From the IMG/VR virus record IMGVR_UViG_3300029319_007889, positions 1 to 46,168 of that record: a stretch of DNA of 46,168 bases; one strand, given 5' to 3'. The notes beneath the pieces are model-generated. The model had not been told where the DNA came from and made no database searches. It saw only the letters and a list, made by a program, of their open reading frames with translations. The translations under genes were made by a program, and so were the position numbers. The DNA comes from a virus. Below are positions 1-46,168 of this stretch, piece after piece. Position 1 is the stretch's first letter; the number at the start of each line of letters is the position of its first letter.

Positions 1-1215
1 GAGGGCATTAGCATAGTAGATGAGATTTACAGGATTATGAAAGTCTCTGCATATGAAGAGAGTGTCAAGATGGCCCAAGAGCGGGGAGCATTCAAAGCTT
101 TTGATTGGGACGTAGAAAAGGAAAACTCCTACATTAAAGACCTCCCAGAAGTACTGCAGGCTCAGATTCGCGCCCATGGCCGAAGAAACATCTCTATTCT
201 AACCAATGCCCCGACAGGCTCTGTCTCGTTGTTGTCACAGACTAGTACGGGCATTGAGCCTGTTTTCAGAAATTCTTATATTCGACGACGTAAGTTGTCG
301 CACAACGAACAGCATCTTGAGGCTGATTTTGTGGACAAGTTGGGTGATCGCTGGGTTGAATACGAAGTGTTTCACCACAATGTGCAAGAATTTTTAGACA
401 CATTGGGCAGCGATGAGGTCGCAGAGTTTTTCATCACTTCCGATCAGATTGATTGGCAGAAGAGGGTCGAAATCCAAGCAGCCATTCAAAAGCACATAGA
501 CCACTCTATTTCTTCGACAATAAACCTGCCGAAAGGAACCGACCCTTCTGTTGTTGGAGATCTCTATCTTCAGGGGTGGAAAAGCGGCCTTAAGGGCATA
601 ACTGTGTATGTCGACGGTTCACGCTCAGGGGTTCTCATTACCAAGGAAGAGACTGTTGAGCAGGATAGCTTTCCGCAACATTCGGCACCCAAGCGTCCGG
701 ACACCTTGGAGTGCGATATCCACCACACCACGATTGCTGGAGAAAAGTGGGTTGTGCTCGTCGGCCTTATCGATGGAAAGCCATACGAGGTATTGGGTGG
801 CGAAGCCAGCTTGATTGAGATTCCGAAAAGATACGATAAAGGTCGGTTAACGAAGCATTGCTTTAAGACACGTCACAATCGTTATGACCTTTCTTTCGGC
901 TACAATGGTGACACAATTCACATCAAGGATGTTGTGAAAGTCTTTGACAATCCTAATAATTCGGCTTTCACACGCATGATCTCTCTGGGCCTTCGCCATG
1001 GCGCCCAGGCAAAATTCATGGTTGAGCAATTACAAAAAGACAAGGATTCTGAAATGTTCAGCTTTGCAAAGTGCATTGCTAGGATTCTCAAGAATTATAT
1101 TAAAGATGGAGAGGTTCCTAGTGATAAACTTTGTTCAGAATGTGGGTCTGAGTCGCTTTTATATCAAGATGGGTGCATAACATGCACTTCTTGTGGGTAC
1201 GCTAAGTGCGGATGA
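1..1215 (+). CDS. nrdJ: Adenosylcobalamin-dependent (class II) ribonucleotide reductase, C-terminal part
   Basis: The frame is open to the left edge, so the N-terminal part lies outside the window and the ATG at 37 is not the start. Class II reductases turn ribonucleotides into deoxyribonucleotides with vitamin B12 and need no oxygen. Seen: the substrate-loop segment NAPTGSVSLL followed by TSTGIEPVF, then STINLP, and a C-terminal cysteine tail with CSECG and CTSCGYAKCG. In this family such a tail binds zinc and re-reduces the active site. No intein lies in the visible part. The dependence on B12 implies that the host makes or imports cobalamin. It heads a block of nucleotide genes (thyX, purA, kinase, dut, guaB-like). 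Confidence 0.93.
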   Translation, partial: EGISIVDEIYRIMKVSAYEESVKMAQERGAFKAFDWDVEKENSYIKDLPEVLQAQIRAHGRRNISILTNAPTGSVSLLSQTSTGIEPVFRNSYIRRRKLSHNEQHLEADFVDKLGDRWVEYEVFHHNVQEFLDTLGSDEVAEFFITSDQIDWQKRVEIQAAIQKHIDHSISSTINLPKGTDPSVVGDLYLQGWKSGLKGITVYVDGSRSGVLITKEETVEQDSFPQHSAPKRPDTLECDIHHTTIAGEKWVVLVGLIDGKPYEVLGGEASLIEIPKRYDKGRLTKHCFKTRHNRYDLSFGYNGDTIHIKDVVKVFDNPNNSAFTRMISLGLRHGAQAKFMVEQLQKDKDSEMFSFAKCIARILKNYIKDGEVPSDKLCSECGSESLLYQDGCITCTSCGYAKCG

Positions 1216-1216
1216 G

Positions 1217-1224
1217 ACTATTTA
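1217..1224 (+). promoter_or_regulatory. ACTATTTA promoter-like motif before the protease gene
   Basis: ACTATTTA sits in the short gap between the reductase stop and the protease start at 1265. The same octamer occurs upstream of at least seven other genes here, always pointing at the gene, so it is probably a phage-specific (late-type) promoter element. No separate -35 box is seen. Confidence 0.45.
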
Positions 1225-1264
1225 GTAAAGGAAGCAATTCCTCAAATATAAGGAGTACAAATTA

Positions 1265-2116
1265 ATGCCAGCATCACCAAAAATTATTAAAAAACATGAA
1301 GAAATGTTCTATCCCACAGTTCGTATTCGCGCCAAAGGTTCTGGTGGTAGTGGCACCGTTGTTTATTCTAAAAAACACCATGGTGAATATCACACTTACG
1401 TGATCACCAACCACCATGTGGTTTCAAGGTGCATTCAGGTTGAAAAAAGGTGGAATCCAGTTAGAAAAAGAAAGATGGACACCGAAATTTTAGATACCGT
1501 GTATGTAGAATATTTCAAATACAACAACTACTCTCACTGTATTGGTAGCTTTGCTATTGAGGCAGATATTGTGGCGTATTCCGAGGTCGACGGAGGCCAA
1601 GATTGGGCTCTTCTTCGCGTCAGGGACAAGGAAAACCCTGCCCCCTATGTCGCCAACCTTTTTCCAGAACATGATATCGAAAATGTGCACATCTTCGACC
1701 CTTGTTATGCTGTAGGGGCTTCTTTGGGTCATGCCCCAATTGCAACCAACGGCCACATTTGTTATATGGACGATGAAATTAGCCATTATCGCTATTGGAT
1801 GTCCACAGCACAAACAATCTTTGGCAATTCTGGTGGAGCGTTGTATCGCTACTCTGATGAGAGAAAGAACTATGAGTACATTGGAATCCCATCTAGAATT
1901 ACTGTGCAACCCATGGGCTTTTCTCGCGATCCTATTACTCACATGGGTTATTTCATTCCAATCGAGAGAGTTTATAACCTTCTTCGGGACAACAACTATC
2001 ATTTCATCTTTGATGATACTATGTCTTTTGAAGAGTGTGCAAAACTTCGTGGTGAAGAGGTTCCCGATCTTTTTGATATAGATCCTGATGATGATGAAGA
2101 CGAAAACGAAGAATAA
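1265..2116 (+). CDS. Trypsin-like serine protease, no signal peptide
   Basis: 283 residues with the chymotrypsin-fold triad in order: His in TNHHVV (about residue 48), Asp in GQDWALLRV (about 116), Ser in FGNSGGALY (about 190). SGTVV just before the His motif is typical of DegP/trypsin-like folds. No PDZ domain, signal peptide or membrane segment is seen, so it probably acts in the cytoplasm or the virion. The C-terminus is very acidic (DPDDDEDENEE). The ATG is preceded by AAGGAG at suitable spacing. The target is unknown: head or tail processing, or cleavage of a host protein, are possibilities. A second, lipid-anchored trypsin-like gene lies at 32483. Confidence 0.85.
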   Translation: MPASPKIIKKHEEMFYPTVRIRAKGSGGSGTVVYSKKHHGEYHTYVITNHHVVSRCIQVEKRWNPVRKRKMDTEILDTVYVEYFKYNNYSHCIGSFAIEADIVAYSEVDGGQDWALLRVRDKENPAPYVANLFPEHDIENVHIFDPCYAVGASLGHAPIATNGHICYMDDEISHYRYWMSTAQTIFGNSGGALYRYSDERKNYEYIGIPSRITVQPMGFSRDPITHMGYFIPIERVYNLLRDNNYHFIFDDTMSFEECAKLRGEEVPDLFDIDPDDDEDENEE

Positions 2117-2119
2117 TCC

Positions 2120-2148
2120 TTGACATAACAGAAAAAATTTGATAATAT
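2120..2148 (+). promoter_or_regulatory. Sigma70-type promoter
   Basis: TTGACA (2120-2125), 17-base spacer, TAATAT (2143-2148). It lies directly after the protease stop and reads into the 2186 gene, GroES-like, cysC and onward. It matches the host housekeeping consensus closely, suggesting early expression. Confidence 0.8.
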
Positions 2149-2185
2149 TATTATTCAAGTAACCACACAAGCCATAGGAGGAAAC

Positions 2186-2449
2186 GTGGAAGACACTAAG
2201 GGTAAGAAAGAGCAGTACATTCAAAGTTATATTAAATCACTATATTCAATCGAGCAAGCCATTGAGCCTTTTAAGGAGCAAAAACGAGAACTTAGAAAGG
2301 AATACGCTGACAACGGATGGTTAACAAAAGATGAGATTCGTGCTACAGTAAGGGCATATCGTCTTCACAAGGGCGGTGTCGATATTGAGAACATTAATGA
2401 AGTTTACGAGCAGATTGATAAAATGCTCGGAAGAAATATCACGGAGTAG
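2186..2449 (+). CDS. Small charged protein, possibly GapR/DUF2312-like
   Basis: 87 residues, GTG start with a strong AGGAGG six bases upstream. The region YIQSYIKSLYSIEQAIEPFKEQ followed by RELRKEYADNGW and RATVRAYRLHK recalls the helical, lysine-rich layout of GapR/DUF2312 DNA-binding proteins (short coiled coil, then a Gly-containing turn and a basic helix). This likeness is by eye and weak. First gene after a consensus promoter, two bases before the GroES-like gene, so probably expressed early with it. Confidence 0.75.
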   Translation: MEDTKGKKEQYIQSYIKSLYSIEQAIEPFKEQKRELRKEYADNGWLTKDEIRATVRAYRLHKGGVDIENINEVYEQIDKMLGRNITE

Positions 2450-2451
2450 AG

Positions 2452-2730
2452 ATGAACTTCAAGCCTGTTAATAGACATCTACAAATAGAGATCATTAATC
2501 TTCCAAAAGAAGGTAAAAAGCAAAGAGTCCTCCTTCCGGAAGATTATCGAAAATCAGATGAACAATTCAAACTATGTAGAGTAGTTTCAGTCGCAACTGA
2601 TTGCGCACAACATTTTCGAGAAAACATTTTAGTTGCAGTAAATGCTCCTATGGTGGAGAAGGTGAGGGTTTTAGATGAGGAGGTTCACTTGATTTTAGAG
2701 AACCATGTTGTAGGAATAGTAAATGAATAA
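2452..2730 (+). CDS. GroES-like co-chaperonin
   Basis: 92 residues. The N-terminus FKPVNRHLQIEII, the VLLPEDYR segment, the VVSVATDC strand, and the end HLILENHVVGIVNE follow the layout of phage GroES/gp31-type co-chaperonins: N-terminal strand, mobile loop, barrel, C-terminal strand. The mobile loop is short. A GroES cap closes the GroEL cage during folding. A phage GroEL lies 19 kb away at 21491, so the two halves of the machine are unlinked here. Overlaps cysC by 8 bases. Confidence 0.7.
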   Translation: MNFKPVNRHLQIEIINLPKEGKKQRVLLPEDYRKSDEQFKLCRVVSVATDCAQHFRENILVAVNAPMVEKVRVLDEEVHLILENHVVGIVNE

Positions 2731-3232
2731 TAAAGGACTTTTTATACAAATGACCGGTCTTTCAGGGGCCGGCAAAACGACACTCGCCATGGCCGCCCAA
2801 AAATACTTAACTGAAAAGGGCGTGGAGAATGTTGAAATAATTGATGGTGATGAGTACCGCGAAGGGTTGTGTTCTGATTTGGGTTTTTCTAAAGAGGATC
2901 GCAACACCAACATTCGACGTTTGGGTTTTGTAGGGCGCGTCCTGGCGCGGAATGGTGTTGTAGCGATCATGTCTGCCATCAACCCCTATGATGAGATACG
3001 ACAAGAGGTTGGGGGCAAACAGGTTTACATAAAAACTGGCTTGGAGGCCGTTATCTCCCGGGACGTTAAAGGGTTATATGCCAAGGCGTTGAGTGGCGAA
3101 ATCCCTAACTTTACTGGAATTTCTGATCCCTTTGAGGAGCCCTCTTCCGCAGATCTGGTGATAGAGACCGATAAGGATACACTACATAATTGTGTAATGC
3201 AGTTGTGTGAGTTTATCATGGAAAGTATCTGA
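2723..3232 (+). CDS. cysC: Adenylylsulfate (APS) kinase-like protein
   Basis: 169 residues, close to the usual size of a single-domain APS kinase. P-loop GLSGAGKTT (about residues 12-20), IDGDEYREGL, the GFSKEDRNTNIRRLGFV segment and RDVKGLYAKALSGEIPNFTG are all hallmarks of CysC. The enzyme phosphorylates adenylylsulfate to PAPS, the universal sulfate donor; relatives are also used for modified polysaccharides. No ATP sulfurylase is recognised nearby, so the APS must come from the host, or the true substrate differs. It is followed without a gap by DUF2061 and a nucleotidyltransferase. Confidence 0.9.
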   Translation: MNNKGLFIQMTGLSGAGKTTLAMAAQKYLTEKGVENVEIIDGDEYREGLCSDLGFSKEDRNTNIRRLGFVGRVLARNGVVAIMSAINPYDEIRQEVGGKQVYIKTGLEAVISRDVKGLYAKALSGEIPNFTGISDPFEEPSSADLVIETDKDTLHNCVMQLCEFIMESI

Positions 3233-3459
3233 TGGTACAAAGAAAGAGACACATTGCCAAAACAATTACTTGGAGAATCATAGCCACCACAACAACCATG
3301 GGTTTTACGTGGCTTGTGACCAAGGACTGGGCAATCGCGACCAGTGTGGGCGCTTTTAATGTGTTCGCCAAATCTATCTTGTACTATCTCCACGAACGTA
3401 TGTGGTATCGCAGCAAATATGGTGTACAGACAACACAAAAGGAGAGTTGTGAAAACTAA
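3232..3459 (+). CDS. DUF2061 small membrane protein
   Basis: 75 residues. The pattern HIAKTITWRIIATTTT, a hydrophobic stretch, and the ending FAKSILYYLHERMWY fit the DUF2061 family, small two-helix membrane proteins often found beside or fused to sulfate-assimilation genes. That association matches the adjacent cysC. The molecular role is unknown. It overlaps the cysC stop by one base and the next gene by 11. Confidence 0.85.
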   Translation: MVQRKRHIAKTITWRIIATTTTMGFTWLVTKDWAIATSVGAFNVFAKSILYYLHERMWYRSKYGVQTTQKESCEN

Positions 3460-3862
3460 AAAGAGAGCGATGTTCATTGGTCGGTGGCAACCCCTTCACA
3501 ATGGGCACAAGTGGCTAATAAGTCAGAAATTGGATCAAGGTATTCCCGTGCTCGTGGCTGTCAGAGACATCCCGCCGGATGAGAAGAATCCCTTTACCAC
3601 AGAACAGACAGTGGAAATGCTACAAACCGCTTATCACGACGATGACGTGGAGGTGGTGGTCATCCCCGATATCGAAAGTGTCAATTATGGCCGCGGCGTC
3701 GGTTATGAGATCAATGAACATGTCCCGCCACCTGACGTGGGCTTTGTGTCAGCAACCTCAATCCGAGACCGCATTAGGAATTCTGATGAATCGTGGAGAG
3801 AAAATGTTGACGCAAAGATTTGGGAACAAGTAGAAACCTACTTGGGTGCGTTAGGTGAATGA
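3449..3862 (+). CDS. Cytidylyl/adenylyltransferase-family nucleotidyltransferase (HNGH)
   Basis: 137 residues from a GTG at 3449 with AAGGAGAG upstream; an in-frame ATG at 3344 is upstream but has no ribosome site and lies well inside the DUF2061 gene. The start FIGRWQPLHNGHKWLI carries the HxGH nucleotide-binding motif and VSATSIRDRI is the second signature (ISSTxxR). This resembles NMN adenylyltransferase (NadM) and related transferases. It may make NAD, activate a polar head group, or serve the sulfate cassette; the substrate cannot be read from sequence. Co-transcribed with cysC and thyX by overlaps. Confidence 0.8.
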   Translation: MKTKKRAMFIGRWQPLHNGHKWLISQKLDQGIPVLVAVRDIPPDEKNPFTTEQTVEMLQTAYHDDDVEVVVIPDIESVNYGRGVGYEINEHVPPPDVGFVSATSIRDRIRNSDESWRENVDAKIWEQVETYLGALGE

Positions 3863-4586
3863 CGAATCAAAAGAGATTTCAGTCGATCTTTACGGTGACG
3901 ACATTGGAAAAGTTCAACTAATTCAACATTACGGCGATGATAAGATGGTGGTAAACTCAGCACGAGTTTCTTTTGGGCAACACAAAGAAGAGTTGACGGG
4001 AAAGGATGAGAAGCTTATCAAGTATTTAATCAAAAATAAGCATACATCCACTTTGGAACATTGCGGCGCCACATTCAAGTTTGTCGTGCCACTGTTTATA
4101 CGCAGCCAACACCATAGGCACCGTACTTGGTCATATAATGAGATCAGCCGGCGCTATACAGACGAGAACTTAAGGTTTTATGAACCAGAGAGTTTCAGGA
4201 GACAGCACACTTCAAATCGACAAGCGTCGGTAGCAGAGGAGTGCAATCCTCCAATTAGCTTTTATGATATTATTTCTGGGAAGCGTGTGAATAGGGATGC
4301 ATCTGTCGCAGTGGTCGAGCATCATAAAGATAGTATAAAGTTGTACGAGGATTTGATGGAGGGCGGCGTTTGCCGTGAGCAAGCTAGAGGCGTTTTACCA
4401 CAAAATCTTTATACAGAATATTATGGAAGTGCTAACTTAAACAATATATTAAAATTTATAGATCTGAGGCTTGACGACCATGCTCAGTGGGAGATTCAAG
4501 AAGTTGCTAAAGCCTGCTTGGATATTATAACTAATTTATTCCCCGTCACTGTCGGGGCCTATAGGGAGATTCGTGGAAAATTGTAA
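3855..4586 (+). CDS. thyX: Flavin-dependent thymidylate synthase
   Basis: 243 residues, GTG start overlapping the previous gene by 8 bases. The ThyX signature RHRTWSYNEISRRY is intact, preceded by STLEHCGATFKF and followed by REQARGVLPQNLYTEYY, all typical. The enzyme makes dTMP from dUMP using FAD, NADPH and methylene-tetrahydrofolate and releases tetrahydrofolate, so no phage dihydrofolate reductase is needed. It pairs with the dUTPase at 14546, which supplies dUMP. Confidence 0.97.
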   Translation: MNDESKEISVDLYGDDIGKVQLIQHYGDDKMVVNSARVSFGQHKEELTGKDEKLIKYLIKNKHTSTLEHCGATFKFVVPLFIRSQHHRHRTWSYNEISRRYTDENLRFYEPESFRRQHTSNRQASVAEECNPPISFYDIISGKRVNRDASVAVVEHHKDSIKLYEDLMEGGVCREQARGVLPQNLYTEYYGSANLNNILKFIDLRLDDHAQWEIQEVAKACLDIITNLFPVTVGAYREIRGKL

Positions 4587-5460
4587 TATAGGAATAGTGG
4601 GCAATGGGTTCGTGGGCTCTGCAGTAGCTTACGGTTTCTCTTCACAGTGTGGCTGCGAGGCCACTGTACGCATATACGACAAGCAAGAAGAAAAGTCTTT
4701 TTGCACACTAGAAGAAACCGTAAATGAATCGGACTTCATATTCTTGTCAGTGCCCACACCTTCAAATGAAGATGGTACGATATACTTGGGCATAGTTGAG
4801 AAAGCTCTCGAAGAGATCAATGAAGTAAACGACAATGACAGAAACGTTGTACTAGTGAGGTCAACTGTGACCCCTGGCACAACACGAGCGCTGAGCGAGA
4901 AGTTTCCAAACTTGAGGATCGTGTTCAATCCGGAGTTCCTTACGGAGAGGTCGGCAAAGTTTGACTTTATTAATCAATCTCGTTTTATTATCGGAGGTCC
5001 GGACCCCTCGGCCCAGAGCGTTCAAGATGTCGCAAACTTATTTAAATGGAGGTTTGGACAATCAACTCCTGTGATTGCTTGTAACTACGAGACTGCAGAA
5101 ATTATTAAATATATGAATAATTGCTTCTTTGCACTTAAGGTGTCTTTCTTGAATGAAATGCGACTACTTGCAGACGAGTGTAATGTTGATTGGGATACTG
5201 CAATTGACGGGTTTGTCCGAGACGGAAGGATTGGGCATTCACACTTGCAAGTTCCGGGTCCGGATGGAAAGTGGGGCTTTGGTGGCTCCTGTTTTCCCAA
5301 GGATATCAGGGCGATGGTAGGTTTTGGTAAAGAGAAGGGCGTAGATATGAGGACTCTGGCCGCGGCCTGGGAGACTAATTTACAAGTACGCCCTGAAAGA
5401 GATTGGGAAAAGCTTCTAGGACGTTCGGTTATAAAAAAAGGAGAAGACGATGCTAGCTGA
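4573..5460 (+). CDS. UDP-glucose/GDP-mannose dehydrogenase family, lacking the C-terminal domain
   Basis: 295 residues against roughly 400-450 for the full enzymes. Seen: NAD-binding GIVGNGFVGSAVAYG at the N-terminus, SVPTP, VRSTVTPGTT, FNPEFLTERSA, and the catalytic cysteine in FGGSCFPKDIRAM. The C-terminal UDP-sugar-binding domain is absent. Family members oxidise UDP-glucose or UDP-ManNAc to the uronic acid. The short form may act on another substrate or be completed by a partner. With the phosphomannomutase and sugar nucleotidyltransferase-like genes it suggests interference with host surface sugars. GTG start, overlapping thyX by 14 bases. Confidence 0.88.
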   Translation: MENCNIGIVGNGFVGSAVAYGFSSQCGCEATVRIYDKQEEKSFCTLEETVNESDFIFLSVPTPSNEDGTIYLGIVEKALEEINEVNDNDRNVVLVRSTVTPGTTRALSEKFPNLRIVFNPEFLTERSAKFDFINQSRFIIGGPDPSAQSVQDVANLFKWRFGQSTPVIACNYETAEIIKYMNNCFFALKVSFLNEMRLLADECNVDWDTAIDGFVRDGRIGHSHLQVPGPDGKWGFGGSCFPKDIRAMVGFGKEKGVDMRTLAAAWETNLQVRPERDWEKLLGRSVIKKGEDDAS

Positions 5461-6439
5461 TGTGGTTGTGGATTTACAGTATGGAGATTGTGGAAAGGGC
5501 AAAGTGACGAACCACTTGTGTAAAACTGAGGATTATACTCATGTGATAAGATATAATGGTGGCTGTAATGCTGGGCACACTATTTATCACAATGGAAGAA
5601 AAGTTATTACGCATCACATTCCCGCAGGCGTGCTTCATGGCATTAAATCTATTATTGGCCCTGGCTGCGTTGTGTTTCCTGATCAGTTCTTCGCTGAAAT
5701 CAAAGAACTCGAAGAAGCAGGAATACCCGCTCGACGATTTGTCGGTATTGCAAGCAATACGCATGTCATCACACGAGACCACCTCCATGAGGATGGAAAA
5801 GACAGTGCTATTGGAACAACAAAGCGGGGCAATGGCCCTGCCTACCGAGACAAATACGCGAGAAGTGGAGTAAGAGCAGAGAGTGTACCAGAACTTCAAG
5901 AATTTATTGTTGACATTTATGATGAGCTTCACAACCAGACTGAGGAAGTTAAAATTCTTTTTGAGGGAGCACAAGGATTTGGCCTTGATGTTGATTGGGG
6001 TGATTATCCTTATGTCACTTCCTCTCATTGCACTAGTGCTTCTGCACTCCTTAATGGCGTCCCTCCCCAATCCATAAGAAACATTTACGGCGTTGCAAAG
6101 ATGTATGAAACTTATGTTGGAGCAAAAAGTTTTCATGGTGAGGGCAAGATTTTTGACATGCTAAGAGATGCTGGCGAAGAATACGGTGCAACTACTGGAC
6201 GCCCCCGCCAATGCAACTGGATGAATTGGGAACTTTTGACCAAAGCCATCAACATTAATGGCGTCACTGACTTGATCTTAAACAAGGTGGATGTGCTAGA
6301 AGAAGTCGACACTTTTAAGATAATCAAAGATGAAAAGGTCATGGAATTCAACTGCTTGACTTCTATGCAACATTTTATAACAAAAAACGTCAAAAAAGAT
6401 GTTAATGTTGTATTTAGTTCCAATAAGGAAACAATATAA
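5450..6439 (+). CDS. purA: Adenylosuccinate synthetase, short form
   Basis: 329 residues, about 100 fewer than bacterial PurA. Seen: LQYGDCGKGK (catalytic Asp kept, the usual following Glu is Cys), GGCNAGHT, GTTKRGNGPAYRDKYARSG, FEGAQG, YPYVTSSHCT, ATTGRPRQCNW (aspartate-binding loop with both Arg kept) and LNKVDVLEEV. The C-terminal GPDR guanine-binding segment is replaced by FSSNKETI. PurA joins IMP and aspartate to make adenylosuccinate. Phage PurZ enzymes that make 2-aminoadenine are of similar length but have lost the Asp, so this reads as PurA. With the IMP dehydrogenase-like gene it controls the purine branch point. Confidence 0.88.
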   Translation: MLADVVVDLQYGDCGKGKVTNHLCKTEDYTHVIRYNGGCNAGHTIYHNGRKVITHHIPAGVLHGIKSIIGPGCVVFPDQFFAEIKELEEAGIPARRFVGIASNTHVITRDHLHEDGKDSAIGTTKRGNGPAYRDKYARSGVRAESVPELQEFIVDIYDELHNQTEEVKILFEGAQGFGLDVDWGDYPYVTSSHCTSASALLNGVPPQSIRNIYGVAKMYETYVGAKSFHGEGKIFDMLRDAGEEYGATTGRPRQCNWMNWELLTKAININGVTDLILNKVDVLEEVDTFKIIKDEKVMEFNCLTSMQHFITKNVKKDVNVVFSSNKETI

Positions 6440-6440
6440 T

Positions 6441-6962
6441 ATGCTAATGATTAACGCCATTTGTGCGACTTTGATGACTATCGCTCTGCCACGAGCAGAA
6501 CATGCCTGCAAGCAAGTTCCAACCATAATGGCTGCGAGCGAACAATACGATATTGAACCGACAGTGATGGTTTCACTTATTCATTGGGAAAGTCGATATC
6601 GTCCCGAAGCAGTTAGTCAAGCCGGCGCATGCGGCCTAACCCAGGTTATTCCAAAGTGGTCAAATCCGAAGAAGACCTGCAAACAACTGAAAGATCCTAA
6701 AACTTCGATCTTCGCCGGCACAAAGATGTTGAGTGATTACCTTTATTCATCCTATGCAAAGGCGGATTATAGAATTGCTTTGTGTACGTACAATGCTGGA
6801 TACAGGTGCAAGAAAGGTCCCGACCGCCAGTACTCTGAAAGTGGCATGAAGTATGCTAAAAGAGTTTTGAAACTTGCCGCAAAAATCAAAAAAGAAAGCA
6901 ACATTTACCTAGATAACGCTAACTGGCAAGAAGTTGACTCTTGTTTTGAGAACCATAAATAA
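6441..6962 (+). CDS. Lytic transglycosylase (SLT domain)
   Basis: 174 residues from ATG 6441, just after the purA stop with AAGGAA upstream. The N-terminal hydrophobic stretch MLMINAICATLMTIALPRA looks like a signal peptide. The SLT fold is shown by the catalytic Glu in IHWESRYRPEAVS, GACGLTQVIP, and the later ALCTYNAGY. It cuts the MurNAc-GlcNAc bond of peptidoglycan. Because it is apparently exported it may act from the periplasm, at entry or lysis, beside the amidase endolysin at 19001. Confidence 0.9.
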   Translation: MLMINAICATLMTIALPRAEHACKQVPTIMAASEQYDIEPTVMVSLIHWESRYRPEAVSQAGACGLTQVIPKWSNPKKTCKQLKDPKTSIFAGTKMLSDYLYSSYAKADYRIALCTYNAGYRCKKGPDRQYSESGMKYAKRVLKLAAKIKKESNIYLDNANWQEVDSCFENHK

Positions 6963-7782
6963 ACACATATACGAGCTAGATACTGTTGTTATTGGAAGTT
7001 GCACAAGAGCGGCATATTATAGTTTTATAAACAAATTACCAATAATTAACAACTCTCTAACAGATATACCGATATTCGATAAGCTAGAGCTATCATCGTT
7101 ACCAGATAATCAAGTAAAACAACAGATAACCGAGCTTTTTGAGACAAAAGACGGGTTTATACCAGAATATCGGGTGCGAGACTTTCTTTTAACGTCTCTG
7201 AGCCTTGATGGCCTCAACATGATGTCTGGCAAACCTAAGAATATCCGAATTTCTGACGATATTATAAAAGTCGTAACTCAAAATTCCAGGCTCATTAAAA
7301 TTAGGTGTAATAATTTAATCTTTTTTGATGATGAGGGCGTCGAGGGCGTCGATTTTCCGTATGCTGAGAAAAATCCAAAAAATAGAGTTTTAGATTGGTT
7401 CAGGATCGAGTCCGGTGCGAGTCACAACAAAAAGCTCCTGTTATCAGACGAAGATTTTGTAAAAGAAGTTCATTTTCCCAAGTTTGATTCTTTTAAACAC
7501 CAGAAATACTTAGCTGCCGTATCATTTCTTACAAATGAGGAGGCTAGAGACCCAGAAAATTCAGGATTCTATATGAGATATAAAATCATTGACATGATGA
7601 AGAAATCTGGTATAATGGGTATGAAGAATGGCATACATAAGAAGACTGGAGAGCAAATATATTTACCAATTAAACTAGATTATGAATACAGGGAAGTTAT
7701 AAGGAATAACAAGTTTATAAACAAAACTGTTAATAATATTACGTTTAATGGGCAAACCTTAAAGCAAATCTTTAATGAGTAG
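6934..7782 (+). CDS. Unknown protein with Rossmann-like N-terminus
   Basis: Not recognised. About 282 residues; the start is uncertain because the first in-frame candidates are TTG codons (6934, 6946) inside the previous gene. The early segment ELDTVVIGSCTRAAYYSF reads as a strand, glycine-containing turn and helix, as in nucleotide-binding folds, but no complete motif is seen. The rest is mixed helix and strand with many Lys and Asn. It overlaps the following nucleotidyltransferase-like gene by 8 bases, so the two may work together, perhaps on sugars. Confidence 0.75.
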   Translation: MTLVLRTINKHIYELDTVVIGSCTRAAYYSFINKLPIINNSLTDIPIFDKLELSSLPDNQVKQQITELFETKDGFIPEYRVRDFLLTSLSLDGLNMMSGKPKNIRISDDIIKVVTQNSRLIKIRCNNLIFFDDEGVEGVDFPYAEKNPKNRVLDWFRIESGASHNKKLLLSDEDFVKEVHFPKFDSFKHQKYLAAVSFLTNEEARDPENSGFYMRYKIIDMMKKSGIMGMKNGIHKKTGEQIYLPIKLDYEYREVIRNNKFINKTVNNITFNGQTLKQIFNE

Positions 7783-8665
7783 TCCACACGATCATATTGT
7801 GGGTGTTATACCGTTGGCGGGATTTGAGTCGGATTTCAAATTTCCATGGCCTGACTGTATGCAGCCAATTTCCGACAATTATCTAGCAATCGAGAGATCT
7901 GTCGTTGAGTGCGCCTATGCTGGGTGCGACACGATATGGATTGTGTGTAACGACGATATACAACCCTTGATAAGACATCGGTTGGGTGAATATGTGCAAG
8001 ATCCGGTTTGGCTCATGCGACCGTTTCAAAAAAACGCTTTTCAAAACCAAAAGCCAATTCCGATATTTTATGTTCCGATAAACCCTAGACACCGAGGCAA
8101 GATAGATTGCTATGCTTGGAGTATAATGCAGGGGGCAAGAATGGCCTGGTTTATGGCTCATAAGATGAGCAAGTGGATTGTGCCGAGGAAATATTATGTA
8201 TCATATCCGCATGGCCTATATCCTCCAGAGATCTTGAGAGAACATAGAAAGACCATCCGCAATAAAGATCTCTTCTACCTATCACACAATGGTAAAACAT
8301 TTAAAGACGGAGAGTATCTAGGCTTTGCATTCAGAGAAGAGGATTATAAGAAGTTCTTGAAAGTCATCCGCAGTGGCACAGGTATATGGGACCCAGATGG
8401 CTTCGAGTATGGTGGGAAAAATAAGTTGTTGCCGCCCGGGCAGAAGAATTCGGCGACAAAATTTTCTCTTGACAAAGTGTTTAAAGATGCTATACTAGAG
8501 GACGGAAATGAGATAGAAGTTCCTTGGTTTTATCCGATCGATAATTGGGAAAATTTAAAGAAGTTTTTAGGGTCAGAAGAGTCGAATTTACTTGCAAGAC
8601 CATCCAAGCATATGTTACAATATAAAGAGTTCAATCCGATAGGAATCGATAATGAAGAAGAGTGA
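7775..8665 (+). CDS. Sugar nucleotidyltransferase-like (GT-A fold) protein
   Basis: 296 residues. The N-terminus GVIPLAGFESDFKFPWP, the ISDNYLAIERSVVECAYAGCDTIWIVCND segment (in pieces) and the later DCYAWSIMQGARMAW follow the layout of GlmU/RmlA-like nucleotidyltransferases: a strand with a gapped glycine loop, the Lys/Pro patch, and the AGxxxIxIV strand. The usual GGxGTRL loop is altered, so activity is uncertain. Its last 14 bases overlap dnaE. It may prime sugars or be a replication-linked nucleotide enzyme. Confidence 0.75.
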   Translation: MSSPHDHIVGVIPLAGFESDFKFPWPDCMQPISDNYLAIERSVVECAYAGCDTIWIVCNDDIQPLIRHRLGEYVQDPVWLMRPFQKNAFQNQKPIPIFYVPINPRHRGKIDCYAWSIMQGARMAWFMAHKMSKWIVPRKYYVSYPHGLYPPEILREHRKTIRNKDLFYLSHNGKTFKDGEYLGFAFREEDYKKFLKVIRSGTGIWDPDGFEYGGKNKLLPPGQKNSATKFSLDKVFKDAILEDGNEIEVPWFYPIDNWENLKKFLGSEESNLLARPSKHMLQYKEFNPIGIDNEEE

Positions 8666-10667
8666 ATCAAACATCCCCTTTGTGGGCCTCCACGCCCATT
8701 CTAACGCTAGTATTTTCGATGGGTTAGGGTATCCGGGGGAGCACATGGACTATGCCTTCTCGACGGGACAGGACGCCTTAGCGTTGACCGATCATGGCAA
8801 TATGAACAACCTTGCATACCAAGTTATGCACGCAAAGAAGATGAAGAAGGACGGCAAGGAGTTCAAGCCCATTTATGGTTGTGAAGCGTACTTCATCCCC
8901 TCCATTTCCAAGTGGAAAAAGGAGGTTGAAGCTCTTAGCGAGAAAAAGAAGACAAAAGAGGAGATTGGTACTTTCGTAGAAGACGAAAGCCGCGAAAAGA
9001 AGAAGAATATTTTGCGACAGCGAGCACACATGATCTTGTTGGCGCAAAACGAGGAAGGCTTGAGCAATCTTTTTAAGCTCGTCTCCGAAAGCTACAAGGA
9101 AGAGAACTTTTATCGGTATCCCCGTATTGATTATCGATTGCTAAAGAAGTATAACAAGGGGATTATCGCTGCTAGCGCATGTCTTGGCGGCGTCTATGCT
9201 CAAGACTATTGGAATAACCGCGATGATGGAGACACTGCCATCATGAATGCGATGTACAAGACAACCGAACAGATGCAAGGTATCTTCGGCGATCGTTGGT
9301 ATGGTGAGATCCAATGGAACAAGATTCCCGAACAACATGAATTGAACCAATATATTATCAAGACGTGCCAAAAGATGGGTGTGGAGTTGATTTCAACTGC
9401 CGATAGTCACTTTCCATCCCGCGATGCCTATAAGGACCGTGAATTGTATCGCCGACTTGGGTGGATTGGAAAATCGCGCCGTCCGGATTGGCTGTCCGCG
9501 GACCTTCCCGATTCGATCGATGACATGGATTACGAATTGTATCCTAAGAATGGCGAAGCTATGTGGGAGTCGTACAAAAAAAGTTCGGCAGAACTCGGCT
9601 TCAAGTATGATGACGATGTTGTGTTGAAATCGATTACTCGTACACACGATATTGCCCACCAAAGGATTGAGACCTTCTTTCCAGATTCGACCGTTCGCCT
9701 TCCTGACTTCGTTGTACCCGAAGGAGTCAGCGCTGATCAAGCCTTGGTGCAGTTCTGTGTTGATGGGCTGAAGCAGAAGGGGTTCAAGGACAATGAGGAG
9801 TACATTGCTCGACTGAAACAAGAGATCAAAGTAATCCAGAAACGAGGTTTCTCGAAATACTTCTTGACGATGAAGGCCATTGCAGATAGGGCGGTTCAGG
9901 ATCAGTTGGTTGGTCCTGGTCGAGGATCTGCTGCAGGTTCTTTGATCGCTTATGTGTTGGATATCACACAGGTTGATCCCATCAAGTACGGCTTGCAGTT
10001 CTCTCGCTTCCTCACCGAAGAGGGTGCAGGATACCCAGATATCGACTATGATGTGTCAGATCCGATGGTATTGAAGGAGAAGTTGATTGAGGAATGGGGC
10101 GACACCACCGTTGTTCCTATTTCAAACTGGAACACACTACAGCTTCGCAGTCTCATCAAAGACATTTCGAAGTTTTATGATATTCCATTCACCGAGGTCA
10201 ACTATGTGACCGGCCGAATGCTTCACGAGGCAACTCCAGAGGCCAAAAAGGCACATGGTATCAAGGCTGGCGTCTATACACCAACATTTCAAGAGGTGAT
10301 GTTGTATAGCAAGTCTTTGCAGGATTTTCTCAAGAAATATCCGAAGGTTGAGACACACATCAATGTCTTATATGGCCAGATTCGGTCTTGTTTTACTGAC
10401 AAGGTGGGTATTTTGACTGACGATGGCTATAAGACCGTTGATGAGATTGAGACCGGGGATTTGGTTGCTTATTACGGAGAGGATAACCAAATTCATTACA
10501 ATAGCGACTATGAGATCTATTTTCAGGGAACCAAGGAGGTTTATGAGGTTGAACTTGAAGATGGAAGCACCATAGAACTTACGGCCGACCACGAAGTTCT
10601 AACCCAAAATGGTTACAAGCAGGTGGCGAACCTCACAGAAGAAGATTGTATGTTTGGGGTGGCATAA
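8652..10667 (+). CDS. dnaE: DNA polymerase III alpha subunit, N-terminal half, fused to split-intein N part
   Basis: 671 residues. Residues 1-579 are the polymerase: PHP domain from LHAHSNASIFDGLG with ALTDHGNMN, then GPGRGSAAGSLIAY and the catalytic pair in YPDIDYDVSD. From Cys580 the sequence becomes an intein (CFTDKVGILTDDGYKTVDEI, then the block B motif LTADHEVLT) and stops at 10667. The third catalytic Asp (FDILGL) lies in the separate gene at 11654, so protein trans-splicing is needed for an active polymerase. Joined exteins would be about 1136 residues, the normal size for DnaE. A phage using a C-family replicase is itself uncommon compared with family A or B enzymes. Confidence 0.95.
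   Translation: MKKSESNIPFVGLHAHSNASIFDGLGYPGEHMDYAFSTGQDALALTDHGNMNNLAYQVMHAKKMKKDGKEFKPIYGCEAYFIPSISKWKKEVEALSEKKKTKEEIGTFVEDESREKKKNILRQRAHMILLAQNEEGLSNLFKLVSESYKEENFYRYPRIDYRLLKKYNKGIIAASACLGGVYAQDYWNNRDDGDTAIMNAMYKTTEQMQGIFGDRWYGEIQWNKIPEQHELNQYIIKTCQKMGVELISTADSHFPSRDAYKDRELYRRLGWIGKSRRPDWLSADLPDSIDDMDYELYPKNGEAMWESYKKSSAELGFKYDDDVVLKSITRTHDIAHQRIETFFPDSTVRLPDFVVPEGVSADQALVQFCVDGLKQKGFKDNEEYIARLKQEIKVIQKRGFSKYFLTMKAIADRAVQDQLVGPGRGSAAGSLIAYVLDITQVDPIKYGLQFSRFLTEEGAGYPDIDYDVSDPMVLKEKLIEEWGDTTVVPISNWNTLQLRSLIKDISKFYDIPFTEVNYVTGRMLHEATPEAKKAHGIKAGVYTPTFQEVMLYSKSLQDFLKKYPKVETHINVLYGQIRSCFTDKVGILTDDGYKTVDEIETGDLVAYYGEDNQIHYNSDYEIYFQGTKEVYEVELEDGSTIELTADHEVLTQNGYKQVANLTEEDCMFGVA
10389..10664 (+). 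other. Split intein, N-terminal part (IntN)
   Basis: Residues 580-671 of the upstream dnaE gene. Cys1 follows the extein ...GQIRS. Block A: CFTDKVGILTDDGYKTVDEI with TGDLV; block B: GSTIELTADHEVLT (TxxH). After MFGVA the frame stops. The 92-residue length is usual for a split-intein N piece. Confidence 0.92.
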
Positions 10668-10679
10668 AAAGAGGCTATT

Positions 10680-10716
10680 ACTATACCTCCTGCCTATTTA
10701 TAATAGGAGGTATGGT
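10680..10716 (+). promoter_or_regulatory. Hairpin covering the endonuclease ribosome-binding site
   Basis: ACTATACCTCCT (10680-10691) pairs with AGGAGGTATGGT (10705-10716), 12 base pairs including one G-U, around a 13-base loop. The right arm contains the AGGAGG (10705-10710) that serves the ATG at 10720. The fold would hide the ribosome site, so translation of the endonuclease is probably held down. There is no T-run, so it is not a terminator. Confidence 0.75.
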
Positions 10717-10719
10717 AGT

Positions 10720-11673
10720 ATGTTTAAGTGTAAGATTTGTAGTATTGAGTTGAAGCGAGGGAGCGGCCACATAAAGGCAAAGCATCACATCTCTACATTG
10801 GAATACATAAGCGAGTATGAAGGGATAGATTGTTGCGCTATGTATGATGAAGGATACTCCGCTCAACAAATAGCAGATTTTATTAAAGAAAAGAGGCTGG
10901 GAGTTCGCCCAATAAAAAAGGATGTGCTAGATTATTTGCGCTCTAAGCGAGTTGAGATTCGTAATACGTCAGCAGCCACGAAAGTTTGGATTCAAAAAGC
11001 CGGCGGCCCCTGGAATAAGGGTAAGACAAAAGAAGACCACCCGGGTATAATGAAGTATGCTGAATCGCGACGAGGCAAAAATAATCCGTATTATAAGCAA
11101 ACGGAGGAAGCAAAGGCTAAAACTCGCTATTGGGAATACAAGAGCGAAGAAGAACTTGCGGACATCCGCCGAAGAGTCGGCGAGACGCTGAAAAAGAAGT
11201 ATCGCACCGGCGAACTAGTGCCATACGCAGTTCTTAACCCGGAGTGGGGATCCGTCGCACATCGTAAGCGGATGGAGGGTTATAGAAGATGGGCGAAGGA
11301 TGGGAACAAGGTTAAGTTTGGCAACACTTCGGCAGCGGAGCGGGAAATCGCATCAATCTTACAAGAAGAAGGAGTCAGACACATCAGGCAGTTTTCTCCG
11401 GGAAAGTATAGGTATGACTTTTGCGTGCCGGAAACAAACACGATCATAGAATACAATGGAACTTACTGGCACGCTGACCCAAGGAAGTATAAAGAAGATT
11501 ACTATAACCAGAAAAAAGGGAAAACAGCCAAAGAAATGTGGGACTATGATAAGAAAAGGGTTGATTTTGCCACTGAGATGGGTTATACTGTGAATGTTGT
11601 TTGGGAAGAGGACTACAAACGGCTCACGAAAGACGAAAAAAGGAAGTTGATTCTTGAAAGCATTAAAAGTTAA
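10720..11673 (+). CDS. Free-standing homing endonuclease, Vsr-like, with NUMOD3-type region
   Basis: 317 residues from ATG 10720 (AGGAGG nine bases upstream). N-terminus: CKIC...HIKAKHHIS...EYISEYEG, a small MucR-like zinc finger. Middle: GPWNKGKTKEDHPG and RRGKNNPYYKQTEEAK, like NUMOD3 DNA-binding repeats. C-terminus: SAAEREIASILQEEGV, YRYDFCVPETNTIIEYNGTYWHADP and MGYTVNVVWEEDY, the order of elements in Vsr-type nucleases (catalytic Asp/Glu, WH, Trp-Glu). It lies exactly between the two intein halves and overlaps the downstream one by 20 bases. This matches the known layout of genes fractured by split inteins with a Vsr-like endonuclease, which presumably cuts intein-free dnaE. Confidence 0.9.
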   Translation: MFKCKICSIELKRGSGHIKAKHHISTLEYISEYEGIDCCAMYDEGYSAQQIADFIKEKRLGVRPIKKDVLDYLRSKRVEIRNTSAATKVWIQKAGGPWNKGKTKEDHPGIMKYAESRRGKNNPYYKQTEEAKAKTRYWEYKSEEELADIRRRVGETLKKKYRTGELVPYAVLNPEWGSVAHRKRMEGYRRWAKDGNKVKFGNTSAAEREIASILQEEGVRHIRQFSPGKYRYDFCVPETNTIIEYNGTYWHADPRKYKEDYYNQKKGKTAKEMWDYDKKRVDFATEMGYTVNVVWEEDYKRLTKDEKRKLILESIKS

Positions 11674-11788
11674 ATCAGTCAATAAACTGCGCGAAGATAA
11701 GGTTTTTGACATTCATCACAAACTGGATCAAAAGCAGTTTCTAGAAGAACACCCAAATTTGATTGCGAATGGGTTTGTGATTTCAAAC
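11654..11788 (+). other. Split intein, C-terminal part (IntC)
   Basis: Residues 1-45 of the downstream dnaE gene. Block F: DKVFDIHH; block G: HPNLIANGFVISN, ending at Asn45 with Cys46 as the +1 extein residue. The residue before the final Asn is Ser instead of the usual His, which is tolerated in some inteins. Confidence 0.92.
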
Positions 11789-13462
11789 TGCTCTAGGCAC
11801 GCCGGCGGGGTGGTGATTGGTGAAGACCTAGACAAGCGTATGCCGCTTATCAATAGCAAGGGTGTGCGCCAAACTCCATGGACAGAAGGACAGAATGTTC
11901 GACATCTTGAGCCCATGGGTTTTATCAAGTTTGATATCCTGGGACTGGCTTCACTCCGCATGATGGAGTTGGCCATTCGTCATATTTTAAAAAGACATCA
12001 CGGAAACCCGGATCCGTCGTTTGATGATGTGAGAAAGTTCTACAATGAAAACCTACATCCAGAGGTCTTGAACTTTGCGGACCAGGAGGTTTATCAAAAC
12101 ATCTTTCACGACGGTAGGTGGGTTGGCATCTTCCAGTTTACAGAAGGTGGTGCGCAAAAACTGTGCCAACGTGTTATGCCCACCAATTTGGTTGACTTGT
12201 CTGCTATTACATCGATTTATCGTCCTGGCCCTTTGAGTGCGGGCGTTGACAAGGGTTATGTCGAAGCTCGACGTGATCCTGAGTTGGTCAAGTACCCTCA
12301 CGAGCTTTTCAGACAAGTCACCAAGGATACTGCCGGCTTCCTTATCTTTCAGGAACAAATTGCCGAGTTGGCCCACAAGTTGGGACGCAACCTAACTTTG
12401 GATGAGGGCAACAAGCTAAGAAAACTATTGACCAAGAAGGGTGTTGCTGAGGTAGAGAAAGAAAAGAAGAAGATCAAGAAGAAGTTTATCGACGGCTGCA
12501 ATCAGAAGAAGATTGACTTTGCAACTTCTGAGAAGATTTGGGATTTGTTTGAATACTTCTCTGGTTACGGCTTTAACAAGTCTCACGCCATTTCTTATTC
12601 GATGCTGTCCTTTCAGTGTGCTTGGTTGATGAACTACTTTCCCATCGAGTGGGTCGCGTCTTTCCTCGATAAGGAGCCAGAGGGTCGCAAGGAGCGTGCC
12701 ATCAATCTCGCACGAAAGTTCGGATTCAAGCTGCAGCCTCTAACAATCAACCATTCTGGCAAGGTGTGGGAGATTTCCGATGACAACGAGACGTTGATTC
12801 AACCACTTTCAACCATTAAGGGGCTAGGTGACTCCGCAATTGATCAAATTATTGCTAATCGACCTTTCAATAATGTTGAGGAATTCATTTTCAACGAGGA
12901 CATTGTTTATAGCAAGTTGAACAAAAAGGCTTTGGATGCTCTGTCGAGGGCAGGTGCATGCGATGCTCTGATTGATGATAGGTTCACAGGGGCGAAGCAC
13001 TTCTGGACTGCAGTTGCCGTAGATCGTCCACGAAAAGAGAAAAACCTCATAGACAATATTGAGAAATACGCTGGCGAAGGCGAGTTTTCGGACGAGGAGC
13101 GCATTCAATATCTTGTTGATTTGACTGGTGTTTTTCCCTTCGATTTGGTGATGGACGATTATATATTGGGCCGCTTGGAGGACAACATGGTGCCTCCGTT
13201 GGGCGAGTGGGATGACAACCTTGGAGTTGCCTGGTTTATCCCGAGAGAGATCATTCCTAAAAAGACCAAGAATGGCAAAACGTATTGGATTGTCAAAACG
13301 ATTGATTCAACAAGTTCTTCAGAAGCTATCAAATGTTGGGGTGTTGACCCCAAGAGGGATAGTATTATTATTAATCGCCCCTATATGGCACGTTTAGAAT
13401 ATAGTGATCAGTGGGGCTTCAGTACAAGATCTATTAGACATAATTTCAGGATGCTAGGATGA
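11654..13462 (+). CDS. dnaE: Split-intein C part fused to DNA polymerase III alpha, C-terminal half
   Basis: 602 residues, TTG start inside the end of the endonuclease gene. Residues 1-45 are IntC (see separate entry). From Cys46 the polymerase resumes: CSRHAGGVVIGEDL, IKFDILGLASL (third catalytic Asp), GIFQFTEGGAQ, SIYRPGPLSAG, FLIFQEQI, and GYGFNKSHAISYSMLS. Then come a helix-hairpin-helix-like KGLGDSAIDQI, and an OB-like end NGKTYWIVKTID. It complements the N half at 8652. The C-terminal beta-clamp or tau-binding tail is not obvious. Confidence 0.95.
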   Translation: MKALKVKSVNKLREDKVFDIHHKLDQKQFLEEHPNLIANGFVISNCSRHAGGVVIGEDLDKRMPLINSKGVRQTPWTEGQNVRHLEPMGFIKFDILGLASLRMMELAIRHILKRHHGNPDPSFDDVRKFYNENLHPEVLNFADQEVYQNIFHDGRWVGIFQFTEGGAQKLCQRVMPTNLVDLSAITSIYRPGPLSAGVDKGYVEARRDPELVKYPHELFRQVTKDTAGFLIFQEQIAELAHKLGRNLTLDEGNKLRKLLTKKGVAEVEKEKKKIKKKFIDGCNQKKIDFATSEKIWDLFEYFSGYGFNKSHAISYSMLSFQCAWLMNYFPIEWVASFLDKEPEGRKERAINLARKFGFKLQPLTINHSGKVWEISDDNETLIQPLSTIKGLGDSAIDQIIANRPFNNVEEFIFNEDIVYSKLNKKALDALSRAGACDALIDDRFTGAKHFWTAVAVDRPRKEKNLIDNIEKYAGEGEFSDEERIQYLVDLTGVFPFDLVMDDYILGRLEDNMVPPLGEWDDNLGVAWFIPREIIPKKTKNGKTYWIVKTIDSTSSSEAIKCWGVDPKRDSIIINRPYMARLEYSDQWGFSTRSIRHNFRMLG

Positions 13463-14160
13463 ACAGTAAAGTAATAATTGTAGAGGGCTTGATTGGGGCA
13501 GGCAAGAGTTCTCTTACAAAAGAACTTGCCCAGACATTGGGGAGCGATACACTTTATTTGATGGAGCCAGACGAAAAAGACGGTGCCAACCCTTATCTCT
13601 CCGATTTTTATGGAAATCAGAGACGTTGGGCATTTACAATGCAGACACACTTGCTTCAGGCTCGATTCCGAATGCATCTTCAGGCACAGTGGCATGCGAT
13701 GAACAACCAAGGCCACGCTCTGCTCGATCGAAGCTATTTTGGTGATACTGCCTTTGCACGACTCCAAGTAAAGACGGGTGCGATGACAGAAAATGAGTTT
13801 GAAACTTATAAGGGCATTTACCATGCCATGACCGCAAGTGTGTTGTTGCCAAGTGTCTGTGTGAGACTTCAAGTAGCCCCTGAGGTTGCTGCTGAACGAA
13901 TTCGGCGGAGGATGGAACTACAGACTGGCCGAAAGTGTGAAGATGTGATTGACCTGGGGTATCTACGAGATTTAGATCGAGAGATCAACCACATGGTGAA
14001 TGTGCTGAATTCTCAGGGCGTCCAAATAGTGCATGTTCCGTGGGATACTGATCGAAGCACTCCCGAAGAGCGTGTGGATGCAGTTAAGGAGATTGCTGCC
14101 CAGATCATGGAAACTCCATCCAAGGATCTGTTTCTAGATCTCCATAGGAGAACTTTATGA
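13459..14160 (+). CDS. Deoxynucleoside kinase
   Basis: 233 residues. P-loop GLIGAGKSS (about residues 9-17), the RRWAFTMQTHLLQAR helix, the catalytic/lid segment LLDRSYFGDTAFA (the DRS motif), and ERIRRRM (lid arginines) identify the dNK/dGK family. It phosphorylates deoxynucleosides to monophosphates, recycling host DNA breakdown products. ATG overlaps the dnaE stop (ATGA), so translation is coupled to the polymerase. Confidence 0.92.
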   Translation: MNSKVIIVEGLIGAGKSSLTKELAQTLGSDTLYLMEPDEKDGANPYLSDFYGNQRRWAFTMQTHLLQARFRMHLQAQWHAMNNQGHALLDRSYFGDTAFARLQVKTGAMTENEFETYKGIYHAMTASVLLPSVCVRLQVAPEVAAERIRRRMELQTGRKCEDVIDLGYLRDLDREINHMVNVLNSQGVQIVHVPWDTDRSTPEERVDAVKEIAAQIMETPSKDLFLDLHRRTL

Positions 14161-14549
14161 TTAGAGCAATACTATTGAGCTTAGCGGTGACAGCACTTGA
14201 TCCAAGTGTCTTCACCACGCAAACCAACTACAAGAGGGTGAAAAAAACTGTAGAAGCGAAGATAACTCTTCTGGCTCAGCCTGGTTGGAAATTTAATTCC
14301 CAATATCCTCTTTGGCTTCACGCATATAAAAACAAAGTTCACACCGACAATAGGGTGCGCGGTGAGGTTATTTATTCAACACTTTCTGACAATTCAGGGA
14401 CAGAATTTATATTTCGTGTTCCTGTCAAACAAATTAGATTGACAAAAGATAAATTATTTGTTAAAATAAACTTTAGCTTCTGTAGTAAAACTACATGTAA
14501 AGTTTGGAGAGGCGAATTGTTTGAATTTACAAAAAAGGATTTAAAGTGA
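14157..14549 (+). CDS. Exported protein, DsbD-N-terminus-like layout (weak)
   Basis: 130 residues. MIRAILLSLAVTALDPS looks like a signal peptide. The mature part has QPGWKFNSQYPLWL, then beta-strand-like segments and INFSFCSKTTCKVW with two cysteines. The Gly-Trp-Lys-Phe-Asn start and Phe-x-x-Cys-x-x-x-x-Cys end recall the N-terminal domain of the thiol transporter DsbD, a likeness noted by eye only. Between the kinase (ATGA overlap) and dUTPase. Function unknown. Confidence 0.7.
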   Translation: MIRAILLSLAVTALDPSVFTTQTNYKRVKKTVEAKITLLAQPGWKFNSQYPLWLHAYKNKVHTDNRVRGEVIYSTLSDNSGTEFIFRVPVKQIRLTKDKLFVKINFSFCSKTTCKVWRGELFEFTKKDLK

Positions 14550-15025
14550 ATATTAGAGTATATCGCATTAGACAAGATGCAAAGCTGCCTGTGCGAGCGC
14601 ACAGTACGGACGCAGGAGCAGACCTGTTTTACTGCCCAGATATGAATCGAGCCGACCCTCCTTGCGATCGCCACGAAGACGGCACTTTCCATATCAGTCC
14701 CGGCGCATCATGTATTTTGCCCACAGGAATCAAGGTAGAGATTCCCAAAGGTCACATGTTGGAAATTAAAAACAAATCTGGTATTGCTTCGAAACAACAG
14801 TTGTTGGTTGGAGCGTGCGTTGTCGATGCGGGGTACAATGGTGAGGTTTTTGTGAACCTTCACAATATTGGCAACGAAACAAAGAGGATCGCCCCTGGCC
14901 AGAAGATCGCTCAAGCTGTACTAGTGCCAATCGTCACATGCGGCATCGAAGAAGCAAAGTACGACACTTTGAACTATGAGGCGAGCAGGGGAGAGGGAGG
15001 TTTCGGCTCCACAGGTCTGTCTTAA
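14546..15025 (+). CDS. dut: dUTPase (deoxyuridine 5'-triphosphate nucleotidohydrolase)
   Basis: 159 residues, GTG start overlapping the previous stop. All trimeric dUTPase motifs are readable: STDAGADL (1), ILPTGIKVEIP (2), NKSGIASKQQLLVGACVVDAGYNGE (3, in pieces), PGQKIAQAV (4) and RGEGGFGSTG (5). It hydrolyses dUTP to dUMP, keeping uracil out of DNA and feeding ThyX. There is an insertion (MNRADPPCDRHEDGTF) between motifs 1 and 2 compared with the shortest forms. Confidence 0.97.
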   Translation: MNIRVYRIRQDAKLPVRAHSTDAGADLFYCPDMNRADPPCDRHEDGTFHISPGASCILPTGIKVEIPKGHMLEIKNKSGIASKQQLLVGACVVDAGYNGEVFVNLHNIGNETKRIAPGQKIAQAVLVPIVTCGIEEAKYDTLNYEASRGEGGFGSTGLS

Positions 15026-15258
15026 TGGGTTTTGCGAGAAAACATAAGCGAAGGAAGCAGAGAGCAACCGATAAGAAAGCCGTTAACGAGATGGCAAAAC
15101 AGCTTGAATATATGCAAAATATGCCAGGTAACTGTAGCGACTGTGATTTTCCCTTTGAGAGGAATAAAGAGACTGTGAATACCTGGAGAGTTGAGTGCAA
15201 CTTTGAGGAAGCCACGACTAGATTAATATGTCCAGATTGCCAAAAGGAGACCGGATGA
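15025..15258 (+). CDS. Small zinc-ribbon-like protein
   Basis: 77 residues. A basic N-terminus (ARKHKRRKQRATDKK) is followed by CSDC and, 40 residues later, CPDC, a probable four-cysteine zinc ribbon. Such proteins often bind nucleic acid. Overlaps dut by one base and the next gene by 4 (ATGA). Function unknown. Confidence 0.75.
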   Translation: MGFARKHKRRKQRATDKKAVNEMAKQLEYMQNMPGNCSDCDFPFERNKETVNTWRVECNFEEATTRLICPDCQKETG

Positions 15259-16283
15259 TTACTGCCTTGACTTATGACGATGTGCTTTTAGTGCCTAAAT
15301 ACAGCGAGATTTCCAGCAGGAAAGAAATTGATATAGGCAACGACCTGGATGATTGCATAAGGTTGGAACTACCAGTTATCGCCAGTCCGATGGATACCAT
15401 TTGCGGACCTGAGATGGCAGCGGCCCTATCTAGATCTGGTGGCTTAGGTGTGATTCATCGTTATAACAGCATTAGAGAACAGGCAAACATGGTTTCTTAT
15501 GCAAGAGACATCTTGCAACAAAAACAGGAAAGATGTATCATCGGCGCAGCCGTTGGCGTCACCGGCGACTACATGTTGCGTACCACAGCTTTAGTTACTC
15601 ATGGCGCTGAAGTTATCTGCATTGACGTTGCTCATGGCGACCATTTGATGATGAAAGAGGCGCTGACGGACCTCAAACATGAATTTGGAAACTCTGTTCA
15701 TTTCATGGCAGGTAATGTAGCTACTGCTGATGCATATAAGCGTCTTTGCGATTGGGGAGCAGACAGTGTTCGTGTAGGGATTGGAGGAGGGTCCATTTGT
15801 TCGACTCGTATTCAGACCGGCCATGGCGTACCAAATATAGAGGCGATAAGAGAGTGTGCTTTGGTGGAGTATGATATCCCGATTGTAGCCGATGGTGGAA
15901 TCAAAACCTCAGGCGATGCAGTGAAGGCACTGGCTGTTGGCGCAGACTTTGTTATGGTAGGTTCTTTGTTGGCAGGCACAACCGAAACGCCTGGAGACAT
16001 CGTTGGCATCGATGGTGTTAAGTACAAGGCTTACCGGGGCATGGCTTCCGCAGAAGCTCAAACAGAGTGGAGGGGGGATTATTCCTTTGCTGAAGGCATC
16101 TCCACTAGAGTTCCCTATGTCGGAGATGTTGACGCTGTGCTGGCGACAATCAAGGGAGGGATTCTTTCTGGATTCTCCTACAGTGGGGCTAGAAACATCC
16201 AAGAGCTTTGGTTAAAGTCCGAGTTCATTCGCCAAACTGGTGCAGGGCAGCTTGAGAGTTCGACACACATTTTGAACAAATAA
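15255..16283 (+). CDS. IMP dehydrogenase / GMP reductase family, without CBS domains
   Basis: 342 residues from ATG 15255 (AAAGGAGA upstream). LTYDDVLLVP, VIASPMDTICG, the active-site Cys in GGGSICSTRIQTGHGVP, IVADGGIKTSGDAVKALAVGADFVMVG and YRGMAS are family hallmarks. The regulatory CBS pair is missing, giving GMP-reductase length. The end, GGILSGFSYSGARNIQELW...GQLESSTH, looks more like IMP dehydrogenase. IMP dehydrogenase makes XMP, while GMP reductase returns GMP to IMP; I favour IMP dehydrogenase but cannot exclude the other. Together with purA it handles the purine branch point. Confidence 0.85.
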   Translation: MITALTYDDVLLVPKYSEISSRKEIDIGNDLDDCIRLELPVIASPMDTICGPEMAAALSRSGGLGVIHRYNSIREQANMVSYARDILQQKQERCIIGAAVGVTGDYMLRTTALVTHGAEVICIDVAHGDHLMMKEALTDLKHEFGNSVHFMAGNVATADAYKRLCDWGADSVRVGIGGGSICSTRIQTGHGVPNIEAIRECALVEYDIPIVADGGIKTSGDAVKALAVGADFVMVGSLLAGTTETPGDIVGIDGVKYKAYRGMASAEAQTEWRGDYSFAEGISTRVPYVGDVDAVLATIKGGILSGFSYSGARNIQELWLKSEFIRQTGAGQLESSTHILNK

Positions 16284-16612
16284 TGAATAGGTATGGACAA
16301 GGGCAAAAAGGTTTAAAATTCGTTATAGACGAGAAAAAGCATGTCGATCTCAGATTAAGGCTTAGGCATGATGAATTATCACAAGTTAAATTTTTCAAAG
16401 CAATTGTCGATGGTTACCTGGCAAACGATGAACTGATTATTAATTTTATCAACAATTATAAAGAAAAAGAAAAGATTCAGAGTGCGACAAAAAGAAAAAA
16501 ATCTATGAGACTAATAAAGGACGGTAAAGAGCAGGCTAAAAAGTTTGCTTTTTCCGAAGAAGAAATAGAAAACATATTTGATATTATAGAAGGAGAAGAA
16601 GAGATATTTTGA
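16283..16612 (+). CDS. Small charged protein, possibly DNA-binding
   Basis: 109 residues, not recognised. The section HVDLRLRLRHDELSQVKFF followed by a helix, IVDGYLANDELIINFINNY, has the look of a ribbon-helix-helix (basic alternating strand, then two helices). The C-terminus is acidic (EEEIENIFDIIEGEEEIF). It overlaps the HTH protein at 16609 by 4 bases, so the pair may be regulators. Confidence 0.75.
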   Translation: MNRYGQGQKGLKFVIDEKKHVDLRLRLRHDELSQVKFFKAIVDGYLANDELIINFINNYKEKEKIQSATKRKKSMRLIKDGKEQAKKFAFSEEEIENIFDIIEGEEEIF

Positions 16613-16869
16613 AAGAATGTACAAAAAAATGTTTAGAACACGATGTATCCTGTCCTATCGAGGATTGCCGGATGTGGATAGATTTTGATGAAGATCTTAA
16701 CTGCACCGAGATCGCTGTTGCGAAGAATGGCAGGATGACATTGCGCCAAGTATCTGAAAGGATTGGCGTTAGTTTCGTCAGAATTAAACAAATTGAAGAC
16801 AGTTTAAAAATAAAGTTGAAAAAAAAGATGAACAAATTCAATAAAATAAATAATTGCCTTTTACCGTAA
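16609..16869 (+). CDS. Small protein with sigma-region-4-like helix-turn-helix
   Basis: 86 residues, TTG start with AGGAGAA upstream. The N-terminus has CTKKCLEHDVSCPIEDCRMWIDF, a cysteine cluster that may bind zinc. Then comes MTLRQVSERIGVSFVRIKQIEDSLKIKL (in parts), which follows the helix-turn-helix of sigma70 region 4. It lacks other sigma domains, so it is more likely an accessory factor, perhaps for the phage promoter class seen here. Confidence 0.78.
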   Translation: MKECTKKCLEHDVSCPIEDCRMWIDFDEDLNCTEIAVAKNGRMTLRQVSERIGVSFVRIKQIEDSLKIKLKKKMNKFNKINNCLLP

Positions 16870-16921
16870 TAAACACTACTTATATTGAAAGCTATTTTTG
16901 TATTTTAAGGAGAACAAATCA

Positions 16922-17533
16922 ATGAGCAGCCGCAAACCACTATTGTCCGAGAACACAGTTAGACGCTTTATGAAGCTTGCTACACTGGACAACACCCTCG
17001 CCGAAAACTTTGTAGATACTCTGGAAGAAGAAGTGACAGAGGAAGCTACCGAGGAAACTGAGGCTCTCGAAGAGACCACAGAAGAGGAAGAAACTCTCGA
17101 AGAAACAGAGACAACCGAAGAGGATACTCTAGAAGAGGCCCCTGCTGAAGAAGTCAATGAAGAAACGGTAGAAATGGCTGAAGAGACCACCGAGGTGGCC
17201 GAAGAGATGCACGCCGAAGAAGAAGGCGAGGTCGATGCTGAGGTCGTTGAGAAGTTGGTCGCTGCTATTGCGGATGCTGTCAGTGACGTAACTGGCGTTG
17301 AGGTCGGCGTGGATGCTGGCGAAGAAGCCCCCGCTGAGGACGAGATGGATCTGGAAGATGAGGTTGCAGAAGAGGAGCCTGCCATGGGTCATGAGACAAT
17401 GGAAGAGACTGCCGCAGCTACAACCGAAGAGACCGAGACCCCCGCAGCCCCAAGCACTGATATCACCGAAGCTCTTTTGGATGAGATCACCCGCCGCGTT
17501 GCTGCTAGACTCGTTCGTGAAGCTAAGAAATAA
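16922..17533 (+). CDS. Very acidic scaffold-like protein
   Basis: 203 residues from ATG 16922 with AAGGAGA upstream. After a conserved-looking start (MSSRKPLLSENTVRRFMKLA) the middle is almost entirely Glu, Thr, Ala and Val, ending in the helix ITEALLDEITRRVAARLVREAKK (in parts). Acidic, low-complexity, alpha-helical proteins of this size are typical prohead core or scaffold components; the ClpP-like protease 0.8 kb downstream could remove it. Upstream lies ACTACTTA (16875-16882), a variant of the phage promoter motif; downstream lies a terminator. Confidence 0.8.
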   Translation: MSSRKPLLSENTVRRFMKLATLDNTLAENFVDTLEEEVTEEATEETEALEETTEEEETLEETETTEEDTLEEAPAEEVNEETVEMAEETTEVAEEMHAEEEGEVDAEVVEKLVAAIADAVSDVTGVEVGVDAGEEAPAEDEMDLEDEVAEEEPAMGHETMEETAAATTEETETPAAPSTDITEALLDEITRRVAARLVREAKK

Positions 17534-17551
17534 ACAAACTTACTAAAAAAA

Positions 17552-17593
17552 AGCGTTAATAGGCGATAACAATCTTATTAACGCTATTTTTTT
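17552..17593 (+). terminator. Rho-independent terminator
   Basis: AGCGTTAATA (17552-17561) pairs perfectly with TATTAACGCT (17576-17585) across a 14-base loop, followed by ATTTTTTT. It ends the scaffold-like gene transcript, directly before a new promoter. Confidence 0.88.
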
Positions 17594-17595
17594 GC

Positions 17596-17624
17596 TTGAC
17601 TAACCCCCCTTATCATGGTATGCT
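17596..17624 (+). promoter_or_regulatory. Sigma70 promoter with extended -10
   Basis: TTGACT (17596-17601), 17-base spacer, TATGCT (17619-17624) preceded by TGG (extended -10). The predicted start of transcription falls at or just before the ATG at 17632, so the transcript would be leaderless or nearly so. Confidence 0.78.
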
Positions 17625-17631
17625 ATAAAGC

Positions 17632-18027
17632 ATGGAACAAAACACAATAGATCTTATACAAACATTCCTTTGGTTCCTTGGCGGAGCCGTAACCTACAGA
17701 TTTTTATACACAGTACTTAACTTTGGACAACTTACCATTGTTTTTGAAGAGATGAATAAGAGAATTATAATGTTGGCATATCTTATGGATGGCGATATAG
17801 ACTTTATACGTAAGAAGAAGTACGAATATCTCAAAGAGGGAGGAATGGCCAAAAAAGAGTTACAGTTTATTAAAGAGTTGGATGAACGTATTGTAAGCAC
17901 TTGGAAGGATGGTATTGTCAAGAGGTTCTTCACAGTCTATCCGCCATCGATGTATCGTATTTTACAGTTTCACGATTGGGATAGCGCCGTCAAATACGCT
18001 GCAGAAAACATCAAAAAAGAAAGTTAA
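17632..18027 (+). CDS. Small membrane-anchored protein
   Basis: 131 residues, not recognised. One N-terminal membrane segment (IDLIQTFLWFLGGAVTYRFLY, residues about 6-26), then a cytoplasmic helix-rich part with FIRKKKYEYLKEGGMAKKELQF and an aromatic end. No Shine-Dalgarno; the promoter is directly upstream. Confidence 0.78.
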   Translation: MEQNTIDLIQTFLWFLGGAVTYRFLYTVLNFGQLTIVFEEMNKRIIMLAYLMDGDIDFIRKKKYEYLKEGGMAKKELQFIKELDERIVSTWKDGIVKRFFTVYPPSMYRILQFHDWDSAVKYAAENIKKES

Positions 18028-18051
18028 ACATTTTAGTAACTATATAACATT

Positions 18052-18354
18052 ATGGGACAAGAGATGATTCAAGCATATACCTGGAAAGAAGCATCAGAAG
18101 AGAAGGTTGACTACAAGGTTCAAGTTGAGATCTTGGGTGCAACAAAATGGACTCAAAACAAAGTTAAAAAGATGTTTAACGATTGGGTTCAATTTATCGA
18201 GGGCCACTCCCACAGAGAGAATAAGATTATCATTGGTTACAAGAGGCCATTCGAAAATGAGAAAGAATGGAAAAAGTGGGTCAAAGAGTTCCCCCACAGT
18301 GTTTATCAAATCAAGAAAAACGGAACAGCTAAGCTTCTAAAGAAAGGAAAATAA
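18052..18354 (+). CDS. Small hypothetical protein
   Basis: 100 residues, not recognised. Lys- and Trp-rich (KWTQNKVKKMF, EWKKWVKEF), probably alpha/beta. The upstream ACTATATA (18039-18046) is a variant of the phage promoter motif, five bases before the ATG. It ends directly against the ClpP-like gene. Confidence 0.72.
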   Translation: MGQEMIQAYTWKEASEEKVDYKVQVEILGATKWTQNKVKKMFNDWVQFIEGHSHRENKIIIGYKRPFENEKEWKKWVKEFPHSVYQIKKNGTAKLLKKGK

Positions 18355-19026
18355 ATGCCAAGAAAAAAAGCAGCAGAGGAGCAGTCATGGTCCTGCCCTA
18401 ATTGTGCTCCGCCTGAGGAGGAGGATGGCCTCGAAGAGGAGTTCGATTTGATGATGCTACCACAGATGCTACCCCCGGCGAAGCCAGAGATGCGAACGGT
18501 GGGCCTTTACGGAGATATCGGCGTAGAAAAAGGAATGGAGACGGTTTATTCACTCTTCGCTCTCAAGGACAGCGGCAAAGAGATTGACCTTGAGACGGAA
18601 GAAGTCAGTTATAAGCCAATTGAGATGATTATTTGCACCGGAGGTGGTGCCGCAACTGATATGTTTGCGATCTACGATACAATGAGGATTGTTCGCCAGG
18701 ATTGCGAGATCTCTACATTAGGAATCGGAGAGGTGATGTCCGCCGGCGTTTTAGTCCTCGCTTCAGGCACGAAGGGAAAGAGAAAGATTGGTGCAAACTG
18801 CCGCTTGATGCTACATAGTGTATCAGCAGGTCACCACGGTTCGCTCTTCACCTTAGAGAATGAGTTTGATGAATTTAAGTGGATGCAAGAGAGATATTTT
18901 GCAGCAATCGCTGCAGAAAGTAAATTAAAGAGTAGGCAAATTAAAAAGATCCTTGATCAAAAGGTGAACGTCTACTTTGATGCTGAACAGGCAGTAAAGT
19001 ATGGACTGGCTGACGAAATTATTTAA
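18355..19026 (+). CDS. ClpP-like serine protease (S14), possible prohead protease
   Basis: 223 residues. An N-terminal extension with CPNC is followed by the ClpP/crotonase core: VGLYGDIG, ICTGGGAATDMFAIYDTM (oxyanion region), catalytic Ser in GEVMSAGVLVLASG, catalytic His in RLMLHSVSAG, and the C-terminal Asp region in LDQKVNVYFDAEQAVKYGLAD. In phages S14 enzymes serve either as head-maturation proteases or as regulators. The nearby acidic scaffold-like gene favours head maturation, but no capsid gene is seen here. Confidence 0.85.
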   Translation: MPRKKAAEEQSWSCPNCAPPEEEDGLEEEFDLMMLPQMLPPAKPEMRTVGLYGDIGVEKGMETVYSLFALKDSGKEIDLETEEVSYKPIEMIICTGGGAATDMFAIYDTMRIVRQDCEISTLGIGEVMSAGVLVLASGTKGKRKIGANCRLMLHSVSAGHHGSLFTLENEFDEFKWMQERYFAAIAAESKLKSRQIKKILDQKVNVYFDAEQAVKYGLADEII

Positions 19027-19948
19027 TTGGATTGCAATGAAGTTTAAAGATATATTAAATTATAATCGTAAATCTGCGGAGGATAATGGGTGGGATCCGT
19101 CATGGTTTGGAACAACATCGTTTGATTCTGAACTTGTCAAGCAAGTGAAGATCTTCCAAAACCAACACAACCTTGAAGTTGATGGTATGGTTGGTCCCGC
19201 AACTTTTAGGCGCATTGAAACGAAGAGAGAGTCAGAAGTTGTTGAAGAGGAAGTTGTTGTGGCTGAAGATAGGGACCTAGTAGAACACATTGTCTGCAAT
19301 GGTGAAAAAGTCGCCATTGATTGGCATGCCGTAGTCACTATGGAAGAGAAGGGTGCCCTTGTTTTGCCTGAGAATTGTTATCGCGAACAAAAAAAGGAAC
19401 GTAAACCCTCTTTGATTGTAACTCATTGGGATGCAGCCCTATCCGCGTCCTCTTGCCACAGGATTCTAAAAAAGAGGAAGATCTCCTCTCACTTTGTCAT
19501 CGATAACGATGGCACAATCTATCAACTGATGGACACCAATCATATCGCTTGGCATGCAAAGGGTGTCAACAACATTAGCATTGGTGTCGACTTTAGTAAT
19601 GCATATTACCCTAAATATCAAAAATGGTACACCAAAAAGGGCTTTGGTCGCCGTCCGGTTCTTGACGATTCCGTTACTCACGGCTACAAGCACAAACCCC
19701 ATCTTGGTTATTACGAGGTTCAGCTAAATGCATATAAAGCCTTACTCAAGGCTCTTTGTGATCACTATGACATACCAAAAAGCTGCCCCACCGACGCTAT
19801 TAGCAAAAAGTTGATCACTGATGTCTACAAACCTGCCAAAGATGGCATGTATGAGGGTGTTGTGTGTCACTACCATCTTGCCCGCAAAAAGATTGACTGC
19901 GCTGGCCTGAAATTAGACGAAATTATTAAAGAACTTAACGAAAGTTAA
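19001..19948 (+). CDS. Peptidoglycan-binding N-acetylmuramoyl-L-alanine amidase (endolysin)
   Basis: 315 residues; the start at 19001 lies inside the ClpP-like gene, and ATG 19037 is an alternative (neither has a good ribosome site). Peptidoglycan-binding domain: VKIFQNQHNLEVDGMVGPATFRRIE (in pieces). Amidase_2 domain: zinc His in IVTHWDAA, SSHFVIDNDGTIYQLMDTNHIAWHA, SIGVDFSN, late His in VCHYHLARKKIDCAGL with the zinc Cys. It cleaves the sugar-peptide bond of the wall. No signal peptide, so a holin is needed; several small membrane proteins nearby are candidates. Confidence 0.92.
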   Translation: MDWLTKLFNWIAMKFKDILNYNRKSAEDNGWDPSWFGTTSFDSELVKQVKIFQNQHNLEVDGMVGPATFRRIETKRESEVVEEEVVVAEDRDLVEHIVCNGEKVAIDWHAVVTMEEKGALVLPENCYREQKKERKPSLIVTHWDAALSASSCHRILKKRKISSHFVIDNDGTIYQLMDTNHIAWHAKGVNNISIGVDFSNAYYPKYQKWYTKKGFGRRPVLDDSVTHGYKHKPHLGYYEVQLNAYKALLKALCDHYDIPKSCPTDAISKKLITDVYKPAKDGMYEGVVCHYHLARKKIDCAGLKLDEIIKELNES

Positions 19949-19962
19949 ATCTAATTACTATT

Positions 19963-21432
19963 ATGGAAAAAGATAAAGATTTAGACAACTTAGTTGAAGA
20001 CTTCTTCAATCCGAAGAAGAAAAGTGTGTCCCTAGATGAACTGGTACAGTTGATCGAAGAGGAAATGGATAATTTCAATCCCCTTTTAATAAAAGAGGAG
20101 CAAGTAAGGTTCAGCACAACCATCGCAATCCCAAGGCTAACGCCATCCGAGGCTTTTGGAGATCCAGCCTCTCAGAGTAGAGACGAAATCAACAAGATCT
20201 TTTCTGCCATCACTGGTGGACAGGATATCAAAGCTAGGATTGAGAGTATTAATAGATTTTTAAGTCCCGAGTCTGCAAAGAGGAAGAGATCTCCAAGAGT
20301 CATCATTAATATGATGATGATTGTCGAGGCACTCCAGGCTACGCTCAATGATTATAATGAGAGTGCTGCAGGGTTTGTATTTGAGGGTTTCATGGCCGCA
20401 CTAACTGGCGGCAAGCAAATCGCCGGCCGTGTCGCTGGTACGCTTCCCATTGAAGATTTTGTTGCCTTTTCTGAGTTTGGGTCCGACCAGCCCGTAAGCC
20501 TCAAGCTACTCAGCGGCAAGACTCCGGTCAAAGGCAGTTTTACAAATATCGTAGACTTCCTTCTCGTTCGAGGAGCCCCTGCAATCAAGTATTTGGTTGC
20601 TTATAAGTTGACTTCCTCAAAAACTGGTGTGGAGAAGTTGAACATCTTTGCTTTTGATATTACAAGAGAAAACTTTGTTGACTTTATCGTTGGGTCAGCC
20701 GGCGCAAGTCTTTTTAATCCCTACAGTGCAGCGGATGTTAAAGAGGTTATGAATGCTTTTGCGGCAGACCCCGAAGGCAATCTGCCAGAGGTTGCGAAAG
20801 TTATTACTAAACTTAGTGGATACCAGAGAGCCGGCCTTCTTAACAAGTATGTCGAGACGGGCGAGTTGCCCAGAGATAAGACTCCCGAAGAAGAAGAGAA
20901 AGAGTTGGCAGCAGCAGACGAGAGAAGTCAGGCTGCTTATTTGAGAACTCTGAAGACCAGCGATCCAGAAAGGTTTGACCAACTGATGGCGGCTAGGAAG
21001 GAGCGCAGAAAGCGTGAAAAAGAGCAAGCCAAGGCAATGAACGAAAGTTTGGATAATGGAGAGTCGACTCTGAATGAGGGCTTCCATTTCCTAGAAAAAT
21101 CCAGCCTTATCACTGAAGGATCGGAAAGTCAGTGGATGGCTAGCTTGGCACAGCTAGAGACAATGAGCGATGCCATCAATTGGCAGTCTTTTGGAGAGTT
21201 AGACCTTTCGCAGAGTAATATCAATGAGCTTACAGAGATTTACTCCGACATCTTAGGTGATCAATTGAGGACTTTGCTTGAGAACACGAAAGATCTGACA
21301 GAAAACATTGGCACCTATTATGCTGCCAAAAGAAGAAGCAAAGCTCAGGCGGCAGGTCGAGTCGCTGAAAAGAAGGCAGAAGATATCAAAACTGCTTTGG
21401 AAGAAGATCCCAGATATAAAGAAAAGCAATAA
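19963..21432 (+). CDS. Large phage protein of unknown function, possible nuclease-like core
   Basis: 489 residues, not recognised. Residues about 130-200 read AGFVFEGFMAALTGG, LPIEDFVAF, QPVSLKLLS: the order Glu, Asp, hydrophobic-Lys is like a PD-(D/E)XK nuclease core, offered only as a possibility. The C-terminal half is a charged coiled coil (EEEEKELAAADERSQ, RKERRKREKEQ) and carries several LNE|G, LITE|G and MNE|S triplets like T4-type maturation cleavage sites. It may be an internal head protein. ACTATT (19957-19962) abuts the ATG. Confidence 0.75.
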   Translation: MEKDKDLDNLVEDFFNPKKKSVSLDELVQLIEEEMDNFNPLLIKEEQVRFSTTIAIPRLTPSEAFGDPASQSRDEINKIFSAITGGQDIKARIESINRFLSPESAKRKRSPRVIINMMMIVEALQATLNDYNESAAGFVFEGFMAALTGGKQIAGRVAGTLPIEDFVAFSEFGSDQPVSLKLLSGKTPVKGSFTNIVDFLLVRGAPAIKYLVAYKLTSSKTGVEKLNIFAFDITRENFVDFIVGSAGASLFNPYSAADVKEVMNAFAADPEGNLPEVAKVITKLSGYQRAGLLNKYVETGELPRDKTPEEEEKELAAADERSQAAYLRTLKTSDPERFDQLMAARKERRKREKEQAKAMNESLDNGESTLNEGFHFLEKSSLITEGSESQWMASLAQLETMSDAINWQSFGELDLSQSNINELTEIYSDILGDQLRTLLENTKDLTENIGTYYAAKRRSKAQAAGRVAEKKAEDIKTALEEDPRYKEKQ

Positions 21433-21490
21433 AATATTTAAATCCCATTTACAGTTATGTTATTATTAAGACACCACTATAGGAGGATCT

Positions 21491-23059
21491 GTGTCAAAAA
21501 AATATAGTTCTAACCAAGAACTGCAACAGAAAATACTCAATGGAATCAACACGTTGGCCGATAATGTGGCCTCGACGTTGGGACCAAAGGGTAGGAATGT
21601 TATCATTCACCAAAAGGGTAAGCATCCTTTTATAACAAAAGATGGCGTTACGGTGGCACAATTTGTTAATTTAGAAGATCCATTTGAGAACGTCGGCGCA
21701 GAGATCATTAAACAAGCATCAGAACAAACAAACAACGACGCCGGCGACGGTACAACGACTGCCACAGTTTTGGCTCGTGCCATTTATGACCGAGCGCAAA
21801 AGTATCTACTTGCCGGGTCATCTCCGGTTGAGATCAAGAGAGGTATTGACAAAGCTGTCGAAGTAATCGTCAGAAATATAGAAGAATTGTCGAAGCCCAT
21901 CTCAAGCAAAGATGACATCGAGCACGTTGCTACAATTTCCGCCAATGGCGATAGAGCCATAGGAAACTTGGTTGCAACAGCCATTGACCAAGCGGGAAAG
22001 GATGGCTCTGTAACGATCGAGGAAGCAAGATCGGTAGATACTAGCCTAGAGATCGTAGAGGGCTTTAGATTTGATTCTGGGTACGCTGCTGGCGCATTTG
22101 TGAACAACGAGAGAAGAGGTGTCGTTCAATACGACGACCCGTTGTTCCTAATTTGTGATACTAAGATTGAAACAGTGGAAGAAATCCTTCCAGTTCTTGA
22201 AGTCGTCGCCCGAGAAGGCCGCCCGTTCGTTATTGTTGCTGAAGAGATAGAAGGGCAAGCCTTGGCTGCGTTGATTATGAACGCTGTCCGTGGAACTATG
22301 CAGGTCGCAGCGGCTAAAGCTCCAAGATACGGAGAGGAAAGGAGAAACATCCTTAAAGACTTGGCGCTAGCGACTGGAGCAGCCTTTGTCTCCAGAGAAT
22401 CAAGACTTGAAATGAAAGATGTCAAGCTAGAACACCTGGGGACATCTAAGTCAGTTGAAATTTCCAAGAATCTGACCACCATTGTCGATGGCGCTGGTGA
22501 TTATGAAATGATCGATGAGAGAATCCAGATACTTAAAGATGAACTGAAGGAAACAGAAGATCTTAAAGAATGCGAAAGAGTTCAGGAGAGGATCACCAGG
22601 CTTCTTAGTGGTGTCGCAATCATCAAGGTCGGCGCAGCTACACAAGTCGAGATGATAGAAAAGAAGCACCGCATTGAAGACGCGCTAGAGGCCGTTCGGT
22701 CTGCACAGCTAGAAGGAGTTGTACCTGGCGGAGGAGTGGCATTGATACGATCAACTGCTAACCTACAAGTAGCAACAGATAATGAAATTGAGAGAATGGG
22801 CGTTGATATTGTTTTGGACGCCGCTACAGAGCCTCTTCGGCAAATGGCAACAAATGCTGGCGAGAGCCCTGACTTGATAGTTTCTGCCGTTTCGGAGGAA
22901 GAAGGTGCGAGAGGGTATGACTACTACACCGGTGAAATTGTTGACATGTTCGAGACAGGAGTCCTAGACCCTGCCAAGGTGACCCGCTGCGCATTGCAAA
23001 ATGCCGCTTCGGTCGCCGGAACTTTAATTACAACAAATCACGCTATTGTAGAAAAGTAA
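21491..23059 (+). CDS. groEL: Phage-encoded GroEL chaperonin
   Basis: 522 residues, GTG start with AGGAGGA upstream. Seen: STLGPKGRNVI, ITKDGVTVAQ, the ATPase motif NDAGDGTTTATVLA (catalytic Asp kept), the apical domain DSGYAAGAFVN, EEIEGQALAALIMN, and GVVPGGGVALI. The equatorial, intermediate and apical domains are all present. The usual GGM-repeat tail is absent; the protein ends NHAIVEK. A phage GroEL probably folds its own capsid or enzymes, alone or with the GroES-like gene at 2452. Confidence 0.96.
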   Translation: MSKKYSSNQELQQKILNGINTLADNVASTLGPKGRNVIIHQKGKHPFITKDGVTVAQFVNLEDPFENVGAEIIKQASEQTNNDAGDGTTTATVLARAIYDRAQKYLLAGSSPVEIKRGIDKAVEVIVRNIEELSKPISSKDDIEHVATISANGDRAIGNLVATAIDQAGKDGSVTIEEARSVDTSLEIVEGFRFDSGYAAGAFVNNERRGVVQYDDPLFLICDTKIETVEEILPVLEVVAREGRPFVIVAEEIEGQALAALIMNAVRGTMQVAAAKAPRYGEERRNILKDLALATGAAFVSRESRLEMKDVKLEHLGTSKSVEISKNLTTIVDGAGDYEMIDERIQILKDELKETEDLKECERVQERITRLLSGVAIIKVGAATQVEMIEKKHRIEDALEAVRSAQLEGVVPGGGVALIRSTANLQVATDNEIERMGVDIVLDAATEPLRQMATNAGESPDLIVSAVSEEEGARGYDYYTGEIVDMFETGVLDPAKVTRCALQNAASVAGTLITTNHAIVEK

Positions 23060-23075
23060 ACTACTTAATTGTGAT

Positions 23076-23366
23076 ATGGAAGATAACACTACCAACACTC
23101 TGATAGAGATAAGGGGTCAAATTCAACACATTGTTGATGGCATTGACACCATCAAGGAAAAGCAGATTCTTTTGGCCGAGGACATTTCTAGGATCAAGGA
23201 GGCAGTATACCATCCGGACGTGGGGTTATACGCTCGCCTTAGAGAACTTGACACTAGGCTTAAAACAATGGAAAGTTTCAGGACAAATACCACTAGGTTT
23301 ATGTGGATAGTTGTTGTCGCTGGGGTATCTATGTTTTTTGCAATATTTCAGAAACAAATAATGTAA
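23076..23366 (+). CDS. Coiled-coil protein with C-terminal membrane anchor
   Basis: 96 residues. A long amphipathic region (IRGQIQHIVDGIDTIKEKQ, LAEDISRIKEAV, RLRELDTRLKTME) ends in one membrane segment (MWIVVVAGVSMFFAIF). This tail-anchored layout resembles some phage holin- or spanin-associated proteins. ACTACTTA (23060-23067), a phage-promoter variant, lies eight bases before the ATG. Confidence 0.72.
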   Translation: MEDNTTNTLIEIRGQIQHIVDGIDTIKEKQILLAEDISRIKEAVYHPDVGLYARLRELDTRLKTMESFRTNTTRFMWIVVVAGVSMFFAIFQKQIM

Positions 23367-23375
23367 TAATATTCC

Positions 23376-23404
23376 TTGACTCAACCCACCACTTTTGTTA
23401 TAAT
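23376..23404 (+). promoter_or_regulatory. Sigma70 consensus promoter
   Basis: TTGACT (23376-23381), 17-base spacer, TATAAT (23399-23404). Transcription should start near 23411, where an ATG opens an eight-codon frame (MNRRNYEA, 23411-23437) that overlaps the start of the real gene at 23427 and contains its AGGAG. Confidence 0.85.
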
Positions 23405-23426
23405 TAAAACATGAATAGGAGAAACT

Positions 23427-23744
23427 ATGAAGCTTAAGATAAGTGAAACCATAGACGCATCAGAGCTTTCCTCTAGGTTGGAGCAGATGGTCGATGAGGT
23501 GAAGAATAAGTTGGTATCTCAAGTTGTTCTTTGTGAAAAAACAAAGGGCGACATTAGATTCGTTGTAGAGAGGCCAGATAAGGCCGGAAGAAATGCAGTC
23601 ACAAATATTAACTTATTGCGACAGGCGATTTTCGATGCAGATCTTAAGTTGGAAGACGTGTTGATGATATTAGATGGATACAACCAAATTCTAGATAACA
23701 AGAAGAAGCAACAGGAGGAAGAAAGTGGTAGTCAAGCTGATTGA
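23427..23744 (+). CDS. Small hypothetical protein
   Basis: 105 residues, not recognised. Helical, charged, with an acidic Gln/Glu-rich tail (QEEESGSQAD). ATG has AGGAGAAAC upstream. First gene of a four-gene unit (23427, 23725, 24030, 24470) under a consensus promoter, suggesting an early role. Confidence 0.75.
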   Translation: MKLKISETIDASELSSRLEQMVDEVKNKLVSQVVLCEKTKGDIRFVVERPDKAGRNAVTNINLLRQAIFDADLKLEDVLMILDGYNQILDNKKKQQEEESGSQAD

Positions 23745-24027
23745 AGTGGTGGAGAGACGCTCAGCGAGTAGCACCTATGACATGACGTATAGCTACTCTC
23801 TTCGTGAAGTTTTCGTTAATCCAGACCAAGTTGTTTGTTTGCGAGAAGATGCACGAATGAAACAGAGCCTCAACGAGGGCAAGCTACCGGCCGAGCTAAG
23901 TTCAGCGCAGCAGTTTACAAAAATACACATGAACAGAGGAAACAGCGGATTGGATATTGTGGTGGTTGGCCCTCCCCATATAATTGAAGAGAAGATTTTT
24001 AAAACCAAACAACTATTAAAGGGATAA
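23725..24027 (+). CDS. Small hypothetical protein
   Basis: 100 residues, GTG start (AGGAGGAAGAAA upstream) overlapping the previous gene by 20 bases. Features SLREVFVNPDQVVCLRED and a Leu/Gly-rich strand end GLDIVVVGPPHIIEEK. Mixed alpha/beta, no known motif. Confidence 0.73.
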   Translation: MVVKLIEVVERRSASSTYDMTYSYSLREVFVNPDQVVCLREDARMKQSLNEGKLPAELSSAQQFTKIHMNRGNSGLDIVVVGPPHIIEEKIFKTKQLLKG

Positions 24028-24029
24028 AA

Positions 24030-24473
24030 ATGAAGCCTATTGAATGCACTCTCAAGGTTCTTGAGCAAGAAGATAACAAGCCGAAAGTTGGCCGTTATAT
24101 GAGTACATGGTACACGAACATGGATCAGATTGGCAAGAAGAAATTTCCTGTAGCTTTGAGGATCGAAGCAGACTTTGATGCACTTGTGGAACAGGGAATG
24201 GATGTCGAAGAGATTGCGCTTGGGTGTGTGGAGTTTTTAAACATCATAAAGCAACCAAAGCGAGGCCGTCGACGTAAGAAGTCGGACTATGGAAAGTTGG
24301 AGCTTTATTTCGAAAAGATCCCAAAGTGGCTTCGAGAAAAGAAGCGAGGTGGCAAGAAGGAGTCGGCCCGAGCAAAACTGGTAGAGTCAGAAGAAGGTAA
24401 GTATCTTGAGGTTATTGTATCGACTGACAACAGCAAGGTCAGAAAGTTTGCTGGAAGCGCACTTAAAAGATGA
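24030..24473 (+). CDS. Basic hypothetical protein
   Basis: 147 residues. Central KQPKRGRRRKKSDYG and EKKRGGKKESARAK stretches make it strongly basic, consistent with nucleic-acid binding. No recognised fold. Two bases after the previous stop. Confidence 0.74.
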   Translation: MKPIECTLKVLEQEDNKPKVGRYMSTWYTNMDQIGKKKFPVALRIEADFDALVEQGMDVEEIALGCVEFLNIIKQPKRGRRRKKSDYGKLELYFEKIPKWLREKKRGGKKESARAKLVESEEGKYLEVIVSTDNSKVRKFAGSALKR

Positions 24474-24808
24474 CAGCCAAGCGTGATATCAGGCTTCCTG
24501 CTCGCCGCTTATTGGAAAGCATACAAACCAAATGCGAACAGACTCGAAATACGACGAAGAATCTTATTTTAGATTACGTTGATAAGCCTGTTTGGCTCAC
24601 CACCCCCATGCCTTATCTCATGGAGATATATGCATTTTGCATAGAAGTAGATACGAAGATACAAGAATATATGTACGATGCCCAACCTGGAGACGAAGTT
24701 TTGCTGAGTGCAAAAGACATTGAACATGTTGATTTGTTTGTTCGCTCTATAAACTCCTCTCATAGACATTTGAGAGATAAATATAACATTTCTTTAACGC
24801 TGCATTAA
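24470..24808 (+). CDS. Small hypothetical protein
   Basis: 112 residues, ATGA overlap with the previous gene. Helical, with RLPARRLLESIQTK and HVDLFVRSINSSHRHLRDKY. No motif recognised. Last gene before the hsp20 promoter. Confidence 0.72.
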   Translation: MTAKRDIRLPARRLLESIQTKCEQTRNTTKNLILDYVDKPVWLTTPMPYLMEIYAFCIEVDTKIQEYMYDAQPGDEVLLSAKDIEHVDLFVRSINSSHRHLRDKYNISLTLH

Positions 24809-24826
24809 CTTTTTTTAAAAAAACCC

Positions 24827-24854
24827 TTGACATACTGTTTACAGTTCTTATATT
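24827..24854 (+). promoter_or_regulatory. Sigma70-type promoter for hsp20
   Basis: TTGACA (24827-24832), 16-base spacer, TATATT (24849-24854). The leader that follows holds a perfect 12-base palindrome, GTCCCGAGGGAC (24861-24872), then AGGAGG before the ATG. Confidence 0.75.
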
Positions 24855-24906
24855 ATAATTGTCCCGAGGGACTGTGAGAATTGGATAAACATAGGAGGAA
24901 ATATAA

Positions 24907-25302
24907 ATGAATAATCTAGTTCGATACGCTAATAGCGATCCTTTTTTTGGCATCTTTGATGACTTTTTCCGGACCACCCCGGTTCGGACTTCTGCGCTTA
25001 CCACTAATCGTCAAGTGCGCGTGGAAAATTTCGACGACCACACGGAGATTAGTATAGCTGCTCCGGGTCTAAAGCAATCTAGCTTTAATGTAGACCTAAC
25101 CAATAACACCTTGACCGTGGGTTACCAGGCCGAAGAGGGGGATGATACGTATTTCACCAAAAATTCGTATAGTCGCTCTTGGCGTGTTGCAGATGGCACC
25201 ACGGCCGAAGACATTACGGCAAATTACACCCATGGCATCTTGACCGTCACTGTCAAGAAGGCTGAAACCACCACGAATAAGACTAGTATTCCAGTTAATT
25301 AG
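24907..25302 (+). CDS. Small heat-shock protein (Hsp20/alpha-crystallin)
   Basis: 131 residues. The alpha-crystallin domain runs from about residue 36 to 125: VRVENFDDHTEISIAAPGLKQSSFNVDL (in parts), FTKNSYSRSWRVADGT, and the GILTVTVKK motif. A C-terminal SIPVN resembles the I-x-I/V tail that binds neighbouring subunits. It holds unfolding proteins without ATP. Own promoter upstream and a strong terminator downstream make it a single-gene unit. With GroEL, GroES-like and DnaJ it forms a full phage chaperone set. Confidence 0.92.
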   Translation: MNNLVRYANSDPFFGIFDDFFRTTPVRTSALTTNRQVRVENFDDHTEISIAAPGLKQSSFNVDLTNNTLTVGYQAEEGDDTYFTKNSYSRSWRVADGTTAEDITANYTHGILTVTVKKAETTTNKTSIPVN

Positions 25303-25333
25303 AAGCATTTTCCAGAGTACAGTTCCTCAACCT

Positions 25334-25361
25334 AAAGCCCCCGTTAAGGGGGCTTTTTTTT
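25334..25361 (+). terminator. Rho-independent terminator after hsp20
   Basis: AAAGCCCCC pairs with GGGGGCTTT across the loop GTTAA, followed by a run of T. Confidence 0.95.
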
Positions 25362-25381
25362 ACCTTATACTAGTGTTTGGG

Positions 25382-25389
25382 ACTATTTA
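25382..25389 (+). promoter_or_regulatory. ACTATTTA promoter-like motif
   Basis: Between the hsp20 terminator and the large gene at 25410, in a stretch with no other promoter. This position argues well that the octamer works as a promoter. Confidence 0.6.
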
Positions 25390-25409
25390 TAGGGATAAGG
25401 AATATTTAT

Positions 25410-27875
25410 ATGCCACATAATGATATTTTTAAAGCCTGGAGAGATTTTAAGGCCGAACCAGAGCGTTTGGAAGCGGAACTTCTACTTGAAAGTCGTAAAA
25501 CCGATGCAATCGCCCAGGTAACCAATTGGAAGAAGATTATCGAACCGAACCTGCTGTCCACTATCGATCCGGTTTTGTTACAAGGCATGACCGATGGTCT
25601 TGCAACTCTTGTCAGACAAGTTTCCGATGCAGACCCTACCGGCAAGAATAAATATCTACCTTGGTTTGCCAAGTACGTGAAGAACTACACAAAGAGGCAT
25701 ATGTCCGAGTACAGTCCACGCTACAGTTCCCGTGCCCAGGCAAAGGTTGAAAGAGGGGAAAAGCCTTTCGCCGAAGATGAAACGTCATCCTACCTGCGCG
25801 GCATCCTAGACCAGGCCGACCGCTTCACCAGAAATCTGGAGCAAATGCATAAGTATATGGAGCGTGGCCTCATCACCAAAACTATTGAACAGTTTGAATA
25901 TGTCAGTGACATTGAAAATGCCGTTTTCTACGCAGAGCGTGAAGAGAAACGTCGTGAAAAAATGGAAAAGATGAAGGAGGCTGCCAAAGAATCCTCCGAT
26001 ATCGTCATGGACGAAGACGGAGTGACGATGGTGCGTCCGATGAGCGAGGAAGCCTCCTGCTACTTTGGACAGGGAACTCAGTGGTGCATATCCGCTACAT
26101 CTTCCCGTAATTACTTTGACCAATATACGGGTGAAGGTAAAGCCTTTTATTTCGTCAACTTTAAATATTTGTTGCCCGATGATAATTCTAAGCAATTAGC
26201 GTTGGTGTACGATAATGACAGTGGATTTGAGCCAGACGAGGTGTTTGATCGTCCTGATGAGGAAGTCGGCGAAGACGCAGTTTTCGAGGCAGCCCGAAAC
26301 AACATTGTTATGAAGGGTATCCTTCAGATGGCGTCGGTGAAGAAGCTGCGTAAGACGAAGGAGCCAGCCGAATTCGCTGAATATATTAATGATCAGCTTG
26401 ACAAAGCCTTCGGCACACCATCGCGATTCGAAGGTGCGGAACAGCCCCTCGGCCCTTTCTGGCAAGAGTGGTTCACTATTATGGGGCTCGAAGACCAAGA
26501 CGTTGCAAATATTGGGGATTTGGGTGAGTTAACTGCCGAGTTGGCAAGCGAAGTCCAATCTGAAATCTTTGGTAGTGCCTCCTTGCACATGGAAGACCAC
26601 CCCGCTGGACCCCAAGAAGAGGATTTCCAGAAAGTGTTCGATGAATTTGAAAACAACTTCAAACATATCGATGTATCTTGGGACGACTACACTGGAGAAG
26701 GCAATTACTATTGGCGAGGCTATGCAAACGTTGATCTATCGGAGTTGGAGGAAGAACTAGAAGATGCGTCTGAGAGTGATGTGGTTGATGCCGTAAGAGA
26801 AGTTCTGGATGATAATTACGTCTACCCTTCTGAAATGGATGCATATGACACCGAAACTGTAAACCTGGGTTTTGACCCTGAGTATGATGAAACCTCGGGC
26901 GTCGAGGGCTTTCAATTCTTCCTCAACCGCATGAGTGAGTATGATGCCAATTTAGACAACATTTCCGTGGAAGACCTCAGAACGAAGTTTGAAGAAGCAG
27001 GAGTTATCACCCCTTCGCAAGTCAAGCAAGTCGCCGCCGACCTTGAGAAGGATGCCTTTGACTTTAACAACTTGTCAGTTAACATTGATGAGGGGAAAGT
27101 CATTTACGAGGGTGAGGTTGAGACTGACGTTACATTTCCTGGGTGGGTTTTTGATGGCGAGAACACCCAGGCATGGGCACGCACCAATCAAATTATCAAG
27201 TGGCTCATGAGCGTTAGCGGGGCATCCACCGCCATCCACCAAAGTGTGGTTAAAAAGTTACAAACCGCGATGCAGGACACCCTGGAGGCTATCGAAAAAC
27301 AATATGTCCTCAGTTTTATTGATCGTGACGAAGATGAGGAATATGACACTCAGGCGTGGCAAAAGAAGGCTGAAGAGATTGGAATGGGCATTGAGCCAGA
27401 CCAACTTACTTTCAGCATTTTCCCTAATTACGAGCAGATAGGACAGTGGGGCAATCTAGCTCGGAAGTCCTATATTAAAGATGAAGCCGGCCTGACGGTG
27501 GCTCAGGACCCTCCCCCTCAAAAGTTAACTTTAACATACTATTTTGAAATTCGCCTAGATGTAGGTAAGATGAGTGAGGAAGATATTGTGCTGGCAAGCA
27601 GGCTAGGTCGATATGTGGACTCTCCCAAGGTTTATAGCCTGATTACTGACTATATTCAACGTGCCGTTGTTAAAGCAGTGGGCACGGTCACCAAGGACAA
27701 TGTGACCACCTTGCGTAGCTCCACCTTAGGCACTGGTCACCAAATTTATGCACAAGATTTAGAAGAAGAGAGAATGCTAGAGGCTCATAGATTACTTAAC
27801 CCGAATTCCGGAAAGGAAACAAACGAAATGATTTTAAAAGCTGCTCAATTGATTGATGAAGTCATTAACAATTAA
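25410..27875 (+). CDS. Large unknown phage protein with GTxWCIS motif
   Basis: 822 residues from ATG 25410 (ATAAGGAA upstream), with an earlier in-frame TTG not preferred. The N-terminus FKAWRDFKAEPE matches the shared tag seen on four other proteins here. Residues about 215-250 read SEEASCYFGQGTQWCISATS then NYFDQYTGEGKAFYFV, a pattern I know from large phage proteins of unknown role. The rest is strongly acidic with several YxxDP-like and VDLSELEEEL segments. Probably a virion or head-internal protein; no catalytic motif is sure. Confidence 0.85.
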   Translation: MPHNDIFKAWRDFKAEPERLEAELLLESRKTDAIAQVTNWKKIIEPNLLSTIDPVLLQGMTDGLATLVRQVSDADPTGKNKYLPWFAKYVKNYTKRHMSEYSPRYSSRAQAKVERGEKPFAEDETSSYLRGILDQADRFTRNLEQMHKYMERGLITKTIEQFEYVSDIENAVFYAEREEKRREKMEKMKEAAKESSDIVMDEDGVTMVRPMSEEASCYFGQGTQWCISATSSRNYFDQYTGEGKAFYFVNFKYLLPDDNSKQLALVYDNDSGFEPDEVFDRPDEEVGEDAVFEAARNNIVMKGILQMASVKKLRKTKEPAEFAEYINDQLDKAFGTPSRFEGAEQPLGPFWQEWFTIMGLEDQDVANIGDLGELTAELASEVQSEIFGSASLHMEDHPAGPQEEDFQKVFDEFENNFKHIDVSWDDYTGEGNYYWRGYANVDLSELEEELEDASESDVVDAVREVLDDNYVYPSEMDAYDTETVNLGFDPEYDETSGVEGFQFFLNRMSEYDANLDNISVEDLRTKFEEAGVITPSQVKQVAADLEKDAFDFNNLSVNIDEGKVIYEGEVETDVTFPGWVFDGENTQAWARTNQIIKWLMSVSGASTAIHQSVVKKLQTAMQDTLEAIEKQYVLSFIDRDEDEEYDTQAWQKKAEEIGMGIEPDQLTFSIFPNYEQIGQWGNLARKSYIKDEAGLTVAQDPPPQKLTLTYYFEIRLDVGKMSEEDIVLASRLGRYVDSPKVYSLITDYIQRAVVKAVGTVTKDNVTTLRSSTLGTGHQIYAQDLEEERMLEAHRLLNPNSGKETNEMILKAAQLIDEVINN

Positions 27876-27931
27876 GCAAAAATGTGGTAATTTATTGTTA
27901 TGACTTATAAAAGTCGGGAGGGTTGAAAAAG

Positions 27932-28342
27932 ATGAGAAAGTTATTTGTCTTATTTGCATTGCTATTGAGCTTAGGCTGCGCCAGCACCCAAACCTGGGTC
28001 AAAGCCAAATATGAAATCAACTTAGAGAGTGTTATGGGCGAGTGCGCCCCACAAGAACACTTTGTCTTAAACATATTCAGAATCAAACTGTTGGCTTTAC
28101 ATTTTGCAGAGTGTCGCAATGTTGAGGATGTGTTTGCGATTGTCTGGAAGGGTGAAGAACCGAACGAGTTTGAAGATAAGTTAGTTGATGTGTTGATGCT
28201 GGAGTACATCAACACTTTAAACATTTCAGACCCAAATGCAAAGTGGGGTTATGTTTATATCACATCAGACAGGGACGAGGAAGACAAGTTGAATGCTAGA
28301 TTTTGGTATCTTAGAGATATTTCACAAGAAGACGAGGAATAA
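27932..28342 (+). CDS. Lipoprotein of unknown function
   Basis: 136 residues. MRKLFVLFALLLSLGC is a lipoprotein signal with lipobox LSLGC; the mature part starts at CASTQTWVKAKYEI. ATG 27932 has GGGAGGG at good spacing, better than a TTG at 27923. Mature domain is acidic with LDVLMLEYINTLN. It could alter the host envelope or block superinfection. Confidence 0.8.
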   Translation: MRKLFVLFALLLSLGCASTQTWVKAKYEINLESVMGECAPQEHFVLNIFRIKLLALHFAECRNVEDVFAIVWKGEEPNEFEDKLVDVLMLEYINTLNISDPNAKWGYVYITSDRDEEDKLNARFWYLRDISQEDEE

Positions 28343-28648
28343 GTGGCAAGAATTGTAAAAAAGAGTGAGATCGAGGCCGGCGGAACAAAGAATTCTTCCG
28401 AAAGAGAAAAGCTAGCTAAAAGAATCATAGAAGAGGAGGCAAAGAAGTTATTCACTCAACATAATGTTAAGATAGTTTTCGATGAGTTTAGCACTTATAC
28501 TAAACTAGTGTTTATTTACGAAGAGGATGATTCTCCGGAAATTGTAACACGCGAAATGATCCAGCCAATGGAAGAGCGCATTATGAAAGAAGTAGACGAT
28601 AAAATACGTGTTGGAATCAAATATCGCACCATCTATGTTGATGATTAA
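28343..28648 (+). CDS. Small hypothetical protein
   Basis: 101 residues, GTG start directly after the lipoprotein stop, with GAGGAAT upstream. Highly charged helix (NSSEREKLAKRIIEEEAKKLF) followed by a beta part (IRVGIKYRTIYVDD). Not recognised. Confidence 0.73.
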   Translation: MARIVKKSEIEAGGTKNSSEREKLAKRIIEEEAKKLFTQHNVKIVFDEFSTYTKLVFIYEEDDSPEIVTREMIQPMEERIMKEVDDKIRVGIKYRTIYVDD

Positions 28649-28651
28649 GTT

Positions 28652-29014
28652 ATGGCTAAAAACACTACTAAAAAGAGAAAAACAGCACCAGAGCCCGTAG
28701 AAGAGAAAGAGGCTAAAACTGCGGAAGATTTGATTCCCAAGTCCCCGCCTAAATTAGCAGCACAAGGGATCCGTGCTTTTACAGTGTGTCGTCAGTATGA
28801 TGATACAGGAGTGTCGGGCGAGGGCATAGTGATTGAGGGCGTCGTGCTAGCGACTGGGCAATGTATTGTTCACTGGCTTTACCCGCCGCCCCGAGGCGGG
28901 ATCGCCGTGTTTGACAGCATGTCAGACTTTGTAAAGGTGCATATTGAACCTCACCCCGAGAATAGAACGATCATCACTTATCAAGATGGTGATCAAGTCA
29001 CATTTGGAGAATAA
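28652..29014 (+). CDS. Small hypothetical protein, possible SH3-like barrel
   Basis: 120 residues. A Lys/Glu-rich N-terminal arm precedes GEGIVIEGVVLATGQCIVHWLYPPP and FVKVHIEPHPENRTI, beta-rich. The order IVIEGVVL...IVHW loosely recalls the small GDLV-GIVV-VxW proteins at 42-46 kb. Confidence 0.73.
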   Translation: MAKNTTKKRKTAPEPVEEKEAKTAEDLIPKSPPKLAAQGIRAFTVCRQYDDTGVSGEGIVIEGVVLATGQCIVHWLYPPPRGGIAVFDSMSDFVKVHIEPHPENRTIITYQDGDQVTFGE

Positions 29015-29015
29015 A

Positions 29016-29255
29016 TTGTTTGAATATTTAATGCAGGCCAGCCTGTACGTAAAGGCTGCTTTGATAAGTTTTATTATGGCGAAGGCGACATCTTTGTTGG
29101 TCGTCGTTGCACTATTTTTAAATAACACTGTGGCATGGGTTAGTCTTGCCACATATGGACTCTTGGTGTTTTCAACAATCGTTTTTTGTTTTATGGAGGT
29201 CGCAAGGGTAAACAAGGAGAAAGATGAAGTTCGATTTAACACAAGATCATTTTAG
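29016..29255 (+). CDS. Small two-helix membrane protein
   Basis: 79 residues from a TTG at 29016 (GGAGA upstream); ATG 29031 is the alternative. Two membrane segments: AALISFIMAKATSLLVVVALFL and WVSLATYGLLVFSTIVFCFM (each about 20 residues), then a charged tail. Holin-like by size and topology, but no proof. Confidence 0.65.
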   Translation: MFEYLMQASLYVKAALISFIMAKATSLLVVVALFLNNTVAWVSLATYGLLVFSTIVFCFMEVARVNKEKDEVRFNTRSF

Positions 29256-29523
29256 CGAAGTAGCAAAGTCAATGTCGACAATGATGGCGTTGATAGAGGC
29301 TTGCGAGTGGGATGAAGAAAGAGCGTACAACATATTCGATGACGCCTTCGACACATTGGTGTCCTTGCACGAGTATTCCAAGTATGATCCCTCAGTGGTA
29401 ACTGACGAGTTCAGCTTTAGAAGAATGATGCGCGTCAATATGAAGTACGATGTTACGGATACTGAATTGACCGCGGTCTTGGATTTGTTGGATAACAAAA
29501 TAAGAAGAAAAGCAGAAGAATAA
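29224..29523 (+). CDS. Small hypothetical protein
   Basis: 99 residues; ATG overlaps the membrane gene by 32 bases with AAGGAGAAAG upstream. Helical and acidic (EACEWDEERAYNIFDDAF). Not recognised. Confidence 0.74.
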   Translation: MKFDLTQDHFSEVAKSMSTMMALIEACEWDEERAYNIFDDAFDTLVSLHEYSKYDPSVVTDEFSFRRMMRVNMKYDVTDTELTAVLDLLDNKIRRKAEE

Positions 29524-29524
29524 G

Positions 29525-30268
29525 ATGATATACATTTTTGATATTGACGGCACGTTGACACCCCATCGTCAACCAGCCACGGATGAGTTTGTAGAGTTCT
29601 TCACCGAATGGCAAAAAGACAAAGAGTTTTATTTAAGTACTGGGTCTGACTTGGGAAAAGTAAAAGAGCAGCTCCCAAAAGAGATCGTAGACTCGGCAAG
29701 GGGGATATTCTGCTGTATGAGCAACCAACTGCATGTCGAGGGCGAGCTTATATACGACTTTGAATACTGGCCCAGTAACAAGATAATAAACGCACTACGC
29801 AACACCCTGAAAGAGAGTTCCTTCCCCCTGCGTTGTGGAAACCATATTGAACAACGCCCAGGCATGATAAACTTCACTATATTGGGCCGCAATGCTAATG
29901 AAGAACAACGAGAAATCTATCATGAGCACGACAAAATAGCAAAAGAAAGGGAGAAGATTGCGTCCAAGTTAAGTCAAGAGTTTGATCATTTGGACTTCGT
30001 GATAGGGGGAAAGATTAGTATAGATATATATCCGAAAGGCAGAGATAAGAGGCAATGCATCGAGTGGATCGTCGAAAACGAAGATCCGACACCTATGTTG
30101 TATTTCGGTGATAGTGTTTACGAAGGTGGCAATGATTATGCCGCGGCCAAAGAAATAGATAAATATGAGGAATCAGAGTGGCATAATGTCAGCAACTGGC
30201 GAGAAACAATGGAACTATTAAAATCCTATGACCTAGTTATTTCAAAGGATGGCGTTACGGAACAGTAA
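29525..30268 (+). CDS. Phosphomannomutase, eukaryote-type HAD family
   Basis: 247 residues, the usual size for alpha-PMM. HAD motif I FDIDGTLTP (both Asp kept), STGSDLGKV (motif II region), GMINFTILGRNA, IGGKISIDIYPKGRDKRQC (the GG...SxDI.P.G.DK signature) and LYFGDSVYEGGNDY (motif IV). It interconverts mannose-6-phosphate and mannose-1-phosphate, feeding GDP-mannose. Likely supports sugar changes with the UDP-sugar dehydrogenase and nucleotidyltransferase-like genes. Overlaps the MopE gene by 20 bases. Confidence 0.88.
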   Translation: MIYIFDIDGTLTPHRQPATDEFVEFFTEWQKDKEFYLSTGSDLGKVKEQLPKEIVDSARGIFCCMSNQLHVEGELIYDFEYWPSNKIINALRNTLKESSFPLRCGNHIEQRPGMINFTILGRNANEEQREIYHEHDKIAKEREKIASKLSQEFDHLDFVIGGKISIDIYPKGRDKRQCIEWIVENEDPTPMLYFGDSVYEGGNDYAAAKEIDKYEESEWHNVSNWRETMELLKSYDLVISKDGVTEQ

Positions 30269-32471
30269 ATTACTATTAGCACTACTACTTTCTTCCTGTT
30301 CTTGCGAAGATACCTGGACTCTTTTTGCCAATGAAAAACAGGCACCCTACCCACTTGACACTACCTGCGATTACAATAACCCACATGCAGAATACAATGA
30401 ACAAATCCCCGAACTTTGCGATGGTATAGACAATAATTGTGACTGCCTAGCCAAACCTTTAAACGAACAAGATACAAATGGAGACTTAGAACACTGCGGC
30501 CCAGGAGACGAAGGCGTGGATGAAGGTTGCGAGTGTTGGCCCGAGATGACGGAATATTCAGTTGATTGGGCAAGCAGTGTAAGAAAGTGTTGGACGAATG
30601 AATTAGGAGGTGATTTAGGTGACATTCGTGAGCATAGTGATGAGATGGGACAGTTACACGGTGAGTGCGAATACGGGCGACAGACTTGCAGACCTATGCC
30701 TCAAGGGGGTTCTGAGTGGGGAGTATGGAATGATGGTCCTGATAGGACTGGCGGCACTACGGATGACGTTTGGATAGAGGGCGGGTGCATCGAAGCAATT
30801 GCCCCTGCGACTGAAACGTGTGACGGCTTAGATAACAACTGCGATGGCCGAACCGATGAAGGATTAAAAAGAATGTGTTGGTCCGGGCCTTCAAATGCAG
30901 ATGGTACGCCTCAAAATTGGTTGGTGATGAATAACCCGAGTAACCCTGAAACTCCATGCCGTACAGGCATTGAGCTGTGTGAAAGTGGTGTATGGTCAGG
31001 GTGCCAGAATGAAATATTGCCATCCACTGAAGTATGCGATAGTTTAGATAATGACTGCGACGGCTTGATCGACGATAATCCCGAAGGGCAAGGGGCACAG
31101 TGTGGACTGACTGATGCTGGAACTTGTGATTATGGAACCTTTCAGTGCGACGGTGCCGACCTGATTTGTATTGATCCAAGATTACCACAAACTGAAGAAT
31201 GTGATGGCGTCGATAACGACTGCGACGGCGAGGTGGACGAAGGTCTTTTACGCCCCTGCGAGAATGAGTGTGGGTCGGGATTTGAGACGTGTGATAGTGG
31301 AGACTGGATTAACTGTAGCGCGCAGCAGCCCGTCGAGGAAGTGTGTGATGCTGAAGACAACGACTGCGACGGTCAGGTAGATGAGGGCTTAGAGTGTAGC
31401 TGCCCCCCTGAGTTTGTTGGCGCTTTGGTTCCTTGTGCACACAATCCACAACTCACTTGCGGCGAAGGATTTATGGAGTGTCGGTGCCTAGACGAACAAT
31501 GCACCACAACTGCGTTTTCGGATTGCATGGCCATGTGTGCATTCCAGCCCGTGGAGCAGGGAGTCTGTGACCCCACTGGCGGAGATCCTATGCCTGAAGA
31601 GTGTGATGCTTGGGATAACGACTGTGATGGCGAGATTGACGAAAGATTGCAATCAGCGTGCTACAGCGGACCCCCTGGAACGCAAGGCGTAGGCTCATGC
31701 CAAGAAGGCGTAATGAGGTGTGCAGATGGGCGCTGGGGAAGTAATGTCGGCGGTGTGTTCGTAGATGGTATTTGCGCTGGAGAGTCTGTACCAGCCGAGG
31801 AGGTCTGCGATCGCATCGACAATGACTGCGACGGCGATATTGATGAAAATTTAGATAGTCATGAAAAGGTGGACATGGTGTTTGCAATCGACCGTAGCGG
31901 TTCGATGTGTGATAAGATTCAAGCACTTCGTGAAGGTATACAGCCTTATGTGCTGGAGTTTGCCGATACTCATCACCGCTTTGCATTAGTGAACATGCCA
32001 GGTACTCGCCGCTCAAGGGGTTCAAGGGGTCCGGGTAATATCTACAGACCCGATGTGCAAATTAACTTTGTAGATTCGATGGCTTTTGCCGCGGCACTCG
32101 CCGCCTTGGATTGCAATCTCAGCAACGAAGAGGCACAATATGATGCTATGGAATCCATTGGCAACGATACTATGGGACTCAACCACAGAGCGGACGCATG
32201 GCCTATGGTGGTGGTGTTGACAGATGAAGTGGCACAGTCTTTTTACGATACCGATGCGGGCGATGTTCGCAGTGCGACTAATCCATGCCAACTGGGCTCC
32301 TGTGAGGCCAATGACGTATTGGAGGTTTTTGCAATAGTTAAGGAAGAGCATTTTTCCGAATGGTGCGCCCCGGCTAACATCGCTCAAGACTGTTACAGAC
32401 TATATTCAGGAATTGATGGAAATACCATTCGAGGTTACTTAGACGATATATTTAGCGACATTTGTCGATAG
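30249..32471 (+). CDS. MopE-repeat lipoprotein with C-terminal VWA domain
   Basis: 740 residues. Lipoprotein-like start (LLLALLLSSC). Seven copies of the MopE metal-binding motif, pattern CDxxDNxCDGxxDE: for example CDGLDNNCDGRTDEG, CDGVDNDCDGEVDEG, CDAEDNDCDGQVDEG and CDRIDNDCDGDIDEN. From about residue 541 a von Willebrand A domain follows, with the MIDAS motif DRSGSM and VVVLTDEV. MopE repeats bind copper or calcium in methanotrophs and are abundant in Myxococcota-type secreted proteins; VWA domains bind ligands through a metal ion. As a phage product it is probably an outer-surface adhesin or virion-displayed receptor binder, perhaps captured from the host. Confidence 0.88.
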   Translation: MALRNSKLLLALLLSSCSCEDTWTLFANEKQAPYPLDTTCDYNNPHAEYNEQIPELCDGIDNNCDCLAKPLNEQDTNGDLEHCGPGDEGVDEGCECWPEMTEYSVDWASSVRKCWTNELGGDLGDIREHSDEMGQLHGECEYGRQTCRPMPQGGSEWGVWNDGPDRTGGTTDDVWIEGGCIEAIAPATETCDGLDNNCDGRTDEGLKRMCWSGPSNADGTPQNWLVMNNPSNPETPCRTGIELCESGVWSGCQNEILPSTEVCDSLDNDCDGLIDDNPEGQGAQCGLTDAGTCDYGTFQCDGADLICIDPRLPQTEECDGVDNDCDGEVDEGLLRPCENECGSGFETCDSGDWINCSAQQPVEEVCDAEDNDCDGQVDEGLECSCPPEFVGALVPCAHNPQLTCGEGFMECRCLDEQCTTTAFSDCMAMCAFQPVEQGVCDPTGGDPMPEECDAWDNDCDGEIDERLQSACYSGPPGTQGVGSCQEGVMRCADGRWGSNVGGVFVDGICAGESVPAEEVCDRIDNDCDGDIDENLDSHEKVDMVFAIDRSGSMCDKIQALREGIQPYVLEFADTHHRFALVNMPGTRRSRGSRGPGNIYRPDVQINFVDSMAFAAALAALDCNLSNEEAQYDAMESIGNDTMGLNHRADAWPMVVVLTDEVAQSFYDTDAGDVRSATNPCQLGSCEANDVLEVFAIVKEEHFSEWCAPANIAQDCYRLYSGIDGNTIRGYLDDIFSDICR

Positions 32472-32482
32472 GAGGATGAGAT

Positions 32483-33190
32483 GTGAAGTTTTTACTTTTG
32501 TTGGTGCTAGGTTTGTTTTCGTGCACACACAATTATAATACCAAAGTTTTTAATGATTATAATGTGGCGGAAACTCAAGATGATCCTGTGTACCATTCTG
32601 TTGCCCATGTTATTGTTTTAGATAAAGAGAAAAACATTCGTAGTGGCGGTACCGCCTTCGCTATTCAGAATGTAAACAACAATACTTATTTTGTAAGCGT
32701 TCATCACTTATGTTTGATGCGAGGAAAAGATGTAAAGTTGTTGCCACTACCAGCGAAAGAAAACCTGCGCCGTCCTTTCGATGGCCGAGTCGTTTATACA
32801 TCCGAGCAAGATGATATGTGCATCATCAGGGCTTACGATACTGGAGTCCAGTTTGTTGCCATGAAGTTTGCACAGAGCAATCCCCTACCAGGCGACAAGG
32901 TATTTACCATCGGCGCCCCCTCTGGCGCTTTTCCCACGAAAACTGATGGGTACGTTGTAGGTCATGATCTTCTCGGCATGGTGCCTGATGTTACTGACCA
33001 CAAACAGAAGCTAGTGACCTCCGTTCCAGTCTTCCAAGGCAACTCTGGTGGTCCAGTATATAATGAGAGTTTTGAGGTGGTCGGGATGCTGTCTGCATCG
33101 CACAGAAGATACTCTCATTCTTCTCTTGCGATTCATTACGAATCTATTTTGAAACATCTCGAAGTATATTTCAAAAAGGATTTTATTTAA
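32483..33190 (+). CDS. Trypsin-like serine protease lipoprotein
   Basis: 235 residues, GTG start with AGGAGG upstream (an ATG two bases earlier stops at once). MKFLLLLVLGLFSC is a lipoprotein signal. Triad: His in VSVHHLCL, Asp in EQDDMCIIRA, Ser in FQGNSGGPVY. GGTAFAI precedes the His motif. It should act at the periplasmic or outer face. It directly follows the MopE-VWA gene, so the latter may be a substrate or partner. Confidence 0.85.
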   Translation: MKFLLLLVLGLFSCTHNYNTKVFNDYNVAETQDDPVYHSVAHVIVLDKEKNIRSGGTAFAIQNVNNNTYFVSVHHLCLMRGKDVKLLPLPAKENLRRPFDGRVVYTSEQDDMCIIRAYDTGVQFVAMKFAQSNPLPGDKVFTIGAPSGAFPTKTDGYVVGHDLLGMVPDVTDHKQKLVTSVPVFQGNSGGPVYNESFEVVGMLSASHRRYSHSSLAIHYESILKHLEVYFKKDFI

Positions 33191-33197
33191 CTATTTA
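33190..33197 (+). promoter_or_regulatory. ACTATTTA promoter-like motif
   Basis: Just after the protease stop, 26 bases before the GTG at 33224. It would drive the membrane/LDL-A pair. Confidence 0.45.
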
Positions 33198-33223
33198 ATC
33201 TGTATCGTGGAGGGCTTTATGTA

Positions 33224-33547
33224 GTGGAAGAAGTTATCAAACCGTTATTGGAATATGGTATATTAGGACTATGGACCGTTAGCTTGATTTGGCAAGGAAG
33301 ACAGGCGCAAGGACGCTTTGATGCAGAAATCAAACGTCATGAAGAAGATAAGGCCGCGATGAGAAAAGTATTAACAATGCACAGCGAACAACTTAATAAA
33401 ATTGAGGACAATTTAGCAAACCTGATTGGCAAAGTAGAAATAATTGCCCGAGATTCCCAAGAAGCAAGGATGAGAGAAGCAATGAGATCCCAAAACAAAA
33501 CAAAATATGTGACAGTCAGAGACTCGTCAGACGGAGAATCAAGATAA
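33224..33547 (+). CDS. Membrane-anchored coiled-coil protein
   Basis: 107 residues, GTG start after GGAGGG. One membrane segment near the N-terminus (LLEYGILGLWTVSLIW), then a long coiled coil (HEEDKAAMRKVLTMHSEQL, NKIEDNLANLIGKVE). This resembles small BhlA/UviB-type holin-like proteins. It overlaps the LDL-A gene by one base. Confidence 0.74.
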   Translation: MEEVIKPLLEYGILGLWTVSLIWQGRQAQGRFDAEIKRHEEDKAAMRKVLTMHSEQLNKIEDNLANLIGKVEIIARDSQEARMREAMRSQNKTKYVTVRDSSDGESR

Positions 33548-35253
33548 TGGCCCGGGCCTGGAGAATTATGGCAATAGCCTATCTTCTGTTTACGGTAGGT
33601 TTCGGCGTTGTCATGCAACAAGCGTGCAGTGCCGTAGCTACATCTAATGTGCATCCCTATGCTGGCCCCGTATGTCAGATAGGTATGCGTCAGAATTGCC
33701 CATGTGAAGGAGAGTGGGGCTGGCAAGACTGCGAAGAGAAGACGGAAGGATACTTCACTTGGGCAGAGTGTCAGTGCGAAGGCGAGTACCCCGACGTTAC
33801 GACAGAGCCAGATCCGAAACCAGCTAAGGAAGAGGAAGGCGGCGAAGGCGAGGGCGAAGGTGAAGGAGAGGTCGCGGAAGGAGAAGGTGAGGGAGAGGCT
33901 GCTGAAGGTGAGGGTGAAGAGGAGCCCGCAGAGGGAGAGCCAGAACCAGCCGAAGGGGAAGGAGAGGAAGGCGAAGGTGAAAAGGGAGAAGGTGAAGGCG
34001 AGGGTGAAGGGGAAGAAGAACTAGAGTGCGAAGAGTTGCAGCTAATGTGCGAAGATTTGCAGCAGTGCATCCCTGAAGAGTGGCGATGTGATCACGAGGA
34101 AGACTGTGAAGATGGGAGCGATGAGTGGGATTGTCCTCCGCCCGAGCCCCGCCCAGGACAAAACTTAGGCGACGACTGCACGGGAGATCACAATATTTGT
34201 GTGGGTGATTTGACATGCTTAGGTTACAACCATAGCGGCCATGAAGGTCGCATATGCACGATCGGCTGCCAATTGGATGAAGATTGTGATGATGAAGATT
34301 TTAGATGCATGCAGCCCGCAGAAGGGCTTGGTTGGTGCCTGCCTTCGGATACTTTCCCAGAAGACCCTGGGTGTGAGGATAACGAGTTTGAGTGTCACGA
34401 TGGATCCGACTGCGTTCCTCCTGAAGAAATGTGCGATGGTGAAAACAATTGTGACGATGGCACGGATGAAGCTGATTGCCCCGAGCCCGAACCGGAAGAG
34501 TTCTGCTGCGCCGATGGCATAGGGTGTGTGCCATTGGACAAGCAATGCAACGGCGATAACGACTGCGTTGACCATAGTGATGAGTTTAATTGCCCAGCGC
34601 GAGGATGCGGACCCCTCTCTGATTGCTTTGGCGGGTGCCATTGCCCAGACGCTAACTCAGATGGGCGGTGTGATGATCGCGACCGCGAAGTAGGCGATGT
34701 CCACGATTGTATCCAAGAGTGTATCGACACAATTGGTCAGGACTCCTGGCAGGCTTACCAGGCACGCAACCAATGTATGAATGACAATTGTCCATGGGAT
34801 GTGACAGGTGGTAACGCTTGGGAAGAATATATTTGCTCTATGCGCCACTGCTTGCCCGAATTGCAGGCATGCGGCGATAGCTATGACACTGGGGACATTC
34901 CTTTTGAATGTGCCGAGAACCAGTTCCAGTGCTCCGGTCAAGAACGCTGCATTCCTGAGGAGTGGGTCTGCGATGGGGATAATGACTGTGGAGATATGTC
35001 GGACGAGCCCGCTGATCAGTGCGCCCCGCCTGAGCCAGAAGATTTGTGTGAGGGCTATGAATATAAAGTTTGTGCCGCTAATGCTGACTGTGGCGCAGAC
35101 GGTTTCTGTCATAACATAAGATCTATGTCTGACGGCGGGTCTTGCTTGCCAAGCTCATGTCAGTGCGACCCTACGACGGGGCTCCCTGGAAACGCTTGTA
35201 CTCGAATGTGTGTTAACATGGGAGCACCCCGCGGTTTATGCGGACCAATATAA
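33547..35253 (+). CDS. Secreted protein with four LDL-receptor class A modules and Glu-Gly linker
   Basis: 568 residues. A hydrophobic start (IMAIAYLLFTVGFGVVM) acts as signal or anchor. Residues about 96-158 are almost only Glu and Gly (GEGEGEGE, with Ala and Pro). Four LDL-A-like modules follow, each with six cysteines and the calcium-binding SDE/TDE end: near residues 161-197 (DCEDGSDEWDC), 277-312 (NCDDGTDEADC), 319-349 (DCVDHSDEFNC) and 456-493 (DCGDMSDEP). Further cysteine-rich parts lie between. LDL-A modules bind ligands through calcium and disulfides, so the protein must be exported or displayed. This mix is known from bacterial surface proteins of predatory or marine groups. Phage use as receptor binder or host-surface mimic is inference. 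Confidence 0.85.
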   Translation: MARAWRIMAIAYLLFTVGFGVVMQQACSAVATSNVHPYAGPVCQIGMRQNCPCEGEWGWQDCEEKTEGYFTWAECQCEGEYPDVTTEPDPKPAKEEEGGEGEGEGEGEVAEGEGEGEAAEGEGEEEPAEGEPEPAEGEGEEGEGEKGEGEGEGEGEEELECEELQLMCEDLQQCIPEEWRCDHEEDCEDGSDEWDCPPPEPRPGQNLGDDCTGDHNICVGDLTCLGYNHSGHEGRICTIGCQLDEDCDDEDFRCMQPAEGLGWCLPSDTFPEDPGCEDNEFECHDGSDCVPPEEMCDGENNCDDGTDEADCPEPEPEEFCCADGIGCVPLDKQCNGDNDCVDHSDEFNCPARGCGPLSDCFGGCHCPDANSDGRCDDRDREVGDVHDCIQECIDTIGQDSWQAYQARNQCMNDNCPWDVTGGNAWEEYICSMRHCLPELQACGDSYDTGDIPFECAENQFQCSGQERCIPEEWVCDGDNDCGDMSDEPADQCAPPEPEDLCEGYEYKVCAANADCGADGFCHNIRSMSDGGSCLPSSCQCDPTTGLPGNACTRMCVNMGAPRGLCGPI

Positions 35254-35275
35254 ACTGCTCTTTGTTTATATTAAA

Positions 35276-35283
35276 ACTATTTA
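35276..35283 (+). promoter_or_regulatory. ACTATTTA motif with nearby TATAAT
   Basis: ACTATTTA followed ten bases later by TATAAT (35293-35298), before the ATG at 35310. No clear -35 for the TATAAT, so the octamer is the likelier element. Confidence 0.45.
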
Positions 35284-35309
35284 CTTCTGTGATATAATAA
35301 GAGAAAGCT

Positions 35310-35669
35310 ATGCATAACTACATAAAAAATTGGAAACAATATCTCCTCAAAGAGCAAACTGGCTATGAATACAAGTCTTTTCAGATACTTGTCAGAATCA
35401 GAACCAGTAAAGAGCTTGGTGGAGATAAATATGAGACAATCGGAGAGATCAGGTCCATCCCCGGTGTAACGGTGGTATCATACGTCCCTGAATCTGGCCG
35501 TGAAGACTCCAGCCATTACTATGACACAGTTAAGGTTAAGTTTTGTTGTACTCAAAGTGTAAAGATATCTCCAAGATCATTCGTGAATAGAATATTGAGA
35601 AAAGAGATGAATAAGATTCAGGGAATTAATGTGGAAAAGTTCGTTGGAAACATCGAGAGGGTTGCATAA
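35310..35669 (+). CDS. Small protein with shared N-terminal tag
   Basis: 119 residues. The start MHNYIKNWKQYLLKEQ carries the window's recurring WK-x-x-L-x-E tag. The body has beta-rich segments SFQILVRIRTSKE and YDTVKVKFCC. Function unknown. Overlaps the next gene by one base. Confidence 0.75.
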   Translation: MHNYIKNWKQYLLKEQTGYEYKSFQILVRIRTSKELGGDKYETIGEIRSIPGVTVVSYVPESGREDSSHYYDTVKVKFCCTQSVKISPRSFVNRILRKEMNKIQGINVEKFVGNIERVA

Positions 35670-36661
35670 TGTTTGAAGATATGAATCCAGAACATATTGA
35701 CCTCTCCAGTTTTAAATTGCAGGATACATTGCACCCCAAGTTTTGGTCCAAGGCGAAGAAGCTGGACCCCACGATTGCAAGAAGGTTGATAAAAATTGCA
35801 AAGGAGTTCTTTGAAGGTTTAGACCTACCTCATGTTCAGATTTTAGATATTACCTTTACTGGGTCTTTAGCTAATTTTAATTGGTCCAACTACTCTGACG
35901 TTGATTTACACATTATCGTTGATTACAACGAGGTTGATGAGAATGAGCAAATTGTCAGAGAAATGTTTAATGCCAAAAAGGCTATCTGGAATAGACAACA
36001 TGACATAAGGATATTTGGTTTCGAGGTGGAAATGTATGTACAAAATTCACGGGAACCACATCATTCTTCTGGCGTTTATTCGATCATGAGGAATGATTGG
36101 GAGACAGAACCCAGCAAGACTCGTCCTGAGATTGAGTGGGATCAGATAAAGATTAAGGCCGCATCACTCATCGACCAGATTGATAGGGCTAAAGAGCTTT
36201 ACCATTCTAGGGATTATGAGAATGCCATGCACACTGCCAAAATGATAAAGGGTAAGATAAAGAATTACCGTCAGGCCGGTTTGGAAAGCGATGCAGGCGA
36301 GTATTCTGTTGAAAATTTAGCGTTTAAAGTTTTGAGAAGGTTGAGCTACTTGGGAGATCTCAACGACATCAAAGATGGATCTTACGATGCACTGATGAGC
36401 ATTAGAGATGAGGCTGGCTTGCCATCGTTCTACGAAGAGCACACAGAGCCATTTCAAAAGAAGGTGGCAGCAAAGCATAGCAGAAACAGGCTTACCGACA
36501 AGGGTAAGAAAAGAAAGACCAAGCCATACAACATCAATCCACCAAAGAGAAGAGGAAAAAGCGCCCCTCCAATCGGAGAAGAAGTTGAACAACTATCCGA
36601 AAGTGTGGTAGAATCTAGTTCTAACTATTGGAGTGCTAAATGGGATTGGATAACGAAATGA
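35669..36661 (+). CDS. Polymerase-beta-like nucleotidyltransferase
   Basis: 330 residues. The nucleotidyltransferase signature TFTGSLANFNWSNYSDVDLHI (in parts; GS followed by DxD) is at about residues 66-90, and the third acidic residue is probably in FGFEVEMYV. The C-terminus is basic (RKTKPYNINPPKRRGKS), then EEVEQLSESVVESS. It transfers a nucleotide to an unknown acceptor (protein, RNA or antibiotic-like substrate). Similar proteins occur in other large phages. Confidence 0.82.
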   Translation: MFEDMNPEHIDLSSFKLQDTLHPKFWSKAKKLDPTIARRLIKIAKEFFEGLDLPHVQILDITFTGSLANFNWSNYSDVDLHIIVDYNEVDENEQIVREMFNAKKAIWNRQHDIRIFGFEVEMYVQNSREPHHSSGVYSIMRNDWETEPSKTRPEIEWDQIKIKAASLIDQIDRAKELYHSRDYENAMHTAKMIKGKIKNYRQAGLESDAGEYSVENLAFKVLRRLSYLGDLNDIKDGSYDALMSIRDEAGLPSFYEEHTEPFQKKVAAKHSRNRLTDKGKKRKTKPYNINPPKRRGKSAPPIGEEVEQLSESVVESSSNYWSAKWDWITK

Positions 36662-37077
36662 GAACAATAATGGTGTCGGGAGGCATGGACCCCATCCATG
36701 TCGGCCATTTGCGAATGATTCAGGCCGCGGCCAAACTCGGAAGGGTTGTCGTAGCTCTAAATTCTGATGACTGGCTCATGAGGAAGAAGGGCTATATTTT
36801 TATGCCATGGGAAGAGAGAGCCGAGATACTGCGTGGCATAGAGGGCGTACATGAGGTTGTAGACGTTGATGATTCAGATGGCACTGTATGTGAGGCTCTG
36901 CGACGTGTTCAACCTAAGATGTTCGGCAACGGTGGAGATAGAAAAGTTCACAATACACCCGAGCAAGATGTGTGCAAGGAATTCGCAATAGATTTGGTTT
37001 GGGGCCTAGGCGGCGGGAAAGTACAGAGTAGCAGCGAATTGGTTGAAACTGCTCGCTCCGATGGCGCTGATGTATAG
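36640..37077 (+). CDS. Cytidylyltransferase-family protein (HVGH)
   Basis: 145 residues; ATG 36640 has GGAG six bases away, with ATG 36658 as an alternative. VSGGMDPIHVGHLRMIQAAAKLG holds the HxGH motif, then NSDDWLMRKKGYIFMPWEER and FGNGGDRKVHNTPE. This is the layout of the RfaE/HldE C-terminal and glycerol-3-phosphate cytidylyltransferase group, which activates a phosphorylated sugar or polyol with ATP or CTP. Supports a sugar-activation theme. Confidence 0.84.
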   Translation: MGLDNEMRTIMVSGGMDPIHVGHLRMIQAAAKLGRVVVALNSDDWLMRKKGYIFMPWEERAEILRGIEGVHEVVDVDDSDGTVCEALRRVQPKMFGNGGDRKVHNTPEQDVCKEFAIDLVWGLGGGKVQSSSELVETARSDGADV

Positions 37078-37549
37078 TTGGTTTGCTGGCGACGGCACCC
37101 CGGTTGATTTTGCTCAAATAATAGAAACTGTAGAAGAACATTATTTTAAAGATGGCACAGTATATGTGGGCTCCGATAGCCAGCCGCATAACGGTGGTTG
37201 CATCTTGTCGAGTGCCATTGTGTTGCATGGTGCTGAAGGACAACAAGGCGGCCACTACTTCATAACAAGGGAAAAGATTACATCGAAAGGCATGACGGTT
37301 TTGGCAACAAGGATTTTAGCTGAAACAGAGAAAACAATAAGAATTGCCCACGATATCGTACACCTGTTTCCAGACATAAAGATTGAGCTTCATGTAGATG
37401 TGAGTAACACTGACAAAAAGGCCGCTACGAGCAACCTAGCGTCCATGGTTGTCGGATATGTTACTGGCAATGGCTTTACCTGTAAAATCAAGCCTGAGGC
37501 GTTTGCAGCGGCCTCTGTGGCCGATAAACATTCAAAAGGCAGACCTTAA
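37070..37549 (+). CDS. YkuK/DUF458 family predicted RNase H-like protein
   Basis: About 159 residues; start chosen at ATG 37070 (ATG 37061 and TTG 37043 are alternatives; none has a strong ribosome site). TVYVGSDSQPHNGGC (first acidic strand), FITREKITSKGMTVLATRILAETEKT, IELHVDVSNTDKKAA and IKPEAFAAASVADKHSKG match the DUF458/YkuK family, predicted RNase-H-fold. Its substrate is not known. Overlaps the cytidylyltransferase end. Confidence 0.83.
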   Translation: MYSWFAGDGTPVDFAQIIETVEEHYFKDGTVYVGSDSQPHNGGCILSSAIVLHGAEGQQGGHYFITREKITSKGMTVLATRILAETEKTIRIAHDIVHLFPDIKIELHVDVSNTDKKAATSNLASMVVGYVTGNGFTCKIKPEAFAAASVADKHSKGRP

Positions 37550-37561
37550 ATGATAGATAGG

Positions 37562-37608
37562 TTTGTCACATTACTGACTATTTAGTAGCAATATGAAGAT
37601 AAAAGAGA
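37562..37608 (+). repeat. 47-base direct repeat, left copy
   Basis: Identical to 39119-39165 except for one base (C at 37589, T at 39146). It contains TGTCACATTACTG, the ACTATTTA motif and the first codons MKIKE of pckA. The repeat unit is 1557 bases, a multiple of three. Confidence 0.97.
37577..37584 (+). promoter_or_regulatory. ACTATTTA promoter-like motif for pckA
   Basis: Eight bases before the ATG at 37593, with no Shine-Dalgarno between. The transcript would be leaderless or nearly so. Confidence 0.5.
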
Positions 37609-39113
37609 CCATGTTGGATAAGGTGTTTGAGTTTGGAGATGTGCTTATTAACCCCTCCCGCGCTGCGCTACGAGAGTTAGCTCAGCCTGGGGAAATGACG
37701 ACCCGATGGGGCAGCCCGGCTTACATCAGCCGGGTGCGCTCTCGGTCGGCTGCGTTCACCGTCACTGATATTGATGACGGCTTCTCGCCGGAGGATCTCG
37801 ATGAGGTTCGTGCGGTGCGAGAGTATCTCTCTGATAAAGAGATGTTGCAGGTCGATCGAGTCATGGGCATGGACGCCGAGCGTAGTTTTCGCTGTCGGTT
37901 GTACATTCGTCCTTCTCTCGCCCGTGTGGCGATGATGTGGCAAGCCAGCTTGTTTGCCCACAATACGGGCGACGCTCGCGGGCCGGACTTCGTTACGGTG
38001 TACGTCCCAGAATGGCATCGCCGTCGGATTCTGGTGAGTCTGGAGACAGGGCTCACCCTCGTGCTTGGTGTGGATTACTACGGCGAAAGCAAGATGTCGT
38101 TCTTGCGCCAGGCGATGTACGCCGCGAAGACCCGTTGGGGCGGGATCGGGCTGCATGCCGGGTCCAAGCTTCTGACCGTCAGAAATGCAGAAACCAATGA
38201 ATTGCAGGAGCGGGGCGCCATTTTCTTTGGTCTCTCCGGGACGGGCAAGACGAGTTTGACCTGCCACCATCATGAGCTGGAAGGCGAGGAGACGGTGGAG
38301 ATTCTCCAAGACGACATCGTGTTCATGGACGCGAGCGGCGCCTGTTATGGAACAGAGGAAGGCTTCTACATCAAGACCGAGGGCCTCGATCCCAAAGATC
38401 AAGAGCTGTTGTACGACGCTGCGATCTCCGAGAACGCCATCTTTGAGAACACTTGGGTGGGCCCGGACCGTGAGGTGGATTTCGAGAATGGCGCCCTCAC
38501 GGGGAATGGGCGCGCCTTGGTGTTAAGGCCCGAGGTGAAGAACACCTCCGAGCGCATTGATTTGAAGAAATCTCATCTTGTGTTCTTCATCACGAGAAAC
38601 CAGACCATCGTCCCGCCTGTTGCGAGACTCAACCCTGCCCAGGCAGCGGCTGCTTTCATGTTGGGTGAGTCGATCAAGACCAGCGCAGCGGATCCCACCG
38701 CCAAGGGTGAGCCTGTTCGATGCGTGGGTACCAACCCCTTCATCGTGGGTTCGCTCTCGGCCGAGGGGAATCGTTTCTACGACATCATTAAGCGCAACGC
38801 GGACGACATTGAGTGTTTCTTATTGAACACCGGCAAGATTGGGGGCCCACAGGGTGAAAAGATCTCGTTGATGGCGAGCCAGGCCATTATTCGAGAGTTG
38901 GCCCGCGGGACAGTGCAGTGGAAAAAGGATGCCGATTGGGGTTACGAGACCCCTGTCTCCATTCCTGGTCTCGAAGTTGAACAGTTTGAGCCCCAACGCT
39001 TCTACAGTGATCAAGAGCTGAGCGAACTCACCTCGGAGTTGAAGGCCGATCGCCAGGAGTGGCTGTCTTCGTTCCCAGGTCTAGATGAGGAGATTGTCGA
39101 GGTCTTTCAATAA
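37593..39113 (+). CDS. pckA: ATP-type phosphoenolpyruvate carboxykinase
   Basis: 506 residues. Core motifs are present: metal Lys in YYGESKMSF, His in GLHAGSKLL, P-loop GAIFFGLSGTGKTSL, metal Asp in LQDDIVFMD, TEEGFYIKTEG, substrate Arg in VPPVARLNP, and NTGKIGGPQG. The N-terminal substrate loop GRSPKDK of the standard enzyme is not seen; the nearest is FSPEDLDEV. I recall similar divergent PEPCKs in Myxococcota-type bacteria (memory, not a search). It converts oxaloacetate to phosphoenolpyruvate and CO2. Base composition is clearly richer in GC than the neighbours (hand counts: 68% at 38461-38520, 62% at 38701-38760, against 47% at 39181-39240). Bracketed by 47-base repeats: a recently gained metabolic gene. 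Confidence 0.92.
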   Translation: MKIKETMLDKVFEFGDVLINPSRAALRELAQPGEMTTRWGSPAYISRVRSRSAAFTVTDIDDGFSPEDLDEVRAVREYLSDKEMLQVDRVMGMDAERSFRCRLYIRPSLARVAMMWQASLFAHNTGDARGPDFVTVYVPEWHRRRILVSLETGLTLVLGVDYYGESKMSFLRQAMYAAKTRWGGIGLHAGSKLLTVRNAETNELQERGAIFFGLSGTGKTSLTCHHHELEGEETVEILQDDIVFMDASGACYGTEEGFYIKTEGLDPKDQELLYDAAISENAIFENTWVGPDREVDFENGALTGNGRALVLRPEVKNTSERIDLKKSHLVFFITRNQTIVPPVARLNPAQAAAAFMLGESIKTSAADPTAKGEPVRCVGTNPFIVGSLSAEGNRFYDIIKRNADDIECFLLNTGKIGGPQGEKISLMASQAIIRELARGTVQWKKDADWGYETPVSIPGLEVEQFEPQRFYSDQELSELTSELKADRQEWLSSFPGLDEEIVEVFQ

Positions 39114-39118
39114 GAAGA

Positions 39119-39165
39119 TTTGTCACATTACTGACTATTTAGTAGTAATATGAAGATAAAAGAGA
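39119..39165 (+). repeat. 47-base direct repeat, right copy
   Basis: Second copy of 37562-37608, lying just after the pckA stop and carrying the promoter-like motif and start codons of the next gene. Recombination between the copies would remove pckA exactly and leave one intact promoter and start. Confidence 0.97.
39134..39141 (+). promoter_or_regulatory. ACTATTTA promoter-like motif
   Basis: Eight bases before the ATG at 39150; duplicate of the pckA motif. Confidence 0.5.
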
Positions 39166-39332
39166 TAGAGCTATCAACACTCCTAACTTTGGCGGGCATC
39201 ATCGCAATGGGCGCTGGATTTGTTTATACAGCAGAGTATAGGCTAGGCGCTATTGAGCAAAGACTTGAACAGGTTGAAGAAAGTCAAAAAAAGTTAGGAA
39301 AGAAAATCAATAAGTTGAACAAGAAGAAATAA
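39150..39332 (+). CDS. Small membrane protein with coiled coil
   Basis: 60 residues: MKIKEIELS, one membrane segment (TLLTLAGIIAMGAGFVY), then a coiled coil (LGAIEQRLEQVEESQKKLG) and a Lys-rich end. Starts with the same codons as pckA. Size and layout suit a holin accessory or spanin-like role, unproven. Probably the original gene of this locus before pckA arrived. Confidence 0.75.
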   Translation: MKIKEIELSTLLTLAGIIAMGAGFVYTAEYRLGAIEQRLEQVEESQKKLGKKINKLNKKK

Positions 39333-39333
39333 T

Positions 39334-39525
39334 ATGTGCTTGATTTGTATAGAAATAGATAAAGGTAGGTTGACTTTTGAAGAAGGGTGGAGAAACCTTA
39401 GCGAGATGGAAGTCAGCTTAGAAGAAGACCACATACCTGTTGTGAAACAAAAGTTGATAGACAAGATGTTAGAGGAAGCCCGCGAGGCGCAGGCGCTTGA
39501 AAATGGAGACTCCAGTGACAAATGA
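39334..39525 (+). CDS. Small acidic hypothetical protein
   Basis: 63 residues. CLICIEIDKGRLTFEEGWRN near the start and a helix ending EAREAQALENG. One base after the previous stop, ATGA overlap with the next gene. Not recognised; the CxxC could bind metal. Confidence 0.75.
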   Translation: MCLICIEIDKGRLTFEEGWRNLSEMEVSLEEDHIPVVKQKLIDKMLEEAREAQALENGDSSDK

Positions 39526-39851
39526 GCCCAGACGATTTAAAAATACTAACAACGGATCTCATGGGCACATACGGTTGGCTTTTTGTTGTGGGCTTCGTAA
39601 CAATGATGTTCAAGAATTTGATAGCAAATACTTTGGCTGGCGTGATGTTCATGTTTGGCAGCGATTTTGATACGGACGACATAGTTTATATCAACGGTGA
39701 AAAGAAAGCAAGAATAGTTAGGCAAACGCCAAATAAAACTGTTTTTCATTTACTTGAAACAGATAGAAAGCTGATTGTCCCCAACACAGAGCTATATAAA
39801 TTGAGAGTCGAAAAGGTTTTGCCGGGATCGAAAAACGGAACGGAATTATGA
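39522..39851 (+). CDS. Miniature MscS-like membrane protein
   Basis: 109 residues. One hydrophobic stretch (YGWLFVVGFVTMMFKN) leads into LIANTLAGVMFMFGSDFDTDDIVYING (in parts), then ARIVRQTPNKTVFHLLETDRKLIVPNTEL. The order N-x-x-AG, then D-x-V-x-I-x-G, then IVPNTEL follows the pore helix and beta domain of MscS channels (AG...rPF..GD.V.i.G...iPN). It lacks the other two MscS helices and the C-terminal cage. Could be a small channel, a holin, or a modulator of the host MscS. Confidence 0.72.
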   Translation: MSPDDLKILTTDLMGTYGWLFVVGFVTMMFKNLIANTLAGVMFMFGSDFDTDDIVYINGEKKARIVRQTPNKTVFHLLETDRKLIVPNTELYKLRVEKVLPGSKNGTEL

Positions 39852-40453
39852 AACTTATACTTGAAAATTGGAAAAAGTTTCTAAATGAAAGCAAGCTCCG
39901 TGTTTTTGATTTCGACGACACATTGGTCGCCACAGACTCGATGGTGTATCTCACTCTTCCAGACGGGAGCGAGAAGGAGATAACACCAGCGGAGTTCGCT
40001 ACTTATCAATTGAAAGATGGCGAGTCCTTTGACGAAGATCCAGAGAGTGCTAACTTTGCATACAGAGAGTTCGGACAGATAAAGAATCCTAAAGAAATAC
40101 CTTTTGTAATGAACATTTTGAAAAGTGTAGTAAAGAAAGAGATGCAAGATCCAGAAGACCGTAAAATTGTTATCTTGACAGCAAGGGCACATAATGCTAG
40201 AATACCCATACTAACATTTCTGGAATATGTCCTCGGCACTTCCGCAGCAGAAAAGGTGGAGGTCCACACACTTGGAGACAAAGATCCCAATGCGAAGAGT
40301 GGCTGGATTGAGGCTGAAATAATGCAGGGTGCAACTGACATTGAATTTTTTGATGATTCCGGTCCCAACGTAGAAGCGGTGGCCGCACTAAAAGAAAAGT
40401 ATCCTGAAGTGCGTTTGCGTTCACGGAGAATAATTAAAAGGGGAGAGGGATAA
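39848..40453 (+). CDS. HAD-family phosphatase with shared N-terminal tag
   Basis: 201 residues. Tag: MKLILENWKKFLNESK. Then HAD motif I LRVFDFDDTLVATDS, motif II IVILTARAHN, motif III about Lys in HTLGDKDPN, motif IV IEFFDDSGPNVEA. Relatives dephosphorylate nucleotides or polynucleotide ends. The tag suggests it may be packaged and cleaved after LNE. ATGA overlap with the previous gene. Confidence 0.85.
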   Translation: MKLILENWKKFLNESKLRVFDFDDTLVATDSMVYLTLPDGSEKEITPAEFATYQLKDGESFDEDPESANFAYREFGQIKNPKEIPFVMNILKSVVKKEMQDPEDRKIVILTARAHNARIPILTFLEYVLGTSAAEKVEVHTLGDKDPNAKSGWIEAEIMQGATDIEFFDDSGPNVEAVAALKEKYPEVRLRSRRIIKRGEG

Positions 40454-40456
40454 TAG

Positions 40457-41050
40457 ATGAAGAAACTAATGAAGGAGTGGAAGCTATTGCTTGAATCAGC
40501 GACGATGGACAATGTTGTTGTTGCAATCTTTGGGCCAACTGGCTGCGGAAAGACAACTTACAAGAATCACCTTACAGACAAGGGCTGGAGGCATATAAAG
40601 TCATTCACCACTCGACCACCAAGACCCTTGGAAGACAGCGAGTACCACTTTGTCTCGCCTAAAGAATATAATGATATGTTCAGCAGAGGATTATTGATGA
40701 ACACAAATCGTTATGATGGGCACTATTATGGAACGAACGTAAACGATTTTATGCAAACTGGCAAATCTGTTATTATAACTGACGTAACCAGCTTGTACAA
40801 ACTACACCGTGCTGCAACACAAAATGGTAAAGATATCAGGTTCATGCATTGTGCGATCGAAGACCCAGAAGAACTTGAAAGAAGACACATCTCAAGGGGC
40901 ACTCCTGACCGCGTTGCGTTGATGAAAAAAGAATTGCAGGACGATGCTTACCAAAAATCTCTCACCATCCCAGGAATCAGAGAGAGGATGTATATTGTTT
41001 ATGACATCGAGGACTTGGACGAGTTTGTCGAGGAAATAAAGAATGAGTAA
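40457..41050 (+). CDS. Guanylate-kinase-like protein with shared N-terminal tag
   Basis: 197 residues. Tag: MKKLMKEWKLLLESAT. Then P-loop VAIFGPTGCGKTTY, the GMP-binding segment SFTTRPPRPLEDSEYHFVSPKEY, and NRYDGHYYGTN, which are typical of GMP kinase. The enzyme makes GDP from GMP, consistent with the IMPDH-like gene. The added tag is not part of normal guanylate kinases. Confidence 0.9.
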   Translation: MKKLMKEWKLLLESATMDNVVVAIFGPTGCGKTTYKNHLTDKGWRHIKSFTTRPPRPLEDSEYHFVSPKEYNDMFSRGLLMNTNRYDGHYYGTNVNDFMQTGKSVIITDVTSLYKLHRAATQNGKDIRFMHCAIEDPEELERRHISRGTPDRVALMKKELQDDAYQKSLTIPGIRERMYIVYDIEDLDEFVEEIKNE

Positions 41051-41261
41051 GATTTTTTATATTATGATGGTGACATTGCTTATGTCATGCGCCTCCTGGT
41101 TGGAGCCCGCCTGTATCAACTTGAAACCTGGCACTGTTGAGATGTGCCGTTGTTTGCGTAGGATGGGAGATTTCAAGGCAGCACATAAGTGCAATTTGAA
41201 ACTTTATGAAACGGAAAAGAATCACAACGACCCTTATGCACCATACGGCCGGTATAGATGA
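41043..41261 (+). CDS. Small lipoprotein
   Basis: 72 residues. [16 protein letters not shown] is a lipoprotein signal (LMSC). The mature part has four more cysteines ([27 protein letters not shown]). Candidate outer-membrane spanin-like or exclusion protein. Overlaps both neighbours (8 and 4 bases). Confidence 0.8.
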
Positions 41262-41941
41262 TTGACTACTATAGCACTCTCGGCTTAGAACGCGGCGCAT
41301 CCAAAGATCAAATAAAGAAAGCCTACCGCAAATTAGCTCAAAAGTACCATCCAGATAAAAACCAAGGCAACAAAGAGGCTGAAGAGAAGTTCAAGAGAAT
41401 TAGCGAAGCCTACACGATTCTCCATGACGACCAGGCCAGGGTCGAATACGATCTAAGGACCAATCCTAATCCACGCTTCGACCCACACAGCCCTTTCCCT
41501 GGAGGTTTTGGTTTTGGGTTTGAGTCGATGTTCAACGATTTCTTCAACCCAGGAAGTCCAGGTTTCCGTGCAGCCCCCCCTCCACCGCAACCAAAGAAGA
41601 AAAAAGAAAAAGCTGTAAACTTTACCGTGCCTCTTAAAAGTTTAAAGAAGAAGGTAAAGATAAAACAAACTTTTAAAATAAAAGAGGAAGTGATCTGCGG
41701 TGATTGCGGCGGCGTCGGTGGCGATCACCGAACCAAGTGTGTAGTGTGCAAAGGCTCGGGTGAAGTTCACACTATGACAAACTTGGGAAATAATATGGTT
41801 GTGAGAACCGTGCAGCCATGTGCTTATTGTGAAGGCACTGGACAGACGTTTGAAAACAAGTGCGGCACCTGTAATGGTAAGGGAGTGAAGATGGAGAAGG
41901 TTGTTTACGAGGCCATAATAGAGTGTAAGAAGAAGAAGTAA
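41258..41941 (+). CDS. DnaJ-like co-chaperone, truncated after the zinc domain
   Basis: 227 residues against about 375 for full DnaJ. J domain: [24 protein letters not shown] (in parts) with HPD in KYHPDKNQ. Gly/Phe/Pro-rich linker at about 70-110. Four zinc repeats: [32 protein letters not shown]. The second substrate-binding barrel and dimer domain are missing. It would stimulate host DnaK, possibly redirecting it. Its stop is directly next to the stop of the opposing gene at 41942 with no terminator between. Confidence 0.93.
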
Positions 41942-42160
41942 CTAAGCAGCCCCCGGTATTACTTGCCAAGACTCCGCTGCCATTGTGTTGCCAAGCTCAT
42001 CTTCTCGAATCATCGTCAGCCTGCCACTTTGAACACAAAACATTCTCCAGAAATGAAAGTTATAAATATGGCTTACACGCTTCTCTATGAGGATATATTT
42101 TGCTTGTGTATTCTTATTCAGAAGCAAATCGCCTTCTTTCATTACCTTTCTACGTTTCAT
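41942..42160 (-). CDS. Small SH3-like protein (array member)
   Basis: 72 residues (a second Met at residue 7 is a possible start). MKEGDLLLNKN, then strands AKYILIEKRV and FWRMFCVQSGRLTMIREDEL. The G-D-L-L start and strand spacing match the array of short proteins here. Ends back to back with dnaJ. Confidence 0.65.
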   Translation of the reverse strand: MKRRKVMKEGDLLLNKNTQAKYILIEKRVSHIYNFHFWRMFCVQSGRLTMIREDELGNTMAAESWQVIPGAA

Positions 42161-42183
42161 GCTATAACTAGGTTATAGGAACA

Positions 42184-42387
42184 CTAACCGTTCGATTTGA
42201 TTCGTCTGATTCTTAATTTATGCACCTCTCTCACAACTTTGCCATCGATTAGTACATCCCACAACCATTCATGATGTCGGTACATTCCGTTATGTTCAGA
42301 TATGCAAAGCAAGATGCCTAATTGGGGCTCTTGGTTGAATAGCTCGACCTCTACTAGATCGCCTACTTTTAGTGGTTGACGTGGCAT
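42184..42387 (-). CDS. Small SH3-like protein (array member)
   Basis: 67 residues. PLKVGDLVEVELFN, LGILLCISEH, LWDVLIDGKVVREVHKLRI: a clear GDLV, GILL, WDVLIDG pattern with five likely strands. A bulged inverted repeat (CACCCTTAC with GTAAGTAGGGTG) lies directly upstream at about 42392-42413. Confidence 0.72.
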   Translation of the reverse strand: MPRQPLKVGDLVEVELFNQEPQLGILLCISEHNGMYRHHEWLWDVLIDGKVVREVHKLRIRRIKSNG

Positions 42388-42427
42388 AGTTCACCCTTAC
42401 CAGTAAGTAGGGTGCACTATGTTTGAA

Positions 42428-42577
42428 TTATCTTTTATATGGAATTATATCTTTCGTAAGAACCCACACAGGTCGCCCGTAGATGCCCCAAAACACAAAG
42501 GCACTTTCTTCTTTTAGCTTCACCACAACACCAGGGTGTGTACCGGAGACATATTGAACAACATCGCCCTTTTTCAT
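42428..42577 (-). CDS. 49-residue SH3-like microprotein (array member)
   Basis: Read by hand: MKKGDVVQYVSGTHPGVVVK, then SAFVFWGIYGRPVWVLTKDI. The pattern GDVV, PGVVV, FVFW fits the array. ATGA overlap with the membrane peptide upstream. Confidence 0.72.
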   Translation of the reverse strand: MKKGDVVQYVSGTHPGVVVKLKEESAFVFWGIYGRPVWVLTKDIIPYKR

Positions 42578-42663
42578 TTCTTATTGCCCTCTCTTATAGC
42601 AAACGCCAACGTCAGACCCCCAGCAAGGAGCACAAAAAACATCATATCAAGATACGCATACAT
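42574..42663 (-). CDS. 29-residue membrane microprotein
   Basis: MYAYLDMMFFVLLAGGLTLA then FAIREGNKK; one membrane segment. Starts directly after the previous stop and overlaps the next gene by ATGA, so it is likely translated by coupling. Confidence 0.6.
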   Translation of the reverse strand: MYAYLDMMFFVLLAGGLTLAFAIREGNKK

Positions 42664-42774
42664 TCAAACAGAATCATCCCATTCGTCATTGTCGAGTATC
42701 GCGAATATCACACAGAGGATAAGCAGGAATCCAAAAATTTTAAATACATATTCTACTAATTCATTTTCAGTCAT
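42664..42774 (-). CDS. 36-residue membrane microprotein
   Basis: ELVEYVFKIFGFLLILCVIF is a single membrane segment followed by an acidic end (DNDEWDDSV). ATGA overlap with the SH3-like gene at 43007. Not recognised. Confidence 0.62.
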   Translation of the reverse strand: MTENELVEYVFKIFGFLLILCVIFAILDNDEWDDSV

Positions 42775-43007
42775 TCGTCTGCCTTGTTCACCATTATAAG
42801 CCAATACGAGTTGAATTGCAACTTTTTTTTATTAGAAAGTTGTACGGTGTATAATTCCTGGTCGTCTTTTGAAATAATGAGCCCAATCCTATCTTCTGGT
42901 ATGTCGCTATCCTCGATACCGAGTCTTATTTGGACTAAATCGCCAATCTTAGGCTCTTGATCTTCGTGCCACAAGTCGAATACGGGCTTCAAATCAATTT
43001 CTTCCAA
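42771..43007 (-). CDS. SH3-like protein (array member), TTG start
   Basis: 78 residues. EPKIGDLVQIRLGIED, DRIGLIISKDDQELYTVQL, LQFNSYWLIM: the family pattern. No good ribosome site; a 20-base palindrome lies four bases upstream of the TTG, suggesting control of this four-gene unit (43007 to 42428). Confidence 0.68.
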   Translation of the reverse strand: MEEIDLKPVFDLWHEDQEPKIGDLVQIRLGIEDSDIPEDRIGLIISKDDQELYTVQLSNKKKLQFNSYWLIMVNKADE

Positions 43008-43011
43008 TTTC

Positions 43012-43031
43012 GGGTATACCTAGGTATACCC
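43012..43031. promoter_or_regulatory. Perfect 20-base palindrome, operator-like
   Basis: GGGTATACCTAGGTATACCC. Lies between the stop of the tagged gene (43059) and the start of the microprotein unit. Without a T-run it is not a typical terminator; a repressor-binding site is the simplest reading. Confidence 0.7.
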
Positions 43032-43058
43032 CAAAACTGAGTATAAACTTTTATAGCT

Positions 43059-43754
43059 TTATTGTTCAATCTTTTTCGCTTTAGAGGCGATGGAGCGCAC
43101 CACCATTCTCTCTTGACGAGACAAATCTTGGTAAGAACTAACCTCTTCTTTGAAGACGATCGGGCGATTTGAAACACGAGTCATAAATTCGCCTTCTTTT
43201 CCTGCCGAAAAGCCACCGATTGATTCACGGTTGCCCATTCCGGGCCACTCGCTATTGTTCGTGCCAAAGACATAAGCATCCTGGCCACCCTTCGGTATCA
43301 ATAGAACGGAGTCTTGACAATACCTCACACCCAAGGAAACAACATTCTCAAAGAAGTTGGCCGAATCAGAAAGGTTGACTACAAAGAAGCTACCCTCTTT
43401 TACTTCGATAGATTCAGGTGCCTCCTTTCCATCTCTCTTGTCTTGTGCGATTTGCTCTGGCGTGCGATAGTTTTCAATGTAGGAACCATCTACAGCCGTC
43501 ACACCGAAACCAGCATCCAAGAGCATAGCTTTGAGTTCTCTGTTTCTTCTTTTGTTGGTTTGAAGGGTAGTGTTCTCTCCACCTTCCTCTGGAGCCAATT
43601 CGTCACTGCACCTACTCATATCAGTAGGGTCATTACGAAAGGCTGTAACAATCGCTGTATCGTGCTCAGTCATGTGTTTATGAAAGCGAGCGAGTCCAGA
43701 TTCGTTTAGAACATTATCTCTCCATTCATTCATTATGTTTTTCATTTCAGACAT
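43059..43754 (-). CDS. Tagged protein, DUF3293-like
   Basis: 231 residues. The N-terminus MKNIMNEWRDNVLNESG carries the shared tag. The body has TAIVTAFRND, NKRRNRELKAMLLDAGFGVTAVDGSYIEN (in parts), VKEGSFFVVNL and RYCQDSVLLIPKGGQDAYVFG, which by eye follow the DUF3293 layout. Function unknown. The tag suggests packaging with the genome. Confidence 0.78.
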   Translation of the reverse strand: MSEMKNIMNEWRDNVLNESGLARFHKHMTEHDTAIVTAFRNDPTDMSRCSDELAPEEGGENTTLQTNKRRNRELKAMLLDAGFGVTAVDGSYIENYRTPEQIAQDKRDGKEAPESIEVKEGSFFVVNLSDSANFFENVVSLGVRYCQDSVLLIPKGGQDAYVFGTNNSEWPGMGNRESIGGFSAGKEGEFMTRVSNRPIVFKEEVSSYQDLSRQERMVVRSIASKAKKIEQ

Positions 43755-43758
43755 ATAA

Positions 43759-43766
43759 TAAATAGT
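43759..43766 (-). promoter_or_regulatory. ACTATTTA motif, minus strand
   Basis: Reads ACTATTTA on the minus strand, four bases before the first ATG of the tagged gene and thirteen before the in-frame ATG at 43745. Confidence 0.5.
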
Positions 43767-43783
43767 TCGTTATATACTAAAGG

Positions 43784-43847
<64 letters not shown>

Positions 43848-43857
<10 letters not shown>

Positions 43858-44267
43858 AATAGTTGACCTTTTTCATCCACCAGTTTGAGACAGATATTAT
43901 AAAAAGTCTCAACCAAAAAGAGCCTTGGAATATCTTTAGCAGTCATTCCCTCAAAGATGTCAGAGGGGTCAACCTCTGGCATAACCTCTTGGAGGCTCCG
44001 TAAGCCTAATGGAGTAAGCACCCCATCAATCTCAAAGTCACCATCCAGACCTTCTTGGCTACGACGTTGGACCTCCCCACGGGGTATCTTGACACCAAGA
44101 CCTCTTTCTAGTCTGAAAGCAATGTCAAGAAAGTCTAACGACTCTGCACCCAAGTCATCAATGACTCGGGATTTCAATTCTACTTCTTCTGGTTCAACAC
44201 CGAGGGCTTCGACAAAAGCGTCAGCTACAGCGTCGAACACTTCTTCATGTGTCCACTGTTTATCCAT
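43848..44267 (-). CDS. Acyl carrier protein-like
   Basis: 139 residues from ATG 44267 (AAAGGA upstream). The N-terminal 75 residues are an ACP: THEEVFDAVADAFVEALGVE, VIDDLGAESLDFLDIAFRLE with the phosphopantetheine Ser in ESLD, then a longer C-terminal part than usual (GVLTPLGLRSLQEVMPEVDP, FLVETFYNICLKL). Carries acyl chains as a thioester. A phage copy may hijack lipid A or fatty-acid synthesis. The last three codons including the stop lie inside tRNA-Arg. Confidence 0.88.
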
Positions 44268-44291
44268 TTCCTTTATCCTTTGGTAATGGTA

Positions 44292-44299
44292 TAAATAGT
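44292..44299 (-). promoter_or_regulatory. ACTATTTA motif, minus strand, before the ACP gene
   Basis: ACTATTTATA on the minus strand, about 25 bases upstream of the ACP ATG and just downstream of tRNA-Thr. Confidence 0.5.
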
Positions 44300-44332
44300 T
44301 CTTTATCTCCTCATGAGTACATTTATTATTAT

Positions 44333-44408
44333 TGGAGCCACTTCTCGGATTTGAACCGAGGACCGCGGGTTTACAAAACCCGTGCTCTACCAACTGAGCT
44401 AAAGTGGC
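44333..44408 (-). tRNA. tRNA-Thr (anticodon UGU)
   Basis: Acceptor GCCACTT with AAGTGGC, D arm TAGCTCAGTTGGTAGAGC, anticodon arm CGGGT-TTTGTAA-ACCCG, T arm with GGTTCAAATCC. The 3' end CCA is encoded. Reads ACA codons. Starts three bases after the stop of the gene at 44412. Confidence 0.97.
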
Positions 44409-44411
44409 GTA

Positions 44412-44678
44412 TTATTTTTTTATATGCTTCCATAGTTGAGGATACTTTACTACCTTGTGTCTCAAGGTTCTTTCATAATGGGTCATCTCCCTTTGAGTCG
44501 ATGTGTTCCACATTCTCCAAAAAAAGCGCCTTTTGACTTTTTTACTTTGTATGTCATCGTATTGATCATCTGGGTCTTGGAACCTTTCGAGCAACACATA
44601 GATAGCCCTGTGTCCTCCTTCATTTTCCATCAACACGATGAGATCACCGGGATTGAATGTTGGGTTTAGTCTTCTCAT
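44412..44678 (-). CDS. SH3-like protein (array member)
   Basis: 88 residues from ATG 44678, preferred over a TTG at 44699 because the promoter's predicted start falls between them. PTFNPGDLIVLMENEGGH, AIYVLLERFQ give the GDLI core; the C-terminal half is a basic extension (SKKVKRRFFWRMW). Confidence 0.68.
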   Translation of the reverse strand: MRRLNPTFNPGDLIVLMENEGGHRAIYVLLERFQDPDDQYDDIQSKKVKRRFFWRMWNTSTQREMTHYERTLRHKVVKYPQLWKHIKK

Positions 44679-44689
44679 TCGTCTGTTAT

Positions 44690-44718
44690 AGTTTATCAAG
44701 TATGTGTGCTAATGTCAA
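44690..44718 (-). promoter_or_regulatory. Sigma70-type promoter, minus strand
   Basis: On the minus strand TTGACA (44718-44713), 17-base spacer, TAAACT (44695-44690). Predicted transcript start about five bases before the ATG at 44678. Confidence 0.72.
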
Positions 44719-44921
44719 GGGTTTTGTGAAATTACTTTGAGGTGGCGAATTGCATACCAATCTTGCATGTATTCAACAACGCCGGTATCTTGCCATAGTA
44801 TTTTTACTAAATGCATTACGAGTTCATCGTCGAGGGGCTTGATTTCTATTACAACCCCAGTTTTTGGTTTATCTCCTTCAAATGAGGGCAGGTAACTAAC
44901 TAGTTGTCCTATTTCAAACAT
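44715..44921 (-). CDS. SH3-like protein (array member)
   Basis: 68 residues from ATG 44921 (a GTG at 44951 is in frame but lies upstream of the promoter's expected start). MFEIGQLVSYLPSFEGD, TGVVIEIKPL, MHLVKILWQDTGVVEYM: GQLV, GVVIEI and VKILW match the family. No ribosome site. Confidence 0.7.
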   Translation of the reverse strand: MFEIGQLVSYLPSFEGDKPKTGVVIEIKPLDDELVMHLVKILWQDTGVVEYMQDWYAIRHLKVISQNP

Positions 44922-44942
44922 ATTTGTTGCTAATCTAGTTTC

Positions 44943-44972
44943 ATAATACACTAATAGGCATCCCCTTGTAAA
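44943..44972 (-). promoter_or_regulatory. Probable sigma70-type promoter, minus strand
   Basis: TTTACA (44972-44967), 18-base spacer, TATTAT (44948-44943) on the minus strand. The bases from here to the plus-strand promoter at 45141 hold no gene I can support; it is the divergent control region of the array. Confidence 0.55.
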
Positions 44973-45140
44973 GTATTATTTTCAGTATCGTGCGGCGTCC
45001 CTTGTCTTGTAGTAAGTAGGTTAGATGCGCGTATGTTGCAAGAATGTTGCCAAAATTTTTTATTATAAAGCTGCGCCAAATTTTTTCATATACTACATAC
45101 CTCGTTACGCACAATACACCCAACTACCCAAAAATAATAC

Positions 45141-45169
45141 TTGACACTAGGGGAGGCTTGGTGTATAAT
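45141..45169 (+). promoter_or_regulatory. Sigma70 consensus promoter
   Basis: TTGACA (45141-45146), 17-base spacer, TATAAT (45164-45169): a perfect match. Drives the two membrane microproteins. Confidence 0.9.
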
Positions 45170-45196
45170 GCGTATTCATCTTTAGGAGAGAATACA

Positions 45197-45283
45197 ATGG
45201 AACAGTTAGCACCCTTTATTTGGTTTGGCGTTTACGGTAGTGGCATTGCAGGTGCAGCGGCTTACTACAGGTTCTTCAAGTGA
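45197..45283 (+). CDS. 28-residue membrane microprotein
   Basis: MEQLAPFIWFGVYGSGIAGA then AAYYRFFK, with AGGAGAG upstream. One Gly/Ala-rich membrane segment. An earlier in-frame ATG at 45044 lies before the promoter and is not used. Confidence 0.72.
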   Translation: MEQLAPFIWFGVYGSGIAGAAAYYRFFK

Positions 45284-45381
45284 TGTGGTCAGCCATCAAG
45301 CTAGCAGCCGCCTATGTTATTTTGCTTGTTGGAATACGTATATTTATAAAGAAATACCTTGACAACAACCCCTATCTTTGA
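45283..45381 (+). CDS. 32-residue membrane microprotein
   Basis: MWSAIKLAAAYVILLVGIRI then FIKKYLDNNPYL. Its ATG shares a base with the previous stop (TGATG), a translational-coupling arrangement. The next promoter's -35 lies inside its 3' end. Confidence 0.65.
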   Translation: MWSAIKLAAAYVILLVGIRIFIKKYLDNNPYL

Positions 45382-45387
45382 TATAAT
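45359..45387 (+). promoter_or_regulatory. Sigma70 consensus promoter, leaderless gene
   Basis: TTGACA (45359-45364), 17-base spacer, TATAAT (45382-45387). The ATG at 45394 is seven bases after the -10, where transcription should begin. Confidence 0.9.
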
Positions 45388-45393
45388 AATTGC

Positions 45394-45582
45394 ATGACAA
45401 ACGAGCCTTACATTCCTATTGAAGTTGGTGATCTTGTGCGTGTTGGTGCAAAGATCGGTATCGTTGTCAAACACATCACATGGGATGACCGCTATGGCGG
45501 CTTCACCATCAAGCACGGCAACACCAAAAGCTCTTATCGGGCTGATTCGGTCATTCTGCTTTCTAAAGCGGCCCGTCCTTGA
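45394..45582 (+). CDS. SH3-like protein (array member)
   Basis: 62 residues. PIEVGDLVRVGAKIGIVVKH, then YGGFTIKHGN and YRADSVILLS: the clearest GDLV-GIVV core. No Shine-Dalgarno; probably a leaderless message. Its stop overlaps the next start (TTGA). Confidence 0.75.
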   Translation: MTNEPYIPIEVGDLVRVGAKIGIVVKHITWDDRYGGFTIKHGNTKSSYRADSVILLSKAARP

Positions 45583-45761
45583 TTTTCGAGGGTTCTTTGG
45601 TTGAACATATTTACTTAGGAGACGTGGGCGTTGTGGTAAAGACATATCCACCCACCATGTATACTGGTCGAATTTACGAAGTTATGTGGCAAAGAGGAAA
45701 AAAAAGCACGCTAGTGGGACCAAGAGAAATAAAATTACTTGACAAACCAACCAATGTTTGA
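45579..45761 (+). CDS. SH3-like protein (array member), TTG start
   Basis: 60 residues. GSLVEHIYLGDVGVVVKTYP, then YEVMWQRGKKSTLVGPREIK. Closely similar to the next gene (LVxHIxxGxVGVVV, MWQ/LWQ), so the two arose by duplication. TTG overlaps the previous stop. Confidence 0.7.
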   Translation: MIFEGSLVEHIYLGDVGVVVKTYPPTMYTGRIYEVMWQRGKKSTLVGPREIKLLDKPTNV

Positions 45762-45767
45762 TACTCT
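45739..45767 (+). promoter_or_regulatory. Sigma70-type promoter, leaderless gene
   Basis: TTGACA (45739-45744), 17-base spacer, TACTCT (45762-45767); ATG 45774 is again seven bases after the -10. Confidence 0.75.
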
Positions 45768-45773
45768 ATATAC

Positions 45774-46025
45774 ATGATACTGGAACGAGGCATATTGGTA
45801 AAGCATATCCCGACTGGAGCAGTGGGGGTTGTTGTGTCGCTTGATCCGCCCACTGCGTGTTGTGGCTATGAATCGTGTGGATGTGACAGGGATAAATACT
45901 ACACGCCAATGGCGAAAGTGCTTTGGCAAACCGGCGGAAGTGCTGGAAAGGAGACAGCAACTTGGGCTCTTTCGGTTGAGCCCGTAGACGATAGCGCATA
46001 CCATGTCCAAACAGATCAGTTGTAA
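45774..46025 (+). CDS. SH3-like protein (array member)
   Basis: 83 residues. MILERGILVKHIPTGAVGVV, then a cysteine insert (CCGYESCGCDRD) not found in the sister at 45579, then MAKVLWQTGG. The insert could bind a metal. Overlaps the next gene by 23 bases. Confidence 0.75.
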   Translation: MILERGILVKHIPTGAVGVVVSLDPPTACCGYESCGCDRDKYYTPMAKVLWQTGGSAGKETATWALSVEPVDDSAYHVQTDQL

Positions 46026-46168
46026 ATTTGTGGTGGGCGATCTAGTTTATCGACCAAAAGAAGAGAGCACATACAAGGGGCGTAAGTTAGGCATCATCAC
46101 AAAAGTACACAACGAACCTTTTTCTAATTTGGTTGATGTTGTGTGGGATGATGGAAACAAACAAGAAT
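46003..46168 (+). CDS. SH3-like protein (array member), cut by the window edge
   Basis: 55 residues visible, frame open to the right edge. KFVVGDLVYRPKEEST, LGIITKVHNE, NLVDVVWDDGNKQ match the family core GDLV, GIIT and VVWDDG. Start ATG 46003. Confidence 0.72.
   Translation, partial: MSKQISCKFVVGDLVYRPKEESTYKGRKLGIITKVHNEPFSNLVDVVWDDGNKQE

Follow-up and report, generated by a model that had tools for sequence, protein, structure and literature searches.

We analyzed a 46,168-base IMG/VR virus record, referred to below as the window, in which pckA (37593..39113, + strand), a gene for a 506-aa ATP-type PEP carboxykinase (PEPCK), lies between two copies of a 47-nt direct repeat. The slot that it occupies is bordered on the left by an RNase H-like gene (37043..37549, + strand; PF04308, E 2.5e-28). 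To the right of the second repeat copy follow a gene for a 60-aa small membrane/coiled-coil protein (39150..39332, + strand), which is weakly Rz-spanin-like (phrog_739, E 1.6e-4), and a conserved gene for an MCLIC protein (39334..39525, + strand) that marks the slot on its right. The RNase H-like and MCLIC proteins are 76% and 62% identical, respectively, to their counterparts in a related record, G211.

The phage is a large tailed phage. The left half of the window codes for ribonucleotide reductase, a PurZ-like adenylosuccinate synthetase, a split DnaE-like polymerase, a dehydrogenase and GroEL. A scan with the window polymerase matched 80 related viral contigs, some of them 180-205 kb in length, and the right part of the window varies among these relatives. 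Judging by the metagenome names, the group is probably marine. An HNH/homing-endonuclease-like ORF (10609-11673) interrupts the DnaE-like polymerase gene (8652-13462) and may belong to an intein or intron, and the PurZ-like gene (5450-6439; phrog_1211) hints that adenine is modified in the phage DNA. The regions 30249-32471 and 33547-35253 encode proteins with cysteine-rich repeats of the DNDCDG type, and similar large proteins are found in relatives. An N-terminal leader resembling MKxLMENWRxFLNE and ending in an (L/I)xE motif is common to unrelated proteins of the window (35310-35669, 39848-40453, 40457-41050 and 43059-43754), and is also found in L122, L124 and L125. Such leaders recall the capsid-targeting sequences that the prohead protease of T4 cleaves, and may mark proteins that are packaged and injected. 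A second leader type, MKLTxxxLxxIIxEE, heads several unrelated ORFs in relatives (L098, L118). The gene at 43059-43754 (− strand) additionally gives a weak match (E 5e-7) to PF23780, a family of S-adenosylmethionine lyases, which are known to act in counter-defence.

The pckA gene and the repeated module around it

In composition, pckA stands apart from the other large genes of the window. Its GC content is 0.56, and its GC3 is 0.688 vs 0.450 ± 0.048 (maximum 0.542) for the other 17 window genes of at least 250 aa, a z-score of about 5. Its codon-usage likelihood is the lowest among all window genes, and GC shifts abruptly at the repeat edges. An initial annotation of this DNA had described pckA as GC-rich compared with its neighbours, and the GC, GC3 and codon profiles all agree with that description.

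The product scores 524 bits against the NCBIfam model NF006821 (curated cut-off 369) over residues 6-503 and matches PF01293 (E 1e-63). Its identity is about 38-44% with haloarchaeal PEPCKs and 34-40% with the nearest Asgard ones, and it groups with the NF006821 clade with 100/100 support in a 27-row tree. The 506-codon frame is fully open, and PckA keeps R65, Y207, K212, H232, the P-loop GTGKT, D268, D269 and R333 (E. coli numbering); the position of K213 is occupied by Met, as it is in 5 of the 11 other members examined, these five being cellular relatives. PckA is therefore predicted to be an intact-looking ATP-type PEPCK of the NF006821 (halo/Asgard-like) subfamily. Because the NF006821 alignment begins at residue 6 and an ATG is present at 37611, translation in the donor probably began at that position, at Met7, with MKIKE being a later addition. 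Its composition points to a gene that is foreign to the phage and recent in it. A single-protein scan of viral contigs found no close relatives of PckA, and a scan of genome contigs with exact 8-residue patterns, which could miss a moderately identical donor, returned one distant Asgard match; a donor was found neither in the viral contigs nor in the genome contigs of Asgard archaea.

The arrangement around pckA, given in the initial annotation as flanking 47-base repeats that carry a motif and start codons, was verified to exact coordinates and a single mismatch (C/T). Copy A occupies 37562..37608 and copy B 39119..39165, both on the + strand, and the pair can be extended to 50 nt with two mismatches. 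The copies are 1557 bases apart, and excision of these 1557 bp (pckA plus one repeat) would regenerate the downstream gene exactly, a prediction of the annotation that also proved correct. Copy A is in frame with pckA, whose end lies 5 nt before copy B, and copy B stands before the membrane-protein gene. A repeat of this kind was absent from shuffled sequence, and when the gene-start regions of the window are compared with one another (1225 pairs), this pair scores 43 vs 14 for the next best. The 19-nt repeat core has two copies only in the window, allowing up to three mismatches, and an exact search for the core in viral contigs found none; the 47-nt repeat has been seen in one genome only. 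The fold of the repeat is no stronger than chance (z-scores −1.0 and −0.3 for the two copies), and a terminator scan found no terminator-like site in either.

Both copies contain ACTATTTA (37577..37584 in copy A and 39134..39141 in copy B, + strand) and ATGAAGATAAAAGAG, the codons for MKIKE. ACTATTTA occurs 9 times in the window vs 1.4 expected, with all 9 sites within 60 nt upstream of an ORF start and one of them inside the gene at 5450-6439. Its enrichment and its position suggest a promoter-like motif, and it may function as a promoter, perhaps a late one. In neither repeat did promoter scans detect a site of the sigma-70 type. Identity with the T4-type late promoter was rejected: the consensus TATAAATA occurs 6 times in the window vs 3.4 expected, with one site near an ORF start, and it is ACTATTTA that is enriched instead.

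Homologues of the 60-aa membrane protein without an adjoining pckA are present in other phages (L265, L118, L098 and L170). The homologue in L265 (MKITLDLKTL...) is the firm case, being 52% identical with an E of 1.7e-10. Those in L118, L098 and L170 begin MEKIKVDIKT..., MKIEIGTLIT... and MSEVKFDIKT..., respectively; the similarity of the window protein to L118 and to L098 is weak on its own, and the distance from Met to a conserved Thr is equal in the window, L118 and L170 proteins. Since homologous starts occur in phages without pckA, the MKIKE start would belong to the downstream gene, making copy A the derived copy and copy B the one at the native site. Another repeated start module occurs in relatives: in L087 (101-600) and L099, several small genes have a common start region, GGAGGTAATCAATGAAAGTCGGTGAT (MKVGD).

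A cysteine synthase in the same slot of a relative

Searches for an empty site with the left-neighbour genes and with a HAD-like gene found no synteny. A scan with the MCLIC gene led, through entry L267, to G211, an 84.7-kb record whose DnaE is 78-84% identical to that of the window over two segments. Most window genes up to the slot are matched in G211 in the same order, and we regard it as the closest syntenic relative of the window phage. In G211, the slot between the RNase H-like and MCLIC genes holds a 285-aa cysteine synthase, for which the best NCBIfam model is TIGR01136 (286 bits, below the cut-off of 344) and which scores well above the cut-off of PF00291; PEPCK was not found in this record. 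As a check, the initial annotation had named related phages with the locus lacking pckA and holding one repeat. G211 provides the locus without pckA, whereas the exact pre-insertion state (a single module, an intact membrane gene and no pckA) was not found, the membrane gene in G211 being reduced to a remnant of its start.

The G211 cysteine synthase ends with LSCY and a stop codon within TTGTCCTGTTACTAACTATTTA, the stop overlapping the ACTATTTA motif, and ATGAAAATGAAG, which follows this junction, looks like the remnant of the membrane gene's start. G186 and G193 carry a 63% identical cysteine synthase whose stop likewise overlaps ACTATTTA (RYLSCM stop, TAACTATTTA). At the homologous place, both window copies read TTG TCA CAT TAC TGA (LSHY stop; 37563..37577 in copy A and 39120..39134 in copy B, + strand), with the TGA overlapping ACTATTTA. 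The bases before the motif match G211 at 19 of 23 nt, and within the window a match of this kind occurs at the two repeat copies only. Left of copy A, ATGATAGATAGG (37550..37561, + strand) is a probable fossil of the lost cysteine-synthase start, encoding MIDR vs MIER in G211. Together with the next 6 nt it forms ATGATAGATAGGTTTGTC, in which 15 of 18 positions agree with the beginning of the G211 gene and which is the sole such place in the window; the fossil start spans these 18 nt only.

From this comparison, the repeat appears to be the fossil of a junction made up of the cysK tail, the motif and the membrane gene start, and the 12 nt before copy A are probably what is left of the cysK start. 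With cysK fossils in the window and a cysK occupant in G211, the event would therefore be a change of occupant, in which cysK was lost and pckA gained. The initial annotation had proposed insertion by duplication of a promoter-start module. A recent foreign insertion and the duplication of the module around pckA are both retained here, but the site was probably not bare: the fossil cysteine-synthase 3' end in the module and the cysK occupant in G211 speak against insertion into a bare intergenic site and for replacement of cysK.

PEPCK genes in other phages

The initial annotation had also called a PEPCK in a phage unusual. A profile scan with a PEPCK alignment contradicts this, having identified PEPCK in 80 other viral contigs. 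Except where a contig end truncates them, nearly all of the viral ORFs are full length; their GC differs little from that of the flanks, and the active site is kept in all 46 aligned representatives. A matching polymerase was present in 15 of the 27 PEPCK records tested, including six with a DnaE 56-61% identical to that of the window; in five of these six the PEPCK gene lies near dnaE. A further 25 relatives, many of which are fragmentary, yielded no PEPCK, and on the DnaE tree the distribution of the trait looks patchy.

None of the other viral PEPCKs has flanking repeats longer than 17 nt, and none among the viral contigs scanned belongs to the NF006821 subfamily. The phylogeny, which the initial annotation had named as a check, places the window protein in its NF006821 clade apart from the PEPCK of related phages, and a tree uniting the two was rejected (AU p 0.00067, 27-row tree). 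As the window and its related phages carry different PEPCK clades, the function would have entered this phage group on at least two occasions, drawn from separate subfamilies and placed at separate loci.

Origin of the arrangement and comparison with known systems

We consider it probable that a foreign pckA replaced cysK in an exchangeable slot and that duplication of the tail-promoter-start module gave pckA a phage promoter and start. The ancestral slot, between the RNase H-like and small membrane-protein genes, would have held a cysK-like gene whose stop overlapped the ACTATTTA motif serving the downstream gene. In the window lineage cysK would then have been lost, leaving about its first four and its last four codons, and the module of cysK tail, ACTATTTA and first five codons of the downstream gene would have come to flank pckA on both sides. 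The upstream module would be fused in frame just before the probable ATG of the donor, supplying promoter and start, while the downstream copy would keep the old membrane gene intact. Both the deletion of cysK and the insertion of pckA may have been joined by short-homology template switching during (recombination-dependent) replication. The hexamer TTTGTC stands at the left edge of both repeat copies, and in G211 ATTGTC lies near the start of the cysteine-synthase gene and TTTGTC near its end; the hexamer at both left edges is suggestive of short-homology joining, not proof of it. The order of pckA entry, cysK loss and module duplication is one that we infer. Expressed from the module, as its position would allow, pckA could make PEP from oxaloacetate in infection, feeding gluconeogenesis and nucleotide precursors.

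The most serious alternative, possible although we think it unlikely, differs from occupant replacement in the entry route only: a module-pckA fusion from another phage would have arrived as a circle or fragment and crossed over at the single resident module. A single crossover of this kind leaves two near-identical copies with pckA between them, and promoter cassettes mediate gene shuffling in T4-like phages, according to the account cited in PMC4503421. A relative, G013, has a 74-nt exact repeat (L087, 3463-3536 and 4681-4754), promoter-like by eye, with copies 1218 bp apart before two adjacent genes that look ATPase-like and VWA-like, so the window phage is not alone in having a start region duplicated around one gene. 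The viral-contig scans, however, found neither a second phage with a module-pckA fusion nor another viral PEPCK of the NF006821 subfamily. It is improbable that the module and its downstream gene were first duplicated in tandem and that the body of one copy was then exchanged for pckA; this would yield the promoter-start in two copies and make the first gene chimeric, but it requires more steps, and beyond MKIKE there is no membrane-gene remnant at either the 5' or the 3' end of pckA.

The contig is metagenomic and the composition of pckA foreign, as they would be if assembly had linked a host pckA to phage DNA by way of a short repeat. We give such a chimera very little credence, given the in-frame fusion at MKIKE, the 506 open codons, the end of pckA 5 nt before repeat B and the cysK fossil in both copies. 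Least likely of all, and scarcely credible, is transposon-like insertion of pckA with the repeat as a target-site duplication: direct repeats do flank the cargo, but pckA is the sole gene of the insert, with no recombinase gene, and target-site duplications are typically far shorter than 47 nt.

On the replacement reading, uptake of a metabolic gene with immediate expression, rarely visible in phages since the joins erode, is caught here with the joins still readable: a gene of the wrong composition, module copies that differ at one position, fossils of the gene that was displaced, and a relative in which that gene still stands. The double acquisition of PEPCK suggests recurrent selection for carbon flow from oxaloacetate to PEP in infection, and the direct repeat predicts a loss rate for pckA. 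More speculatively, ACTATTTA promoters overlapping the 3' ends of slot genes might be a general docking site for accessory metabolic genes in this phage group, although we rate this well below an even chance. If it were true, swaps through a duplicated tail-promoter-start module would give immediate expression and stay reversible by recombination.

Among known systems, the module recalls the PeSL (promoter early stem-loop) cassettes, repeated promoter cassettes through which genes are shuffled in T4-like phages (Arbiol 2010; Comeau 2014, as cited in PMC4503421). Both are repeated promoter-bearing modules beside accessory genes, able to drive gene gain and loss by recombination. The window repeat differs in having no stem-loop beyond chance, no sigma-70 early promoter and two copies only, and in including a gene tail and start codons. 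PeSL membership was rejected, as an early promoter, a stem-loop/terminator and many intergenic copies are all lacking. Earlier work counts pckA among the viral auxiliary genes (PMC12448302) and records PEPCK in giant viruses (PMC9270025). Window PckA shares its active-site residues with the NF006821 family (PRK09344.1-3) and is 42-44% identical to haloarchaeal members, but it is phage-encoded and takes its first five residues from a phage gene. The PEPCKs of the 80 other IMG/VR contigs are likewise phage-carried, including in phages with related DnaE, whereas they belong to other clades, mostly match their surroundings in composition, and lie at other loci (near dnaE in five) without flanking repeats. 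The cysteine synthase of G211 (cysK/cysM, TIGR01136) sits in the same slot with ACTATTTA over its stop, and the window keeps only its first and last codons. The readable swap footprint and the repeated independent gain of PEPCK function both seem to be new.

What the first reader, a model, noticed from the sequence alone, without database searches (positions are those of the whole stretch)
41942..46168. Array of ten short SH3-like proteins
Ten genes of about 49-88 residues on both strands (starts 42160, 42387, 42577, 43007, 44678, 44921 minus; 45394, 45579, 45774, 46003 plus) share GDLV, then GIVV, then V-x-W. Two (45579, 45774) are clear recent duplicates, and one carries a cysteine insert. 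Such an expanding set of tiny barrels with separate promoters looks like a family of host-takeover effectors or adaptor proteins, and the array continues past the right edge.
Basis: partly seen in the sequence, partly recalled or inferred. Interest (0 to 1): 0.8.

Follow-up and report, generated by a model that had tools for sequence, protein, structure and literature searches.

The report
Shuffled arrays of KOW-like phage microproteins
A stretch of phage DNA carries ten tiny barrel-shaped proteins of a large, unnamed phage protein family, whose genes in many uncultured phages sit in long arrays of overlapping, freely reordered cassettes, probably an early repertoire of proteins that bind host machinery.

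Summary
The ten short genes are real and related. Profiles built only from other phages pick them out of 405 window ORFs: all ten at ranks 1-10, or nine of ten. AlphaFold gives a five-strand SH3-like barrel for two members; its solved relatives are largely KOW/Tudor-type domains, many of RNA polymerase or ribosome binders, but no curated family cut-off is met. The array is conserved in place, and longer (27 hand-picked members), in the nearest relative found, and lies beside a SAM-lyase-like gene and two consensus host promoters.

The wider find: the family is abundant in uncultured phages (9-32 matches in each of 15 records of 159-293 kb, all with T4 gp23). There about half of neighbouring members overlap by exactly 14 nt: one ~27-nt string encodes the end of one protein (LEVI[SN]ESR*), a Shine-Dalgarno sequence, and the next start (MKVGD). 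Array order is scrambled between phages whose backbone stays collinear (15 of 16 adjacencies broken against 2 of 26). The window shows the family without that junction. An early host-takeover role is inferred, not shown. New variant of the known small-early-gene regions of large phages.

The parts
41942..42160 (-). Family member, 72 aa, divergent (GDLL, FWRM); orthologue in G001 (L002 10641-10856)
   Evidence: (E 2e-11, 38%); A7 profile E only 0.081
42184..42387 (-). Family member, 67 aa
   Evidence: E 4e-4; E 6e-8
42428..42577 (-). Family member, 49 aa, the shortest
   Evidence: E 9e-6; E 3e-5
42771..43007 (-). Family member, 78 aa, TTG start; orthologue in G001 (L002 10887-11087)
   Evidence: (E 1e-16, 59%)
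43059..43754 (-). Neighbour inside the array, not a member: S-adenosylmethionine-lyase-like protein, 231 aa
   Evidence: PF23780 E 5e-7, 30.2 bits over cut-off 28; relatives in 26 named phage records
43782..43857 (-). tRNA-Arg (tct), also in G001
43848..44270 (-). Neighbour, not a member: acyl-carrier-protein-like
   Evidence: PF00550 E 3e-8
44333..44408 (-). tRNA-Thr (tgt), also in G001
44412..44678 (-). Least certain member, 88 aa; orthologue next to the same tRNA in G001 (L002 13249-13503)
   Evidence: (E 4e-17, 32%); G001 profile E 0.066; not found by A7
44715..44921 (-). Family member, 68 aa, the best match to both outside profiles
   Evidence: E 4e-6; E 1.5e-9
45141..45169 (+). Sigma-70 consensus promoter, 12/12, spacer 17
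45197..45283 (+). Small hydrophobic ORF, 28 aa, similar one in the same place in G001; not a member
   Evidence: sequence and by eye
45359..45387 (+). Sigma-70 consensus promoter, 12/12, spacer 17, TG before the -10
45394..45582 (+). Family member, 62 aa
   Evidence: E 0.001; E 7.5e-4
45579..45761 (+). Family member, 60 aa, TTG start overlapping the previous stop by 4 nt
   Evidence: E 8e-5; E 7e-7
45774..46025 (+). Family member, 83 aa, with cysteine insert CCx4CxC (possible zinc site); folded by AlphaFold2
   Evidence: (E 2e-28 to G001 orthologue)
46003..46168 (+). Family member, at least 55 aa, cut by the window edge
   Evidence: E 7e-4; E 7e-9

Best explanation
The ten genes belong to a large phage family of single-domain KOW-like SH3 barrels (shown by sequence profile; fold by prediction). 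They sit in an early-type gene region with consensus host promoters (sequence evidence only). The family spreads and diversifies as cassettes: in many uncultured phages neighbouring members share a ~27-nt junction that encodes the end of one protein, a ribosome-binding site and the start of the next, so cassettes can be reordered without breaking frames, and orders are in fact scrambled (shown by comparison; the recombination step itself is inferred). Inferred: the proteins are an early repertoire of small binding modules aimed at the host gene-expression machinery (RNA polymerase or ribosome, as KOW/Tudor relatives do), each cassette with its own target or niche. The window carries a collinear, conserved branch of the family without the shuffling junction.
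For: Family. Fold; KOW affinity. Orthologues in order in G001. Early placement: two 12/12 promoters, promoter excess in G001 and denser promoters in arrays than outside in 8 of 8 contigs, SAM-lyase-like neighbour. Junction: 313 of 602 pairs, and 206 of 490 after removing pattern-matching pairs; 10 of 12 in G002, not chosen by the pattern. Shuffling against a collinear backbone. Purifying selection: median pN/pS 0.36 in 70 unsaturated of 276 pairs.
Against: No partner, expression or phenotype data. No curated KOW cut-off is met, Z values are in the range common to any small barrel, and one model's best match is HspQ instead. One of five compared pairs is nearly collinear in the array (G059/G060). 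The window has no 14-nt junction. Promoter-like sites over the whole window region are not in excess (13 against 9.9, sd 2.9).
Confidence: 0.5

Rival explanations
1. The barrels act as adaptors or decoys for a host protease, like HspQ for Lon: they redirect host proteolysis during infection.
For: Foldseek's only PDB match below E 0.001 for the 45774 model is HspQ, E 7.6e-4. A phage adaptor-like protein acting on ClpC is known from SPO1's takeover module (abstract of PMC6873191).
Against: For the canonical member HspQ is not among the 50 listed matches. YccV-like (PF08755) matches 2 of 78 members, best E 0.0035, below its cut-off in the one member listed. The profile of the 45774 pair finds no PDB sequence at E<=10.
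Confidence: 0.1
2. They are anti-defence proteins: a repertoire in which each barrel blocks a different host defence system, exchanged between phages as defences change.
For: Copy number and order vary strongly between phages; a SAM-lyase-like gene lies inside the window array.
Against: PADLOC gives only 2 chance-level matches among 78 members (that library holds defence, not anti-defence, proteins). Orthologues are under purifying, not diversifying, selection.
Confidence: 0.2
3. They are virion proteins (decoration or internal head proteins).
For: Small barrels are common in phage virions (recalled).
Against: Consensus host promoters and neighbours of early type point to early genes; arrays lie far from the gp23 gene, e.g. 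131-148 kb against 76 kb in G044.
Confidence: 0.05
4. The arrays are mostly a by-product of recombination: a junction that tolerates duplication and reordering multiplies cassettes with little benefit to the phage.
For: Reordering and copy-number variation (9-32 matches per record); the start ATGAAAGTNGGTGA holds stops in both other frames, so any upstream frame ends there by default (sequence).
Against: pN/pS about 0.36-0.40; orthologues kept between the divergent window and G001 phages; the 14-nt frame is favoured over the 4-nt frame, 313 to 41.
Confidence: 0.1

Closest known systems
KOW domains of NusG, Spt5, uL24 (Pfam PF00467) and related RNA-polymerase-binding barrels (UvrD C-terminal domain, Mfd)
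   Same: Five-strand SH3-like barrel; profile matches to uL24c (E 3.7e-4) and NusG (E 0.0015); Spt5 KOW Z 8.6, rmsd 1.2
   Different: Free-standing 50-90 aa proteins in arrays, no curated cut-off met; target unknown
HspQ / YccV-like (PF08755)
   Same: Best Foldseek match of the 45774 model (E 7.6e-4)
   Different: No sequence membership; not among the 50 listed matches of the canonical member
Shuffled small-ORF regions of T4-type phages: S-PM2 'ORFanage' (PMC4503421, passages and Results/Discussion read) and PeSL cassettes (Arbiol 2010, Comeau 2014; seen only as citations, not held)
   Same: Many small ORFs of unknown function whose order is rarely conserved between T4-type phages
   Different: S-PM2 ORFs are not of this family. 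PeSLs are promoter plus stem-loop between genes; here the repeated element is an overlapping stop/start with RBS inside the coding sequence, and terminator-like stems are not in excess
SPO1 host takeover module (PMC6873191, abstract read)
   Same: A cluster of 26 phage genes whose products shut down host processes
   Different: Relation to this family not tested here; no shared junction or fold family described in the abstract

Membership tests
KOW (PF00467) | Score over the curated family cut-off | tested here: not met
   No window member hits KOW at E<=1; 2 of 78 relatives at best E 0.0014, which I read as below the cut-off though the listing gives no bits for these two
KOW (PF00467) | Five-strand SH3-like barrel | tested here: met
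   AlphaFold2 models; alignments to KOW domains
KOW (PF00467) | Conserved KOW motif with its glycine | tested here: inconclusive
   Profile aligns to NusG, Spt5 and uL24 KOW with a shared GD and G; E 0.0015-0.007 only
KOW (PF00467) | Binding to RNA polymerase, ribosome or RNA | not testable with these tools
   No interaction data
HspQ / YccV-like (PF08755) | Score over the curated family cut-off | tested here: not met
   Absent from window members at E<=1; 14.3 bits against 22.8 in L129
HspQ / YccV-like (PF08755) | Fold | tested here: inconclusive
   Best Foldseek match for one model, not listed for the other
PeSL shuffling cassettes of T4-type phages | Early promoter between shuffled genes | tested here: inconclusive
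   Promoter-like sites denser in arrays in 8 of 8 contigs, but most cassettes abut with no intergenic space
PeSL shuffling cassettes of T4-type phages | Stem-loop terminator next to the promoter | tested here: not met
   Terminator-like sites not above shuffles: 3 against 3.3 in the window region, 13 against 16.7 in L049
S-PM2 ORFanage | Sequence homology of its ORFs to this family | tested here: not met
   Best E 0.71 among 136 ORFs; no match in the whole S-PM2 record at E<=0.01
Integron-type gene cassettes | Integrase and attC-type sites | not tested
   Not searched; the repeated element lies inside overlapping coding sequence

The most novel reading that the evidence does not exclude
A permutation-proof gene array: a fold whose last strand (LEVI) and first residues (MKVGD) can be encoded by one ~27-nt string that is also a ribosome-binding site, stop and start, so that every gene carries its own translational coupler and recombination site. 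Large phages thereby keep a freely reshuffled, exchangeable repertoire of KOW-like regulators of host transcription or translation.
Probability: 0.35. Interest if true: 0.88.

Novelty: new variant of a known kind. Interest (0 to 1): 0.7.

Why it matters
Large phages carry many small early genes of unknown function. This gives a single fold family to hundreds of them (877 matches in 80 loci), a sequence signature that finds more, and a concrete, testable way by which such regions could be reordered while every gene stays translatable. If the KOW-like link to RNA polymerase or ribosome holds, it would point to where these proteins act.

Tried and rejected
Direct homology searches that gave nothing: window members against Pfam, PHROGs and NCBIfam (best E 0.012); tblastn of single members against named phages (no match, or only matches at E 0.6 and above); relatives of the SAM-lyase-like gene in viral contigs (none by tblastn). 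Searches with the 45774 and 42774 pairs found only G001 itself. Records found through the DnaJ gene are mostly unrelated: at E<=0.1 only 4 of the 38 others had any match and only one, G002, several (G001).

Considered and rejected: that the ten are a recent local expansion (orthologues in G001); that S-PM2's ORFanage is the same family; that the scrambling is only paralogue confusion (it remains after requiring orthologue scores at least 1.5 times the best paralogue); that it is plain misassembly (three near-identical contig pairs keep the same order over 17, 12 and 7 members, though they may stem from related samples; the 313 junction strings take 268 distinct forms). The alignment-end test cannot tell recombination at the junction from selection for whole genes. 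Literature searches showed no paper on this family or junction; the library lacks most subscription papers and all preprints.

Limits: the 27 G001 members were chosen by eye, and those on its minus strand lost their last residue in the lists; the member at L002 13796-13981 may have a wrong start. For alignment A7 I used 78 of the 110 members selected. A run with a larger alignment timed out and was replaced. One search used the trimmed ends for G001 and printed gaps of -11, -11, -20 and -11; with the missing codon they are -14, -14, -23 and -14.
Full report
What the window is. The window is a linear IMG/VR virus fragment of 46,168 bases. The main genes up to 41.9 kb run on the plus strand; the finding lies in the last 4.2 kb, where strand and GC skew change.

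Checking the ten genes. All ten ORFs are present. Their pairwise similarity inside the window is mostly weak, so I tested them with profiles from elsewhere. The nearest relative found through the window's DnaJ gene (50% identity) is an 84.7-kb contig, here G001 (loci L002, L049). Downstream of its DnaJ gene it has the same two tRNAs and a longer run of small ORFs, continuing to the contig end. Four window genes have clear orthologues there (E 2e-11 to 2e-28) and two more have weaker ones (E 2e-5, 3e-5), all in the same order. A profile from 27 hand-picked G001 members ranks the ten window genes first to tenth of 405 window ORFs; the reversed decoys' best E is 0.73. A profile from 78 members of other phages finds nine of ten and nothing else in the window at E<1; 44415-44678 is missed. 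So the family is real and 44415-44678 is its least certain member.

Fold. AlphaFold2 gives a five-strand SH3-like barrel for 45774 (pLDDT 80.7, 45 of 83 residues at 90 or above) and for a canonical relative (pLDDT 90.8). For 45774 Foldseek's best PDB match is HspQ (E 7.6e-4), well ahead of the next (0.046). For the canonical member the best matches include eS4, PetP, the UvrD C-terminal domain with the RNA polymerase lobe, and Mfd, at E 0.03-0.05. The second aligner puts archaeal Spt5 KOW first (Z 8.6, rmsd 1.2, 50 residues) and NusG KOW at Z 7.6 (rmsd 1.2, 47 residues, 38% identity), but Tudor domains and photosystem subunits score alike. By sequence, the profiles reach uL24c (E 3.7e-4) and Spt5 (0.005) and NusG (0.0015). 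I call the family KOW-like, not KOW, since no curated cut-off is met. In 45774 an insert holds CCx4CxC, and CCx4CxH in G001; a zinc site is plausible, untested.

Context. Two 12/12 sigma-70 sites with 17-nt spacers stand 5' of the plus-strand genes; a third 12/12 site with a 16-nt spacer lies at 7589, and 20 mononucleotide shuffles of the window gave none. In the region as a whole promoter-like sites are not in excess (13 against 9.9, sd 2.9); in the G001 region they are (23 against 11.4, sd 3.5). The gene at 43059-43754 matches S-adenosylmethionine lyases, which in phages such as T3 counter restriction (recalled). This fits an early, host-directed region.

The wider family. A second DnaJ-linked contig, G002, has a tandem run at 76.3-79.3 kb and more members elsewhere. 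At its junctions, and at some in G001, start and stop overlap in one recurring string. I scanned viral contigs for that junction: the scan stopped at 120 stretches and listed 80 loci; my own rough estimate put the chance expectation below one. The same pattern gave 6 stretches in 257 billion bases of bacterial and archaeal genomes, all titled as MAGs. In the 80 loci a refined profile finds 877 members among 5,865 ORFs at E<1e-3 and none among reversed ORFs. Fifteen large records (159-293 kb) have 9 to 32 matches each, and all fifteen carry a T4-type major capsid gene (24 of 42 records searched; G001 and G002, both fragments, do not). Thirteen named phage records, including T4, KVP40, P-SSM2, S-SSM7, S-PM2 and HTVC008M, gave no match at E<=0.01 except one each in LR756508 (5.6e-5) and a Flavobacterium phage (0.007).

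The junction. Of 602 adjacent same-strand member pairs less than 200 nt apart, 313 overlap by exactly 14 nt, in 74 of the 80 loci; the next commonest value is -4 (41). Because the loci were chosen by a junction pattern, I removed every pair matching it: of the remaining 490 pairs, 206 still overlap by 14 nt (its counts of matching pairs, 107 and 112, differ because some matching pairs have another called overlap). In G002, not chosen by the pattern, 10 of 12 do. The consensus, about TTGGAGGTNATCARTGAAAGTCGGTGA, reads LEVI[SN]ESR-stop in one frame and RBS, start and MKVGD in another; 192 of 313 upstream proteins end in ESR. A Shine-Dalgarno-like string lies upstream of 197 of 313 such starts, against 49 of 289 others. 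The last strand of the predicted barrel (residues 51-55 of 58) lies over LEVI. The start string contains stops in both other frames, so part of this is automatic; the 313 to 41 preference for one frame and the conserved RBS are not.

Shuffling. I compared eight contigs. In G054 against G065, 17 confidently assigned orthologous cassettes (mean 64% identity) have 15 of 16 adjacencies broken, all in the same relative orientation, while 27 backbone genes have 2 of 26 broken (|tau| 0.98). G044 against G074: 5 of 9 broken, backbone 3 of 16. G044 against G058: 10 of 15, backbone 0 of 11. G060 against G064: 2 of 6, backbone 0 of 21. G059 against G060 is the exception: 2 of 10, backbone 1 of 8. Pooled over these five pairs: 34 of 56 against 6 of 82. 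The five are the pairs with at least seven confident orthologues that I chose to examine. Alignment ends inside coupled runs fall within 25 nt of a junction in 75.6% of 349 cases, against 22.1% (sd 2.2) for random positions. Orthologues are under purifying selection: aggregate pN/pS 0.40 over 276 pairs, median 0.36 in the 70 unsaturated ones. Promoter-like sites of at least 10/12 are denser in arrays than outside, on the array strand, in 8 of 8 contigs.

Reading. The safest statement is anatomical: a KOW-like microprotein family, early-type placement, and cassette arrays with a dual-coding junction in many phages. That the proteins act on host RNA polymerase or ribosomes is the mechanism I find most likely, from fold affinity alone. 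The window itself holds a conserved, collinear branch; the shuffling evidence comes from relatives, not from the window.

Literature. PMC4503421 (passages; Results and Discussion) describes a 9.5-kb S-PM2 region of small ORFs with rarely conserved synteny, whose loss gave larger plaques; its ORFs are not of this family. It cites PeSL-mediated shuffling in T4-like phages; those two papers are not held. PMC10666635 (listing only) names -4 and -1 nt as the common short overlaps of prokaryotic genes.

Noticed in passing
window 8652-13462: The DNA polymerase III alpha gene is in two pieces: the first ends in an intein-like stretch, the second begins with what reads like an intein C-terminus, and a nuclease-like ORF (10609-11673) lies between. 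It looks like a split intein with a free-standing endonuclease, an arrangement I recall as described.
   Followed up: partly
window 37593-39113: Phage-borne phosphoenolpyruvate carboxykinase (PF01293, E 1e-63).
   Followed up: partly
window 30249-32471 and 33547-35253: Large proteins with MopE-type metal-binding motifs (PF11617) and LDL-receptor class A repeats (PF00057, E 1e-27); unusual in a phage, perhaps a clue to the host.
   Followed up: partly
window 43848-44270, minus strand: Acyl-carrier-protein-like gene between the two tRNAs (PF00550).
   Followed up: partly
L215 (S-PM2 4000-19000): Several S-PM2 ORFanage genes also overlap by 4 or 8 nt and often begin MTD, perhaps an unrelated family with a similar overlapping junction.
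   Followed up: no
L177, L180 (CP070664.1, titled WOR-3 MAG chromosome): Family members and junctions in a 2.8-Mb MAG chromosome: 13 matches in three places; prophage or cellular array not settled.
   Followed up: partly
L002 18367-18744; G054 14339-14728; G065 60850-61248: A second small protein (MGYxSxVVLA...) recurs among the arrays of G001 and the T4-type contigs, seen by eye, which suggests that the regions are homologous.
   Followed up: no
L002 15700-16319: Two neighbouring genes of another small family share an identical-looking C-terminus (HGGIVSGELPPGIPYLRATS), seen by eye.
   Followed up: no
window 45774-46025 (model m0b0336f43def): Structure matches among viral proteins cluster in a few accession series (A0A516LB.., A0A516M7.., A0A411BN..), so some deposited phages may carry several such barrels; they could not be looked up here.
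   Followed up: no
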